Below are positions 1 to 64,000 of a stretch of DNA of 64,000 nucleotides, piece by piece. This DNA comes from Lepisosteus oculatus. Taxonomy: Eukaryota > Chordata > Actinopteri > Semionotiformes > Lepisosteidae. The position numbers were made by a program, and so were the translations under genes. The stretch's first letter is position 1. Each line of letters starts with the position of its first letter. The DNA is taken from positions 2,602,501 to 2,666,500 of the forward strand of contig NC_090698.1 of NCBI RefSeq assembly GCF_040954835.1, read 5' to 3'. Below the pieces are notes generated by a model. That model ran no database searches and had not been told where the DNA came from. It saw nothing but the letters and a program-made list of their open reading frames with translations.

Positions 1-2494
1 CACACTCGCTCTCTGGCTGATGGCGGCCCCTGGCGTGACCACAGGCCTGGCTGGGGTCTGCAGCTCTTAAAGGAGACCAGCCGGCCTGTCTGCCCTGGGA
101 CGATCGTGCTGTTGCTGCCAACCGCTGAGAACATCTGAGGATTCTGGGTCTCCATCTCCTTCATTCCGGAATTTGATTTATTTGGTCAAGTTTTCCCTTG
201 TTAGGGGCTTTGTGGTAAAACAGCTTCTCTCAGTTGCCTTAAAACTGTCTTCAGCACATCTGCTGGCTGTTATAACTGGAGAGTCTCTTGAATGCGAGCT
301 GTGGGCGCACTTTTCAGATCACAGATAGCCATTTTGCTCTTGGGTGGACATGCAGCTGTCCTCACTGATCAGCTGGAAATTGGTTTGGCCATCTTGTTTT
401 ACGACGCTGTAGCTCAGCTCTGTCTGCTCTGAGTTTTCCAGCTGTTTCTGTCTCAGTAAGAGGACCTGTATGTATCTGCACAGAAGCAGCCTTGAAGAGG
501 TTAAGTGTTGCTCGTCTGTTCTGTTATATAACCCTGGCTTTTGCTCTTTACATAGTCAAAGTAATCAGTGGAGTCTGAGCCCTGGAGATGGCCCAGCCCG
601 GCCTGACGTCTCTGTCAGAGGCAGGGTGGGCTGACGTTCCCCGAGCTCACAGACAGAGGGATTATCGATGCTTCTGAAATGCTGTGGCAGTGCAGAGCAT
701 ACTCCCCTGGTCATACTCTCGCTCGCCAGCTTCAGCCCAGTTCGTTATTTAAAGCACCAGTTCCTCCCCAACACCTGCGAGGAATTTAAGCCCAGGTCCT
801 GTCAGTCGCTGGTGCGTCATCGATCTCGCTGAGCGGCAAGTTCCAAAAGCCGCTAGCTTCGGCTCAACGCGGGACTGGAGGATCGTTTTCACGGGTGCAG
901 ACTCTCTGTGCCCACACCTGATCTGTCACACCCCATCCAGCCCCAGGCCGCTGCTCCTGGACCAGGATGAAAATCGTTTCTCTTTTCACATATTTGTGCC
1001 GACTGCAGTGTGGAGAAAAGGTGCTACAGTATATTGAAATAGAAGAATGCAGACAGAATGCAATCCCAGAATCCAGGTCTGCCATCAGAGATCCTAGAGG
1101 ATGCTAACATTTCACCTGGGCCTGCGTGGCAAAAGCTGTCCAGTCCTTTTTTTTTCACTGTAATTGAACAAACTTCACTTGTGCTTCTCAAAGTGCTTCA
1201 AAGTTTAACTGCACTTTGTCTGATGTCACCGCGACCTGCCACAGTGATAGACTCCTGCCCTGCTCTGCCATGGGCAACAGGGCATCTGGATCTGCAGTAC
1301 GGCCACCGAATGATGCCATCACGCTGAGCTCGCCGTGCCTGAGAGAGTGTGTGTTTCAGTGAGTTTGTATGAATGTTTGTGCTTGCCCATGGCCACTTTG
1401 AGGAAAGTGTGATGTTGCAGATTTGTTGCACAGCAGAGCAGGAGAAGTGATCCTAAAACCTTAGAAAATGAAGAATCTTCCAGTGCTGGGACTGTAACAG
1501 ATTAGCACCTCAATCCTCCTGGCAGACAGAAATGACAGCCTGTGCCAGAGGTTGCTTGTTTTCTCCCAGCTCAGCCCTGGCATCAAGCACCAAAGCCACA
1601 GTTTGCAATTAGCGCAGCTATGATTCTGTCTGAGCAGCAGCATCCGCAGGGCTGGTTTTCCTGAGGTGTGGTCACTTCCTCTCCTTCCTGTAGCCACGCC
1701 CCCCACAGGGGGCCCAGAGGTCAGAGGTCAGAGGGCAGGTAGCGTGGTGCCAGGCTGCCCCACTGAGAGGCTGGTGGCTGATTCGCCTGTGCTGGCCCTG
1801 CGTAGGCAAAAATGCTAATCCCTGGGGATTAGAGGGGAGTTTTAGCCATCTTGCGGGTGACATCAGAGGTTGTGAATGGAGCCTGGCTGGCCTAGAGTGA
1901 GGACAAGGGAAGGAGAAGGGAGGGCAGGATTAAAACCCTGACATCGCTCTCTCACACAGACACACAAACCCGTCTCCTTTTACTTTTTCCATCCGAGAGC
2001 ACAAATCCCCTTATCTCTGGCTCGCTCCCGCTCTCCTGCTCCGTCCAGCGCAGCGCAGGGAGGGCGCCGGGCTCGCCTGCAGTGTCAGGGCCTCCGGCCT
2101 CGGTGTGATCTGAGAGCCGTTTTCCTGTGGCAGTTCCAGCTCCCTGTTGAACTTCCTGCAGCCAATTGTTTGGCGCGTGAAGCAGTGGAACTGGAAAAAC
2201 ACAATAACAAAGGTTGTTCAAAAGATATGGGTTTAACAGCGTCTCTAATCACCCTCTCCCTCCCCCCCCCATCCCTCTCCCCCCCTCCCTCCATCCCTCT
2301 TTCCCTCCCCCTCCATCTCTGTCTCCCCCCTCTGTTCCTCTCTCTCTCCCCTCCCTCATCCCTCTCTCTCTCCCTTTTCCACCTTTCTCTCTGTTCCTCT
2401 CCCTCTTCTTCCCTCCATTCTTCTCTCTCCCTCTCCCTCTACCACTCTCTCTCCCCCCTCCGCCCCCATGCTCTCTCTGCCCCTGCGTGCTCAG
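1..2494 (+). other. Intronic DNA upstream of the DSL exon
   Basis: I looked for the 52-bp exon and the MNNL exon that precede DSL in Jagged genes and did not find them, so this is taken as intron. No convincing coding exon is visible on either strand. The last 230 bases (about 2245-2470) are an almost pure CCT/CTC polypyrimidine tract on the + strand, leading into the acceptor at 2494. Confidence 0.6.
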
Positions 2495-2746
2495 GGCACG
2501 AGGAGCTGATTGACCGGGTCCTGCTGTCCTCCATGCTGAACCCCAGCGAGCAGTGGCAGAGTTTCTGGCACCATGGCCGAGTCAGCCTGGAGTACAAGCT
2601 ACGCTTCCTCTGCGATGCCAACTACTACGGCCCCTTCTGCAACAAGTTCTGCCGCGCCAGGGACGACTTCTTCGGGCACTTCACCTGCGACGCCACCGGC
2701 AGCAAGGTGTGCATGGAGGGCTGGATGGGTCCTGAGTGCCGGCAAG
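2495..2746 (+). other. DSL-domain exon of the Jagged-like gene
   Basis: Exon of 252 nt (human JAG1 exon 4 is 255 by memory). It opens after a long polypyrimidine tract ending ctcag, in phase 1, and ends at aag|gtgagc. It encodes the end of the MNNL linker ([10 protein letters not shown]) and nearly the complete Delta/Serrate/LAG-2 module that contacts Notch EGF11-12. The conserved aromatic and glycine positions (YYGPFC, DDFFGHF, GWMGPEC) are all present, so receptor binding should be intact. Confidence 0.93.
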
Positions 2747-5700
2747 GTGAGCAGGGTGTGGGCGTGGCCGGCAGTTACAGGCGGGGCAGGGAGTGTGAGG
2801 TCGTGGGCGGGGGTGTGGGCGTGGCCAGTGGTCACAGGCCAGACTGGGAGTGGGAGGGAGTGAGCAGGGTGTGGGCGTGGCCAGTGGTCACAGGCCAGAC
2901 TGGGAGTGGGAGGGAGTGAGCAGGGTGTGGGCGTGGCCAGTGGTCACAGGCCAGACTGGGAGTGGGGGGGCTTGGGCGGGGGTGTGGGCGAGGCTGGTGG
3001 TCACAGGCCAGACAGGGAGTGGGAGGGAGTGGGCAGGGGTGTGGGCGTGGCTAGTGGTCACAGGCTGGACAGGGAGTGGGAGGGCGTGGGCGGGGGTGTG
3101 GGCGGGGGTGTGGGGCGTGGCTGGCGGTCACAGGCTGGACAGGGAGTGGGAGGGCGGGGGCGGGGGTGTGGGTGTGGCCGGCAGTTACAGGCGGGGCAGG
3201 GAGTGGGAGGGCGTGGGTGGGGGTGTGGGCGTGGCCAGTGGTCACGGGCCAGACTGGGAGTGGGAGGGAGTGAGCAGGGTGTGGGCGTGGCCAGTGGTCA
3301 CAGGCCAGACTGGGAGTGGGGGGGCGTGGGCGGGGGTGTGGGCGAGGCTGGTGGTCACAGGTTGGACAGGGAGTGGCAGGGCGTGGGCAGGGGTGTGGGC
3401 GTGGCTGGTGGTCACAGGCTGGACAGGGAGTGGCAGGGGTGTGCTGTACAGCAGGTGAACAGTAAGTGAAGGAGAATATGAAAGGCTCTTCAGAAGGGGA
3501 CAAACCAAACCTGCACCAGCATCACTGTGTCACCCATCACTGCACTGACCACTACAGCACAGACCTTAACACCACAGCCCCCTCACTACACTGACCACGA
3601 CAGCACAGACCTTAACACTTCAGCCCCCTCACTGCACTGACCACGACAGCACAGACCTTAACACTTCAGCCCCCTCACTGCACTGACCACGACAGCACAG
3701 ACCTTAACACTGCAGCCTCCTTACTGCACAGACCAGCAACAAAGTTATTTACTAGGTATTAGGGGGGCAATTATTACTTCTTCCAAAGTCTAGTGTTGCA
3801 TTGTTTGGAAATATAACCCAGATCGTAATTTTCAGTGTTTTGCTTGTTGTCGTCAGAGACAGTCTAATTCTGCGGTTTCTCTCTTTCTGTTCCAGCTGTC
3901 TGCAGGCAAGGCTGTCACCTGGCTCACGGGTACTGCAGCACCCCTGGGGAGTGCAAGTGAGTGCTTTATCAGCCTGATTGATTGATTGATTGATTGATTG
4001 CAACATACAAAGTAATGGCATTAGAATCAATGAGCAGCAGCCACTACTGCCCCCAGGAGAGCAGCGCGGGTTCGAGGCAGAGCAGAGCTGTGCAGCGGGG
4101 AAGGTGGGGGGGTCATGAAACGAGGTGGAGAGGAGGTCAGGGCGAGGAGTTCAGGGACCCCTGCCTTCTGCTGCGCTGGGGTTTGATGGTTTGGAGACAC
4201 AGGAGTAGCGAAGGAGAAGGGGCGAAGGAGAGCAGGCTGGGCCACCAGGCAGCGGCGCAGCCCGACCCCCCCGCCCCCGCGCCCAGACACTCTTCCTGAG
4301 CAGCCCGTGTCTCCATTCACTCCCTGCAACGGTCAGGCCGGGGGGAGCCGCGGGGCGACGAGAAGGCACGCTGGAGAAATAAATCATCGGGATAATTACC
4401 CTCGGAATGACTCGGGAATGTTTTTGTGGAAGGGGGATTCCACAGCTCCCGCCAGAGGCCTCTCTGCTGCTGGTGGCTTCCTGTGCCCTCCCCCTTGTCA
4501 AGGGTCTCTCTGCGGCTGGGAGACGGAGTGGGGTTGGCCCAGGGCCACGTAGCCAGAGGAGAGCGAGGGATTGGGAGAGAGGGAGGGACGGAGCGAGGGA
4601 TTGGGAGAGAGGGAGGGACGGAGTGAGGGATTGGGAGAGAGGGAGGGACACAGTGAGGGACACAGTGAGGGAAAGAGAGGGAGCGAGAGAGGGCTGGCGT
4701 GTGGGAGAAGAGAAAGAGAGGGAGAACCGGGGGAATAGTTGCTCCCCTCCCAAAGACTTGGGCTCCGTGCTGCCATGGCTCTCCAGAGGGCAAACAGGGC
4801 CCTACTGCCAGTTCCTCTGCAGCAGGAGATACCCACACCCAGTGAGAGCATCACTCTGCACCCTGCATGCCCACTTACAGGCGTCTAGAACTCTGGAGGT
4901 TCATTCCACCTGAGCTTTAAAATGACTTCATTCGGCCAATTACAATTTAATTAGCACACATTAACATGTATGTGATCACTGACTCTTTAACTGTCCTTGT
5001 AAAACCTGCAGGACCAAGGTAACTGACCCCTGACCTGCAGGGACTCTTTAAGCGGCGTGCTGCAGGACATCTGTGACAGTTTCCTGCTTTGAGAGTTAAA
5101 ATAGCTGTGAGGTCTGCTGGCCTGTGTTTGATGAATGGGATCCAGTGTCTAGCCAGCTGGTATTGGCCTCCCAAGATAAACAGGCCATCAGCTCTCTGTA
5201 GTTCTTCAAAGAACAGGTCATCTGGCCATTTCCTTAGTGCAGGGGACACAGAGTGAAGGCCTGTAAGTTAACTCATAACTATTGCACAGTGTCACAAAAC
5301 ATCCCTCTTGGGAAAGCTGGAGTGGACTGGTCTAAATAAAAGCTGGCTATGAGCACAAGCCCCTTTCCAGCAGACAAACCTCCACCAAAACAGTCTAACT
5401 GGGGCTTACGCTAAAAGCCTTTTTGTTGTATTAAATTTCTAACAGGGTTCTGGGAACAGCTGTGATTTTATTTAATAAAGAGCAGAGAACCCCCCCCCCC
5501 CACTAGCCTCTACAGGGAAATGGGGGTATTAGCCCATTTCCTCTGGCCTGCTCGCAGAGTCCTGCACACACTTTCCTCAGGCGACATTTCCCTCGCAATT
5601 TCAATGACCCCCAGCGCAGAGGCGCGAGTCCCCTGTACCCCCTCCACGGGCCCGGGGAGGGGGCTGAAACGTGCCGGCCGTGTGGGTGTTTCCGTGTTGA

Positions 5701-8700
5701 GTGGGAGGCGGCTCACGAAGGGTGAGCGCGCTGGAGTGCGCTCTGGCGTGTGTGCGTGCGCTGGTGCAGGCCGGCGGGGTGTGAACCGGAATGACGACGC
5801 TGGCTCACTCCCGCTCTCCCTCTCTCTCCCTCTCCCTCCCCGAGCCCAGGTGTCACTACGGCTGGGAGGGCCCGCTGTGCGACCGGTGCGTGACGTTCCC
5901 GGGCTGTGTCCACGGCAGCTGCACCGAGCCGTGGATGTGTGTGTGCGACACCAACTGGGGCGGCCTGCTGTGCGACAAAGGTGAGGGACGGGGGACCCCA
6001 CAGCACCCTGCACCCCGGCCGGTCAGCTGGCCCTGCCACCTCGGGGGGCTGCCCACACACATGCGCGTTGTCTTAGAGTGCGGCTTCTCGAGAGGCGCTG
6101 GCCCAAGGACCTTAGGAGCTCACACAGGAGGTGGATTTGTTGTTTGTCTAGATCTGCGGGGCAGTAGGGGAGAGTAGGGGCCACCCCGCTTCAGTCGGGC
6201 TTCCTCTCTTCCTCCCCCCTGCGTTTCTCCAGCGGCGACAGAGCTGGGGGTGCGCAGTTTCACTGGGCAGAGCGGCACCGTCAGCCCAGCCTGCTAACTC
6301 CTGCTCTTCTGCTCCTCAGACCTCAACTACTGTGGCACCCACCAGCCCTGCCAGAACGGGGGCACCTGTGCCAACACAGAGCCCAACGAGTACCAGTGCA
6401 TCTGCCGGGACGGCTTCCGGGGCAAGAACTGCGAGATCGGTGAGCAGCAGCCGGCGTTCACAAACAGTTCGGATTGTCTGTTGTGTGTCTGACAGTGAAT
6501 TCAGATTGGTGGGTTGATTGAGCCCTTTTTACCCAGAGGGTTGTTAATAAGCGCAGGACAGTAGATGAGAGGAGGTGCCACCCTGCTCCCTCACCAGGGT
6601 TGTGTCTGCCTTCTCTCTCTCACAGCAGACGAGCTCTTAGCTCTCACTGACACCAGCAGTGTCTCACACCTGCTGCACTCTTCTTCAGCCCGGTCACTCA
6701 CTGCTGACCCTCCGCAGACGGGAGAGCTAGTCTGCCCTGCGGCCAGCTCAGGACTGAATCCTGCTAGCCCTCTCCCGGGGAGGGCTTCGGGGTGCTCTTA
6801 CGCCACTCCCCCAGCTCACGCCCACTCACGGCCTCAGCTGTGCTTGCTGGAGCAACGCGTCACTCTCTTCTGCGAGTTGCGCCCCATACCGAACACACCC
6901 TGTGTGACACCACAATAGATGGTGAACACACAGCACACCTGGTGAATTCATACTGCACACAGTGCACACCTGGTGAATACACACTGCACACACTGCACAC
7001 AGTGCACACCTGGTGAATACACACTGCACACACCGCACACCTGGTGAATACACACTGCACAAACTGCACACCTGGTATATAGGTACTGCACACAGTGCAC
7101 ACTGGTGAATACACACTGCACACACTGCACGCCTGGTGAATACACACTGCACACACCGCACACCTGGTGAATACACACTGCACACACCACATACCTGGTA
7201 CATAGCTAAGTGCTCTGAGGATCTCAGTGACATTTTTCTTGAAAAACACCAATGCATCCTATTCACAGTCCTTCCTCATCACTTCCACTTGTGTCTGATG
7301 GCATTTCTTTTAAACCCAGGAAAATGCTGGCGACTCCTCCTCGGGTGGCAATGTCCTTTTCATAACACTATGACCAGTATTGCACACATTATCCCAAATC
7401 AAGAGTGCATTGCATACCTTTAACTTGTCACCCCCTCATTTAGCTAGAACTTAAGAAGCACCAGTAGGAGTACAGGAAAGTGTGACTGGTCATGTGTGTG
7501 TTTGCAGTGGAGCACGCGTGTCTGTCCAACCCCTGTGCCAATGGAGGGACCTGCGTAGAGGAGGCTGAGGGCTTCTACTGTGTGTGTCCCGAGGGCTGGA
7601 CTGGACCCAGCTGTACCACAGGTAACCCAGCCTGACCAGTGACCAGTGAACAGCTCCTGGAACTGTCGCAGCTATGTCTACTTGAAAGTGACTCTTCTTG
7701 TCAAACCATCAGGGTAAAAGCACAGTACGATGGAGTAACGTGCATTCAGATCATTGTAAAAGCACAATAAGATGCTGTAAAGTGCAGTCAGATCATAGTA
7801 AAAGCACAGTAAGATGCAGTAATTTGCAGTCGTATCATGGTAAAAGCCTAGTAAAGTGCAGTCATGTGCAGTCAGATTGTGGTGAAAGCCTACAGCACTC
7901 CCTCTCTGACGTGACCTCACCTAGAACACCTTTATTCTCACAAGACACCACATGTTGACTCTGGGACTAAGCCGGTTAAGTAATTGGCTTGTGAGCCTCG
8001 AATGGCTCAGATGAAATGTACGTATCTGGCAAGTGCCTTGAATGGACCAGACAGGTAATACCTTAACCGGATTACGAACCCTTTAAATAGTATCCGGGGC
8101 TGCTGCTCGACCCCGAGCTCCTTGATCTGTGAAAGAGGTTAGATCTGCATCCTGTTGCTTCACACCCCCCTCGCACCTGTCCCATTCCCTTGGCCACGCC
8201 CTCTTCCCCACCTGCCCTGCCCATTGGTCACGCCCTCTTTCTGCCTGTCCTGTCCATTGGCCACGCCTCCTCCCACCTGTACTGTCCCTTGGTCACACCC
8301 CTCCCAACTGTCCTTTCCCTGGGCCATGCCCTCTTACCCACGTGTCCTGTCCATTGGCCACGCCCCTTTACCCAACCTGTACTGCCCCTGGGCCATGCCC
8401 CTTTCCCACCTGTCCTGCCCCTTGGCCCCACCCCCTCCCACCTGTCCTGTGCTGTGCATTGCTCAGGGCTCTCTGCTCGCTGCTATGGTTCTAGTTGTGG
8501 CCATTTGGCTCTTCTAGCTTTGGTAGTCAGTAACTTATTGATCCTCGTGTCCCATGCAGGCTTTTCCTTGAAAGAAATTGATTTCAGCGACAGCAGCTCC
8601 CAAACTCCCAAATAACCTGCCACCTGTTCCATGTAGTTTCAAGGCTTTTCTGCAGTAGTGTGTCTTTTACACTGCATGAGTTCACAGTGGCTTGACCAGG

Positions 8701-11700
8701 CGCCTGTCTGTGGCTCCCTCTAGCTTCAGAGTGCACCATGACACCGGACACTCCTACAGTACATATTCCAGTGTACACTGTCACGAGGGCGGTGTGGATA
8801 ATGCAGGCTTTTCTGTGTGCAGTCAGCCTGCCCAGAGTGAAGAATACAGTCTCATAAAGTCCAGTGTCTTGGTTTGGCCTAAGAAAGCAGATGCCTGGGA
8901 CTGTGCCCACATGTTGTAGCAGGCCAGCCCGTGCAGCTAGTGCTGTCAAGAGAGGTGTCATTATTGCTGCGTATGAAAGGGTGATGTTTCAGTGAAGGGG
9001 GTGGTTTAACATGCGCTGAGCTGGATGAAGCTGGGGGCGTGGATCCAGGCAGGTAGGAACAGAACCCATTTTGGCTCTGCCACCCCGATCCCCCCCCCCC
9101 GCCCCCCCCGCCTTCTCACCGCCTCACAGGAGTGGGCCCTGGCGGGGGTGGGTCGCCGCCAGCCACGCCTCGACAGGAATGAGAACTGGCCCAGACAGAC
9201 AGAGAGCCCGCTGGAACTGGCTGATCTGTGCCGTCTGCGCCCAGCCCGTTCTCGGCACGCTGCGAGAGCAGGAGGGAGGGGTGTGAGCGAGCTGGTGCCG
9301 AGACCGGATATCCCCCCCTCCGGACCACGAGGCTGGGGCCGGCGAACTTGGAAATGAGTGACCGCCTAAAGCCTGTCTCTCCGCCCCTTCGCAGGCGTGA
9401 ACGAGTGCCAGCCCAATCTGTGCAGCCAGGGGGGGACGTGCCGGCAGCTCCAGCACGGGTTCGAGTGCCTTTGCCCACCGCAGTGGACCGGCAGAACGTG
9501 CCAGCTGGGTAAGCTGCGTGCCGACAGGCGTCAGAGCAAGGGCAGTGGTTCTGACCAGCAGGTGCTGCCCCCCTGCCTCTGAGGCCACAGCCTGACCCCA
9601 GCCTGACCCCAGCCTGGCCCCAGCCTGAGCCCAGAGAGCAGGATTCCAGCCCGGGCTCAAGACTGATAGAAATTGAATTGTTCAATTTTCTCTCAGTTCC
9701 TTGGCATTCATATCCGATTTTTTTGCACAAGAATCAGCGTCCCGTTCCGTACACCCCACAAAGCCAATTCAGGTGCTCCAGTCTACTCCGTGCTATGCCC
9801 TGGGTTTTGCTTCGGGTGTCCCTGTAGTTCTCATTTACTCAGTTACTCAAAGCAGTAGTGTTAGTCTTGGAGTCGAAACCGGCAGTACGAAGAAGTCCTG
9901 GTTATGGTTGCTTGTGATTTAGTTTAGAAGGGGCTTGTCACTGGTCTTGCCGATCGCTGCAGATTGAAAATAAATGAAGATATGCAGACTTGCATTTTGC
10001 AGCTCACAAAGTTGTAAACAGGGTGACACTCTTCGGATTAAAATGCCTTTTTGGTAACCGTGAGCACTGGCCCTTAGTATTCATGGCTTCAGGGTTTCAG
10101 CCTCATGTTTCTCTCTCCGGTCACAGGCAGGGCAAGAGCTAGGCGGGCGTGATATATCGCCCTCTCATCAGAGAGGAGCCTAAGAGTGCTTCTTCTTCGA
10201 TACACACGCAGGAGAGAGAGGGAATAAGAGATCAATTCTTCACCGTGATGGACACACGTGACATCGCAATTGAATCAATCACAGGCTTGGCTGCCCTCCA
10301 AGAGCACTGTCATGATGGAAATCCAATCCTGTACCTGTTCTTAATATATCCTTTACCGCAGTCAATACCCATCGATGTGACATTTGTGCCTTTGAGATTA
10401 GGTTTAATTAAGGAGATTGCCGTGATTCTGGAAGGGCTTCTGCAGAGATGAAAACAGTAAACAAAACATTGATTTTTTTTCATGTTTTTTTTTCTCTCCA
10501 TCTGTCCCAGACACTAACGAGTGTGACAGAGGGGTGTGTGTCCATGCTGTGGCGTGCCACAATCTGATCGGAGGATACTTCTGCGACTGTCAGCCAGGCT
10601 GGACCGGGCAGGACTGCGACATCAGTGAGTAGAGGGGAGTCGCCCCTCCAGGCACAGACAGGGCCATCGGGACAGGAGCACAGAGTGTCAGATCTGCAGC
10701 AGTCCTGGCCAGTGTTGCATCAGATCAGAGGCACTGATCAGCCCCTGTTCTTCCGAATGAGCAGTGGAACTGCGTGGAAGTGAATATAAAACCTAGAACA
10801 AAGTCCTTCTTTACTTTGAGGGGTGGCGGGAGTGTGAGACAAGTGTCTCGGATATGTTGTTGAAGCCGAAACCCTGACTTCTTAAAAGAATCAGCTGAAT
10901 AAGACTAACTACCGAACCACCCAGCCGGGTCGAATGGCTTCATCTCGACTGGGACCTGCCCTGTGTTCTTATCGCAGCTCTGACGCTGCCAGGCACATGG
11001 TGTGATAAGCAGCAGGTGTCCTGACTGGTGGACATTTCAGACAAGGCTTCCGCGTTGTCTTTGTGTCCTCTGTCCCAAAACAAGGGTTGTAGGGCTGGTT
11101 TGAAGGTTCCCTGGCCACCCGGTTGCAATTTACACTCTTCTGCTCAAAGACTGCATTGAGTTTTAAGCAGGTTTCAATGCCCGTGACTGACCAGGCCTGT
11201 GTCCACTCCCACAGTGCCTCTGTAAAACCTTGGGCAGCACCCTGGGGCCCTCTGATAGCCGGGCAAAATCCCCTGTGTTGCCAGAGAGTCAGCAGCTCTG
11301 TCCGTTTTTAAGTCCCAGCACTAGATCGTTTCTTTCTGACACTTTGTTTTGGTTCTGCAAAGAGCCTCCAGGTTTGCTATATTAATGCCAGCGTGTTGGC
11401 TGGTCTAGGCAAAATGTAAGGCGAGAAGTGAGCACCGCAGGGGGAAGGCGATAATTGGTGCACTTGTGAACAGGACAGTGAGTGCCTTGTCAGCTCCATC
11501 TGACCTTAGCGTGTGCCCGATACTTTGCCTTTATTATCTTCTGGAAACAGGGGGCGTCATCGCCCTCCGGTGGCCACCAGGTATGCCTGCGACTGGCGGT
11601 GTGGACTGCCGCTGGACACATTCCACATGGCACCTCTTGCACCTGCAGCAGATGTCATGGCTCTGGGGTGCACAGCCGTCGTGCGTTGAGCTGTGTTGCA

Positions 11701-14457
11701 CTGACACCTCTTGTGCTTCTTTTCCAGCCAACCACACCTGCCAGGGGAAGTGTCAGAATGGGGCCGTGTGTGAGGTAGGCCATTCTCCTCTGTTGTGCCA
11801 GCAAGGCTCGGGAACAGAAGGGATAAGATACCCACGTGTTGCTTTTTGTACTCTAGCCTTTCCAGATTGGTGAATGACGTGTGCTGTAGGAGTGAGCCAT
11901 CCTGCCTACAGTGGTAACAGAGGGCCTTGCCCCATGATTCCTGTTAACTGCAAAGTAGTATCAGTTCCTCATGGTGCCATGCAAGGAAAAAGAAGGGTGA
12001 TGCACATGACCTCATGTGATTGCTGCTACATCTGCCTTCTTTCTGCCACTGAAGGCGACAGCATACATGGCTAACTGTGAACGGAGACAGTATCAAGGGA
12101 CAGCAGACAAATCAGGCTGCAAGAAGCTGCTGAACTGTTGCTTTAATTGCCACTAGAAGTGCACGTACCTGCTGCTGGGGTAATTCTTGATATATGCCAC
12201 GGTAAGGCAGTGTATATGTGTATTGTACACAGGAACACAAGGGAAATCAGTATTTGGTAAAGCCAGCTCAGGACTGCACAAGTGTAAAAAAACACTTAAG
12301 TTATGGCTTAAAATCAAATTCACATGTTTCACTACAGATATGCTCCTTTCGTCTCTCCGGAGTGTTTTCCTGGAACTGGCTGTTTTCCCAGAACTGTTTC
12401 CTTGTTTCTGGAAGTTTGTTTCCTTGTGCAAGTTGAGCAGAAGAGTTGGAAGTGAGTCTGTCATAACCTCTTTTTCTTTCTTCCCAGGAGTCTCTGACAG
12501 GCTACAGGTGTCAGTGCCCTCCGGGCTTCACAGGGTCTTACTGCCAGACCAGGGCGAGCCACTGTGACAGTGCCCCCTGTCTGAATGGAGGACACTGTGC
12601 TGAGGAAGAGGAGACTCCGCAGTGCCACTGCCCCCTAGGCTACAGTGGGAAACACTGTGAGGTTTGTATGAAACTCCCAGTTTTCTCCATGGTTTTCCCA
12701 GTCTGTCTGAGATCCCTCAGAGCTCTAATCATCGTAAAAGTGCTGCTTCTCTGCTGAACAATGCAGTTAAACACTGATTTGACTGAGCACCCAGGGGTGC
12801 TCTGAAGTCTGGGTGGCAGTGGCTCTTAAGTCACTGTGTGTCACTGATCGTCTCGTAGGAAGTGCTGGACCTCTGCAATCCCAACCCATGCCAGCAGGGG
12901 GCGCCGTGTCAGAGCACGGAGGGTGGCTACCTGTGTGCCTGTCCCCAGGGCTACGAGGGGAAGGAGTGCTTGAGCCTGAAGGACACCTGCCATGAGCCTC
13001 ACTGCCAGGGAGAGCCTTCTGGGAGCACAGCAACGCACACAGGTACAGTTCCACAGACACACTTACAGACCCCTCACTTCTTCACAGACTGTAACCCTGT
13101 CCCCTCCTGTGATTATTGTGGAATGTGCAGGTCCTTTGTGTGTATTAGTTGTAGCACCTGTGAATCAGCCTTTGTATTAGTTGCCTGTGTGTTTTAATTG
13201 TGCTTGTTTGTATCAGCCTGTGTTTTAGCTGCTTGTGTGTTAATTATGTGTGTGTATCGCCTGTGTGTGTTGATTGTGCGTATCGGCCTGTGTGTGTTGA
13301 TTGTGTGTGCATCGGCCTGTGTGTGTTAGTTGTGTGTGTATCGCCTGTGTGTGTTAATAGTGTGTGTGTATCGGCCTGTGTGTGTTAGTTGTGTGTGTGT
13401 ATCACCTGTGTGCGTTAATTGTGTGTATATTGGCCTGTGGGTGTTGATTGTGCGTATCGGCCTGTGTGTGTTGATTGTGTGTGCATCGGCCTGCGTATGT
13501 TAGCTGTGTGTGTATCGCCTGTGTGTGTTGATTGTGCGTATCGGCCTGTGTGTGTTGATTGTGTGTGCATCGGCCTGCGTGTGTTAGCTGTGTGTGTATC
13601 GCCTGTGTGTGTTGATTGTGCGTATCGGCCTGTGTGTGTTGATTGTGTGTGCATCGGCCTGTGTGTGTTAGCTGTGTGTGTATCGCCTGTGTGTGTTAAT
13701 AGTGTGTGTGTATCGGCCTGTGTGTGTTAGTTGTGTGTGTGTATCACCTGTGTGCGTTAATTGTGTGTATATTGGCCTGTGTGTGTTGATTGTGTGTGCA
13801 TCGGCCTGCGTGTGTTAGCTGTGTGTGTATCGCCTGTGTGTGTTGATTGTGCGTATCGGCCTGTGTGTGTTGATTGTGTGTGCATCGGCCTGCGTGTGTT
13901 AGCTGTGTGTGTATCGCCTGTGTGTGTTAATAGTGTGTGTGTATCACCTGTGTGCGTTAATTGTGTGTATATTGGCCTGTGGGTGTTGGTTGTGTGTATC
14001 GGCCTGTGTGGGTGTCACCTCTGTCTCTGTGTGGGAGTCTGGCTGTGGGCACCGGGGGTTGTGTGTGCCTGTGCCTGACGGTGCTCTCTGCGCCTCTGCC
14101 GTGCCAGGCTCCGGGAGCACTCTGTACGTGGTGATGGTCGTCCTGCTGGCCATGTTGGTAGTGGGAACGACGCTGTGCATCTACCTGCTGGCTCAGCTCC
14201 GGAGGCGCAGGAAGGAGCGCCAGCACGCCGGGCAGGACGAGGGCATCAATAACCAGCGGGAGTGCGTCACCCTCATCCGGAACCTGGGCGGCCCTCCCCC
14301 AGTGCCCCGCTGTCGTGAGGAGATTGAGCTGAGCCTGCCGCCCACCCCAGAAACCAAGAAGCCCAGGAGGAGCAGCGCCAAGCTCGACATCTCCAACCGG
14401 GAGCGCGAGAAACTCAACCGCTTCCACTTCTCCGACAGCCAGGAGGTGGAAGTGTGA
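2495..14457 (+). CDS. Jagged/Serrate-type Notch ligand, short form, 5' exons outside the window
   Basis: Membrane-bound ligand that would activate Notch on a neighbouring cell. Exons: 2495-2746, 3896-3956, 5850-5980, 6320-6439, 7508-7621, 9395-9508, 10511-10624, 11728-11774, 12488-12661, 12859-13042, 14108-14457. All have GT/AG borders and one continuous frame of 552 residues plus stop. Order: DSL domain ([18 protein letters not shown]), EGF1-9 ([11 protein letters not shown] in EGF3), the first two cysteines of EGF10, a short Ser/Thr linker, a transmembrane helix, the basic stop RRRRKER and a tail ending EVEV, a possible PDZ ligand. Exon lengths 61/131/120/114/114/114/47/174 are those of Jagged rather than Delta. 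The tail keeps the Jagged features RRKER, NNQ and IRN. JAG1/JAG2 have 16 EGFs plus a cysteine-rich region; here EGF10-16 and that region are absent. EGF sequence is closest to JAG2 by memory. Signal peptide and MNNL exons must lie upstream. The family is certain, the orthology is not. Confidence 0.9.
2747..3447 (+). repeat. 56-bp G-rich minisatellite starting at the DSL exon splice donor
   Basis: About 12 imperfect copies of a 56-bp unit (gcagggtgtgggcgtggcc ... cagactgggagtgggaggga). Two adjacent copies at 2850-2905 and 2906-2961 are nearly identical. The first unit abuts the exon, and its beginning (gtgagcagggtgtgggcg) is the donor sequence itself, so some later units repeat a gtgagc donor-like site. 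The long open frames through it are an effect of the repeat period and GC content, not genes. Confidence 0.93.
3543..3735 (+). repeat. 46-bp minisatellite in the intron after the DSL exon
   Basis: Four tandem copies of a 46-bp unit containing cactgaccacgacagcaca and ccttaacacttcagccccct. Copies two to four are nearly identical, the first more diverged. It ends about 160 bases before the 61-nt exon. Confidence 0.9.
3957..5849 (+). other. Intron with a GA-rich 30-bp tandem repeat
   Basis: A 1.9-kb intron between the 61-nt and 131-nt exons. A (gatt)n run lies at 3977-4000. About 4558-4680 carries a purine-rich 30-bp tandem repeat (gagcgagggattgggagaga plus gggagggacg) of about four units. Open frames of 170-200 aa on both strands across 4150-4910 follow this composition and are rejected as genes. 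A non-repetitive stretch at about 4370-4460 carries taattacc and two ggaatg (TEAD-like) words. A short C-run is at 5491-5502. Confidence 0.7.
6915..7205 (+). repeat. CA-rich minisatellite in the intron after EGF3
   Basis: Tandem imperfect units of the form cacacctggtgaatacacac followed by tgcacacac(tg/cg), with variable spacing of about 30-47 bases. It lies between the exons ending at 6439 and starting at 7508. Cysteine- and valine-rich minus-strand frames across it are repeat shadows. Confidence 0.88.
7714..7881 (+). repeat. 42-bp tandem repeat, four copies
   Basis: Four consecutive 42-bp units beginning gtaaaagcac and containing gtgcagtcagatcat, just downstream of the EGF4 exon. The units differ from each other by several substitutions, so the array is not recent. 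Confidence 0.9.
8172..8452 (+). repeat. Pyrimidine-rich minisatellite of about 36 bp
   Basis: About eight imperfect units of the form ccattggccacgccctctt followed by cccacctgtcctgt. The CCAAT-like word inside each unit (ccattgg) is a property of the repeat, not evidence of a promoter. Confidence 0.88.
8453..9394 (+). other. Intron between the EGF4 and EGF5 exons, distal part
   Basis: Non-repetitive intron. A C-run lies at about 9090-9110. No exon is visible; the next real exon opens at 9395 after ccttcgcag. Downstream of that exon, about 9584-9640, is a short tandem repeat of the 11-mer agcctgacccc. Confidence 0.6.
9509..10510 (+). other. Intron between the EGF5 and EGF6 exons
   Basis: One kilobase with no coding exon recognised. 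A 100-codon open frame at 10149-10451 lies in AT-balanced, non-repetitive DNA just upstream of the EGF6 exon. Its translation resembles no family I know, and I do not call it a gene. Confidence 0.55.
10625..11727 (+). other. Intron between the EGF6 and 47-nt exons
   Basis: No exon, RNA gene or clear repeat recognised. The acceptor cttttccag at 11719-11727 opens the 47-nt exon, the shortest and one of the most diagnostic Jagged exons. Confidence 0.6.
11775..12487 (+). other. Intron between the two EGF7 exons
   Basis: 713 bases separate the 47-nt and 174-nt exons that together encode EGF7. No feature is recognised within it. The acceptor is ttcttcccag. Confidence 0.6.
13195..14015 (+). repeat. 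GT-rich minisatellite with an 84-bp higher-order unit at the Jagged truncation point
   Basis: The array is built from related 26-33 bp monomers (tgtgtgcatcggcctgcgtg, tgtgtgttgattgtgcgtat). A higher-order period of 84 bp is seen directly: the word gattgtgcgtatcgg recurs at 13446, 13530 and 13614. It fills about 80 percent of the 1.06-kb intron between the EGF9/10 exon and the transmembrane exon, where a full-length Jagged gene would carry about a dozen exons. Open frames within it are repeat translations. Confidence 0.95.
14108..14457 (+). other. Terminal coding exon: transmembrane helix and cytoplasmic tail of the Jagged-like gene
   Basis: The acceptor gtgccag opens the exon in phase 1. The first residues GSGSTLYVV lead directly into a hydrophobic run of about 22 residues ([20 protein letters not shown]), then LRRRRKERQ. 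The tail is about 85 residues, shorter than in JAG1 and JAG2 (about 125 by memory), and lysines are present for Mindbomb/Neuralized-type ubiquitination. It ends SQEVEV-stop, a hydrophobic-x-hydrophobic C-terminus that may bind PDZ proteins. The stop TGA is at 14455-14457. Confidence 0.9.
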
Positions 14458-14874
14458 GGCCCGCCCCGCCTGTCGGCTTCTGTCCGTCTGCCACTGCGGC
14501 CACCCGTGCTCCCAGGCTTTGCAGGCCTTGCTAGGCCCCCGAGGGAAGGGAGTGAAGGGTTTGGCTGCTGAGGAGGCTGGAGATCGTGAGCCTTGATTGC
14601 CCAAGAGGGGGCGAACTGCTGCACAGCTCTGTTGACTCCCACACCTCAACCCTTGTGGCATTTTCCCCCTGAGTTGGAACTCTTGACATAAGCCTGAGAG
14701 CCTGAGAGCCTGAGAGAAGAAGGCCTCTCTTTGGCGTGTCTGGGTATCGGTGCACCTGCTCTGCCCTGTTGCCACTATGAAGGTTCCTTCCTTTTGATGG
14801 AGGCAGTGATGTGAGGGTCAGCATTGAACTTCTCATTCCAGCTGTTAAACTAATCGCATTTCCTTTATTGGAAG

Positions 14875-14880
14875 AATAAA
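14875..14880 (+). terminator. Proximal poly(A) signal AATAAA of the Jagged-like gene
   Basis: Canonical AATAAA in gaagaataaagtattg, followed 10-35 bases later by a T/GT-rich downstream element (gttgttttttttttgtttg), the usual arrangement of a vertebrate cleavage site. Confidence 0.75.
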
Positions 14881-16427
14881 GTATTGTGTTGTTTTTTTTT
14901 TGTTTGTTTCTCATGTCAATGAAGGCAATATTGTGTATATGTGTGTGTTTTGACAGGTCCTTTAACGATAGAGCTGCACCTGGTGTTCGTATAAAAGCTT
15001 CTGAGCAGCTGTTGCGTGGGTAGAGAAATCTATACAGTACATCCAGCAATGTTATCAGTAAATCTGATTCATACTCTGCTTGTTAAATGTCTTGTTCAAT
15101 GTGTTTTGCCTTCTGGAGAGAATGTGCAAAGCTAGAGAAAGTCCTGTGGGGACATAGTTCAGTGCTGCGCAGACCTGAGTCAGAAGTGTCTTGACATTGC
15201 AGTGCAACTCCTATATGTGTCCCTCCTATACCCTTTACACAGCTAAAGAGCACTCTCTACTTCACATGTGTGTAATCCGTTTGAATTTTAATTTACAAAT
15301 AAGTCAAAAGCGTGAGAACGAAATATTTCGGCCACTTTTGTTAGATATGGTTTTGCAATAGACATCCACCAGATCAAACTACAGCCTAGGCCAAACACGA
15401 CTCCACTGTGCCAGACCAGTTGCCCTCCACCAATCCTGCTGAGCACAGGTGGGCTCTCCATAACCCCTTCCCTGCTCTGTATCTCTGTACACCCACTTTC
15501 ACCAGACCCCTGGAGGTTCTGAACCAGAACTGGGCTATGGTCCCACTGAACAGGGCCTGTGACCCCGCCTGAGAGAAGAGGAAGTGACGGGGGGTGCAGT
15601 GGGGACCCCAACATTAACAAAGTGCAGCTTCCAGATTGCGTTACTGATCGGGGGTCTTAAGAGCTCATTGCATCGGGGCATGAGTTACATTTCTGTAGTG
15701 TCGGAAAGACAGGCTGGAGGACAGACCTCTTGACCACAGCTGGACAGTACACACTGGCCAGTTTGACTGACCCCTTCCCTGAGAGGCTGTGGGGTGGAGA
15801 ACGGGGAGGTGATTTAGTCCTGTCTGATGGAGGTTTTCTGCGATTGTTCCTCAGCTCTGTTTCTCAAGGAGCCACAGTCCCTGAGGGGTTAAGAATATGA
15901 GGTTGGTCACAAACAGGAGGAGCCACTCAGCTCATCCAGCCTGTTTGGAAGTTAGTAGCTAACCTGAGGATCTTATCCAGCAGTTCCTTGAAGGAAGCCA
16001 GGGTAGCGTCTATGTCAGTGGCTGGAAGCTTGTTCCACACTCCCACAATTCGTAAAGAAGCGCCTGCTGTTTTCGGTTTCAAATCCAGGTCCACATAGGC
16101 TCCACTTGTGTCTTCTGGTCTGTGTTTCAGTGGTTTGCTATTTCTCTTTAGGCCTGGGGATAAGCGCTCAGTTAAGTGAAAAATTAGTGGTTCAATTAAC
16201 TAATTATCTGCTCAGATGGAATGACAACCTGAGGACCCCATTGCCCTTGGGAAAATGCCCTTAGGAGCTGAAGACAATGGCAAAAAGCAACCTAGAAAGG
16301 TTACTAATAAGGGAAAATAATCTAGCTCATCCAGCTCGTTTGGTAGTTAGTAGATGACAAAAGGATATTGTCCCCTTTGAGGCGGCACGTTCATGCTTGT
16401 AAAAGATGTATGATTTTTGTACTTGTC

Positions 16428-16580
16428 TGTAAATAGTTCAGCTGTATATAGTGTACATATTTATATTTTGTCTTTTATTGACCATTTTTGTACCGTGAAA
16501 TCTTTGAGAGTTTTTGGTTCATCTCTGCCCTTTTTCCTTGTGTCTCTCGTGATGGCCAACCGGTGCGAACAGTAATTAAA
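16428..16580 (+). promoter_or_regulatory. Candidate distal 3' UTR block with three Pumilio-type elements and ATTAAA
   Basis: Words matching UGUANAUA occur at 16428-16435 (tgtaaata), 16443-16450 (tgtatata) and 16452-16459 (tgtacata), three within 32 bases. ATTAAA is at 16575-16580. This would allow PUM-dependent repression or mRNA turnover if the transcript extends this far. Confidence 0.5.
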
Positions 16581-17799
16581 ACTTGTTTAACACCAAGAGT
16601 GCAGCCTGTGTCTGTGTGTGCTGGGACCCCGACAGGCCACCCCAGGGGGGCATCTCCCCAACCCCATGCTGACAGAGCGAGAGAGACTCCAGGCTGCTGC
16701 TGTGAACTACGGGGAACCACAGTGGAGAGCCCTGGACCCTGGCCAGGGTTAACTACAAGGAAGATGGAAAAAGCAGGTGGCGGGGCACCAGCCACAGACA
16801 AGCTTTTCCTAAGCAGCACCAGTTCAATCTGCTTCTGGGCCTTACTAATTGAAGTGCTTGTACTGACTCACTTAAATCCTTGTTTATGCTTTGTCTTCTG
16901 CCAAGCATCCCTTGTACTGCCAGAAGGAAATAAAAAGCACTTGTTTTTTTGGCGGTTACACCTACAAAGGCCTGTATCACTACATATATTATTTTTGGAG
17001 AACTCTTTCTTCACTAAAACAACTTAACCATGGGGGGACAGGTCTTACTGCTGTTTCCTGTGGTTCGTCCTGCTAAAAACTGTTCAGTAAAGCTCAGTGA
17101 AGCACGAGGGGGTGTACTAAGGCGCAATGTTTCCAAAGAATTTGCTCCCTAAGACCTCTACAGATGAGTCATTAAGTCATGGTATAGTTTGTAAGGGAGT
17201 TTCTACAATGACCCCTGCCCTTGCTGGCAGTGCCTGGGGTCCAGGTGACGTGGGCAGCGAGGGGTTTCCCTGCCGACCAGGAAAGGTGATGAGCGAACTT
17301 CCTCTCTCCGCCCGTCCTGAGGGAGGTGCAGGAAGCGTCTGCCTGCAGATGCCTGCCAGGAGTCCGAGTCACGTCCTCGCAGGCCCTCAGATGAACCTGC
17401 TCTGGACAGGGGCTCCAGAAACACCTGCTGCTCTCGCTGCAGAGAGCGAGGGGCCAGACCAGGCGGCAGCTGATTCACCCTGCAGCTCACAGCCAGCAGC
17501 CCACTGGAGCTCAGCAGGTGTGAGCCTGGTCAGTACCTGGAGGGGACTGACTCCCGAGGAAAGCTAAGGCTGCTGCTGCAAGAAGTGTTAGTAGGGCCAG
17601 CAGGGGGCGCTCATCCTGCAGTCTGTGTGGGTCCTAATGCCCCAGTATAGCAACGGGGACACTAGACTGTAAAAAGGCGCCATGAGATGTAAAAGCATGG
17701 TCCTAACTTCCTGTGGTCATTAAAAATCCCAGGGCGTTTCTCGAAAAGAGTAGGGGTGTTATCCTGGCATCTTGGCCAAATTTCCCCCTGGCATTTACC

Positions 17800-18000
17800 A
17801 GTCATGGCCTCCTAATAATCCCCATCTCTGAACTGGCATCATCACTCTGCTCTCCTCCCCACTGAGAGCTGGTGTGTGGGGAGCGGACTGGTGCATCATC
17901 CAAGTGGGGCTGCACACTGATAAAGAGGAGTCCCCATTACCTGTAAAGTGCTTTGACTGGAGGCTATAGAAGTGTAAAGAATTTGTTATTATTAAATCCA
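17800..18000 (+). repeat. Dispersed retroelement 3' end, older copy
   Basis: Contains ccattacctgtaaagtgctt, then tagaagtgtaaagaatttgttattatt, matching the better preserved copy at 20835-20998. The short-repeat tail (TTA)n is typical of non-LTR elements of the L2/Rex type and SINEs that borrow their tails. Class is inferred. Confidence 0.6.
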
Positions 18001-18654
18001 CGCAGAGCAGGCGGGGGGGTACAGCAGTGCCTGAAGTGTGCTGGTACTCTCTCCTCACTTGCTTCAAATTCCAGACCAGCACCCCTGTATTGCAAATGGG
18101 GGTGCTGTGCCACAGGAGGGGCCGCACTTCACATGGGCTGTTGACCCAAGGCCCTGCCCACACTGGGGACATTTGAAGGTCCTACGGCTGGGATTGCTCA
18201 AGAGTGAGCGTGAATTTCAGAACAGCCCTGATTCCGGTGTGCTGCCTGGAATGTGACCAGTTGGACTCTGCAGAAGGCGAACCGTCTGATACGCTGTCGT
18301 TCCAACCTTCGTACAGGCCGGTATCCTGAAGCTGCTGGGAAAAGTACACTTGAAGTTTGGTGTATTTGGCCCTCAGGACTGACCGAAGAAGTAAGTTAAA
18401 AATCTAAACAACGAAGCAGATCGGTTAAGTCATCGGTTAGAGCTGGTGCTCAGGTGGGACGGGCACCAGCTGACGCTGCGCTCCTGCAAAGCCAGGGGTG
18501 TTAAAACTTCCCCACAGACCGAGGGCTGGAACCGTAGCTTAGAACACGCCCGTCAATTCTGCCACAGCGAAAGAGAAAATACCGCTAAGAAAATAAAGAG
18601 ACACAAAAACAGAAGGCGTAGCCCAGGAGACTGTCGTGTCTTGTCCCGTGAGTA

Positions 18655-18835
18655 GTTCAAGTAGGGAGCTGCGTCAGCATGTGTTGGCTGCAAGGGAACA
18701 AGTAAAGGTTTATTCCATGCTGGAAAGGGAAGAAAAGAAACAACGTTTAGAGAAAGTCCATCCTCTTTCTCACACCTCCACGGCCGAAACGTTGTGTTTC
18801 TTGTCTCCTCTTTTCAGCATGGAATAAACTTCGTG
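18655..18835. mobile_element. Foldback repeat, copy A
   Basis: Starts with gttcaagtagggagctgcgtc; the left arm (tttattccatgctggaaagg) is complementary to the right arm (cctcttttcagcatggaataaa). The centre has ccacggccgaaacgttgtg. Same family as the copies at 25607, 33088, 58259 and 59517. Confidence 0.85.
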
Positions 18836-19309
18836 TCCCATAATCCGACTTTGTCGTGTTGTTCCGGAGTTCAGTACTGTTTCCTGCTGCAAACACGCAG
18901 TGCTGGAGAATACAGAACTACATCTAACTGAAGCTTCGGGTTAAATAGTATTAAAGAAGACAAAAGGGGAAAGAGAAATAATATATCATAACGGATTGTT
19001 TACACAGATTCTTCCAATACATTTTCGTTCGAGAGCCTGCACCGCCGCCTGCTGGAGCTCGGGTTGTACGAGCTCGCTTCCGCGTCCAGCTTCGCAACGA
19101 AACAGCCTGACACGTGGCTGCGGGTGTGCGTGATTCCGTGATTTACTATCCGTGTGGCCACAGGTATGTGATGCATAACGTCATGTTCTCCTTAGAGTGC
19201 ACAATAATATCCGAAATGGACCAGTTTGGTGTCATTTGGAGGCAGGGTAAAATATTAACGAGCTCCGCAGTTCTGTTCAAATACACCAAAAATATTAAAA
19301 CCACAACTC

Positions 19310-20435
19310 CCGTTCACCCTTTCCTCCACTTCCGCTCTCATTGCTCTTTGACCTCGGAAGTGGTTGCCGGGATACCGGAGGACTGTGTGTTGTGATGGCC
19401 TCCCGATCGGAGTTCGGGTGCAGTTACGGCTGTTCGACGTGTTTATATATTTAATTGCACTCTGTAAATCTTACACCAAAGAATATCCGGTGGTAAAAAT
19501 CGAAAGACCCGAAATATCTTACAGACAAGCATAACCAAAATCCTTTCAAGGAACATAGACGTTGGAGGAAGAAGACTACATTTCGTACGTGTGCAGGCGC
19601 CATTGGGATCCGGGGTCGCAGCTGTTATTTATTCCACAAAAACAGATAAACAGTTGGGGAATTGTAATATTTATCGCCGCATTCCTTAAATTACTTCTGT
19701 TCGAAGTGAGTAAATGTTATTAGGGCAAGAATTCGAAGCAGGCGTTTCTAATCATGCCATTTTTAAGCAAAAGCAGTAGATGAGATTGCATATCAGGGAG
19801 GGACAGGAGCGATTAGGAGAGTCCCTTGCGCGGGGGCTGTGTTGGATGTGTCGCTGCTTCGTTCGTGTGTTTTGCCAGGGATTAGACGGGAACCCCCATG
19901 AGAAGGGAGAGAGGCGAGCAGTATGAGGAGTGTCGCGGACACATTCCTCCGGGTGCGGCCGCCATTGTAGGCAGCTGTATTCCCCAGGGGAAACCGCTCA
20001 GCCCCCGAGAAGCCGTGAGCAAGGCTGAGCGGGCGGCTGGAGAGCGGTGAAGAGCAAGCAGCCCTTAAAAAGTGATAGCGGTCACATGGGCAGCCACCAG
20101 CTCCGCCCTGCTACAACCTTTTAAGGAACCGGTAAACTCTTATTGCCGGAAGCCTACATTTGTGAGAACAGGAGGTTGATTTCAGGACCTGGACAAGGCC
20201 CTGTGGCTCCTGGGCCGAGGGCAGATGAATACCCCCTGCTCCCGGCCAGCTGTCTTGCAGTGGCCCCAGGGGCAGAGCCCAGAACACCTTGGCCCTCAGC
20301 AGACTGTGCCTCCTTTTCACCCCCAGCATCCTTTCTCCCTGTGCAGGTGTGTTGTGGGATTCCTGCTGCCCTCGGACTGCCTCTCCGGCTCCTCCCGTCT
20401 CCACGGCAGCAGGGCTTGGCCGCCCCGGCGCCAGG
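19310..20435 (+). promoter_or_regulatory. clasrp: Promoter and 5' untranslated region of clasrp
   Basis: A TATA-less, moderately CpG-rich stretch. ETS-type words (cacttccgctc near 19328, cggaagtgg near 19356) and YY1-type words (gcgccattg at 19598, ggccgccattgt at 19956) fit a housekeeping promoter. The transcription start cannot be fixed from sequence. A 5' UTR intron is likely: a possible acceptor (ctccctgtgcag) ends at 20346, upstream of the ATG at 20436. Confidence 0.5.
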
Positions 20436-20958
20436 ATGTGGCACGAAGCCCGCAAGCATGAGCGCAAGCTGCGCGGCATGATGGTGGATTACAAGCGGCG
20501 GGCGGAGCGGCGGCGCGAGTACTACGAGAAAATCGTGAGCGAGCCGTCGGCGTGCCCGAGGAGCGGGGCCTTGGCCCGCGGCCCCCAGGAGCCGCCCTGT
20601 GGGCGGCCAGCTGCCCCTGCCCGGTCGCGGCTGGCGCTCGCCCTGCCCCTGCCCGAGGCGCTGGTGTTTTCCACCTGGTCTTCTCAGGGGCTTTCATTCA
20701 GAAAACAACCAGACAAATGTTTGATTAAGCAACATGTTGGGTAGTTTATGCAGAACAGGGATAGATTGATGATAAATGATTAATTAACCACATGGGAGTG
20801 ATGTAATCTGACTCGTCTGAAGGCACTGGCGGGGGTGCAGTAATGCCCGGCAGGTAGTACTGTTGTACACTTAGCTTGGTGGTGGTGGAGGGGATCCCCA
20901 TTACCTGTAAAGCGCTTTGAGTGGAGTGTCCAGAAAAAGCGCTATATAAGTGTGAGCA

Positions 20959-21000
<42 letters not shown>

Positions 21001-24000
21001 GGGAACATTACTGTGTAAAAAAAAAATGGATTTCAGGAACATTCAAAAGCAGGAACTTTTTTTCCCTTAAGCCCCTAGTTTCCACTTGTCCCTTGGGGAG
21101 TTGTTTGGCAGTGTTATACTCTACTGTGAGAGTTACCGGAGTCTTGTGATTTCAGAAAAAGGACCCGGCCCAGTTCCTGCAGGTCCATGGGAGAGCGTAC
21201 AAGATCCACTTGGACTCTGCTGTGGCTCTGGCTGCCGAGAGTCCAGTGAACATGTGAGTACTTCTCTGCTCCTGTTTGCCTTAGGCCACAATAGTTCCCT
21301 GTAGCCACACTAACACTACAGGATCACAGGGACAGCACTGTACCATACAGACACTGTGCAGGGTCAGAGGGAGAGCACTGTACCATACAGACACTGTGCA
21401 GGGTCAGAGGGAGAGCACTGTACCATACAGACACTGTGCAGGGTCAGAGGGAGAGCACTGTACCATACAGACACTGTGCAGGGTCAGAGGGAGAGCACTG
21501 TACCATACAGACACTGTGCAGGGTCAGAGGGAGAGCACTGTACCATACAGACACTGTGCAGGGTCAGAGGGAGAGCACTGTACCATACAGACACTGTGCA
21601 GGGTCAGAGGGAGAGCACTGTACCATACAGACACTGTGCAGGGTCAGAGGGAGAGCACTGTACCATACAGACACTGTGCAGGGTCAGAGGGAGAGCACTG
21701 TGCCGTGCAGACACTGCAGGGTCAGAGGGAGAGCACTGTACCATACAGACACTGTGCAGGGTCAGAGGGAGAGCACTGTACCATACAGACACTGTGCAGG
21801 GTCAGAGGGAGAGCAATGTGCCGTGCAGGCACTGTGCAGGGTCAGAGGGAGAGCACTGTACCATACAGACACTGTGCAGAGTCAGAGGGAGAGCACTGTA
21901 CCATACAGACACTGTGCAGAGTCAGAGGGAGAGCACTTTACCGTGCAGACACTGGACAGGGTCAGAGGGAGAGCACTGTACCGTACAGACACTGGGCAGG
22001 GTCAGAGGTAGAGCACTACCGTGCAGACACTGGGCAGGGTCACAGAGACAGCACTGTACCACACAGACTTTGTTTAAGATCACAGGGACGGCACAGACCA
22101 CAGCAGAAACTAAGCCTCTAACACATGGTTCGTCTCCACATATCCATAACTGAACCAAATTTGTACATTTTCACTTAATGTGTGTATCCTCACTTTCTGA
22201 ACAATTAACAGATATCTGTGGTCCATGATACAGAAAAATGGGCACATTTGTAGTGGTAAGATAATAATTGCTTCTTTCTTCCTGGCAGGATGCCTTGGCA
22301 AGGGGATGCCAACAACATGATTGACAGGTTTGACGTGCGAGCCCACCTGGACTACATTCCCACCTACACCCCTCCGCTCCTCAGCACAGTGTAAGTACTG
22401 GCACGGCCACCAGGGGGCGCCCTGAGACCTTTTGTTTTTCCTTATGGTCCTTGTAGGACAGTGAGGGCCTGTTCCCTATCCTCCAGGCTCTGACTGTGCC
22501 CTGTGCTTTTCCAGAACGCCGGAGCAGGAGTCAGACGAGAGGAAGTGCAACTATGAGCGATACAGGGGACTGGTGCAGAACGACTTTGCCAACAGTGAGT
22601 GAAGAAATATATCTTACGTTCCTTTGCCAAAGAAGGCAGCCCAGCTGTTTCTGTGTTCTGTTCCATAGTAGCGGCTATCCATGTGTCCACTGTAGGAAAC
22701 CTTCTCAGGATCATGGTGAGGGTGTAGCTGAGATCACATGGCTATTTATCAAGGCTGGTAAAGGGTTTATGGAGCAATAGATGTGTCCCAGGTTGTAACA
22801 AACACTGCCTCTGACCCAGATGCGGCCCCAGAACACTGAGATAAGATGCTTTATGAGAGTTCATTAGGGGGAAAGGAACGACCTTTTGTGTGCAACACAA
22901 GAAGGAAAGCTGGTTAACTTCAGTCGTATCAGTATGAAACGTTAAGGGTAAGGCTTAGTGACGCACAGCAGGCAGAGGCTGGTGGTTTCCACTGTCCAGT
23001 CCTGGCCGCGGCCAGAATTATTCTACACCCTGTACCGGTGACTGAGTCTCCTGCTTGGCCTTGTCTTTTCCCGCAGTCTCGGAGGAGCAGTGCCTGTACC
23101 AGATCTACGTGGACGAGCTATACGGGGGCCTGCAGAAGCCCAACGAGGAGGAGAAGAAGAAGTGAGTGGCGCTGCCCGGGGGGCCCTGGGTGCTGTGCTG
23201 CTGACAGATCTTTCCAGCTGGGGAGGGGGTTGCTGGAGACGACCGCTGCATCTTCAGTGTCTGCCTCCAGCTCAGCTCTCGGGCGCTGCAGCGAGGCTCA
23301 AAGCCACCCCAGTCATGCTGAGGAACCCAGGGTCTTTCTCTCTTGGCCACTGAAGCCAAGAGCAGAGGGTTCCCAGCTGTACCATTGAAGCCTGTACCCT
23401 GGCTTCTCTCAAGACGCGGTTTCAGTTGATCCCTGGATCAGTTACCTGCTGACTAGCCCATGTCCCAGTGCGCACTCTTGCAGTCTTGCACTCTTCATAT
23501 GCACGTTCCTGCTCAGGTCTGCAAGGGCTCGGGGTTTTATAAAAACAAATTTTTATGAGACTACTTTAGATTCAACTGTATGAATTCTTGGTACAAAGTT
23601 TTGACATAAAGCTTTTATTTGGTTGCCTGATTTGGACCGATGAATATTAGTTTGTCTGTGGTGTATTTTGTACTCTGAATATTTAATAGTACGCGTTTTT
23701 AAAGGTACAAAGCTCTTAGGTATTGCCAAGTTTACCTTATTTAGTTTACTTTGAATGAACACCTCCCCCCCCCCCCCAGGCTGGCTGAGAAGAAGGCCAC
23801 TATCGGCTACACGTATGAGGACAGCACTGTGACGGAGGGCGAGGGCCTGTCTGACCGGGGAGAGGACGAGGACTCCGAGAACAGCGACACCGACGAGGAT
23901 GGGGTCATCCCTGACATCGGTGTGTGAATCCGGCTGGTCGGGCGACTTGCGTGTGGTTCCCGAGTCGAGTCGCTGACTTGCTTTTCCCGCTGGTTGTTCT

Positions 24001-27000
24001 GAGGGGCTGAGCTGGAGGAGAGTGATCGGTTGAGCTCAGATCCGTGTTTCTTAGCCAGCAGCTGCTCGGTTCAGTTCGGAGTCTTTGTTTCTTCAGTGTC
24101 TTCTTTTGGCTTTGGTCAAGATCTGTTTGAATCCTTTAAATTGGGGTTCCCTACTTCAGATCCCAGAGAGTCCTCAGGTAGACCTTTGGGCTTCTAAGAT
24201 TGAATTGCCTCAGTTAACATTCTCTACAGATCTCGAGAGTTGTAGAGAGATCTGGAGAATCTGCTTGACTTCCAGCCCTGTTCCACCTCATTGGCAACCC
24301 CTGCGGTATTTGCAGTATTTCCTTGATACAGTGTCTCTGCCCGTGGCTGCTCCAGTCCTGGAGCAAGGACAGGAGGTTAAGGGCGTGGCTGCAGGACTCG
24401 GGAGGTGCAGGTGTTCACGGGTGTGTACTTGTTCCAGATGTGGAGGTGGACGTGGACGAGCTGAATCAGGAGCAGGTGCTGGAGCTGAACAAGCTGGCCA
24501 CGCCCTATGGCATGGCAGAGGGAGACTTTGTCAGGTCAGTGTTCCCTGTGCTGCCATCTGCTGGTGGGGTGTTGTCACAGCTGTTAGTGGCCTAGGTATT
24601 TTGAATTGAATTGAGTAAAGCTTTTGTGTTCTAGACCTTCTGCCTCCCATTATCCCGGCACCTCTGAAGCGTCTAGAGTCCCATGTGTGAGACATTCCTT
24701 TTGCCTTTTCTCCCCAGGATGCTGAGGAAGGACAAGGAAGAGGCAGAAGCCATCAAACATGCCAAAGCTTTGGAGGAAGAGAAGGCCATGTACTCGGTAG
24801 GAGCAATCCACTTCCGGGATTCAGGGGCCACCCCCTGACACGGGGCTCCCCAGCACACTCACACTCTCCTGAAAAGCCTCAGAGATTACAGACTTGAAGG
24901 ATGTCATGCAAACTAATCTCCTGGAAGATGACAGGATGACCGCTTGCCGCGGGCTGCCACGTGATCCAGCAGGCAGGGACACCTGTCGGTATCCACACAG
25001 CGACCGGATAAGAGCGTTCTGTTGCCGGAGAGAGACGTTGACGGTTTTCTGTATTCTGTGTTGCCTACTCCTGCGCCTTCACCCGCCTGGTGCTCTTGCA
25101 GTTGGGGTGCAGAGTGGCCCCAGAGCGCTCTTTCCCTCGCTGTGCGATCACGAGGAGGCGGGTGCGCGTGCGTAGCTCCCAGCTGACGATGCATCTCGTC
25201 CTGGCAGGGCCGGCGCTCCCGGAGGCAGCGGAGGGAGTTCAGAGAGAAGAGGCTGAAGGGCAGGCAGATCAGCCCACCCAGGTAGCTACACCCCGGCACC
25301 AAGCTCTCACACCCAGAAATCGGGAGTCTGTATCCTGTAGCATGCCAACCCCAGGGAGTAGAAAGCAGGATGTGGCCGGGTCCCAGGAGGACCTGGACGA
25401 GCCATGGCTCGGTCTTGTCCTGTTCTTGCAGCAGGGCGGCGTCCCCTGCAGGTGGCTGTGAAGACCCGTCCCTGCGGTTTGTAATAGGGCTGGGGTCCGG
25501 GGATTGTTCTGGGCTTGGAAGTTGGCGGTAGTCTCTGCCTTGCTGATAAAATTTTGACTGGGAGTTCTGCATATTAGTGCATATACTAAAGACACAGATG
25601 AATAAAGGAACAAGTAATAGGTTTATTCCATGCTGAAAAGAGAAGAAAGCAAGCATGCCTCGCATCTGAAGAAGGCTCCACGGCCGAAACGTTGTGTTTT
25701 CTTTCTTCTCTTTTCACCATGGAATAAACCTCTCACTTGTTCCTTTGCAGCCTGCGCATGCTGACGCAGCTCCCCACCTGAACTACAGATGAATAAATAT
25801 TTGATTGCTGATGCTGAACGCAGAATTACAAGATGGTGTTAATCCGACATTCAAGTCTTGCTTTGTGGGGGACTATTGATTGTGTTCCTTCGGGTGCTCG
25901 GGGGAGTCTGGTTTATGTGTCGTTTGTCCAGATGATCACTGCTGGGTCTGTTGGTTGTGAACCCCTGCTGATGGATGGGGGAAGAACCCATGCCTTTTCT
26001 CTGACAGATGACTGCAGCAGTGTCTTTCATGGAGTTATTTCACCTGAGAAGATTACTTTCTGAACCTGCGGCACTGAATCTTTCATTTCACGCGGCATTT
26101 AATAATTCTCCTCGTGGTGTTGATGCCAGTTCATGTCCGGGATAGTTCCCATGTCTTCCTTTGCTGCTTGGGCGCCATGGAGGAGACGGGTGCACTCTGG
26201 CGCGCTCTCCTCCCTCCCTCTGCAACCTTTCCATTCCAGTGTCGCAGATCAGTCTGTCTTTCTGTGCGCTGTGTGGTCGGGCAGAATTCTCAGGTCCTAA
26301 GAACCACGCTCCTCTGTCGACGTAGGGCGAAGAGCTCAGACGCTGACTCGACAGGAATCGCAGGTGCCTGAAGGAAAGAAGGATGCGTTTAGCTAACGAG
26401 AGGGCGGCCAGCAGTGCCGCCAGGTAAAAAGAGCTGCATTAGGGGTACAGCTCAGCTAACAGGCAGCCATGCCGTTTTTTTCCTCTTTACTCATGTGGTG
26501 TCTAAATCGGGTTTTTCCTTTTTCGATTTCAGCTATGCCAGGAGAGACAGCCCCACCTACGACCCCTACAAACGGTGAGCAGGCCCGGGTTCTGGGTGAG
26601 GGTGGGGGGGGTTGTGCACTGGCGGAAAGGGGGTGAAGGAGCATGAACTGCTGTAGACGAGTAGAGAACACAGAGGCGCTTGTGTGGTGGGTGTTCTCTG
26701 CCCGCGCGGTGGGAGGTGTGGAGGCTCTGACCCTCTGACCTCTGACCCCTGACCCCGCTCTCCGCCCGCAGGTCCCAGATGGAGTCGAGCTCGGAGTCGC
26801 GGTCCCGCTCCCGCTCCCACAGCCCCGGGCAGGAGAAGATCACCTTCATCACCAGCTTCGGGGGCAGCGACGAGGAGGGCACAGGCCCCGCCAGCGCGCC
26901 TGGCCGCGCGCCTGCAGCCTCCAAGCACCACGCCGCCCCCCCCGCCCCTCCCGCTACATCAGGTCATAGCAGCTCTTCCCGGTCGGTAGCTTTCCCGTTT

Positions 27001-30000
27001 TTTTTCACTCCTTCCGTTTTCCCGTTTAGCTGAGCACGTAGGTCAGGGCTAGAGCCGTCGCTGGTGGACTGGCACCCTGGCACGCTCCCAGAGAGCAGGG
27101 GAGGCCGAGGGGGGGCGAGGTCATCGGGGTCACTGGGGCACCTGGACTCCTGCTTCTGACGCTGACGGCCCTGAGTGCCTGCCTGCTTCCTCGCAGCGGC
27201 AGCTGGCAGCCGGCTCGCCTCGGGCTCCAGCCGCCTTCAAGCGTTTCCGCGCCGGCGCTCCGTGGGGGCGTGGGGGCTGACGGGTGTCGTGGACCCAGCA
27301 GCACATCCTGTGGCCGCCTGGCCCCTTCCCACTGCAGTCCGCTTCAGCCTGGCCCAGTCCAGACTCGGACTTCCTCCAGGCCCACGTCCGCTCGCAGCCT
27401 CGCTTCCCACTGCGAGCGGGTCAGACAAAGATAGGATTAGGGCGCTTTTACAGACAAAACTATGAAAGTGTGCTTTTACTGTACACTGGAATCAGGAATC
27501 GGGTTTTAACCTTCCGAAGAAGTCAGAGCTCAGAAAGGCCACAAGTGAGAGGAGACCGTTTGGTCCTGTTTCTCTCACGTCCCATTGCCAGCAGTGGTTC
27601 TACTGGGACTAAACCCCCAGGAATTAACCCTCCCTCTGCAAAGGAGAAGCTGAATGCAGACATGACCCGGATGGAAGGTGGGGGCAAATGCCAAACGGAC
27701 AGGTACTCTGTCAAGCTGGAATCAAGCCCAGCACCCCGGCCCTGTGAGGAAGTAGTACTAACCACCACACTGCCCCAGCGCTGAAACGTTTGAACACGGC
27801 TGGCCCATTGCTCTACTCAGGGCCGTGCTCTGAGATGGTGGGAGGCAGCAGTCTAGGAAGCGTCCAGTTTCTGGATCGGGTCTTCCTTGCTCTTGCCTGA
27901 AAATCAGCCCCTGCTTTTAGACATGACTCTTTGAGTCACTGGGAGTTTTCTGAACTCGGGGCTCTGCAGGCTTGGCAGACGTTTAAAATCGTGAAGCGGG
28001 CCCGGTGATTTCCTTCCTGTTGTTATTTCGCAACGGCTTTCCACGTGTGATCCAGACAGCCTGAGTGTGCGAACGGGCTGTGTCACGTGTGTGCGGTTGA
28101 GTGAGTCGAGTTCCTGTGTGTGTGTGTGCAGTGCAGTGCAGTGCAGTGCAACAGAAGGAGGAGTGAGCGCGTGTGTGCTGTAGGAGATTTTCAAAGCAGG
28201 ACACTGTCAGTCAGAGGGAACTGTCGCAGGTCTTTTCCGGTCTGTGCAGTGCAGACTGTTGAAATGCTGAGAAGCTCCGAGCACCTGCAGGCACGAGTGC
28301 GCAGCTGTGCTAAGGGTTTTCACTTAGACTTGTGAAAAGGGTTGGAATTTGAAATAGTGAAGCAGGCGATAGGACAAAAGCTCACTTCCTTAGTAAGTGT
28401 TAATGTATGCAATGGGATCTCTATTTCTGATTTTTTTTTTAAAAACGTGAAAAGTTAAACAGATGTATGTCACGCTACAGTGTCTCTTTTGTGCAACGGC
28501 TGCACTGGTGGCCTCATGGGAGGCTGCTGGGTGTGATTTTGGTCACCAGTGTGTCCAGCTGTTTGCAAAGAGGCGGTGGGGAAGGGAGGGGTTAGAGTGA
28601 TTTAATTAGCTGGGGTTCTCTCCTTGGCGATGTGGGGGTAGGCCTCGTGCTGGACGGAGAGGCTGAAACCTTGGCCACCGCTCTGTGCTGGCATGCGCGA
28701 CCCCAGCCTCTTGCAGGGGTGACCATGGTGACCTGTTGGCCACAGTTCTGACAGGGCGATTGTACTCTGCCCTGTCTCTGTGTTCCTGGGGGCATGGGTG
28801 AGAGCAGCCATGGCTCACAGGCGTGCTGTGTGTGTTTTTCCTGCAGACGGCGCTCGTCCTCCACCAGCTCCTCCTCCTCCTCCTCATCCTCCTCCTCGTC
28901 TTCCTCCTCCTCCTCCTCCTCGCGGTCGTCCCGCTCCTCGTCTCGCTCCAGCTCCAGGTCGCGGAGGGGTCGCCGGCGGGCCGGGCGGTACTCGAGGTCC
29001 CGGTCCCGGTCCCGGTCCCGGTCCAGGTCCCGGTCACGCTCCCGGGGAGGAGCAGGAGGGTACCGGCGCCACCCCCGGACTCACTCGCGCTCCGCAGACA
29101 GGGGGCGCCGCTACACTGCCCGCCGGCGCACCAGGTGGGTGTGGCCAGATGAGCGGCCTGTTCCTCATTGGCTAAGCTGTTACTGAGAGAGCTACCTTTG
29201 GCTTTTATTTCTAGCAAAGTGGGGAAACACATAATTGTGTTTGACTTAATTATGTCTTAATCTTGGTCGGGGTCCTGATTCTCGTTAAGACTGCTATGGG
29301 GCCGTCTTGATGAGTTCAACAGGGTCTTTCAATGATTGAGTGTAGGATTTGGTTTGACAGGCATGCAGAAATGTGTTTCTTTCTCAGATGAGATGTTCGT
29401 TTTCACAGGCAAAGCTTTTGGGTATTTTATTTTTCCAGTCCCATTTGATGCAAGCAGAACCTACCCCTGTTATCCTCCATTTTATCTGGAAATGTAACCT
29501 GTCCTCTTTTGTGATTTTCCTAATTCGCCTGTACGCTCGGTCTCTCTCTGTCTCTCTCTCTATCTCTGACAGGAAGTGCAGTACTTCCTTTGTGAGCACG
29601 TGTTTGCAGTAACGTTTTGATTCTGTTGAAAGAGAAGCAGTGCCGGCTCAATTCTTTCGAGTGTCTTACAGATAAGATAAGCTCACTGCACTATAGCTTT
29701 CAGAATAGGATGGTTGTGCGAAAATAGCAGCCTGGTACTCTGCTCTGGGATACAGCTGTAACTGCTCGTTCCCGTGAAGGTACAATATTCCCCCGATTTT
29801 GTTTTGTTTCTTCAAGATGAAGCCTTTATTGAGATCGAAGCTTTATTTAGCAGGGGGCACTTGAGTTGCCAGCTTGGTTCACGGTCAGAGGAACTCTGAC
29901 TGCTTTTACTTCTCCTGTCTACTTGGAGCCAGGCTCCGTCCGTCCCTGGAACTAAGAAGCTGTGTTTTTTTCCCCCGTCCCGAGAGTTAGGATGCCAGTG

Positions 30001-33000
30001 TCGTGTGTTGAACCCGCCTGGTTGCAGTGTAGCACCGAAGGACCTTTTAGAATCGCCATGGCAGTCAGCTGGTGACGTGACCTGGGCTTGAACCCATGAT
30101 CACCGAGCTCAGCTCCTCTGCAGCGTCCTACCCCAAATCGGGGTATTTTTTGTGCAACGTCGAAGTCTAAGCAACAGATCCAATTTACAGAGTAGCTGCT
30201 GCTGTCTTACAAATCTCAGTTCACTGAGCACTTGGAAATGCTTTTCACTCGGAACTGAGGGAACTGCTTTATTTACCCTGGACCCTTCCGATCTCTCTCC
30301 CGCAGGTCGCGCTCGCGCTCCAGGTCCCGGTCCCGCTCGGCCAATCGGTACAGGAGGGGCAGCCGCGGAGGGGGTGCCCGGCGGGCGAGCAGCAGCGCCA
30401 GCCCCGCCGAGTCCCCCTCGCCCAGCCGCTCGCCCTCCCCGCGCCACGCCCCCCCCACCGCAGCCGGCCTCGGGGACAAGCTGAGAAAGTGAGCGCACCG
30501 TCCCTCGGCTTCGGCCTCTCCACCTGAGGACTGAGAGTCGGGCAGTCGTCTGTGTGTGTGTGTGTGTGTGGGGGGGGGGTTTCAACGATGTGTCGGTGTA
30601 TTAAACAAGTGAGGAGGAAGTAGCTCCAGTCTGGTAATAAGCAGGAATACACTCGGCGGCCAAAATATTAGGAACCCACAGGGAGGACTGTGCGGGGCCT
30701 CCGTGAGCACAAGGGACAGCCTGAACTGGAAGAGGGCAAGGGGGCGTGTGTTTCACCGGGGGCTGGCCTGAGCCCCACCCTTTTCTTCTAGCAGGAAGCA
30801 TCTACAGCACAGCAGTGCGGTGTTGAGCTGGTGCGATGTTGAGCTGGTGTGCACTGCAGGTCCCACCAGTTCGGCAGGTTTTCAGCAGCATTGAGATAAA
30901 GGGTTGTTTTGGCCAAGGGAAACGATGGACATCTGTGCTCTGCCCCTCAGTTATGCCTTCATTAGCCATGGAGAGAGTCTGTTTGTTTGACTGGGGGGGG
31001 TTCCTAATATTTTGGGCGGCAGAGTGAAGCTCATTTTCTTTCTGGGCTGGGTTTTAGTGTAGTCGTACCACTGCAGTTTCAGTGCAGAAACTGTGGAAGT
31101 GCACTTAAAACTTGAGAAAAAGAGGCACATCTGTACTGAAAGAGCTGTGGGGGTGTGGAACAAGCGCCCTAACCTTGCAGTTGAAGCTGATAACTTTGCT
31201 TGTTTAAAAAAAAAAACACCTGAATGAGATCCCAGAATCAATCGGCTACCTATTTCTGAACGGGTTAGACCAAATTTCCCACTTGTTTATAATTGTTCTT
31301 GTGCTCAAACCCATTGTGAGTAGAGAATATAGAAAGTTCATACAGTTCTTGGTCTTTCTCTCTAGGCCTGACAATCCTGGTGGTAAAGAGACTGGAGCTG
31401 CCAAAGTCAGTAAGAATTTGACCTTGTTTTTCTATGTCTCTGCACATCTGAAACACATGTTGTCTCACTACAGTGACAGCCTACGGATGATCTGTCATGC
31501 CCTTTGGATTTTTTTTCTGTTCCGTAATGTACTGTCCGGTCTGCAGATCTAGGAAAATCGGAGCCTGTGTCCCTGGTGAAAATAAGCACAGTCTTGTACA
31601 TGGGCATTAATTAACATTAACTGGTTAATTGTTCTTTTTCCATTCCTGACTTGATGAGCTTCTAAGCTGACCAGCGTCCTAGAGTCGCAGAAGGGTTTTG
31701 GGATGTTTAGTAACACCTGTATGTAGACGGTCACAAATGTTTGAACATGTCTTCCTAGTTTTGTGCTTTTATATCCTTTTACAGCTTGGTTTTGTCCCAC
31801 ACACCTCTTTGGGCACTTGGGGTTAATCAGAATCTGTTTCGAGCTGTTAAATACAGTGACATTTCAGTGGAGAATGCCCTCAGACGGTTCACTTTCCAGC
31901 TTCTTCCCAGAGTGGCTGATGGCCCTGATTTGTATGGAAGCGTTTCTAAACGGAGTTGTGCAGCAAAACGTGTGTTTCAAAAGAGGATTTCAAAAGAGGA
32001 ACATAGCACAGACATGGCACTCTGTCGTGTCCTCGAGTTCACGTGCCACTGCCCTGCAGTGACCCAGAGGGCGATGCAGAAACGCTGCAGTTTCGTGAGC
32101 GAGACTGAGGATGGGCCACTGCCCGCCCATTTCCGCCCCCAACCAGGACCTGTCTTTGAATCATCTCTTGCCCAAACCCGAGAGACCTTTCTCTCCTCCT
32201 CCGCCCTGCACTTCTGCGCACCTCGGGGCGAAAGCGTGGTGGCGCTGGCTCCGGCTGCTCACTTCCGCGTCGTGTTCGCTGCGACGCATTCGGACGTGGC
32301 GAGAGGAAACGCCGAAGGGAGGGGGGGAGCTGAACCAAACACAAAAGAAGCGATCTGGTTCCGCAAACCAGAAACGAAAAACCGCGGACCAGAGCCAAGC
32401 TGCGGGGATCGCCGACGGGCTCGATCCTCGACTCCGCGCCCTGTCCCTCCCCGCTGCTCCACGGTGTGGGGTTTCCCTGCTGGAGTCCGTGCGCGGCGCT
32501 GGTCGCCCGTCCCGCCTGGGCAGGCTTGCAAAGAGGGCCGTGGGCCCACCTGGCCGCGTGAGGACGCACCCCCTGCTCCCGGGGAGTCCAGGAGTCGGGG
32601 GCACAGGCGTGGGCAGAACGGCCACTCGGACAGGGAGCTGCAGAAAGCCGTGGGAGCTGATGAGCTGGGGTGCTGAGGTCATCCTTTCGGGGAACCCACC
32701 CGTGTCTCCTTTCACACGTCTCGCCTTCCGCCGCTGTGCTCCTGGGTACAGATCCACGCCGGCCCTGCTCGGCCCGCAGCCGCTGTCCCTTCGCCCCGTT
32801 CGCACTCACCAGTGTGGTTTTCTTTTGCAGCCCAAACTGACCCCCCAAGAGAGGCTGAAGCTCCGCATGCAGAAGGCGCTTAACAAGCAGTGTAAGAGCA
32901 GGGCTGTGGGGGGGGGGCAGTCCGACCACACCTGAGTGAGGTGACTCGCACTCACGCGCTACAGGCAAAATCAAACCGGCTCACCTGGTCAGAGAGAGAG

Positions 33001-35241
33001 AGAGGGTGGGGTTAGTTCTCACTCTGAGTTGCTGTTTTTCTCCATCTGTCCTGATTGTGTGCCAGCCCAATCTTATACAAGCACTAGTTCAGGTGGGGAG
33101 CTGCGTCAGCAGGCGTAGGCTGTAAAGGAACAAGTAAAGGTTTATTCCCTGCTGAAAAGAGAAGAAAGGAAACGCAACGTTTCGGTTGTGCTTACACCCG
33201 AAGAAGGCTCCACAGCCGGAACGTTGTGTTTCCTTTCTTCTCTTTTCAGCAGGGAATAAACCTTTAACTTGTCCCTTAGACAAGCACTAGATCACCTCAA
33301 TAACACCACATGTTCTGCACGGAAAAGAAAAAAGGCGACCACCCCCTCCTGACAGCATCAGACAACAGAAGGAAGGGACTGGAGCCTCTTGATGATGTGG
33401 GTGTTTGGTGACCTCTGACCCCTGTGTCTCCCCGTTTAGTTAAGGCTGATAAGAGGGCGGCTCAGGTGAAGATCCAGCAGCAGGAGCACGAGAGACAGGT
33501 GAGCCCTCCTGCGTGGCCCAATGTCCCCCAGGTGCTCTGTGACCTCACCTGGTCCAGTTTCACAAACTCTTCTCCTCTTCCCACAGGAGCGCGAGGACGA
33601 GCTGAGGGCCATGGCTCGCAAGATCCGGATGAAGTAAGCCCCCCGCGGCAGGCAGCGCCCCCTGCAGGCAGCTGAGCTTTCCCTTTCAGTTTTCCTCAGG
33701 AAAGACTAAGCACCTGACTTACTTTTTCATTTATAGAAATTTTGTTGTCCTTCCTCATCCGAAATAAAAGTGTAGAAAGTCTTAAGTCCCAAAAGCAGGT
33801 TTGCATCTTCTGTTGACTTCAGTTGGATTTGTCTGTGCCGCATGGGGTCCCTCAGATTTTTATTCCATCCCCGATCTTAATGATTTAATTGGACTAAATT
33901 GCATGAGAGCTGGGACCGCCTGGCCTTAACGAGCTGCCGATTGAACAGCACCCGTGACGCTCCAGCATGAAGGCGGTGGACAGCTGCTGGAGCTCCAGCT
34001 CTGTCCTGGCGGCTGTGCGGCCAGCAGGCGGCGCTCTGCGTGGGCCGATGGCGGGAGGAGGGTAAAGGGAGGAGCTTGTGCGGCGGTCAGGCTGTTGTCC
34101 GTCACTGACGCGGCGCTTGTGTTGCCTGGCAGGGAGCGGGAGCGCCGAGAGAAGGAGCGCGAGGAGTGGGAGAGGCAGTATGGGAGACAGAGCCGGTCCC
34201 CCTCGCCCAAACACAGTGAGTACCCACAATGCCCCTCCCACCCAGAGTCTTGACCGCTGTTCCGCACTGCCGCCCTTGCGATCCCTCTCCGCTGGGATGA
34301 GGGTCGGGGTGAGAGCTCAGGCTGCTGGCCAGTTAGTTCTGGTCAGTCAGACCTGTTCTGTGGGTTGAAGGTCATCTGATTCTCTGGCACATTTTCTCCC
34401 TGGCCTGAGCTGAGAACTTGCCTCGGGAGCAGATTTCAGGTCAAGGGTCACTGACAGAGCCGTGAGGGCTGTTGCCCACAAGGGCCCGATCTCTTTTCAC
34501 GGCCCAATCAGGGCAGCACTCGTCTGACGTTTGGACATTATTATTCAGTATTTTTCTGTCTTTTCCAGGTCGCGAGCACAGCTCATCCAGAAGGTATGTG
34601 GTGCATTTCAATCTTCATGATCTAGATATTTTTAAATGGCCTCAGTAAACGTCCCCCCCGCCCCCAAGAAAAAAAGAGATGGGGAGCGTCTGCAGTCTCA
34701 GATGGATAATTAAAGATGTGGCACAGCTGGTGTCAGCAGGAGCTTTGCAGGGAGTCAAGACACTGAGACAGAACTTCCTTTAGACATTTTTCCATTTTTG
34801 AGGTCTAAACGAAGACAGAAAGAGTGGAATTGCATTTTGAGATGTTCTATTCCAGTAAGAGTAAGGAAGGAAAGCAACTTATTGGTGTCATTTGAAACCT
34901 TAAACAAGGAGTTTGTTGTATGAGTTTGGCTGTTTTACCGTGTCCAACACGTTCATGTGTATAGCGGAGCTGCAGGCTCCACTTCTGTTCATCTGGTCCG
35001 GAGTTTGTGTTGCGCAAAGGAGCATAAAAATGAGCAAAGATTCTTGAAATAATCGTGAAGTGAAACATGATTAAATACTCAGAGGTGATATTAGGTGGGA
35101 AAGCGAAATCTCACCTGAGCACTCGCAGCCCAAGCGAGTTATTGGCTGTCCAGCTGGATACTAATTCAGCCCTTGTCTTGCCTCTGCTTTGCTCTCAGGA
35201 GGTCCCGCTCCCGATCGAGGAGTCCCCACTATCGGTACTGA
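20436..35241 (+). CDS. clasrp: CLK4-associating serine/arginine-rich protein (SWAP-related splicing factor)
   Basis: Nuclear SR-like protein that binds CLK4 and influences alternative splicing. Exons: 20436-20534, 21156-21253, 22289-22390, 22515-22594, 23077-23161, 23780-23919, 24438-24534, 24718-24796, 25208-25281, 26533-26574, 26772-26981, 28847-29134, 30306-30488, 31366-31405, 32831-32891, 33440-33498, 33587-33633, 34133-34215, 34569-34593, 35199-35241. All phases agree: 1935 nt, 644 aa (human about 674 by memory). Order: conserved N-terminal SWAP-like region (MWHEARKHERKLRGMM, MMPWQGDANNMIDRFDVRAH, acidic DEDGVIPDIDVEVDVDELNQ), a KxxEAEAIKHAKALEEEKAMYS helix, a basic patch, poly-Ser and RS tracts (exons at 28847 and 30306), KLTPQERLKLRMQKALNKQ, a charged ERERREKEREEWERQY coiled coil, and the C-terminus SPHYRY. 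Start: ATG at 20436 gives the family N-terminus. The donor at 26982 (gtcggt) is weak but is the only one keeping frame. Confidence 0.97.
20835..20998 (+). repeat. Dispersed retroelement 3' end with (TTA)n tail
   Basis: Contains ccattacctgtaaagcgctt then gagtggagtgtccagaaaa and gcgctatataag, ending in a perfect (ATT)n run at about 20960-20998. The same 3' end is seen at 17935-18000. It lies in clasrp intron 1. Confidence 0.8.
21313..22060 (+). repeat. 40-bp minisatellite in clasrp intron 2
   Basis: About 18 tandem copies of a 40-bp unit (acactgtgcagggtcagagg then gagagcactgtaccatacag). The first ten or so are essentially identical; later ones diverge and include shortened units. Because 40 is not a multiple of 3 the array gives long open frames in all three + frames, which are artefacts. 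Confidence 0.97.
23162..23779 (+). other. clasrp intron with poly-C acceptor tract
   Basis: 618 bases with no exon recognised, AT-rich in its second half. The polypyrimidine tract is an almost pure C run (about 23764-23777) immediately before the AG. Confidence 0.6.
23920..24437 (+). other. clasrp intron, no feature seen
   Basis: 518 bases between the acidic exon and the DVEVDVDELNQ exon. The donor is gtgtgt, the acceptor cttgttccag. Nothing else is recognised. Confidence 0.6.
25282..26532 (+). other. clasrp intron holding foldback copy B
   Basis: Intron of 1.25 kb. Apart from the mobile element at 25607-25784 it shows no exon, RNA gene or tandem repeat that I can support. Confidence 0.6.
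25607..25784. mobile_element. Foldback repeat, copy B, with 13-bp target-site duplication
   Basis: Flanked by direct repeats acagatgaataaa at 25594-25606 and 25785-25797. The two arms are inverted repeats (tttattccatgctgaaaaga against tcttttcaccatggaataaa). The right end runs into cctgcgcatgctgacgcagc and ccccacctgaact, the complement of the left end of copies C and D. The centre carries a hammerhead-ribozyme-like core, CTGAAGA (25666-25672), stem II GGC/GCC and GAAAC (25686-25690). Confidence 0.9.
26982..28846 (+). other. clasrp intron with a SINE-like repeat
   Basis: About 27590-27785 resembles the inverted head of a tRNA-derived fish SINE or related repeat (gtcaagctggaatcaagccc, then aagtagtactaaccaccaca). 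A (GT)n/(GCAGT)n microsatellite is at about 28108-28150. No additional exon is supported. Confidence 0.5.
28847..29134 (+). other. clasrp: clasrp exon encoding the poly-serine and RS repeat
   Basis: Opens with a TCC/TCG trinucleotide run coding about 25 serines, then alternating Ser-Arg (SRSRSRSRSRSR), the typical phosphorylation substrate of CLK and SRPK kinases. The DNA is a low-complexity trinucleotide and hexanucleotide repeat, so its length may vary between individuals. Frames on other strands here are shadows. Confidence 0.92.
29135..30305 (+). other. clasrp intron, no feature seen
   Basis: 1.17 kb between the two RS-coding exons. No repeat or exon recognised apart from short CT runs near 29540-29565. 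Confidence 0.55.
30650..31026. mobile_element. Non-autonomous element with terminal inverted repeats (377 bp)
   Basis: The left end cactcggcggccaaaatatt plus aggaaccc (30650-30677) is the near-perfect inverse complement of the right end ggttcctaatattttgggcg plus gcagagtg (30999-31026). There is no coding capacity. A DNA-transposon MITE is the simplest reading; the superfamily is unknown and no clear target duplication was seen. It lies in a clasrp intron. Confidence 0.8.
31406..32830 (+). other. Long clasrp intron with a CpG-rich second half
   Basis: The first part contains AT-rich DNA and a small direct repeat of ttaacatta. From about 32110 to 32820 it turns GC- and CpG-rich. There, several long overlapping frames exist on both strands (for example 31786-32676 + and 32039-32974 -), none resembling a known protein. 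The exon at 32831 interrupts the minus frame, so they are judged chance frames. Confidence 0.6.
33088..33279. mobile_element. Foldback repeat, copy C, with 11-bp target-site duplication
   Basis: Flanked by acaagcactag at 33077-33087 and 33280-33290. The left end ttcaggtggggagctgcgtc is intact; the arms tttattccctgctgaaaaga and tcttttcagcagggaataaa are perfect complements, including a compensatory change (ccctgc/gcaggg against ccatgc/gcatgg elsewhere). The central core is decayed (cccgaagaagg, ccggaac). Confidence 0.92.
34594..35198 (+). other. Last clasrp intron
   Basis: 605 bases, AT-rich, with a C/A run at 34650-34676. No embedded gene is seen. It ends tgctctcag before the final 43-nt coding exon portion. 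Confidence 0.6.
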
Positions 35242-36170
35242 GCGCCCAAGCTCCTCCAGGTCCTCCGCAGCCGCCGGAGAGCTCGGGGTCTACAGTGGCA
35301 TCCCCATTCCAGTTTCGTTACCTTGTGACATTTCCACCTTGTGTACAGAGGGTCCCGACTCGGAACACGTCTGCTGTCTCCTGCATTTTAGGGTTAACGG
35401 CACCGGCCTGCAGGTTCACTGAGTTGGTTTTTGTTTTTTCTCCCTGGCAAGTGAGATTGGACTGGTTGTTAAATCTGCACTGGATACAGAGCACTGGGGG
35501 ATACAGAATTCTAGGGGATACTAGAGGAGAGACGAGCATCAACAGTTCTCTTGATCTCTTTCCTTTAGCCAAGGGCTTTCAGCCTGGGGCCCAGACCGGC
35601 AGCTCCTGGCACCCCTCAGACAGGGAGCAGGAGCTGACGTTAAGGTTGGGAGAGGAGCCTTCAGATCCCACTTTTCCCGTTTCCAGATGCCATGACTCTG
35701 GGCAGCCTTGATCCGTTCGAGCTCTGTTCAAGACTTTTATTTCTCAAGTGGACATATGCAGCGAGCTCCAGCAAAATCAGTAATTATTAGGTAATGGGCC
35801 TGATGTTTACAGCTGCAGATAAAGGAGCTCTTAAGCACATTATCTCAGTTTTCTGTAAGACTGTTTTAAGAGTTCAGTGCCAGCCTAGCAGATAGATTTT
35901 ATTTCAGGCATGCTGCACACAATTTAAAGGAAAGTCCTGCAGGTAAGTTTGCCCAGGGTCCTGTCATACTGGGTCATTTCTGTCACTGGAACTTAATAAA
36001 TATGACCTCCCACAAAACTGAATGTAAAAACCAGAGAGAGATCTGCCCTTCAAAATGTAAAAGAAATCATTATTTTGAGGCATTTTCTCCTACCTGCTTT
36101 GAAACTATTTTTTCTGTGTCATTTCTCGGGCCGGTGTACATATTTTTGATGCTGTTTGTGAACAATTAAA
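35242..36170 (+). other. clasrp: 3' UTR of clasrp
   Basis: About 930 bases from the stop to ATTAAA at 36165-36170; an alternative AATAAA is at 35995-36000. A Pumilio-type word tgtacata is at 36135-36142, 23 bases before the distal signal. The two signals suggest alternative polyadenylation. Open frames across the UTR are not conserved-looking. Confidence 0.65.
36165..36170 (+). terminator. clasrp: Distal poly(A) signal ATTAAA of clasrp
   Basis: ATTAAA in gaacaattaaatgaaattcc, followed by the T/GT-rich stretch gctcttttgttgagtg 30-50 bases later. The AATAAA at 35995-36000 is the competing proximal signal. Confidence 0.6.
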
Positions 36171-37680
36171 TGAAATTCCAAACAGACTTTGGAGAATCTG
36201 CTCTTTTGTTGAGTGAATGCATTAAAGATGAGCACTGGGAGAATTCCTCGTCGATGGTGTTAATTTCTGCTATCTGGCCAATCTTGTTCGCATGTTCCTG
36301 TGTGATTGGAGGTGCCCTGCCTAGCCTCGGTGCTTCCTGGCACTGTTAACGACTTCATTAGCTCACTCGGGTATGGTTGGGGGAGGGGGGGTGGTGCTGT
36401 GTTGGGATTCCAGGGGACTGTCTTCATCTGTGGACGACGGATGAGGCTCCAGGCTCTGTGCTCCAGTGGCAGCCCAGGTGGCCAGCTCGCCCTCTGGTCT
36501 GGTAATCCCCAGACACTGTTTACAGCAAGGCAGGAGACCACAAACTGAACTGAAAGCAGCCCACATGTGCAGCGTGTTAAACCTGTTCCACATGGGATTT
36601 CACTGGCCACTTCCTGATTAGAATGGCTACCCTGCTCCAGAGAGGGGTGAAACCGTTGGCTTCTGCTTCTCAGATTGAACTTCACTTCAATTTTACTGGT
36701 TTATCGACTTGCTGCCCAATCGCACAGCCCTGCTTCAGTGCGTGTAGTAACCTGCGCAGACCAGCCCTGCACCAAATCATGACGGCTGGAAAAGGACATC
36801 GGAGCCTTTTCTGAGGCCGTGAAGCCCAGTGATTCAGCCTGCTGAGCCTCTCCTGGGAGCGGAGACGAGCCTGCTGTAAGAAGAGCTGACCCTCGCTCCC
36901 CGGATAGGAGAATTGTGTGATCTTCTCGGGAGACTGTGCCCTTTGCTTGTGCGTCTGCGTGTGTCTGGCCCTACGCGGTGCTCAGGGGTGTGCTGACGGG
37001 TGCCGTCCTGCGTCTCCTTGTGCGACTGGAGACAGTACAAGGTGGCGGCTCAGTGTCGGTCCTCTACATAGGGCACGAAGCTGCACGCATCCGTAAATTT
37101 CCATTCTCCACTTCGGAAAGGAGCCGGGCAAGCCTGAAAGGTCCGGACCGGGCCTGGAGTCCTTTCTGCGCCGGAAAGACGCGGGCCCTCTCCTTGGCCA
37201 GTTCGGGTGTTCTGGAGCTGTGCTGGTTGGACTGGGCCCGTCCAGCAGGAGTGCATTGAAATGCATTTATACAGCCAAAGCCTTTTTTTTTTTCCTTAAA
37301 AGTTCGGGGCCCCAGCCAGAGCTCTCTCTGCTGAGCGCTCGCCAGGGGGCGCTCTGACCTCACTCCAGTGATCAGCCCCTCGGAAGTTCACGGGTTATAA
37401 AGTTATAAAATCTTACCTATCTCACCCCTCAAGATGAGTGAATGGACCGTTGTGTGTTTTTTTACACACACACACAGAAATTGATCATTAATTGTGAAGA
37501 CCGGTGTACAGCATTTCTACTTCCAAAATGGAATTTATGGTTTATGCATTTAGATACTGACAGCATTAAATAAATTGGTCCGGTAATGGCAAAAGAACTA
37601 TGGGCAGGCCTACACCCAGGAGGACACGCTGGAGGTGAGAGGAGACTGAACGGACCCCCTCGCTGCTTTCCTGCTTGTCT
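36171..37680. other. Intergenic spacer between clasrp and znf296
   Basis: About 1.5 kb with no gene seen. It is GC-balanced with short TTTTTTT and (CA)n runs near 37280 and 37460. Frames at 36936-37363 on both strands overlap each other and resemble no family. Confidence 0.55.
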
Positions 37681-38324
37681 CTGAACCGGACAGGCAGAGC
37701 CGGAGAAGAACTCCCTTCCCCCTCCGCTTGGTCCCCGTCGGCTCTCGGACCCCGGCCGAGTGAATTACCAGCGGAACAACCGGGGTTAATGCAGAAAGGA
37801 AAGCGGGTCCCCCTTACGGCGGGTCGCTGCGGTAACCGGAACTGTGGCCGCAGGAGCAAACTGCTGAAACTGCGCTTCGCCGAGATCGGAACCGGATAAC
37901 ACAGAGCCGTTCGGACTCAGGAAGCCGCCAAGAAGAATTGCGACACTTCTGACCTATTTCTGCGGGTAGAAATAAATATTAAGGAGGCGGAAATCTTACG
38001 CGCCGGTCTAGGGAGTGGCGGGCCGAGTGACAGACGCGGGGCCCAGTCGGAGGCGGGGTCGCCGGGGAAGTGTCCTGCCCAGACGGGCGGCGCTAAGGCG
38101 AAGCAGCCCGGGCCGTGCGCGGAGCCGGAGAAGCTGTCTGAACTTGAGAGAGGGAGGGCGGGTTTGGCTGCCCGAGAGCAGGAAGGCGAGTGATTCGGGC
38201 GGACCGCCGAACCCAGAACCGGGACCCGGGGCGACGGAGGCAGCGTGCCGGCGCTGCGTGTTGCGGAGGTGTCCGGGGAAGGAGGGATCGCCATTCGCTC
38301 CTGGGACGCGCCGGCTGAAGGACG
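37680..38324 (+). promoter_or_regulatory. znf296: CpG-rich promoter and 5' UTR of znf296
   Basis: Dense CpG from about 37680 to the ATG at 38325, continuing past exon 1 to about 39200, as expected for a developmental transcription factor gene. No TATA box is placed with confidence. The leader directly before the start reads gctgaaggacgATG, with a G at -3 only after one base shift, so the Kozak context is moderate. Confidence 0.5.
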
Positions 38325-41300
38325 ATGTCCAGGCGCAAACTAGGGAGCAGACCTCAGCACCTGAGCACGTTTCAAGGTAAAAAAAAACCCACACACACCC
38401 GCACTTGATATCCGGGCCACGGGCGGACCCAGCCCGGCTGCGATCTGCGCCGTGACAGCAGGGGAGCCGCGGTCCTGCGCCGCCTGAACCCACCGGGGCT
38501 GCAGTTACTGTAGTTTTGCCCTGAACGCTGCCCGGCGTCCTGGAGTTGAGAGCAATCTCATCGCTCCTCGGCACTTCCTTGTTTCTGATCAACTTGGGCT
38601 GCTTTTGTGTGTGTGTGTGTATGTGTTGTTGTTGATGCTGTTGTTGTTATTGTTGTACGTGGCGGCTGTGACAGTTTTCCACCGCTTTCTGGAAATGCGG
38701 CGGAGACCGCGTGTTACGCGGGGCACCGTCCGTCGCGACCGAGAAAGTTGTGCTCTTGCGGTGCTTTAATCCTGCGTGATTCCGGGGGGGTGATGCCGCG
38801 CGTGTGCTCTGCTGCGCGGGGAGGTGCGCGGGTCCCGGCTCCGCAGGTTCAGCGATCGCGCCTCACCTGGGAGCACATCGTGCGCCGAGCTGGCCCGGTC
38901 CGGCGGTACCGGCTCGGCTCTCCCTGTCGGAGCGCCCCTGAGCGCCTCGCCGCCGGGCTGCGCAGGTGCTCCGGGGGCGCCCCTCGACACGTGTCTCCCC
39001 CCGCGCGGCTCCGCACGGCCCGGACCGGCTCGGCTCGGCCCGGCCCGGTGACTCTCCCCTCTGCGGGCCGTTGTGTCCGGCGACATGGCCGCGATCAGGT
39101 GCCCCTGTCCCGTGCGACGCGCCGAGCTGCGTGGAAGTTCGGAGCCGCGCCGGGTCACGGCGAGCTGCTCCCAGCACCCAGCGTGGGGCTGACGGCTAGC
39201 TGTCACGTTTTCTTTTTCAAAAAACAACAACACACGAATCAGCCTGTCTGGCTAATTAGGGCGCGTGCTGGTCGACTTAGACATCGCAGGTTCTAGTTTG
39301 TTTAATTTCACCGTCACCCCACCCTCCCCCCTCCAATAAAGGACTTTTTACAGCTTCGGTGTAGAAATGATGTACTGTAAACGCCCGTGTGTCTCGTCGC
39401 GGCGGTGGCCGGGGCTCCGTGGAGCGTTTTCAAGCGCTCTCATCCCGGCGGGCCGCGGAGGAGACACGGGGTGGGAGCCGGGCAGGGCAGCCCAGCGCAG
39501 ACACCCCGGCCCTGCTTGTGGCAAGCCAGCTCCGTCGAAGCCTGTGAGGTCCGGGCCGGTCTGTGCTCGTTCTTCGGGTTCGGCTGCCTAGAGGGGCGAC
39601 TCGTATGTCACCCCCGGAGCTGCAGGTCGCCCTGAAACCCGCAGTGTGCACGCCAGGGGGGATGGGGGTAATGTGGTCTCAGCTTCGGGGTGCTGCTGTT
39701 CTCACACTGGTCAGCTGCTCTCTGAGCAATGGATGGAACAAATCGTCAGTGCCAGTGGCCAGTGGTCAGAAGGGAACTGTTCTCCTGTGTCCAGGAATGG
39801 ACAATTTGAAGGTGGTCTGTCAAAGTCCAGCAGGACTGGGGCTCTCCACAACCACCTCTGAGTAGCTCGCGCAGTGGGATCCTAGTGTCTCATCCTCGGA
39901 GTGATTCCAGTTCTTTATTGCAATCCGGCTGGACATTTGGAGCTAAACCCAACTAAGCGCTCCTTCCCGGACGGACACTTTGGGATTTCCGTGGGGCTCG
40001 GTGCTCCTGGGCTGGAATGCCCCCCGAGACGGGCTCTGAGTCGGGCCCGGCCCGGGGGGCGCGGATGAGCCCGTGTGGTTTGAGAACGAGTCGGCGGCAC
40101 CAGAGCCAGTCACGCCGGCCGGGGTGTCCAGGTGCACCCCCCTCCAGCCCCGGGGAGGGGGACGTGGCGCAGAGCCGACTGTGGCTCGCCTGTGACTCAG
40201 CCGGCGCCCGACTCATGCTTCTCTGCGGAACAAATGTCAAGACGCGCCTGCTCTGTCGCGAAAAAAAGTCCCCGAGAGGAAAATCCTGAATTTGCCCAGG
40301 GGAGGAGGAGACCTCTCTGCGTCTGTCGGTCTCTCGTCGGAGGCTCTGTCGTCGGCGGGGCAGACTCGGGGTCACCAGGGGACAGAGAGAGCAAGCGTCT
40401 TTACACCGAGACATGTGGGGGGCTGGAACAGCCTGCACAGCTCTCTGGGATCCTGTAAGGAAGAGCTGGATTACTGGTAAAGAAGACATGCAGGCCAGGC
40501 TGCCCCCTCCCTGCCACAACGCTCCACTCAGAAACGCACAAGAATGTAATGAGGAGAAGGTGTACAATGTAGACAAGTATGTTAAAGCATGCCGGCCGCA
40601 GAAATTCCCTCTAGAAATACAAGATGGGAAACGCTGCGCTGTAAGAGACTGCTTCTGAAACACTTGGGTGTTTATGGTGCTGCAGCATCTCTCAGATTGT
40701 GTGAGGAAACAATCAAAAAGTGGAACCGGATGTCGAGATTTGTAGATTTTATCACTGTTGAATTTGTGTCAAGAGGTATGTTAGAATTCTGCAAATAATA
40801 ATAATAATTTATTATAGTAATGGTAATTTGTATAACAGTTTTAAAAGTAGCATCTCAAAGCGTGTGTTTTACGCTAGGTGCTTGTAAGGATAGCAAATTA
40901 CAAAGGGCCTTAGAAGGCTAACTTAAGAAGATAATCGATTAGAAGTGCAGCAGAAGTTAGGAAACGGAGTAGACACAGACACTGATTTGGCAAAAGCCCT
41001 TCTGAAAAGAAAGGTTTGGAGTCTAGATTTTAAATGAAGTGTAGTAGTGAGACCTCAGACGATCGCGTACAGTTTTGGTCAGAAACTGCGGCTCTGGAAT
41101 CCGAAACAATCCCAAGCTCAAGATGTGTGTCCCACACTGACAGGCTGCGGGAACTGAGTCTCTTTAGGGGGAAAGGAGTGTCCCACACTGACAGGCTGCG
41201 GGAACTGAGTCTCTTTAGTCCTGAATAGACCTGACCACGAGGGGGCATGACTGAAGACTTCAGAATCCTCAAAGGAGCTGCCGAACTCAAACCAGCAGAC

Positions 41301-44300
41301 TGCTTGACCATCAGTGAGACATGGACCAGAGGGCACAAGTAGAAAACCGCAGAGCAGTGATATAAAAGCGAGAACCGGTGGCACTTCTTTACATGAAGGG
41401 TGGTGGGAGTGTGGAACAGGCTGCCTAGTTGATATCCTGGCTTCTTTCTAAGAAGCCGCTGGATGAGGTCCTGGGAGCAGCGAACTGGCACACAGGCCAG
41501 ATGTGCTGAACGGCTCCTCTTGTACGTGACCGGCCTTGAGTTCGTTCGGCAGGGGGAATGCTGGCGCTGAGGGGAATTTCGGTTTATTCACTGTGGTCTT
41601 GTGTTTAATGTTTTCGTGAGAACCTGAAAGGGGAAGACCAGACCTCTGAAGAGTAAAAAGCCAGAACAAAGAGGGGTGGCTGTTGATTCCGTGGCGCCTT
41701 TGTGCAACACCAGCCAAAACCGGATAATTCACAACCAGGTCCGGGACGAACCGGAGACGGTCACGGGGTCACGGGGTCACGGGGTGGGGGGGCTTGACCC
41801 CAGGGGTGCAGCCCTGGCACAGTCCTGCGGGTTACAGGGTGCACACTCTGGGCCAGGCAGCCCGGAGAAGCCAAACCTGTTTTCAGGCGGCGAGGAAGCA
41901 GAGGGCCGTGTTTACTGACAACAGGGAGGGAGGATCGGCATGCCGGGTCTCGCAGGACTGCGCGGAGGGGAGGGGGGGGGGGGCAGGACTGAGCGCGTCT
42001 GTGTGTCTGTGAGACAGTCGTCCCGCCTCCCCTCCTCCCCTCCTCCCCTCCCGCTTCGGAGCCAGCATGGCCGTCAGGTGCACGAGAGCAAAGGGAGAGA
42101 GCCTGGGCTTTTTCAGACTGCCTCCGCGGCGGGACAGCGGTGTCCAGTGCCGCCCGGGTCTGTGGTCCTGTGACCTCTGGCTCGGCAGCGCATGTCCGGG
42201 CAGCCTTCCTCGTCCAAGACCAGCGCGCTACTGGAGCGCCGAGAGGCTTCTCGCAGACGGAGACGCGCGCCTGTGGGTGGCCGGCGCTGTCCTGGAGCGT
42301 GGGGCAGAGGTCAGGGAGGTGTCCGGACCGGGGCGGGTTTGTTGTTCGTCAGGACTCTGCTTGCTGATGCTTCTTTGCGAGCTGTAGTGATCCTGCCTCG
42401 CCTCGGGAGGGCGCCGCAGAGTCCCGTGGGCACTAGGTGGGGGGGGTGCGGGGAGGAGCCCTATGTGGAGGCCCAGCCAGGGCCCCTGCCAGCGCGATCG
42501 GTGAGCCCGCCTGGTGTGGGCGCGGGAGGGCGAAGGAGGCTGCACGACGTCGTTTTCAGCTCGGCCTCACTCCGGATGTTTCCGTCCTTGTCCGCAGACG
42601 AGCCGGAGCCTGGCGATGTCGCCGATTCCGTGTCGGAGAAAGCTGCCGGCCTGGACGTGGGAGACCGGGATCTCCTGACCTGCGGGCAGTGCCGGAGCAC
42701 TTTCCCCCTGGCACACATCCTGCTCTTCATCCAGCACAAGAGAGGGCGCTGCGGGGGCGGGACCTGCCTCGGGGAGGAGGAGCTCCAGGCACACGGCCCG
42801 CCTTCCCCACCCAGGAGAACTCTGATGCGGGCCCCCTATCTGGCCAATGGGGTGCTGGAGGCGGTGCCACTGGATCTGTTTGGTGGAGGGATTTATAGGC
42901 AGGCCAACGGACCAATGGTGAAGCAGGAAGCTCTGGGACTAGGTGAGTAAGAGGGAGAGGTCATATTTCTCACAGTTGTCGATTGCTCTACTTCGTATTT
43001 CTTCATTAGGAATTTTTGCTATGTTTTGGGTGACTCATGAACCTAGGTGACCTTTAAACCTTTGAAAACAACTATCAAGATCCACTTTCAGAAACCGTCA
43101 GCGCTGCAGCGGTAAACAGTGCTTCTATAATAAACTCTCAGCGCTGTGAAGTGACACCTGCCCCCTCTGTCCTCACTGTCACATATTGCTGACCTTTCTT
43201 TCATTCAATTTGATTTTATTTTTATAACCCCAGAAAGAGGAACCACGAGGAGGAAGGATTTGTCTGCTGCCGCTCAGAGGGTTTGATTTGAACTCTCTGA
43301 AGGAAGCGGGCCTGATTCGGGTCATGGCCGAGAAATCTCTGAGCTGCGCTGCGTTTCCTTCCTCCTTTCAGAGCCCCCTGCTCGCGCCAGAGCCCGCCCG
43401 GCCCAGCCGATTTCAAGTCCGGGATCCGTGCGGATCTTCGGAACCGTGGAACCGGGCCGGCCCACCGGTGCCACCTCGGAGCCCCTCGCCCCCGCTCCAC
43501 GATCGAACGGTTAAAAGGCCTAAACCGACAGCGGCCCCTCTCCCAGCGCCTGGGCCTGCGCGGGCGGCGCCCGTGTCAGCTGTGCTTGCGGTAACTGGAT
43601 CTGTCCCCAGGGCAGGCGAGCGAGCAGCTACCTGTCCCTAATTAAATTCGCCAGCCCAGGCCCGTCATCAGGGAGGGCCGCAGGGATCGGCGCCGGTAAT
43701 GACCCTGGGAATGACCTCCCGGCTGTCGGCCACGAGGAGTGCAGGCAGGCTGGAGATCCTCGCCCCCTCCTCCTCCTCCTCCTCTTCACAGACATGCTGC
43801 CCCTCTGCCCCCCTGCCCCCAGCAGCAGGATGGCGAAGCACAGTCAGTCCTCTCCCTTCCTCCCTCTCTCCCCTGGGGCGCCCGAGTGAAACCTGGTGGG
43901 GTAATTATAGCCCGAGGGGAAGTCCGCAGCGCCGAGCCACACAGGGGACGACACCTGCTGTCACGGTCCTCGCGCGGCGCTACAGGGGGGGCGCTATAAT
44001 TAACCCACCCCCCCACGGCCGCTGGCTCTGTGGCCTTCGCTGCACAGGGGGGTCCAGGGCCTGGGCCGCCGCGTGGCAACACCCCCAAAACTTTAGGGTC
44101 TCATGGGGAGTAGGGGCGATCCGCTTTTTGGACCTGAAACGGAGACGCGGCCGGAGAGGGGATCGAAGGGTGCCCGCGTGCGGACAGCGGAACTGAGTGC
44201 CGGGGTCCTTCCCCCTGTTAAGTCGTCTGCGGGGGCTCAGCCCCCCTGACGACCTGCCCCCCGAGTCCTGGGCGAGTAGCTCGTTCTGCACCCCGCGCCC

Positions 44301-47300
44301 CGCCGGTCATCCTGCTGGTGCCCGAGGGCAGGACAGGGCTCGGGGCGGCACCATCGTGGAGAGCACATTTCAAAGACTGAAAAGTTGAAGGCCGAGTTGA
44401 CAGGAAAGCTCGTTTGACTCATTTCACAGTGACGATGGAGGGCTTCCCCATTCAGGCAACAGTCATGGTGACTTGTCCTCAATCCCCTCATGTCTTTTGA
44501 GACCCAAGTGAAACATTTGATTCAAATCTCTTTCAACTTAGAAACATTGCTGTCATATGCCATTTCTATCAATGTCCGAGGCTGAGTGCCTGATTCATGC
44601 CTCCATAACTCCATAACACTCTTCAGAAAGCTGCAATACGTCCAGAACTCTGCAACTAGACTTACTCACACCAGACACCAGCAACATATCACTCCTACAC
44701 TTCAGGCTCTTACTGCCTATACAGTCACGTATGTGATGTGAGATCCTGTCACTGATCTTGAAGGCTGTAAGCAGTCTGGCTCCATCACACATCCCTGAAC
44801 TCCTCCATGTTCACACTCCCTCCTGTAGGCTCCTCTCACTCCACCCAGGACTGAATCTCGGAATATTGTCCTGCTGGGTTATGGAATGCCCTTCCTCAGA
44901 CTTCTCAAGAGATGAACTCTGACTCTCTTTGACTCTCAAACCCAAACTCAAAATTCACCTTTTTTCTAGGGCCTACGTCTGATTGCCCTACACTCAATCT
45001 CTAGGAACCTGTATGTTCTTGTTTCATTTTTTTCTTTTACTTTTTATTGTACTTTTTTTTCTTTCTTTATCACTATTCACGGCGTCCTTTGGTTTGTAAA
45101 GGTGCCTTATAAATATGATAATTATGAAACTAATCATTGATTGAATTATTAAGTAGCCTAGTGCTCTGTGGCTGTGGGTGAAATTTGTGGGCAGATTTAC
45201 AGTTTTTATTTGTTGTCAGGATCAGGAATAAGCATCGGGGTCACAGTCTTTCACCCCATTATTCTGCTGAAATGTTCCCCTTCACCCCGCCTGTTTTGGG
45301 AACCCTTGTTTGTACGGGAGAAGCGCTTGCAAAAGCTGAGCCCCTTTATCCTGGAGGCAGTGAAAGCTTGTGTGCACAGCAGGAGAAGGAATAGCTGGAT
45401 CGGCTCTGTGTCAGGAAACAGGCTTCTTTTCCTTACCCGTGACAGGAAGTGGGGTTCCGTTCCCCCATGCCGTACCCGTGACAGGAAGTGGGGTTCTGGT
45501 GCTCTGTTCCGTACCTGTGTGCTGTGGGTGTCTGGTCAAGTCGCGGGTCTGATTCTGCAATATTATTCTGCAGGAGCTTCGCAAGGTCCTGAAAGCTCAT
45601 TAATTTGCCCCTCTTGGCAATTATCTCTCTCTCGCAGGAGAGTCCAGTGCTTGTCCCTCGTTAACACCAAGCACATTTCCATTTCTAATTAGTTTTTATT
45701 AGCCCGTATTCCCAGCGCCGCCCCAGATAGGTACAGCTCCCTCATTTCTCTCAACCCTCCAATCCCCCACCACCCCGTCTCCCTCTCACCCTCTCTCTCC
45801 CCCCTCCTCGTCTCCCTCTCTCTCTCCCCTCTGTCTCTCTTTGTGTCTCCCCCTCCTCACCTCCCTCTCCCTCTCCTACTCCCCCTATCTCTGTCTCCCT
45901 CTCACTCTCTCACCTCTCACTCTTTCCTTTGCCCCCTGTCTCTCACTCTTTGTCCCTGCTGTCTCTCACTCTCTGTCCCTGCTCTGTCTCTCTCCCCTCT
46001 CCGCCCCCCGTCTCTCTCTCTCCTCTCCTGTCTCTCTCTCACTGTATGCCCCCTGTCTCTCTCACTGTCTGCCCCGTCTCTCTCCTCTCCGCCTCCTGTC
46101 TCTCTCTCCTCTCTGCCCCCTGTCTCTCTCACTGTCTGCCCCCTGTCTCTCTCACTGTCTGCCCCCTGTCTCTCTCCTCTCCGCCCCCCGTCTCTCTCTC
46201 TCCTCTCCTGTCTCTCTCTCACTGTCTGCCCCGTCTCTCTCCTCTCCGCCTTCTGTCTCTCTCTCCTCTCCGCCTCCTGTCTCTCTCACTGTCTGCCCCC
46301 TGTCTCTCTCCTCTCCGCCTCCTGTCTCTCTCACTGTCTGCCCCCTGTCTCTCTCCTCTCCGCCTCCTGTCTCTCTCACTGTCTGCTCCTCTCCTCTTGC
46401 TGTCAGGGAAGCCTTTCCCCAGGGGGATCACATTCAGCCTCTGCTCGTTAACACCCCAGCCAATCTGCATTTTTAATTAGTGGTTATTGCCTCTGTTTAA
46501 TATTCAGATGCTACTCGAGGCGAAACAGGAATCTTATCAAAAGCTCCTCGCTCTTCTGCACCAGGGGCCCCGGGACCCCAGGGAGAGCAACTGAGTTGGG
46601 GGGGAAGCCAGACGGCTGGCGTGCACACGCCCCTCTGCGTTCGCACTCGGCACGCTGATCCGCTCCAGGTCTCACACGCGCCCGGCTCTCAGACTAGTGG
46701 TGCGGATGAGCCAGTAGAGATTTGTATTCACTTTAACTCCATGCTGTCTGCCTGACGCAATTGACCCAGCATAAAAATGAAATGACCAGCACCCCATCAG
46801 GGCTCTGGCACAATGCCTGGGAGCTTGGTAAAACCTGGGGCGGATCAGGCTGTGCAGGATCAGGGGACTGGAGCGGGTTCTCATTTCAAGAAGGCTCAGT
46901 TCAGAAGCATTTTCACTGTATTCACTAAAAAATAAACTCTGTCATTCGCCCCTCAGGCCCGACAGGCAAAACTTAAGGCAATTGAATAGAAAATGTGGAT
47001 AATTGGGCAAGCAGTCCTTGGTCTTAAACTAAGAGAGAGAGAATTTGCAGCTTATTTGCTTATGTAGAATTCTGTTAATAGCCCTACGCACATACACCTG
47101 CGGGGTAGACGGAAGAGCTCGCAGAAACTGCACAGCAGCCCGTCAGTAGGCTGGACAGTAGTATCGCTTTGGCTCAGAAGCACAATGGAGAAGCGCCACC
47201 TGCTGGTCCACCTGTACTGCACCCCTACTGCAGCAGCCTGACCCCGCTGCAGCCTGCCTGCCAGCGCAGCCTTGCGGAGCTCCGGCGCAATGCATACGTC

Positions 47301-49384
47301 ACGTTGAAATGTAAAGGGGAAGTATTTTAATTAAAAAATCTGCCCGATGCACAATTTTATTTAGGGAAAGGTGCCTTGTTTTCTTCCTGTCCGCTTCATT
47401 CAGATTTCTGTTTTCCATTTTGAGTTCTTGATTCGTTTTTCTCAAGTGTGTGAAAGAACGGTGTGTGCTACCTGAGAGAGAAGTTGTTTTTGTTTTCCCA
47501 ACCGGAAGACAATCTGGAGCTCCGACTGCTCCCACAAAGAGCATTAAGCTGTTCCACCCCAAACTGTGCAGAGAAAATCAGATTTTTATTTGTATTTTTG
47601 CCTTTTTCTTTTTCTTAGGTTCTTTTTTTTTTAAATATGCACAAACAGCTCATTTATCAAAGGCACTAAGAGCCGATTTGCATAAGCTCCTCATTGTGCT
47701 AATTAGCAATTTGCAGCTTTAATTGGACTGTAGGGCACTCAGGAAGCAGAGGAAGCGACGATTTAAAAATACCTTCCGACAGACATGTCACCTCGCGCTG
47801 CTGTCAGTCCTCACCTGCGCGCCTCTCTTTTCCTTCCCCCGCTCGCCGTGCTGGGGAAGGGCTCCCATTGCAGCCTGCCTGCCTGTGTTTCGGGGATACC
47901 CCGGCAGAGCCCTGGATCTGAAAGCCAGTTCCTGCTGGCAGGCTCTCCAGGGTGCTACTGGTGCCGCTGGGGTTTGGGGTCCCCTGCTGTACATGTTCTG
48001 TGTGCGGGGATTCACCGATGGGCTTCTGAGTGCTGTGCGCCACCCATTTGTGTCCCCCCGCAGACTCCCTGCTAGCCAGCAGCTCCGACAGTCCTGCAGC
48101 CCCTAGATGGGGCCCAGGGTCACCCCTCTGTGGTCCCCAGGCTGACTCTGCATTTCTGACGACCCTCTCCCCTGCCCATGTGTTTCAGACCCGGAGGAGC
48201 CGCCCTGCTACACCTGCCACTCCTGCAAGGAGCTGTTCACCAGCGCCTGGTGTCTCCTGCAGCACGCCCAGCACACGCACGGCCTCAGCATCTACCTGGA
48301 GCCGCCGCCCGACCCACGGGGGTCGCCCCCTTTCTCCCTGGAGGAGCAGCAGCTGGCTGCCGGGCTCCTGACCGCGCAGCGCCTGGGGCCCGCCCTGACC
48401 GCCGCCTTCCACCTGACCGCCCCCTGCCTCCCGCAATCCCAGGGCCTGGAAGCCGGGCCGGACCACGTCCTCGACTTCTCCGCCCGGCTCAAGGAGCTGG
48501 CCGGCGGCGTCCACTCCCCCTCCGCCTCGCCCGGCCCCCCCGCCGGCTCCCCCTGCCCCCCGGCGGCCACGCCCCCCGGCGGCAAGGCCTGCGAGTTCTG
48601 CGGCAAGGTCTTCAAGTCCCTGAGCAACCTGGTGGTGCACCGGCGCTGCCACACGGGCGAGCGGCCCTACCGCTGCCCGCTGTGCGACCACGCCTGCGCC
48701 CAGTCCAGCAAGCTCAAGCGCCACATGAAGACGCACCGCGGGGCGGCGGGAGAGCCGGGCGGCTGGCAGGAGCTGGAGCAGGAGTTCGTGCTGAAGGCGG
48801 AGGTGTCGGAGGAGCTCGGCCGGGACGCGGCGGAGGGCGGCCCGCCGCAGGGGGAGGCGGCCGTGCCCGAACCCGGGTCCGGCAGCCTGCTGTCCTCCCT
48901 CGGCCTGGTCCCCGGCTCCCCCCCGGCCAAGCAGGGGCTGCCCAGCCTGTTCCCGGGGCGCGTGGACGAGCCGGCCCCCAGCTCGCCGTTCGGGAGCCCC
49001 TCGGAGGCGTCGCTGGAGAACTCGGAGGAGAGCGGCATCGCCAGCGGGGACGGCACGCCCCGGCGCGGCGCGGAGCCGGAGGGCCGGGCGGGGCGGCGCG
49101 GGGACACCTGCGAGTTCTGCGGCAAGAGCTTCAAGAACAGCAGCAACCTGACGGTGCACCGGCGCAGCCACACGGGCGAGCGGCCCTACCGCTGCGCGCT
49201 CTGCAGCTACGCCTGCGCCCAGTCCAGCAAGCTGACGCGCCACATGAAGACCCACGGCCTGCAGGGCGGCAGGGCGCCCTTCCTCTGCCAGCTGTGCCAC
49301 GTGCCCTTCACCGTCTACGCCACCCTGGAGAAGCACCTCAAGAAGTGCCACGCCGGCGAGGAGGCCCAGCTGGCCCACAGCTAG
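38325..49384 (+). CDS. znf296: Zinc finger protein 296 (BCL11 family)
   Basis: Nuclear C2H2 zinc-finger factor of the BCL11A/BCL11B/ZNF296 family. Exons: 38325-38376, 42598-42942, 48189-49384; 1593 nt, 530 aa. The N-terminus [13 protein letters not shown] is the NuRD-binding peptide shared by the family. Zinc modules: C46-C49-H64-C69 (C2[15 protein letters not shown]), C142-C145-H158-H163 ([20 protein letters not shown]), a first C2H2 pair from C267 and C295, and a terminal triplet from C440, C468 and C499 ending CHVPF...KKCH. The two central pairs share VHRR(C/S)HTGERPY and [14 protein letters not shown] and CHVPF favour ZNF296 over BCL11A/B, as does the position beside clasrp. The long acidic run of BCL11A/B is absent. 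Linkers are very rich in Gly, Pro and Ala. Human ZNF296 is 475 aa by memory. Confidence 0.92.
38377..42597 (+). other. znf296 intron 1
   Basis: 4.2 kb. It is CpG-rich to about 39200 and about 42060-42560, otherwise ordinary. A dispersed repeat lies at about 41040-41520; it contains two 51-bp tandem units (tgtcccacactgacaggctg) and the phrase gtggtgggagtgtggaacag typical of a repeat also seen inverted at 15890-16130. A homopolymer G run is at about 41969-41980. No other exon is supported. Confidence 0.6.
41040..41520 (-). repeat. Dispersed repeat with two 51-bp internal units
   Basis: Units at about 41127-41177 and 41178-41220 share tgtcccacactgacaggctg and ctgcgggaactgagtctctt. The reverse complement of this unit is the one expanded at 54400-54815. 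The downstream text (aaagggtggtgggagtgtgg) matches words of the repeat family at 31140 and, inverted, 15890-16130 and 63040-63150. No open reading frame is preserved; the class is unknown. Confidence 0.65.
44585..45145 (+). mobile_element. L2-type LINE fragment, 3' end
   Basis: In the + frame, with interruptions, the sequence spells the end of an L2 reverse-transcriptase ORF ([20 protein letters not shown], then TPTLQALT). The ORF end is followed by a short UTR and the tail ggtgccttataaatatgata. Several stops and shifts break the frame, so it is a dead 5'-truncated copy. Confidence 0.8.
45580..45700 (+). promoter_or_regulatory. AT-rich candidate regulatory module 1 in znf296 intron 2
   Basis: Contains ctcattaatttgcccctctt, gcaattatctc, and cgttaacacc followed by ctaattagtttttatt (TAATTAG at 45686-45692). 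These are homeodomain-type words. A related arrangement lies 790 bases downstream. Function is inferred only from word content. Confidence 0.35.
45770..46395 (+). repeat. CT-rich polypyrimidine minisatellite
   Basis: Over 600 bases of almost pure pyrimidine on the + strand, made of units such as ctctgtctgccccctgtctc and ctctctcctctccgcctcct. Long open frames appear on both strands as a consequence. A pure polypurine/polypyrimidine tract of this length can form triplex (H-) DNA. Confidence 0.95.
46425..46540 (+). promoter_or_regulatory. AT-rich candidate regulatory module 2 in znf296 intron 2
   Basis: ctcgttaacacc is followed by ccaatctgcatttttaatta and gtggttattgcc (TAATTAG at 46474-46480), closely parallel to module 1. 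The following sequence (tgtttaatattcagatgcta) is unique and unrelated to known repeats. Confidence 0.35.
47640..47735 (+). promoter_or_regulatory. Oct/Sox/homeodomain word cluster in znf296 intron 2
   Basis: atttgcat (octamer-type, 47676-47683), cattgt (Sox-type, 47692-47697), taattag (47700-47706), caatttgcag and ttaattgg occur within 60 bases. They sit in AT-rich DNA that contrasts with the GC-rich gene. Binding is not demonstrated. Confidence 0.4.
48189..49384 (+). other. znf296: Last znf296 exon with six of the seven zinc modules
   Basis: A single GC-rich exon of 1196 coding nt (399 codons including stop). The composition opens a 440-codon frame on the minus strand (48185-49507) and a 504-codon frame on the plus strand in another phase. 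Both are shadows: only the znf296 frame has zinc-finger spacing and splices in phase to the exon at 42598. Confidence 0.93.
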
Positions 49385-50530
49385 GCCGGCCCAGCCCCGC
49401 GGACGGTACCGGGTACCGCTGCGGCCCTCGGCCCCTCTCAGCGCCCCAGGAAGTGCTGAGCCTTCGTCAACCGGCCCCCCAACGGGGAACTTGTTTTTCT
49501 TTGACACAAAAAAAAGGGAGGGGGGGAAAAACGGAACTGAACGGCTCTTTGAATGTGACGGGATTAAAAAAAAACGGGGAACGCCCAGCGCCCAGCGGAG
49601 AGAAACGGGTGAAGCTCATCTCCAGCCCCGCAGGAGCTGCGGCTCGGCTCCCTCTGCTGGCGGGGAGGTGGAAGAGGCAGAGACCCGCTTGACCACGGCC
49701 TGTCGCGGCGCACCGGCGCTCTCCTGGCCACCCAGCCTGGGGGGAATGGGGGTTCAGGGGGGGTGCGACTGTGCGTCGGCCTGGCTTCCTCCTGATTCCA
49801 CCCTCAGGGGACAGATCATTCCCGCCAGGGGCGTCACTGAACCACCTCTCAGTGTCAGGGCGTGCCGACCATGACAGATAAGGATTTCAGTACGTGGAAG
49901 AAAACCCAGCCGGCACTCCTGTGTCCCACCAGCAAGCACAGACACCCTTGGGGTGGGACAGCAGACGTCTCCGTGACTGCAGACGCCCTCAAAGGGATTG
50001 TGTGAAGAGCTGGGCTTGGCGAGAGTGCCGTGATCTCAGGGTGTCCCCCTCCTCGTGGGGCCCAGGCGGTCGGGGTCGGGCCGGTTCTGGTGGGTCCTCG
50101 TTGGAAAAGCCCGAGGGTTTGCAGCAGCGCGGCCCGAGTCTCGCTGGCGCCCGAGCCCGCCGTGCCAGACCTCCCGCTTCTACACGAATTGTACAAGAAT
50201 GCGCAGGTCCGGGGGAGGAGGTGTCGTTCGGACGTCCCGATGTGGAGTTCTCGCCCCCCGCTAACCCCACGCACACGCACACGCACACTGGCAGTACAGA
50301 GCACACTGTGGAGGAACCGAGCCGGGCCACTCCGACTCCTTTACTCCCGGAATCGGGGAACCACGGGTGTCCGACCGCCATTCCATGAGAAGAAAAGCCT
50401 AACGTCAGTGCTGGAGCACAGTGCTTTTCTCACAGCCGAGATCCCTGCTTGCAGAGCCTCACACCTCATGGGGCCTGGGTTTGAGTCCGGTCCTTCTGTG
50501 TGGAGTTTGCATGTTCTTGCCAATTCCCCC

Positions 50531-50561
<31 letters not shown>

Positions 50562-52010
50562 ACACACGTCAAAATGGAAGAAATTCAGGCACTGTGGTTT
50601 CCAAAGACATGCTGATTGGTTGGTGTCTCTGAATTGTCCACATATGCCCTGGGACAGGGCAGTGTCCTGTCCTGGTCCTGCAGGGGGCGCTCCCAGGTCT
50701 CTTTCGAGCAGCAGCACCTGCAGAGCTGGGAGAGAACCGGTCATCTGGCCCGGTGATACATCCAGTGACCAGCCGGAATAAACCGCAGGGTGACTGCTCG
50801 CTGCCCGATTTGAATTACCTGCATCCATGAGTTTCTACCCACAGAGCACAAGGCGAGGGGAGGCACTGCGACAGAGCACCCACGCGTGGGCCGATTCAGC
50901 CCGCCCCTGCGCGCGGGTGTATTCCGTTCTCTGTACGCGAGACAATCTCCCTCAAGCTACCATCGAGTCTAATATTTATATCGCAATCTTCTATGCATTT
51001 TGAAATGGCCGGCCATATCGATGGCAAACACGAAACGGGTGTACTTTAAAAAAAAAACATGCAGTTTTTTTAAGAACTGTGAGCCAGTGACGAGATTAAT
51101 GGACTGGAAAGGCGAGGATAGCGGGGAGGTCCGCTTTGTGAGCGGTGGACGGTGTCTGATGGCAGAGCGGTCCGCGGTCCAGGTTCGTGTGTAAAACAGA
51201 CAGTTTGCAAGATTTAGGGTTTCCAGAGTTTGGTGCAGTATAGCTTAGAAAACGGAAAGAGTTGTTTTTTATGATCGTTGTATGGTTTCATGTTCCGGTT
51301 GTGAATTCGGACCGACCCGAGCAGGGGTCTGAACGGATTCGCGGCGGGGGGGGTTTGTGTGTCAGTGGGTCGCCTGCACCCGCAGTCTCGGGTGGGCCTT
51401 CCTGGGTAATGTGCCTGCCGATGTGATCGGCCTCTGTGGCTCTCGGGAGCCATTTCGGCTCGTCGGGACCAGATGAGCCCAAGCCGGTCCCAGCGGGCCT
51501 GTCTGCTGCGCTCCTACAGCCCGACTGACGGCCCGGCCGGGCCAGACCGTCCCGGCCTCAGCCAGCTCGGCGGCTCCGGCCCTGACCAGTGACCGCTGGA
51601 AGCAGCTGGACTGGAGCAGGCAGGACCGGTACCGCCCAGGAAAACACTCTGCAATTCCAGTGAAAACAAGCAGGCCGGGTGCACGCGACAATACCCGAAC
51701 CCCAGATCCCCGCACTGTTGGTCTCAGGAGTTACTTTCCTACATGTTTGCTTCTCAGACCGATACTACGGACTCTTCTTTTTGTAAAGCGGTTGTTGGAA
51801 AGTTGTGAATTTCGTGCTGACGTGTGATCTTTCTCTCTTGTTTTTTTTTTTGTCCGATGTCTTCATTTTCAGCTAGGTCTCACCTCTCATTTTAAAGCTG
51901 CTTGGTTGTTTTTTTGTTTTGTTTTTTATTTTTACAATGTGAAAGTTCTCATTGTGGTTATTAAAAAAAGAGTAAGAGAATTTTTAACCCGTGTCCTTTT
52001 TGGTTTTTAA
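49385..52010 (+). other. znf296: 3' UTR and downstream region of znf296
   Basis: Candidate poly(A) signals: ATTAAA at 49563-49568 (inside an A-rich run), AATAAA at 50777-50782 and ATTAAA at 51960-51965. The last follows an unusually T-rich stretch (51770-51960) that looks like a true 3' UTR end. A dispersed SINE-like repeat is at about 50435-50690. The end used cannot be chosen from sequence alone. Confidence 0.5.
50435..50690 (+). repeat. SINE-like dispersed repeat with poly-C/(CA)n interior
   Basis: Carries the widespread vertebrate repeat core cttctgtgtggagtttgcat followed by gttcttgcc, a tRNA-like head (ggcctgggtttgagtccggt) and the later segment tttccaaagacatgctgatt ... ctgaattgtcca. 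The centre has been replaced by C(22) and (CA)n at about 50526-50567. Confidence 0.75.
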
Positions 52011-54250
52011 TTCCAACGCCTACCGAGTTGCGTGAGGAAGCGGCCCCGTGTCTCTGTGGACCGGACGGCCAGTCATGTCTGTCTTCCTTAAAACTTCCAC
52101 TGAAACCAGCGACTTGCAAACCCCGTACTGTTTAGAGAGAAAAATGTCAGGGCATGGCCTGAGTCTAGACGCGTCATTGCTTCACCTCAAACCCGGGTAC
52201 CACCTGCATCCTGAGACTCCCCAGATCTGCCCCCTAGCGGTTACTGCCCTCAACTGCCGTCTCCCACCCGATCAGTTCAGCGCGTTTCCTAGTAACTAAT
52301 CGATCTGTATGACGAGCTTGGCCTGCAGTCTTCACGCAGAGCTCCTCCCAGACGCCCACAGCCCTTCGTGTCCCGTGGCCACTGCGACTTTTGAACACTT
52401 GTAGCAGGTCCCCATGCAGTCTTTTACGCTAAAGATTAAAAGGCTTGTTTCTGTTAGAACTGTCCGTGTAGGACACCCCTTTATCCCAAGGAATGTAGCC
52501 GGTCGCTATTCCTTGGACTAGTACTATTTTATTTTGTGACGTGGTGACCAGAGCTGGACAATGCAGCCTCTGAGTGACGTCTTACTAGCGCTTACGCAAC
52601 AGCCCTCCGCGCACCCACGTGACCCGAGGCCGGAACCTCGCCGTTTGCGGTGAAGTTGTGCGTGACGTCACGCAGTGGGTAGCCACGGTGCGCAGTGCTT
52701 TTCCCCCGATTAATCACGACTGTGGGAGTCAGGCGTTTAAACAGCATTGGTCATTTGTCGTTTTAAGAGAAGCGGCATTGCACACACGCTGGACTAAATG
52801 AAAAAAACAAAACAAATAAACCGGAAAGTTCCACTCCCGGGCCGTCGCCTGGACCGCAGTGCTGTGCACCTGCTGTACAGCGCCTGGTTATTTTAAGCTA
52901 TTTTATGTTGCAGCGGTGAATCAAAATAAAAACAGTAAATGCACAAAAGATTGCTAAACCAGCTTATTGAAGCCCACCGCGCCAAAGCCTCCAGTTCCAG
53001 GTTGCATAAGGAGAGTAAATGGTTAAGGGGAGCTGTTAGCAGATGGATCAGGTGTAATTGATGTATTGTTCTATTAAGTAAAAAAAACAAGATTGCTATG
53101 GATTACGTAGCCCTGTGATCTAAGATCTACCTACGATCAGGGTTTGAATTTTGTCCCCGACATGGAACTAAACAGTGAAAATCAAATTTATTGCACTCGT
53201 TGAAATCAGTTGCTCCTCAGGAGGCTGGCAAAAAGGCGTGTTCTTTATTCCTCTGTGCTGGAAGAGGAAAGATTATCGAGGGGATTATGCCTGTGTTGCA
53301 GTGGCTCCAGCGGCACCTCTGTGAACTTCAGGTCTCAACACACACAGGACACAACACCGGCCACAAAACGGAGCAGGCACAAACACAGCAGAAAGGTTAC
53401 TGTAGATGCTTGGGGGAGAAAAAGCAATTAATTCCCCCCCCCCCCGATTTAAATGCAGAGGGGCCTCTGGCCCAGATGACACCTCTGAAGGGAGAGCCTT
53501 CAAATCTGTCTCAGCTGTCATCTGTGTGGGGGGGAGGGAGGGGAGGAGTGGCTGTAATTGCTGAGCCCATTGTAGGGAAAAAAACAAAAGCTATTCTCCT
53601 CTGAACCATCCTCCCCTAATGACAATCTGCTTCCTGCCTCTGATCTTGATAGCTCATTAACAGCAAGCCAGTTTAATAAGGGAGATTAGTTGGTGGGGGT
53701 GGAATTGAGACCATATGTAAAATTGTCCTTCCAGCTCCATCCCCACATCTGCGACAGCGGCCCTCATTACTGTGACATTGCTGCGCTCCTCCCACCCCCA
53801 GCCAATTAGCTCCACAGCGCTGCACGCCTGGGAAACCGGCGGGTGAAGGCAGAGATCTGATCCCTCTGCCCTCCTCTCTCTCTCTCTCTCTCCCCGCCGA
53901 GCGCCTGCTCGGAAGCTGCAGGTGTGCCGTCCGCTGGCCGCGGCGGTCATGCGAAAGTTGTCCGGATGCCGGAAGGCCGCTGCCCCGTCCGCCTCGCCCG
54001 GCTCCGACGCGCCTGCCAGGGCCACGCAGGTGAGGACAGACGGCGGGCAGGTGTCCCCCCGCCTCCGACTGCTCCTTGAAGATGAAAGGCTCCCAGGCGC
54101 TCGGCTCCTGTTTCGCTCACAGGCGGAAGCGGGCGCTACATAAAACCTGAAAAGCACGCTCTTCAGAAGGCTTCTTTTTTAAAATCATGTCATCTGCCTT
54201 TTTTCTAAGATACGATTTTGCAGCCGTAGGCTGTCTGTGAATATGTATAG
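52010..54250. other. Intergenic region downstream of znf296
   Basis: No gene is seen; I looked for a gemin7-like single-exon frame, expected from mammalian order, without success. About 52320-52600 matches a dispersed repeat in style (gtaggacacccctttatccc, gtgacgtggtgaccagagct). About 53640-53830 is unique and AT-rich with gattagttgg and ccaattagctcc, a candidate non-coding element. A CpG-rich patch lies at 53890-54060. Confidence 0.5.
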
Positions 54251-54399
54251 TGTTTGTCAATGTACTTTAGTTCTTGTTTTGTCTTTTATGCTCAGGTGGG
54301 TTTACAGCTGTTTGTATACTTGAATCAGGTCCTTTTCTGGTGTCTTGGGTTCACAGACACTCGTGTCAGACTAAAATCACTCAGATCCTTCATCCTGTC

Positions 54400-54815
54400 A
54401 GTGTGGGGCACCCCCTTCAGACTAAAGAGACTCAGTTCCTCCAGCCTGACTGTGTGGGGCACTCCCTTCAGACTAAAGCGACTCAGTTCCTCCAGCCTGA
54501 CTGTGTGGGGCACTCCCTTCAGACTAAAGAGACTCAGTTCCTCCAGCCTGACTGTGTGGGGCACTCCCTTCAGACTAAGGAGACTCAGTTCCTCCAGCCT
54601 GACTGTGTGGGGCACTCCCTTCAGACTAAGGAGACTCAGTTCCTCCAGCCTGACTGTGTGGGGCACTCCCTTCAGACTAAAGAGACTCAGTTCCTCCAGC
54701 CTGACTGTGTGGGGCACTCCCTTCAGACTAAAGAGACTCAGTTCCTCCAGCCTGACTGTGTGGGGCACTCCCTTCAGACTAAAGAGACTCAGTTCCTCCA
54801 GCCTGACTGTGTGGG
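54400..54815 (+). repeat. 51-bp minisatellite, eight to nine copies
   Basis: Units of exactly 51 bp (cactcccttcagactaaaga then gactcagttcctccagcctg and actgtgtgggg). The unit is 17 codons long, so the frames 54254-54850 (+) and 54325-55032 (-) are open through the array by chance. Units differ at one or two positions (aaagag/aaagcg/aaggag). The inverse complement of this unit occurs twice at 41127-41220. Confidence 0.95.
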
Positions 54816-54829
54816 TGCTCCTTTTAGCC

Positions 54830-57800
54830 GCAGAATGTATCTGGTTTTGAACTTTTACCTGTATAGCATAGTCAACATCTTTGGCTTCTTCTTTTGCTTG
54901 CCTGCATTTCCTGGAAGATGAAAGTGATGTCACCGCAAACACTCCAGCCTTTTTCGGAAGGACTTTCGGAAGTGCGGGTGCCTGTCTGCATTGACTTGGC
55001 GACTTCGCTGTGCCCAACTCGCCATCCTCCACACAGATGAAGTGTCAGCTTCCTGCAGACGTCATCACACACACACCGCCCTTTCGGAAAGCGAGAGGCT
55101 GGAGGTTAATTGGAACTAATCCCGGCTGGGAGGTGATAATTGGAGTGGTGCTGTGCGTGGCAGAGGAGGGGGTGGTGGATATTAACCTTGACCCAGAAGT
55201 TCCCACAAGGCCCGGCCCAGCCTGACATCCTAAACACCTTTGGCGAGTGCAACCCGCAATTAAAGCTGCTGGTGACACCCAGAATAGCTCTGATCCCCTG
55301 GAATTCCAATCAGGGCTGACACAGGCTGGTGGAACCTGATATCGAACAAAGAATACAATGCAAAGCACAAAAAGGAGTGGACACAAGCACAGCAGCAGGT
55401 GCTATGTTCCTCTTGTGCCTCATGCAGGGCCTGATGCAGATGATCAGACAAAAGCTGGGTGTTTCAGTTCAGTTGGTTTGTCACATGCACAAGTGCAATG
55501 AAATGCTTATTTGCAAAGCAGACTGGGATACAAAGAGTCCACAACACAAAACAGACCAGACAAAGACGTTCAGACGAGGAGCAACATCGCCGCTCTCCAG
55601 TACCATGTTTCAGCTCCTCCATGCTTTGGCCACACCAGTGGGAAAAGTGGGGCCCTTTTCTGAGGGTGTGGTGGGGGTGTTGATTTGACAATGACAGGAT
55701 GCAGAGAGCAGCTGCGCTGTGCAGAGAGTCTGATCACATCGGCCGACCTCAGCAGTGAGAACCGAGACCACAGGAACTCGTGTGCAACTGGCAGCAGTGC
55801 CGCGCCACAAGACAGCACGAGGACAGGCACCGAGACACAGAGCGACCAAGCTGAACAAGAACGGAAGCTGTCGTCTCGAACTGAAACATCTTGAGAGCTG
55901 TCCTTTCTTTTTCCCGGCACCCTGTCTTGAGCACCTGTTCCCTAACTATTCCGTTGAGCCAGAATACCTCCGGAGCTCGGACCCAAGGCCCTGTCGAACC
56001 CCCTGCTCCGGCTTCACGGTGGGATAATGGGTTTTGAATGGGCCCCTACGTCCAGAGCAGCCATGCATGGTGTGAGCATGAAAGGCTGAGGGCAGAGGCT
56101 GAGCACAGGGTCTAAAAAAAGTTAGCAATCTGTGAGCCTGCCACCCCCACAGTCACCACTGAACACCCCCAAACCTCAACACACACACACACACACACAC
56201 TCTCTGCGACTCTCATGCTCGTCTGGAAAGGCCTCGGGTCTTTTTTTTTTCCCAAACACTGAGCAAACCAGTTCCTCCTTTCTCCTCTGACCGGGGCCTC
56301 CTCTCCTGCGGCTGTGGTTTGTGCCCCAGCAGTGGTCAGCCCTGCTGGAGTGTTTCACAGCCTCACCCCCCGGCTCGTTCTATAAGCAGGCCCCGTGTGT
56401 CCAGTTGCGTCCAGAGCCCTTCCCCCGCCGCTGGCCGCTGGCCGCTGGCCGGTGCCCTTGTCCCTGACCTGCTTGTGAACTCTCCCGCACTCACCTGTCC
56501 CCTTGACGGCCCCCCGCCCCCGCCCCCGCCCCCTGACCCGCGCGGCCGTGCTGAGCTGGAGGTCAGCGACCCCGACAAGTCTCCTCCGCTCCGGGGGCCG
56601 GCCAGGACACAAAGGCCGGCGGAGAGAATGGAGCCCTTGCCCTTTGTCTCGTCTCCGCCGCGCTCCAGAGGGGAGCGGTCACCTCGCGGGCCCCCCCCCG
56701 CGCACGCACACCACCGCCTAATTAGTCCCACGGCTCCCTGGGGGCTCCTTTTAATTAGTGTCCGGGCTTTTCAAGAGCCCTTCGCAACGCAGTAAGGGGA
56801 TCTGTTAACAAGCCCTTGCTGACCGGTCAGCTGACAGGCACACACTGCCGAACCCCACGGCCATTGTTGGCTTCCTTTCAGCCCGCTCGTCAGCCTCCTG
56901 CGGATGCTTCCCGTCTTTTCAGTGCGATATTCCTCATCAGGCCTGAGGCCCAGGGCGGTGCAGGACGCCTTGCCCGTCTGCGTGTGGAGCCGCTGGCCAT
57001 GTGGCTTCGGTAGCGCCCGTTGAAGGACGTTAGCTGGCGCCCTCAGTGACGCTGCTGCCTCATTGCCCAGTGCAGTCTGGAATTTGCCCGTCGGCATGAC
57101 GACAAACGCATTTTCCCAGGCACTTGCACCCGTCCCTGAAGAAGCGAGGTGAAGGTGCTGGGAGTCCCCAGCTCTGAGAGGAGGTTACAGCTGCTGCCTC
57201 CATCACGTAATAGTGGGAATTCATTCCCTGCTTTCATACAACGCCCTTCAACCCCAACCGCAGAAGAGGGGACCCACGCCCCCCCCCACCTGGGTGTCGC
57301 GCAGCAGCGCGAGGGCAGGGGAGAGAGACTGCTGCAGCAGCTGATTTAAGGGGGACCTTTAGGGAGATCAGACTGTGTGGCCCCAAGGGGGACTTAACCC
57401 TCATACTGGGGTGAACGGCTGTACTCTTACAGACCGCTCCCCAGGATCTGGAATGACCAAGCAGCCAGGTCCAGTCAAGGTCAACACCAATGCTGGAGAA
57501 GGTTCCAGTCCTGCGTGTCTCTGACCTCCAGTTTTGCACAGTACAAGGCTGAGGTGAGGCAGCCAGGTGGGGAAGAGCAGCAGCAGATCCTGCAGGCTGA
57601 TACGCGTCCTCTCTGTTTGTTTGACAGGACAGGGGTTTGAGTTCTGACTCAGCCGGTAGGACCTGTTTTTGGATGCACGGTGTCGTCCGTTTGATGACTC
57701 TTTCCTGGCGATTATGCAGCCAGCTCTTCCCCTTCCTCACATCCCTCTGCTGTGCTCTGTGGTTTTCAGCGTGTCGTGCTGTCGGGGCAAAAGAATAATG

Positions 57801-58250
57801 TAGCACTCTTGCCGGACACTTGAGCTATGCGCCCGCAAGGCAGTCTGGGAACAGCTGTCAAGGGACTGGACTAGTGGTCAGTGCGCTGACCTGGGGCTGA
57901 CATTGCAGTGTAAATAGTCGTAGTGCGTTACTGAGTAACCCTTGTAAATAGTTGCTGGTGTTTATTACTTTCCCCTTATGTCTCTGTTACCCACCATATC
58001 CCATCCTAATTGTTCCCCTAAGTGTGAAAGCCCCATTGTTTTGGAGTTCCAAATCTCTGACTGTTAAATCTGATGGGCAGAAGTTCAATAAATGTGGTGC
58101 CTGTGCGTCAAAGGCGTGTGCTTCATTCTGTGCAAACCCTCCGGTCATTACATTAACTTGCCCGGGTTTGCTCGTCCCATGACTTTGCCACAAGACTCCT
58201 CACGATAAGGAATGAAAGCAAAAACATTAGAACCAGCTGTAGGACATGAT
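54830..58250. other. Intergenic region, unique and repeat DNA
   Basis: About 55070-55350 is unique with ggttaattggaactaatccc, gtgataattgg, ccgcaattaaagctg and tatcgaacaaag. About 55455-55700 carries a dispersed repeat (gtttgtcacatgcacaagtg caatgaaatgctta in two pieces). A (CA)n run is at 56180-56200. About 56500-56780 is GC-rich with two TAATTAG words (56719-56725, 56752-56758). No coding gene is supported in these 3.4 kb. Confidence 0.5.
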
Positions 58251-58258
58251 TTAAACTA

Positions 58259-58376
58259 GTTCAGGTGGGGAGCTGCGTCAGCATGCGTAAGCTACAAAGA
58301 AACAAGAGGTTTATTCCGTGCTGAAAAGAGAAGAAAGAAAACAACATTTTGGCTGTGGAGCCTTCTTCGGGTGTAA
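58259..58376. mobile_element. Foldback repeat, copy D, 3'-truncated, with 8-bp target-site duplication
   Basis: Flanked by ttaaacta at 58251-58258 and 58377-58384. It keeps the left end (gttcaggtggggagctgcgt) and left arm, then ends in the central part ggctgtggagccttcttcgg, so one whole arm is missing. Confidence 0.8.
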
Positions 58377-58384
58377 TTAAACTA

Positions 58385-59516
58385 TTACAAGCTACAGTAT
58401 AAGAGGGTTTTACAATGGGTTTGTAAGTGCTGACTGGCTTGCAGGATCTGGGAGATCAGTCCACAGTCTTGGAGAAACAGAACAGGAAGCACAATCTCCC
58501 AGGATATCCCCGGATCCAGAGACTAATTCTGGAATCTGAGAGCAGGCCAGAGCCCCAGAGCCTGCAGACAACACGCAGGTGAGCAGGAGGTTAACAGTCA
58601 CAGACGTAGTCAGGAGCCAGACTGTTCGAGCCTTTCAGAGAGAGCAGCAGTGGGCTGGGTCCTGTTCTGAAATCCCCAGGAGAGACGTGCCGAGACAGGA
58701 GAGGGGAGTTCATGCATCTTGGCTTTAGTCGAGACCCGTGCAGGTGAGGCCCGGACATGCTGCAGCTTGTTTTTAGAACAGGTTTGCACACTCCAGTAAG
58801 CACCACCTTGCAAGAGTCAAGCCTGGAAAAGACGAATGCCAGCGTATCAATGATTGTATTGCAATTAAACGGATAGAAAAATGCGTGAGATGTTTTCTTT
58901 ATTTATTGTGCTCGGTGACCGATTTGTTTCTGCAATCTCTTCGGGGGATTTTATTTAACGTGGAAGTCATGAGTACCTTATTTTCTGTCCACAGTGGTAG
59001 AAACCTAGTGACATCTAGCGGCGATATCCTATAACTACAGCCTCACAGCGATCAGCGAGAACTTGAGATCAAATGTCAATTTATATAAATACCGCATGTA
59101 AAATTCCCTTATTTGTTTAAAGGGTTTGACTTTATGGGTTTATATTTGAGCACATGACGCGCCTTTGAACACACCGCGAACCGACTCGCTTACCTAATTA
59201 AAGACAAACATAAGACAATTATATTAACGAGGCGGGCGGCTTCTCTTCACGTTCACGTCCTGAACGAAGCGCTGACGGTTCATCTGTGCTCGTAGTCTCT
59301 GCTGAGCCCTGGGCCTCGTTTCGCTTTCTGTAACCCGATCCTGACCCGGTGTCTCTTCGCGCTTTGTCTGCACCACGTGGTGCACGAGAGAGGATTATCT
59401 CTGCCTACAATCTCCACGTAGGCTGCTCCACAGACGGAACTGCAGCGAATAACATTTTAACGATTTGGTATGAGACGTCCTCGTCTAAAACGCAGAGTCT
59501 CGGTGCTGTCAGCCTC
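58385..59516. other. Intergenic spacer
   Basis: No gene seen. A 16-base perfect palindrome containing an E-box lies at 59369-59384. The stretch 58860-59230 is AT-rich and unique. Confidence 0.5.
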
Positions 59517-59650
59517 TCTGAAGCAGGAACAGGTGAAGGTTTGTTCCACGCTGAAAGGAAGAGAAAAGAGACGCAACGTTCCGGCTGTGGAGGCGTTCAG
59601 GTGTGAAGAAACGTGCAGTGGAATAAACCTGCACCCTGGTTCTCCAGTTA
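59517..59650. mobile_element. Foldback repeat, copy E, next to the Tc1 insertion
   Basis: gaagcaggaacaggtgaagg leads to ttgttccacgctgaaagg, then gcaacgttccggctgtggag and cagtggaataaacct. It is more diverged than copies B-D. The Tc1 element starts within or directly beside its right end. Confidence 0.7.
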
Positions 59651-59654
59651 GATA

Positions 59655-61319
59655 CAGTGGGTATAGAAAGCCACCACCCCCTTTCGAAACGTTCACCTCT
59701 TGTTGGCCTAAAGCCCACAAAGAAGACACACAAAATTAGACTTTTTCCAGTTTTCTTTACAAATTAAACCTTGCCACATCCACATGAAAAAAGAAAGCAA
59801 AATGTCTTGAAAAAAGTAAAATAACTGGTCCGTATAAGAGAACACCCCCCTGATTTAACCTTAATTTTGTGATTTGTGTTTTTGTGATTCCTGTGATTTT
59901 TGTGGGCTTGCAGAAAATACATTTCATTGCCAGAAACTACTGCTGCTGCACACTGTGTTGTTGTGCATTTGATTTGATGTAATACTTGATGGAAACACTT
60001 TGTTCTTGAATTACAGCCTTGAGCCTGTTTGGATACATCTCAACCAACTTGGCACACCTAGACAGGGGAATATTTTCCCATTCCTCCTTACAGAATTGTT
60101 CAGGCTCAGTCAAACTGTGTGGTGACCATTGATGGACTGCCCTCTTCAAGTCATTCCAAAGATTCTCACTGGGATTGAGGTCAGGGTTCTGACTAGGCCA
60201 TTCAAGAACATTCATCTTCCTGTCCTTCAGTCACTGTACAGTTGCTTTGGTGGTGTGCTTTGGGTCACTATCATGGTGAACCATCTTCCCCTCTTCAACT
60301 TCCTGGCTGAGGGCTGCAGGTTTTCAAGAATTTGCCTGTATTTTGCACAATCCATCTTCCCTGTTCTCCTGACAAGTGCCCCAGTCCCAGCGAAAGAGAA
60401 ACAGCACCACAACAGGATGCTGCCACCAGCATGCTTCACTGGAGGAATGGTGTTCTCTGGATAATAACACATATTGGGTTTCACCTGACATACCGTTTTG
60501 CATTCCAGCCAAAAAATGTGATTTTGGTCAAAAAACTGACCACAACATCTTTAAGGTGCTTTTTAGCAAAACATAAGTGAGACTTAATGTGGCTTTTTTT
60601 TTAAGGAGTGACTTCTTTCTTGCCACCCTCCCATACAGGCCAGATTTGTGGAGCGCTTGTGATACCGTTGTCACATGCGGACAATGACCAGTCTTTGCCA
60701 TAAAGGCCTGTAGCTCATTCAAAGTTGCCATCAGCCTCCTGGTAGCCTCTCTGATCAGTCTCCTTCTTGCTCAGTCATCAGGTTTGGAGGATCAGCCTGA
60801 TCTAAGCAAGGTCTGGATGGTGCCACACGCCTTCCACTTCTTAATGATGGTCTTGACTGTGCTCCATGGGTACTGAAAGCCTTTGAAATCTTTTTATACC
60901 CATCTCCTGACTTGTGCCTTTCCACAACTTTATCTCAAAGCTCTTTTGAGCACATCTTTCCATCCATAGTGGATTCTTTGCTTTGAAATGCACTTCCAAA
61001 CAGTGGAATTTGCTAGAAACAGCTGCTTTTATTCTGAACCAATCACAATCACCACAACTGATCACAGGTGGGAGCCAGTTAGTTTGCTGTGTGATCTGTA
61101 AGGTGATTGGTTATACCTGAGCAAGTTTACAAATGCAATTGTGAGGGGGGTGTTCACTTATCCAAATAAGGTATTTCACTGTTGTAATATTAATTAATTT
61201 TCAGAATGTTTTAGAATTGTATTTTCACTTGGCTAATGCTAATTTGTTTTTATTTTCAGAGTGTCATACAACAAAAGGTACACATTTTGAAAGGGGATGG
61301 TGACTTTCTGTACCCACTG
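59655..61319 (-). mobile_element. Tc1/mariner-type DNA transposon (1665 bp, inactive)
   Basis: The terminal inverted repeats cagtgggtatagaaag (59655-59670) and ctttctgtacccactg (61304-61319) match with one difference. They are flanked by the TA target duplication (59653-59654 and 61320-61321). The length is that of Tc1 elements of fish. The transposase is on the minus strand and broken. Confidence 0.93.
59937..61065 (-). pseudogene. Degenerate Tc1 transposase
   Basis: The minus strand shows separate frame pieces in the expected order. They are an N-terminal helix-turn-helix remnant (60841-61065), LHKSGLYGRVARKKSLLKK (60528-60731), the catalytic-core segment [10 protein letters not shown] and RTGKMD (60227-60484), and the end with NPDLNPSENLW, which carries the last acidic DDE residue (59937-60215). 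Frameshifts and stops separate the pieces, so no active enzyme is made. Confidence 0.9.
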
Positions 61320-61329
61320 TATATGACGA

Positions 61330-61900
61330 GCTCTTGCACATCAAATCAGCCTCGACCGTTTTAACTTTGCTGTGACTGAAGCATGTATGTGTAAATGTAG
61401 GGCTCGTTGGTGGTTAACACCCTGTCACATTACCGTTAACCTAGCCACCAGCTGAACCAGAGAACTCCACACAACTCAAAAACACTTCAGACTGCTCAAC
61501 TGAACAAAACACAAACAGGACGGCGCCTTTTTCACAATATGGTGTCCCCATAAAAGTGATAATGCATCATCAGGCCCGGTGGCGTTTGCACTGAGGGTTG
61601 TAGGGGTCTGGTACAAACTGCTCAGTGACAGCCGAAAGGCTGTTTTTTCACTATAACTTTGGACGAGATCTCCGGATCCATTAGGTACAATCAAACGCAC
61701 TACACGGCAGAATGGCCCGTCTCCTGTAAGCGTCGTCAAGATCTGGTGTACTGAAATGGTGAAGTTCTCGATTTTCACCCGCCTGCCTTTTTCCTAAATT
61801 GGTACGAGCTAAAGGAAAATGTAAATTTCTGTCATAATCGATTTACAGCTGATCCGATTATGTTGTCTTAACATTAAGTATCGCATCCTGAGAAAGCAGC
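61330..61900. other. Spacer with a dispersed repeat upstream of the calpain gene
   Basis: About 61545-61740 holds a decayed copy of a dispersed repeat (gtttgcactgagggttgtag, ggcagaatggcccgtctcct) also seen near 31140 and 41380. No gene is seen. Confidence 0.5.
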
Positions 61901-62279
61901 GTGGTGGTACATATTTAACGCGCAGCCGCTACGCAATTGACATTAGTTCACTGCACCGTGAGGTACTGTACTCGCTGCGGTTAAAGGAGGAGAACTTGCA
62001 CCTCGAGAAACTCACACCGAGGTCCCCTTTCGGGCGGAGACCTCCCTGCCCGGCGCTGATCGTAGCCTCCGCTGACAGGTGGCCGGGGGCGCTAGGCGGG
62101 ACCCTCCCAGCCGGACTCTCCGAGGCGTGTTTAAAAACCCCAGCGCCTCCAGACAGGAGCCCAGCTCTCCAAGAAGCCGAGTTCCGTCCCGTCCCGTCCT
62201 GTACCGTACCGTTCCGTACAGTGCCTGCCTAGATTTTAAGGAAACAACAGCAAACGCCGCCAACAGTCCGGGCCGAGAG
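61900..62279 (+). promoter_or_regulatory. Promoter and 5' UTR of the calpain gene
   Basis: A GC-rich start region with a TATA-like word ttaaaaa at 62131-62137 (in gtgtttaaaaacccc). That would place transcription start near 62160, 120 bases before the ATG. The presumed leader contains a short pentanucleotide repeat (ccgtcccgtcctgtaccgta ccgttccgta in two pieces, about 62187-62220). Confidence 0.5.
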
Positions 62280-63582
62280 ATGTCGAGCGCCGGGCCAGCA
62301 GTCGGTTCCCGGAGCAATCCGGCGAAGTTTAAGAACCAGGAGTTCGCGAGCCTGCGCGCCCAGTGCCTGCGGTCCGGCTCGCTGTTCGAGGACCCGGAGT
62401 TCCCGGCTCAGCAGGACTCTCTGGGGCTGCCCTCGGACCCGGACCCGGCCAAAGCCGTCGTGTGGCGTCGACCCAAGGTACCGCGCTTCGTGCCCGCTAC
62501 GCCGGTCGGATTCTATTGATTAATATATATAAAGTAACTTTAAATATTCCAGTTCATAGCCTGCCTTCCTTTTCAGCTTCCCACTGAACGTGTTGTTTTC
62601 GTTGTTGATTCTTCTCAAAACCAGTATATTACAAATGTTATATTCATTTGAGTTTCCGCGTTGTGTAGCGCGGCTGAAGTTAAATGAAAGCCAGTGTATA
62701 TACAGCACATTTTTATTAGTATCTATTTTTGACCAGACCTGTCTCGGAGTATGATAAGAATGGCATGTTTCCATTCCAATTAAAATACAAAAATAGGACG
62801 AGGAAGGAAAAAAACAGAGAGTGGCTACCCTCCTTCTGAAGGGGACAGGTCAGGGGAGTTTATGTGAGCTCTGCTGAAGCATTGCCTGTGATCCAGATAA
62901 CCTCCACATTGTTTGATTTACAGCTCTCCAGCATAAGATGACAAGAACTCCAGCACTTGATTATTGCTTAAAAATTAATCAATAGAACCACAAGAATATA
63001 AGACAGTTCACACTCTAGAAAAAAGTCTTTCTGCGCATCTAGGTTGTTTGGTTGCTAGTGGATCTTGTCTTCAAGAACATGGCAGGGTAGCTTGTCCCAG
63101 ACCCCCACAACCCTTTGTGTACAGAAGTGCCTCCAGGTCTTGGTTATGGTTGGTGCTTCCTGTCAGCGCAGGATGGGTGCCCCTGCTATCGCAGCGAACG
63201 CTGTGGAATATTCAGTGCTCTTCTCCTCCATGTCAGTTCTGCCCAGCATCAGTGACACAAGCCAGAACAGAAACAAGATCAGCAGAGAAGGATATGAGAG
63301 CAGAAATGAGGAAAATGCGTCTTGCTGGCCAGCCAACAAGACTGTTCTAATTACCTGCACCTCGGTTCCTCGTCTGTCTTCATATCTCTGTCCTGCTCCG
63401 AGAGTCTCAATGCTACTTTTTTGCAAAGGATCCGAGACCTCACTGACGGGGTTTGAGATTCATTGATCCTGCACTTAAAACAAAAAAAAAACTCCCTAAT
63501 TTTCTCTTTCAGGAGATCAGCAAGGAGCCCAAGTTTATCGAGGGCACAGCAAGTACCACCGACATCTGCCAAGGACAGCTGG
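62280..63582 (+). CDS. Classical calpain, first two coding exons (continues beyond the window)
   Basis: Calcium-dependent cysteine protease, cytosolic. Exons 62280-62477 (66 codons) and 63513-63582 (70 nt, the usual second-exon length of vertebrate calpains); the latter ends in phase 1 at cagctgg|gtagg. Residues 1-66 carry the N-terminal anchor and start of the protease core (FKNQEFASLRAQCLRSGSLF, DPEFPAQQDSLGLPSD, VVWRRPK). Exon 2 gives EISKEPKFIEG and TDICQGQLG, just before the catalytic-cysteine motif GDCW, which must be in exon 3 outside the window. The start ATG at 62280 gives the usual N-terminal length. The presence of CAPN12 on human 19q13 makes a capn12-like gene possible, but paralogue identity is not resolved. 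Confidence 0.92.
62478..63512 (+). other. Calpain intron 1
   Basis: 1.03 kb. A dispersed repeat at about 63000-63160 (gtagcttgtcccagaccccc acaaccctttgtgtacagaa in two pieces) is of the family at 15890-16130. No other exon or RNA gene is recognised. Confidence 0.6.
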
Positions 63583-64000
63583 GTAGGAGCTGCTGCACCG
63601 GCAGTGCTTCTCGAGAAGGCAGTTAAAATAAAATGGGACTCCGGAGCTCCGATAAGTTGGGGGGCGCTGTTTTCAGCAGCCCCTCGTTCGCTATGCGGGC
63701 AGGGGCTCTGTGGCTGCACCCCGAGCAGATGTTTCTGTTTACTGGAGCCGTGTGAGTGTTCTGCAGGGCTGTTGCGCAACCTGAGTGCCAGAGAGGAAAG
63801 GAATTTACAGCCAGGAGCACGGGGGCACCACCCCCCGCCTTTCGCCTCTATCCCAAACTAAAACACATGCAGGCACGCACAGGCAGCAGCTGGACAAAAC
63901 CTGCCAGCTCACACAGTATCTGAGCTGCTCCCATTCCTCACCACGTCCCGGTCCAACTCCCTTTTTGAGGTTACTCTGCTGCGGTCACCGCAGACAGACC
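63583..64000 (+). other. Start of calpain intron 2
   Basis: 418 bases of intron up to the window edge. Nothing is recognised in it, and exon 3 has not started by 64000. Confidence 0.6.

Follow-up and report, generated by a model that had tools for sequence, protein, structure and literature searches.

The window, a 64,000-nucleotide stretch of Lepisosteus oculatus DNA, carries exons of a gene that, judged from its sequence, is likely (probability roughly 0.7) a third vertebrate Jagged paralogue beside jag1 and jag2, which appears to have lost EGF11-16 and the cysteine-rich region while keeping its receptor-binding head and, in the tail, an N-box-like motif. Vertebrates are given Jag1 and Jag2, duplicated in zebrafish, in Table 1 of PMC10859470 and in the five-species guide tree of PMC10277265. 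A third vertebrate Jagged paralogue was not found named in the portions of the literature covered by our search, which is no proof of its absence in print.

Gene structure and the junction at the membrane exon

Translation of the window gives a single open frame of 552 residues from 11 joined exons spanning 2495-14457, closing with a stop codon (Table 1). The gene exceeds the window, as its MNNL exon lies upstream at G000:C3:2581432-2581737, where C3 is the contig that carries the window, and a likely exon 3 is also found upstream, at C3:2600671; no exon 1 could be located. Exon 4 contains the DSL family match (C3:2605111-2605245) and shares 55% identity over 80 aa with exon 4 of the species' own jag1. 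With a query of two exon translations joined by 11 X, Pfam returned MNNL, DSL and EGF above cut-off in the product, and none of the 12 families that it listed up to E 0.1 was vWC. The product has nine full EGFs plus two cysteines of EGF10, compared with the range of 12 to 18 EGF repeats that is used for Jagged, a name also tied to the vWC/cysteine-rich region (PMC2770060).

Table 1. Features of the third Jagged gene, with positions counted from the first letter of the window and exons in Jagged numbering.
Feature	Position	Strand	Description
Coding exon 4	2495..2746	+	252 nt; end of C2/MNNL region and DSL domain
Coding exon 5	3896..3956	+	61 nt; EGF1 start; same size in jag1 with the frame-keeping donor
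Coding exon 6	5850..5980	+	131 nt; EGF1-EGF2; jag1 also 131 nt; 67% identity
Coding exon 7	6320..6439	+	120 nt; EGF3; jag1 120 nt; 72% identity
Coding exon 8	7508..7621	+	114 nt; EGF4; size as jag1
Coding exon 9	9395..9508	+	114 nt; EGF5; size as jag1
Coding exon 10	10511..10624	+	114 nt; EGF6; size as jag1
Coding exon 11	11728..11774	+	47 nt; start of EGF7; size as jag1
Coding exon 12	12488..12661	+	174 nt; remainder of EGF7 and EGF8; size as jag1
Coding exon 13	12859..13042	+	184 nt (jag1 151); EGF9, two EGF10 cysteines and 33-nt Ser/Thr-rich linker; phase-1 donor
Minisatellite	13234..14010	+	84-bp unit, 9.0 copies; occupies most of last intron
Last coding exon	14108..14457	+	membrane helix, RRRRK stop-transfer, cytoplasmic tail with N-box-like stretch (13 residues), C-terminus EVEV, stop
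AATAAA polyadenylation-type signal	14875..14880	+	about 420 bases 3' of stop

Exon 13 is read in phase 0, its GT donor is phase 1, and so is the acceptor at 14108. The exon encodes EGF9, cysteines 1 and 2 of EGF10 and then 11 further residues, and its join to the last exon reads on in frame (39 residues across the junction), so the membrane helix begins about four residues into the last exon. Translation thus confirms two proposals of an earlier note on this DNA, which had read exon 13 as EGF9, two EGF10 cysteines and a Ser/Thr linker and had placed the start of the next in-frame coding exon four residues before the transmembrane helix. The same note's contrast between 184 nt here and 151 nt in Jagged is borne out by the species' own jag1, whose 151-nt exon ends in ..TTPCE; in the alignment, the third gene reads ..EPHCQ and continues for 33 nt more. 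Its further suggestion that the donor moved 33 bases into the old intron agrees with this alignment and with the lack of a GT at the 151-nt position (bases 13010-13011 are GA), and the direction of the change depends on a presumed ancestral state. The two remaining EGF10 cysteines are without their usual partners.

The last exon is phase 1 in the third gene, jag1 and jag2 alike, and loss of the intervening exons therefore preserves the frame. Everything that separates exon 13 from the last exon in a full-length Jagged was probably lost as one phase-neutral block, and exon 13 is 33 nt longer. This block would correspond to exons 14-25, comprising the rest of EGF10, EGF11-16, vWC and the cysteine-rich region, under the 26-exon numbering of JAG1.

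Relationship to jag1, jag2 and the Delta genes

Exons 5-12 match those of the species' own jag1 exon for exon in size; the jag1 boundaries allowed two options at exons 5, 8 and 11, and choosing the frame-keeping one gave 425 jag1 residues with no stop. Every cysteine from the DSL domain to the half-EGF10 is common to the third gene and jag1 (62/62), whereas only 243 of the 424 aligned columns are identical, and the sharing of cysteines is therefore beyond chance. This conservation bears on the idea of a decaying gene, in which a deletion broke the third Jagged and loss is under way, ending in its apparent absence in humans. Such decay would fit the large exon loss and the mouse/human row of the table in PMC10859470, which has only Jag1 and Jag2, but it is improbable for a gene that retains its splice sites and 552 codons free of internal stops and frameshifts, and that has kept its cysteines though 181/424 columns differ.

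The genome contains six MNNL and six DSL places, and the six DSL genes are three Jagged and three Delta genes; C3, C8 and C17 each carry a single Jagged and a single Delta. In two trees of six rows each, the third gene fell on the Jagged side (100/100 in both) and outside the JAG1 pair (98/99); jag1 and jag2 grouped to its exclusion in one tree (83/90), and its relation to jag2 did not resolve in the other. With six rows only, 47 to 66 of 500 label shuffles gave clustering just as good, and the trees thus rest on branch support. Across DSL-EGF3, identity was 61-63% to Jagged rows versus 51% to DLL1 and the species' own C3 Delta. Among solved structures, the best single stretch ranked JAG2 (290.7 bits) and JAG1 (289.2) ahead of DLL1 (235.9), and the summed score put DLL1 first (344.4 bits, three stretches), above JAG2. 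A Delta identity for the third gene was rejected on both trees, and their placement, with the exon sizes, sustains the Jagged DSL and Jagged exon pattern that had been attributed to it.

The third Jagged gene lies 258 kb from the C3 Delta, which itself adjoins a TIMM50-like exon (NIF domain). Neighbours on C3 include ITPKC and SNRPA as best matches, together with a BCL11A-type CCHC finger, a CiPC family member, a cyclin and a calpain; CLASRP-like and FOSB-like pieces have no supporting Pfam family. This arrangement, in which several of the gene names are provisional, resembles that of human 19q13. The third Jagged probably descends from the early vertebrate genome duplications, as the Jagged retained on the chromosome with the DLL3-position Delta. 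Its presence in the DLL3 region would suggest an ancestor with three Jagged-Delta pairs, of which one Jagged was lost in the human lineage.

Search for the missing EGF, vWC and cysteine-rich exons

The last intron (13043-14107), most of it minisatellite, showed no EGF-like or vWC-like stretch when its six-frame translation was read by eye. A local search covered 214 kb, about 100 kb on each side, with nine jag1 peptides from the missing exons as queries (the whole missing block except exons 19, 24 and 25 in our numbering). No new EGF exon appeared among the best three matches of each of the nine peptides, and the jag1 vWC exon as query found no match in the 214 kb. In the same region, all eight jag1 peptides tested from exons 4-13 matched best at their counterpart exons (8/8). 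Against the whole genome (813 contigs), the jag1 cysteine-rich exon gave two matches, jag1 itself and jag2 (the latter at 42% identity, E 2.1e-8), and no third cysteine-rich exon was found with this query. A Pfam vWC search of the genome yielded 39 matches, all of them outside C3 2.3-2.7 Mb, but it is uninformative because jag1's own vWC was missed as well. The possibility that the missing exons lie in the last intron, nearby or elsewhere was accordingly rejected, on the reading of the intron, the nine peptides locally and, genome-wide, the cysteine-rich exon only. The local search (nine exons) and the genome-wide cysteine-rich search agree with the exon loss between EGF10 and the membrane exon that the earlier note had proposed.

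These searches also bear on two further explanations. An assembly error, with the lost exons folded into the minisatellite or left behind on another contig, has in its favour the 777-bp repeat of the last intron, but it is very unlikely, as many unique exons would have to vanish together, the 151-nt donor position holds no GT, and no third cysteine-rich copy occurs in the 813 contigs although that of jag2 was detected at 42% identity. Still less probable, to the point of being negligible, is the idea that a third Jagged of full length is seen here in a short splice form: phase-neutral skipping is possible, but none of the nine skipped-exon peptides has a counterpart in the roughly 100 kb to each side, and the cysteine-rich exon is matched in jag1 and jag2 only.

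Cytoplasmic tail, possible action and known ligands

The last exon encodes 115 residues and ends in EVEV, compared with 152 residues ending in MEYIV in the species' own jag1. From RRRRK onward the tail contains five lysines, and the NN..IxN motif is kept. With the basic run included, none of 1000 shuffles reached the score for jag1 or for jag2 (0/1000 each); with the run removed, 1/1000 did so for jag2 and 100/1000 did as well for jag1, which is not significant. The tail is nearer to Jagged than to the compared part of the C3 Delta tail. A C-terminus of ATEV for that Delta was considered and dropped, as ATE is followed by GTAAGG, which resembles a splice donor. In the 214 kb, the jag1 last exon as query had its sole match at 14116 (34% over 59 aa, E 0.014). 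The tail gave neither a Pfam match above cut-off nor a Jagged match among solved structures, and when the jag1 tail was run against the whole genome, the matches listed were jag1 and jag2 only, without the third gene's last exon; the grounds for tail homology are thus its position and phase, the weak local match and the shuffle test. The Jagged tail is the weakest part of the structural reading in the earlier note: with the basic run left out, the homology is clear for jag2 but not significant for jag1. In human JAG1, as we count its tail, N1124 is presumably the N of LIRN. MIB1 binding depends critically on this N-box asparagine, and zebrafish DeltaD is enhanced by a di-asparagine motif (PMC11887331).

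If the third Jagged is expressed as read here, its product would be membrane-anchored, with C2 (MNNL), DSL, nine EGFs, two cysteines of a tenth, a short Ser/Thr linker, a helix and a short tail. By analogy with other Jagged proteins, the C2-DSL-EGF3 head would bind Notch of a neighbouring cell, the NN..IxN motif would recruit Mindbomb, and endocytosis would tug on Notch and activate it, the pull being delivered from a Delta-length stalk without the contribution of the cysteine-rich region. An unlikely, though not negligible, alternative is that the product of the same gene works mainly in cis-inhibition or as a weak ligand, and less in trans-activation, since a short stalk that lacks the cysteine-rich region would present the head poorly. 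The earlier note had proposed that a shorter, stiffer ectodomain could shift the balance between trans-activation and cis-inhibition. The lost half is indeed the membrane-proximal stalk, the tail is short and divergent, and in Drosophila Delta, a precedent for this alternative, weak Mindbomb interaction leads to reduced signalling and increased cis-inhibition (PMC11887331). However, the head and the motif are retained, the tail has five lysines, and Delta ligands, whose stalks are likewise short, do signal. Deuterostome Delta has 7-8 EGFs on average (PMC2770060).

With its lower half missing, the third Jagged would allow a direct test of what the cysteine-rich region and distal EGFs contribute to force transmission, cis-inhibition and the choice of receptor. 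More tentatively, the third Jagged could have evolved, with the DLL3-position Delta as its partner, to present a Jagged head on a Delta-length stalk; if true, this would be a natural experiment in which Jagged receptor choice is independent of EGF11-16 and the cysteine-rich region. The two leftover EGF10 cysteines near the membrane might also bond one ligand covalently to another, so that both pull on Notch together.

The third gene resembles JAG1/JAG2 in MNNL, DSL, EGF1-9, exon sizes, the NN..IxN of the tail and a phase-1 last exon that opens with the membrane helix or a little ahead of it. Unlike them, it ends at two EGF10 cysteines, with no EGF11-16, vWC or cysteine-rich region, and it differs from its own jag1 in the longer exon 13 (by 33 nt) and the shorter last exon. 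The Branchiostoma Jagged genes are similarly Jagged by tree with vWC not found in them, for which prediction or assembly error or secondary loss was allowed (PMC2770060); here the cysteine-rich exon was sought across the whole genome. The third gene and DLL1/DLL4 both have short stalks, with eight or nine EGFs from DSL to membrane, and no vWC. However, its exon sizes are of Jagged type and its DSL-EGF3 and tail are nearer to Jagged, and the Delta-like short stalk is a resemblance in build, not descent.

Structure and ancestry of the third Jagged gene

The third Jagged gene of Lepisosteus oculatus is, by its sequence, a Jagged by descent and a short one. Eleven joined exons on the plus strand (2495-14457) give one stop-terminated open frame of 552 residues, encoding a DSL domain, nine full EGFs, the initial two cysteines of EGF10, a Ser/Thr-rich linker, one membrane helix, a basic run (RRRRK) and a tail. 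Exon 1 of this gene was not found. All 62 cysteines from the DSL to the half-EGF10 are shared with the same genome's jag1 (6 in the DSL, 54 in the nine EGFs and 2 in the half-EGF10), 243 of 424 columns are identical, and the retained cysteines together with an AATAAA make the gene look intact.

Features of the third Jagged gene and its surroundings (bare positions count along the window)
Feature	Position	Remark
MNNL exon	G000:C3:2581432-2581737	outside window, upstream
Putative exon 3	C3:2600671	outside window; 58-nt phase-consistent piece reading KSFSLVLEVLDHDNDTVGA
Minisatellite	2754-3438	57-bp unit, 11.8 copies; begins just past DSL exon donor
Other minisatellite arrays	6926-7199, 8187-8449	in introns
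C-terminus EVEV	14443-14457	
AATAAA	14875-14880	
CLASRP-like exons	20394-26931	downstream
BCL11A-type CCHC + C2H2 zinc-finger gene	42621-49381	downstream
C3 Delta (loci L029, L030)	G000:C3:2346163-2353838	beside TIMM50-like exon

Among solved structures, the top single stretches are JAG2 and JAG1, and DLL1 ranks first when three stretches are summed. Two trees of only six rows each, in which 47 to 66 of 500 label shuffles give equal clustering, group the gene with Jagged rather than Delta at full support, outside the JAG1 pair. Over DSL-EGF3 it is 61% identical with own jag1, 62% with JAG1 (4cbz) and 63% with JAG2 (5mw7), and 51% with both DLL1 (4xbm) and the Delta gene of the same chromosome (C3 Delta). 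Exon sizes of 61, 131, 120, 114, 114, 114, 47 and 174 nt are shared with own jag1, whose exons 5, 8 and 11 each allowed two boundaries, chosen by reading frame. Trees and exon sizes bear out the Jagged DSL and exon pattern proposed in the earlier note.

The missing lower half

In own jag1, a 151-nt exon 13, the length that note had given for Jagged genes, is followed by exon 14, by more EGF exons, by those of the vWC and cysteine-rich parts and by the last exon, whereas in the third Jagged a 184-nt exon 13 leads directly to the last exon. The frame confirms the earlier reading of this 184-nt exon as EGF9 plus two EGF10 cysteines ahead of the membrane exon. In jag1, jag2 and the third Jagged alike, the last exon is phase 1 and begins at or just before the helix, so that loss of the intervening exons preserves the frame.

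Own jag1 peptides were searched against 214 kb around the third Jagged. Those of exons 4, 6-10, 12 and 13 found their best match at the counterpart in all eight cases tested, and the last-exon peptide had its sole match at 14116 (E 0.014). Nine queries represented the missing exons (14-18, 20, 21, vWC and cysteine-rich in our own numbering, leaving out 19, 24 and 25), with the three best matches of each considered: the EGF peptides matched EGFs already counted, with 31 residues at 75030 (E 0.064) as the one exception, no match to the vWC peptide appeared in the 214 kb, and the cysteine-rich peptide matched just one EGF there, at 12506. Genome-wide, the cysteine-rich query matched two places, jag1 and jag2, and no third such exon; since the jag2 exon was detected at 42% identity, an equally diverged third copy should be detectable. 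The searches at both scales uphold the proposed loss of exons between EGF10 and the membrane exon.

Neighbourhood and the linked Delta gene

Near the third Jagged lie ITPKC, SNRPA, a cyclin, a CiPC-family gene, a calpain, a zinc-finger gene that we take to be ZNF296-like, and exons presumably of CLASRP and FOSB, for which no Pfam family gave support. Most of these neighbours map to 19q13 in humans, where no Jagged is known; this suggests that the third Jagged may derive from the early genome duplications. Genome-wide, there are six MNNL and six DSL places, and trees assign one Jagged and one Delta to each of chromosomes C3, C8 and C17, the pattern that whole-genome duplication of one linked ancestral pair would leave. 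This pattern, with jag1 and jag2 as single copies, argues against a teleost. The Deltas of C17 and C8 are presumably dll1-like and dll4-like. A JAG1-like EGF2 model also matched above cut-off at C17:17665675, C8:11573995 and C7:24440213, three places outside the six with MNNL or DSL; these are probably other EGF genes.

C3 Delta, 258 kb from the third Jagged, has an intact, canonical DSL and adjoins a NIF-domain gene that resembles TIMM50, which in humans lies beside DLL3. A canonical DSL in this assumed DLL3 position suggests that DLL3 descends from an ordinary Delta. The tail of C3 Delta reads ..CIFATE directly before a likely splice donor, so its C-terminus is not fixed at ATE.

Tail, predicted function and classification

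The tail from ERQHAGQ to LIRN aligned with jag2 ERCHMSA..NNQWEPLNPIRN at a score reached in 1 of 1000 shuffles; against jag1, with the basic run excluded, 100 of 1000 scored as high, and with it included none of 1000 did against either gene. For the section of the C3 Delta tail that entered the comparison, 821 and 686 of 1000 shuffles scored as high. The last exon of the third Jagged was missing among the genome-wide matches listed for a jag1 tail query. PMC11887331 describes an N-box asparagine as pivotal in MIB1 binding by human JAG1 and a di-asparagine motif as enhancing zebrafish DeltaD. Both NN and IxN occur in the third Jagged tail. The IxN asparagine would correspond to N1124 by our count on the human JAG1 sequence. 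The terminal EVEV resembles EYIV of own jag1 in its hydrophobic-x-hydrophobic end, is unlike the Delta end ATEV, and could serve as a PDZ ligand.

Judging from the retained parts, the conserved head would bind Notch and Mindbomb-driven endocytosis would supply the pull. Of the alternatives, a cis-inhibitory third Jagged is the likeliest, followed by decay of the gene and, least likely, misassembly. Among the Jagged-defining features, PMC2770060 gives 12 or more EGFs and a vWC/cysteine-rich region; the third Jagged has neither, and it is therefore classed as a Jagged-lineage variant rather than a standard member.
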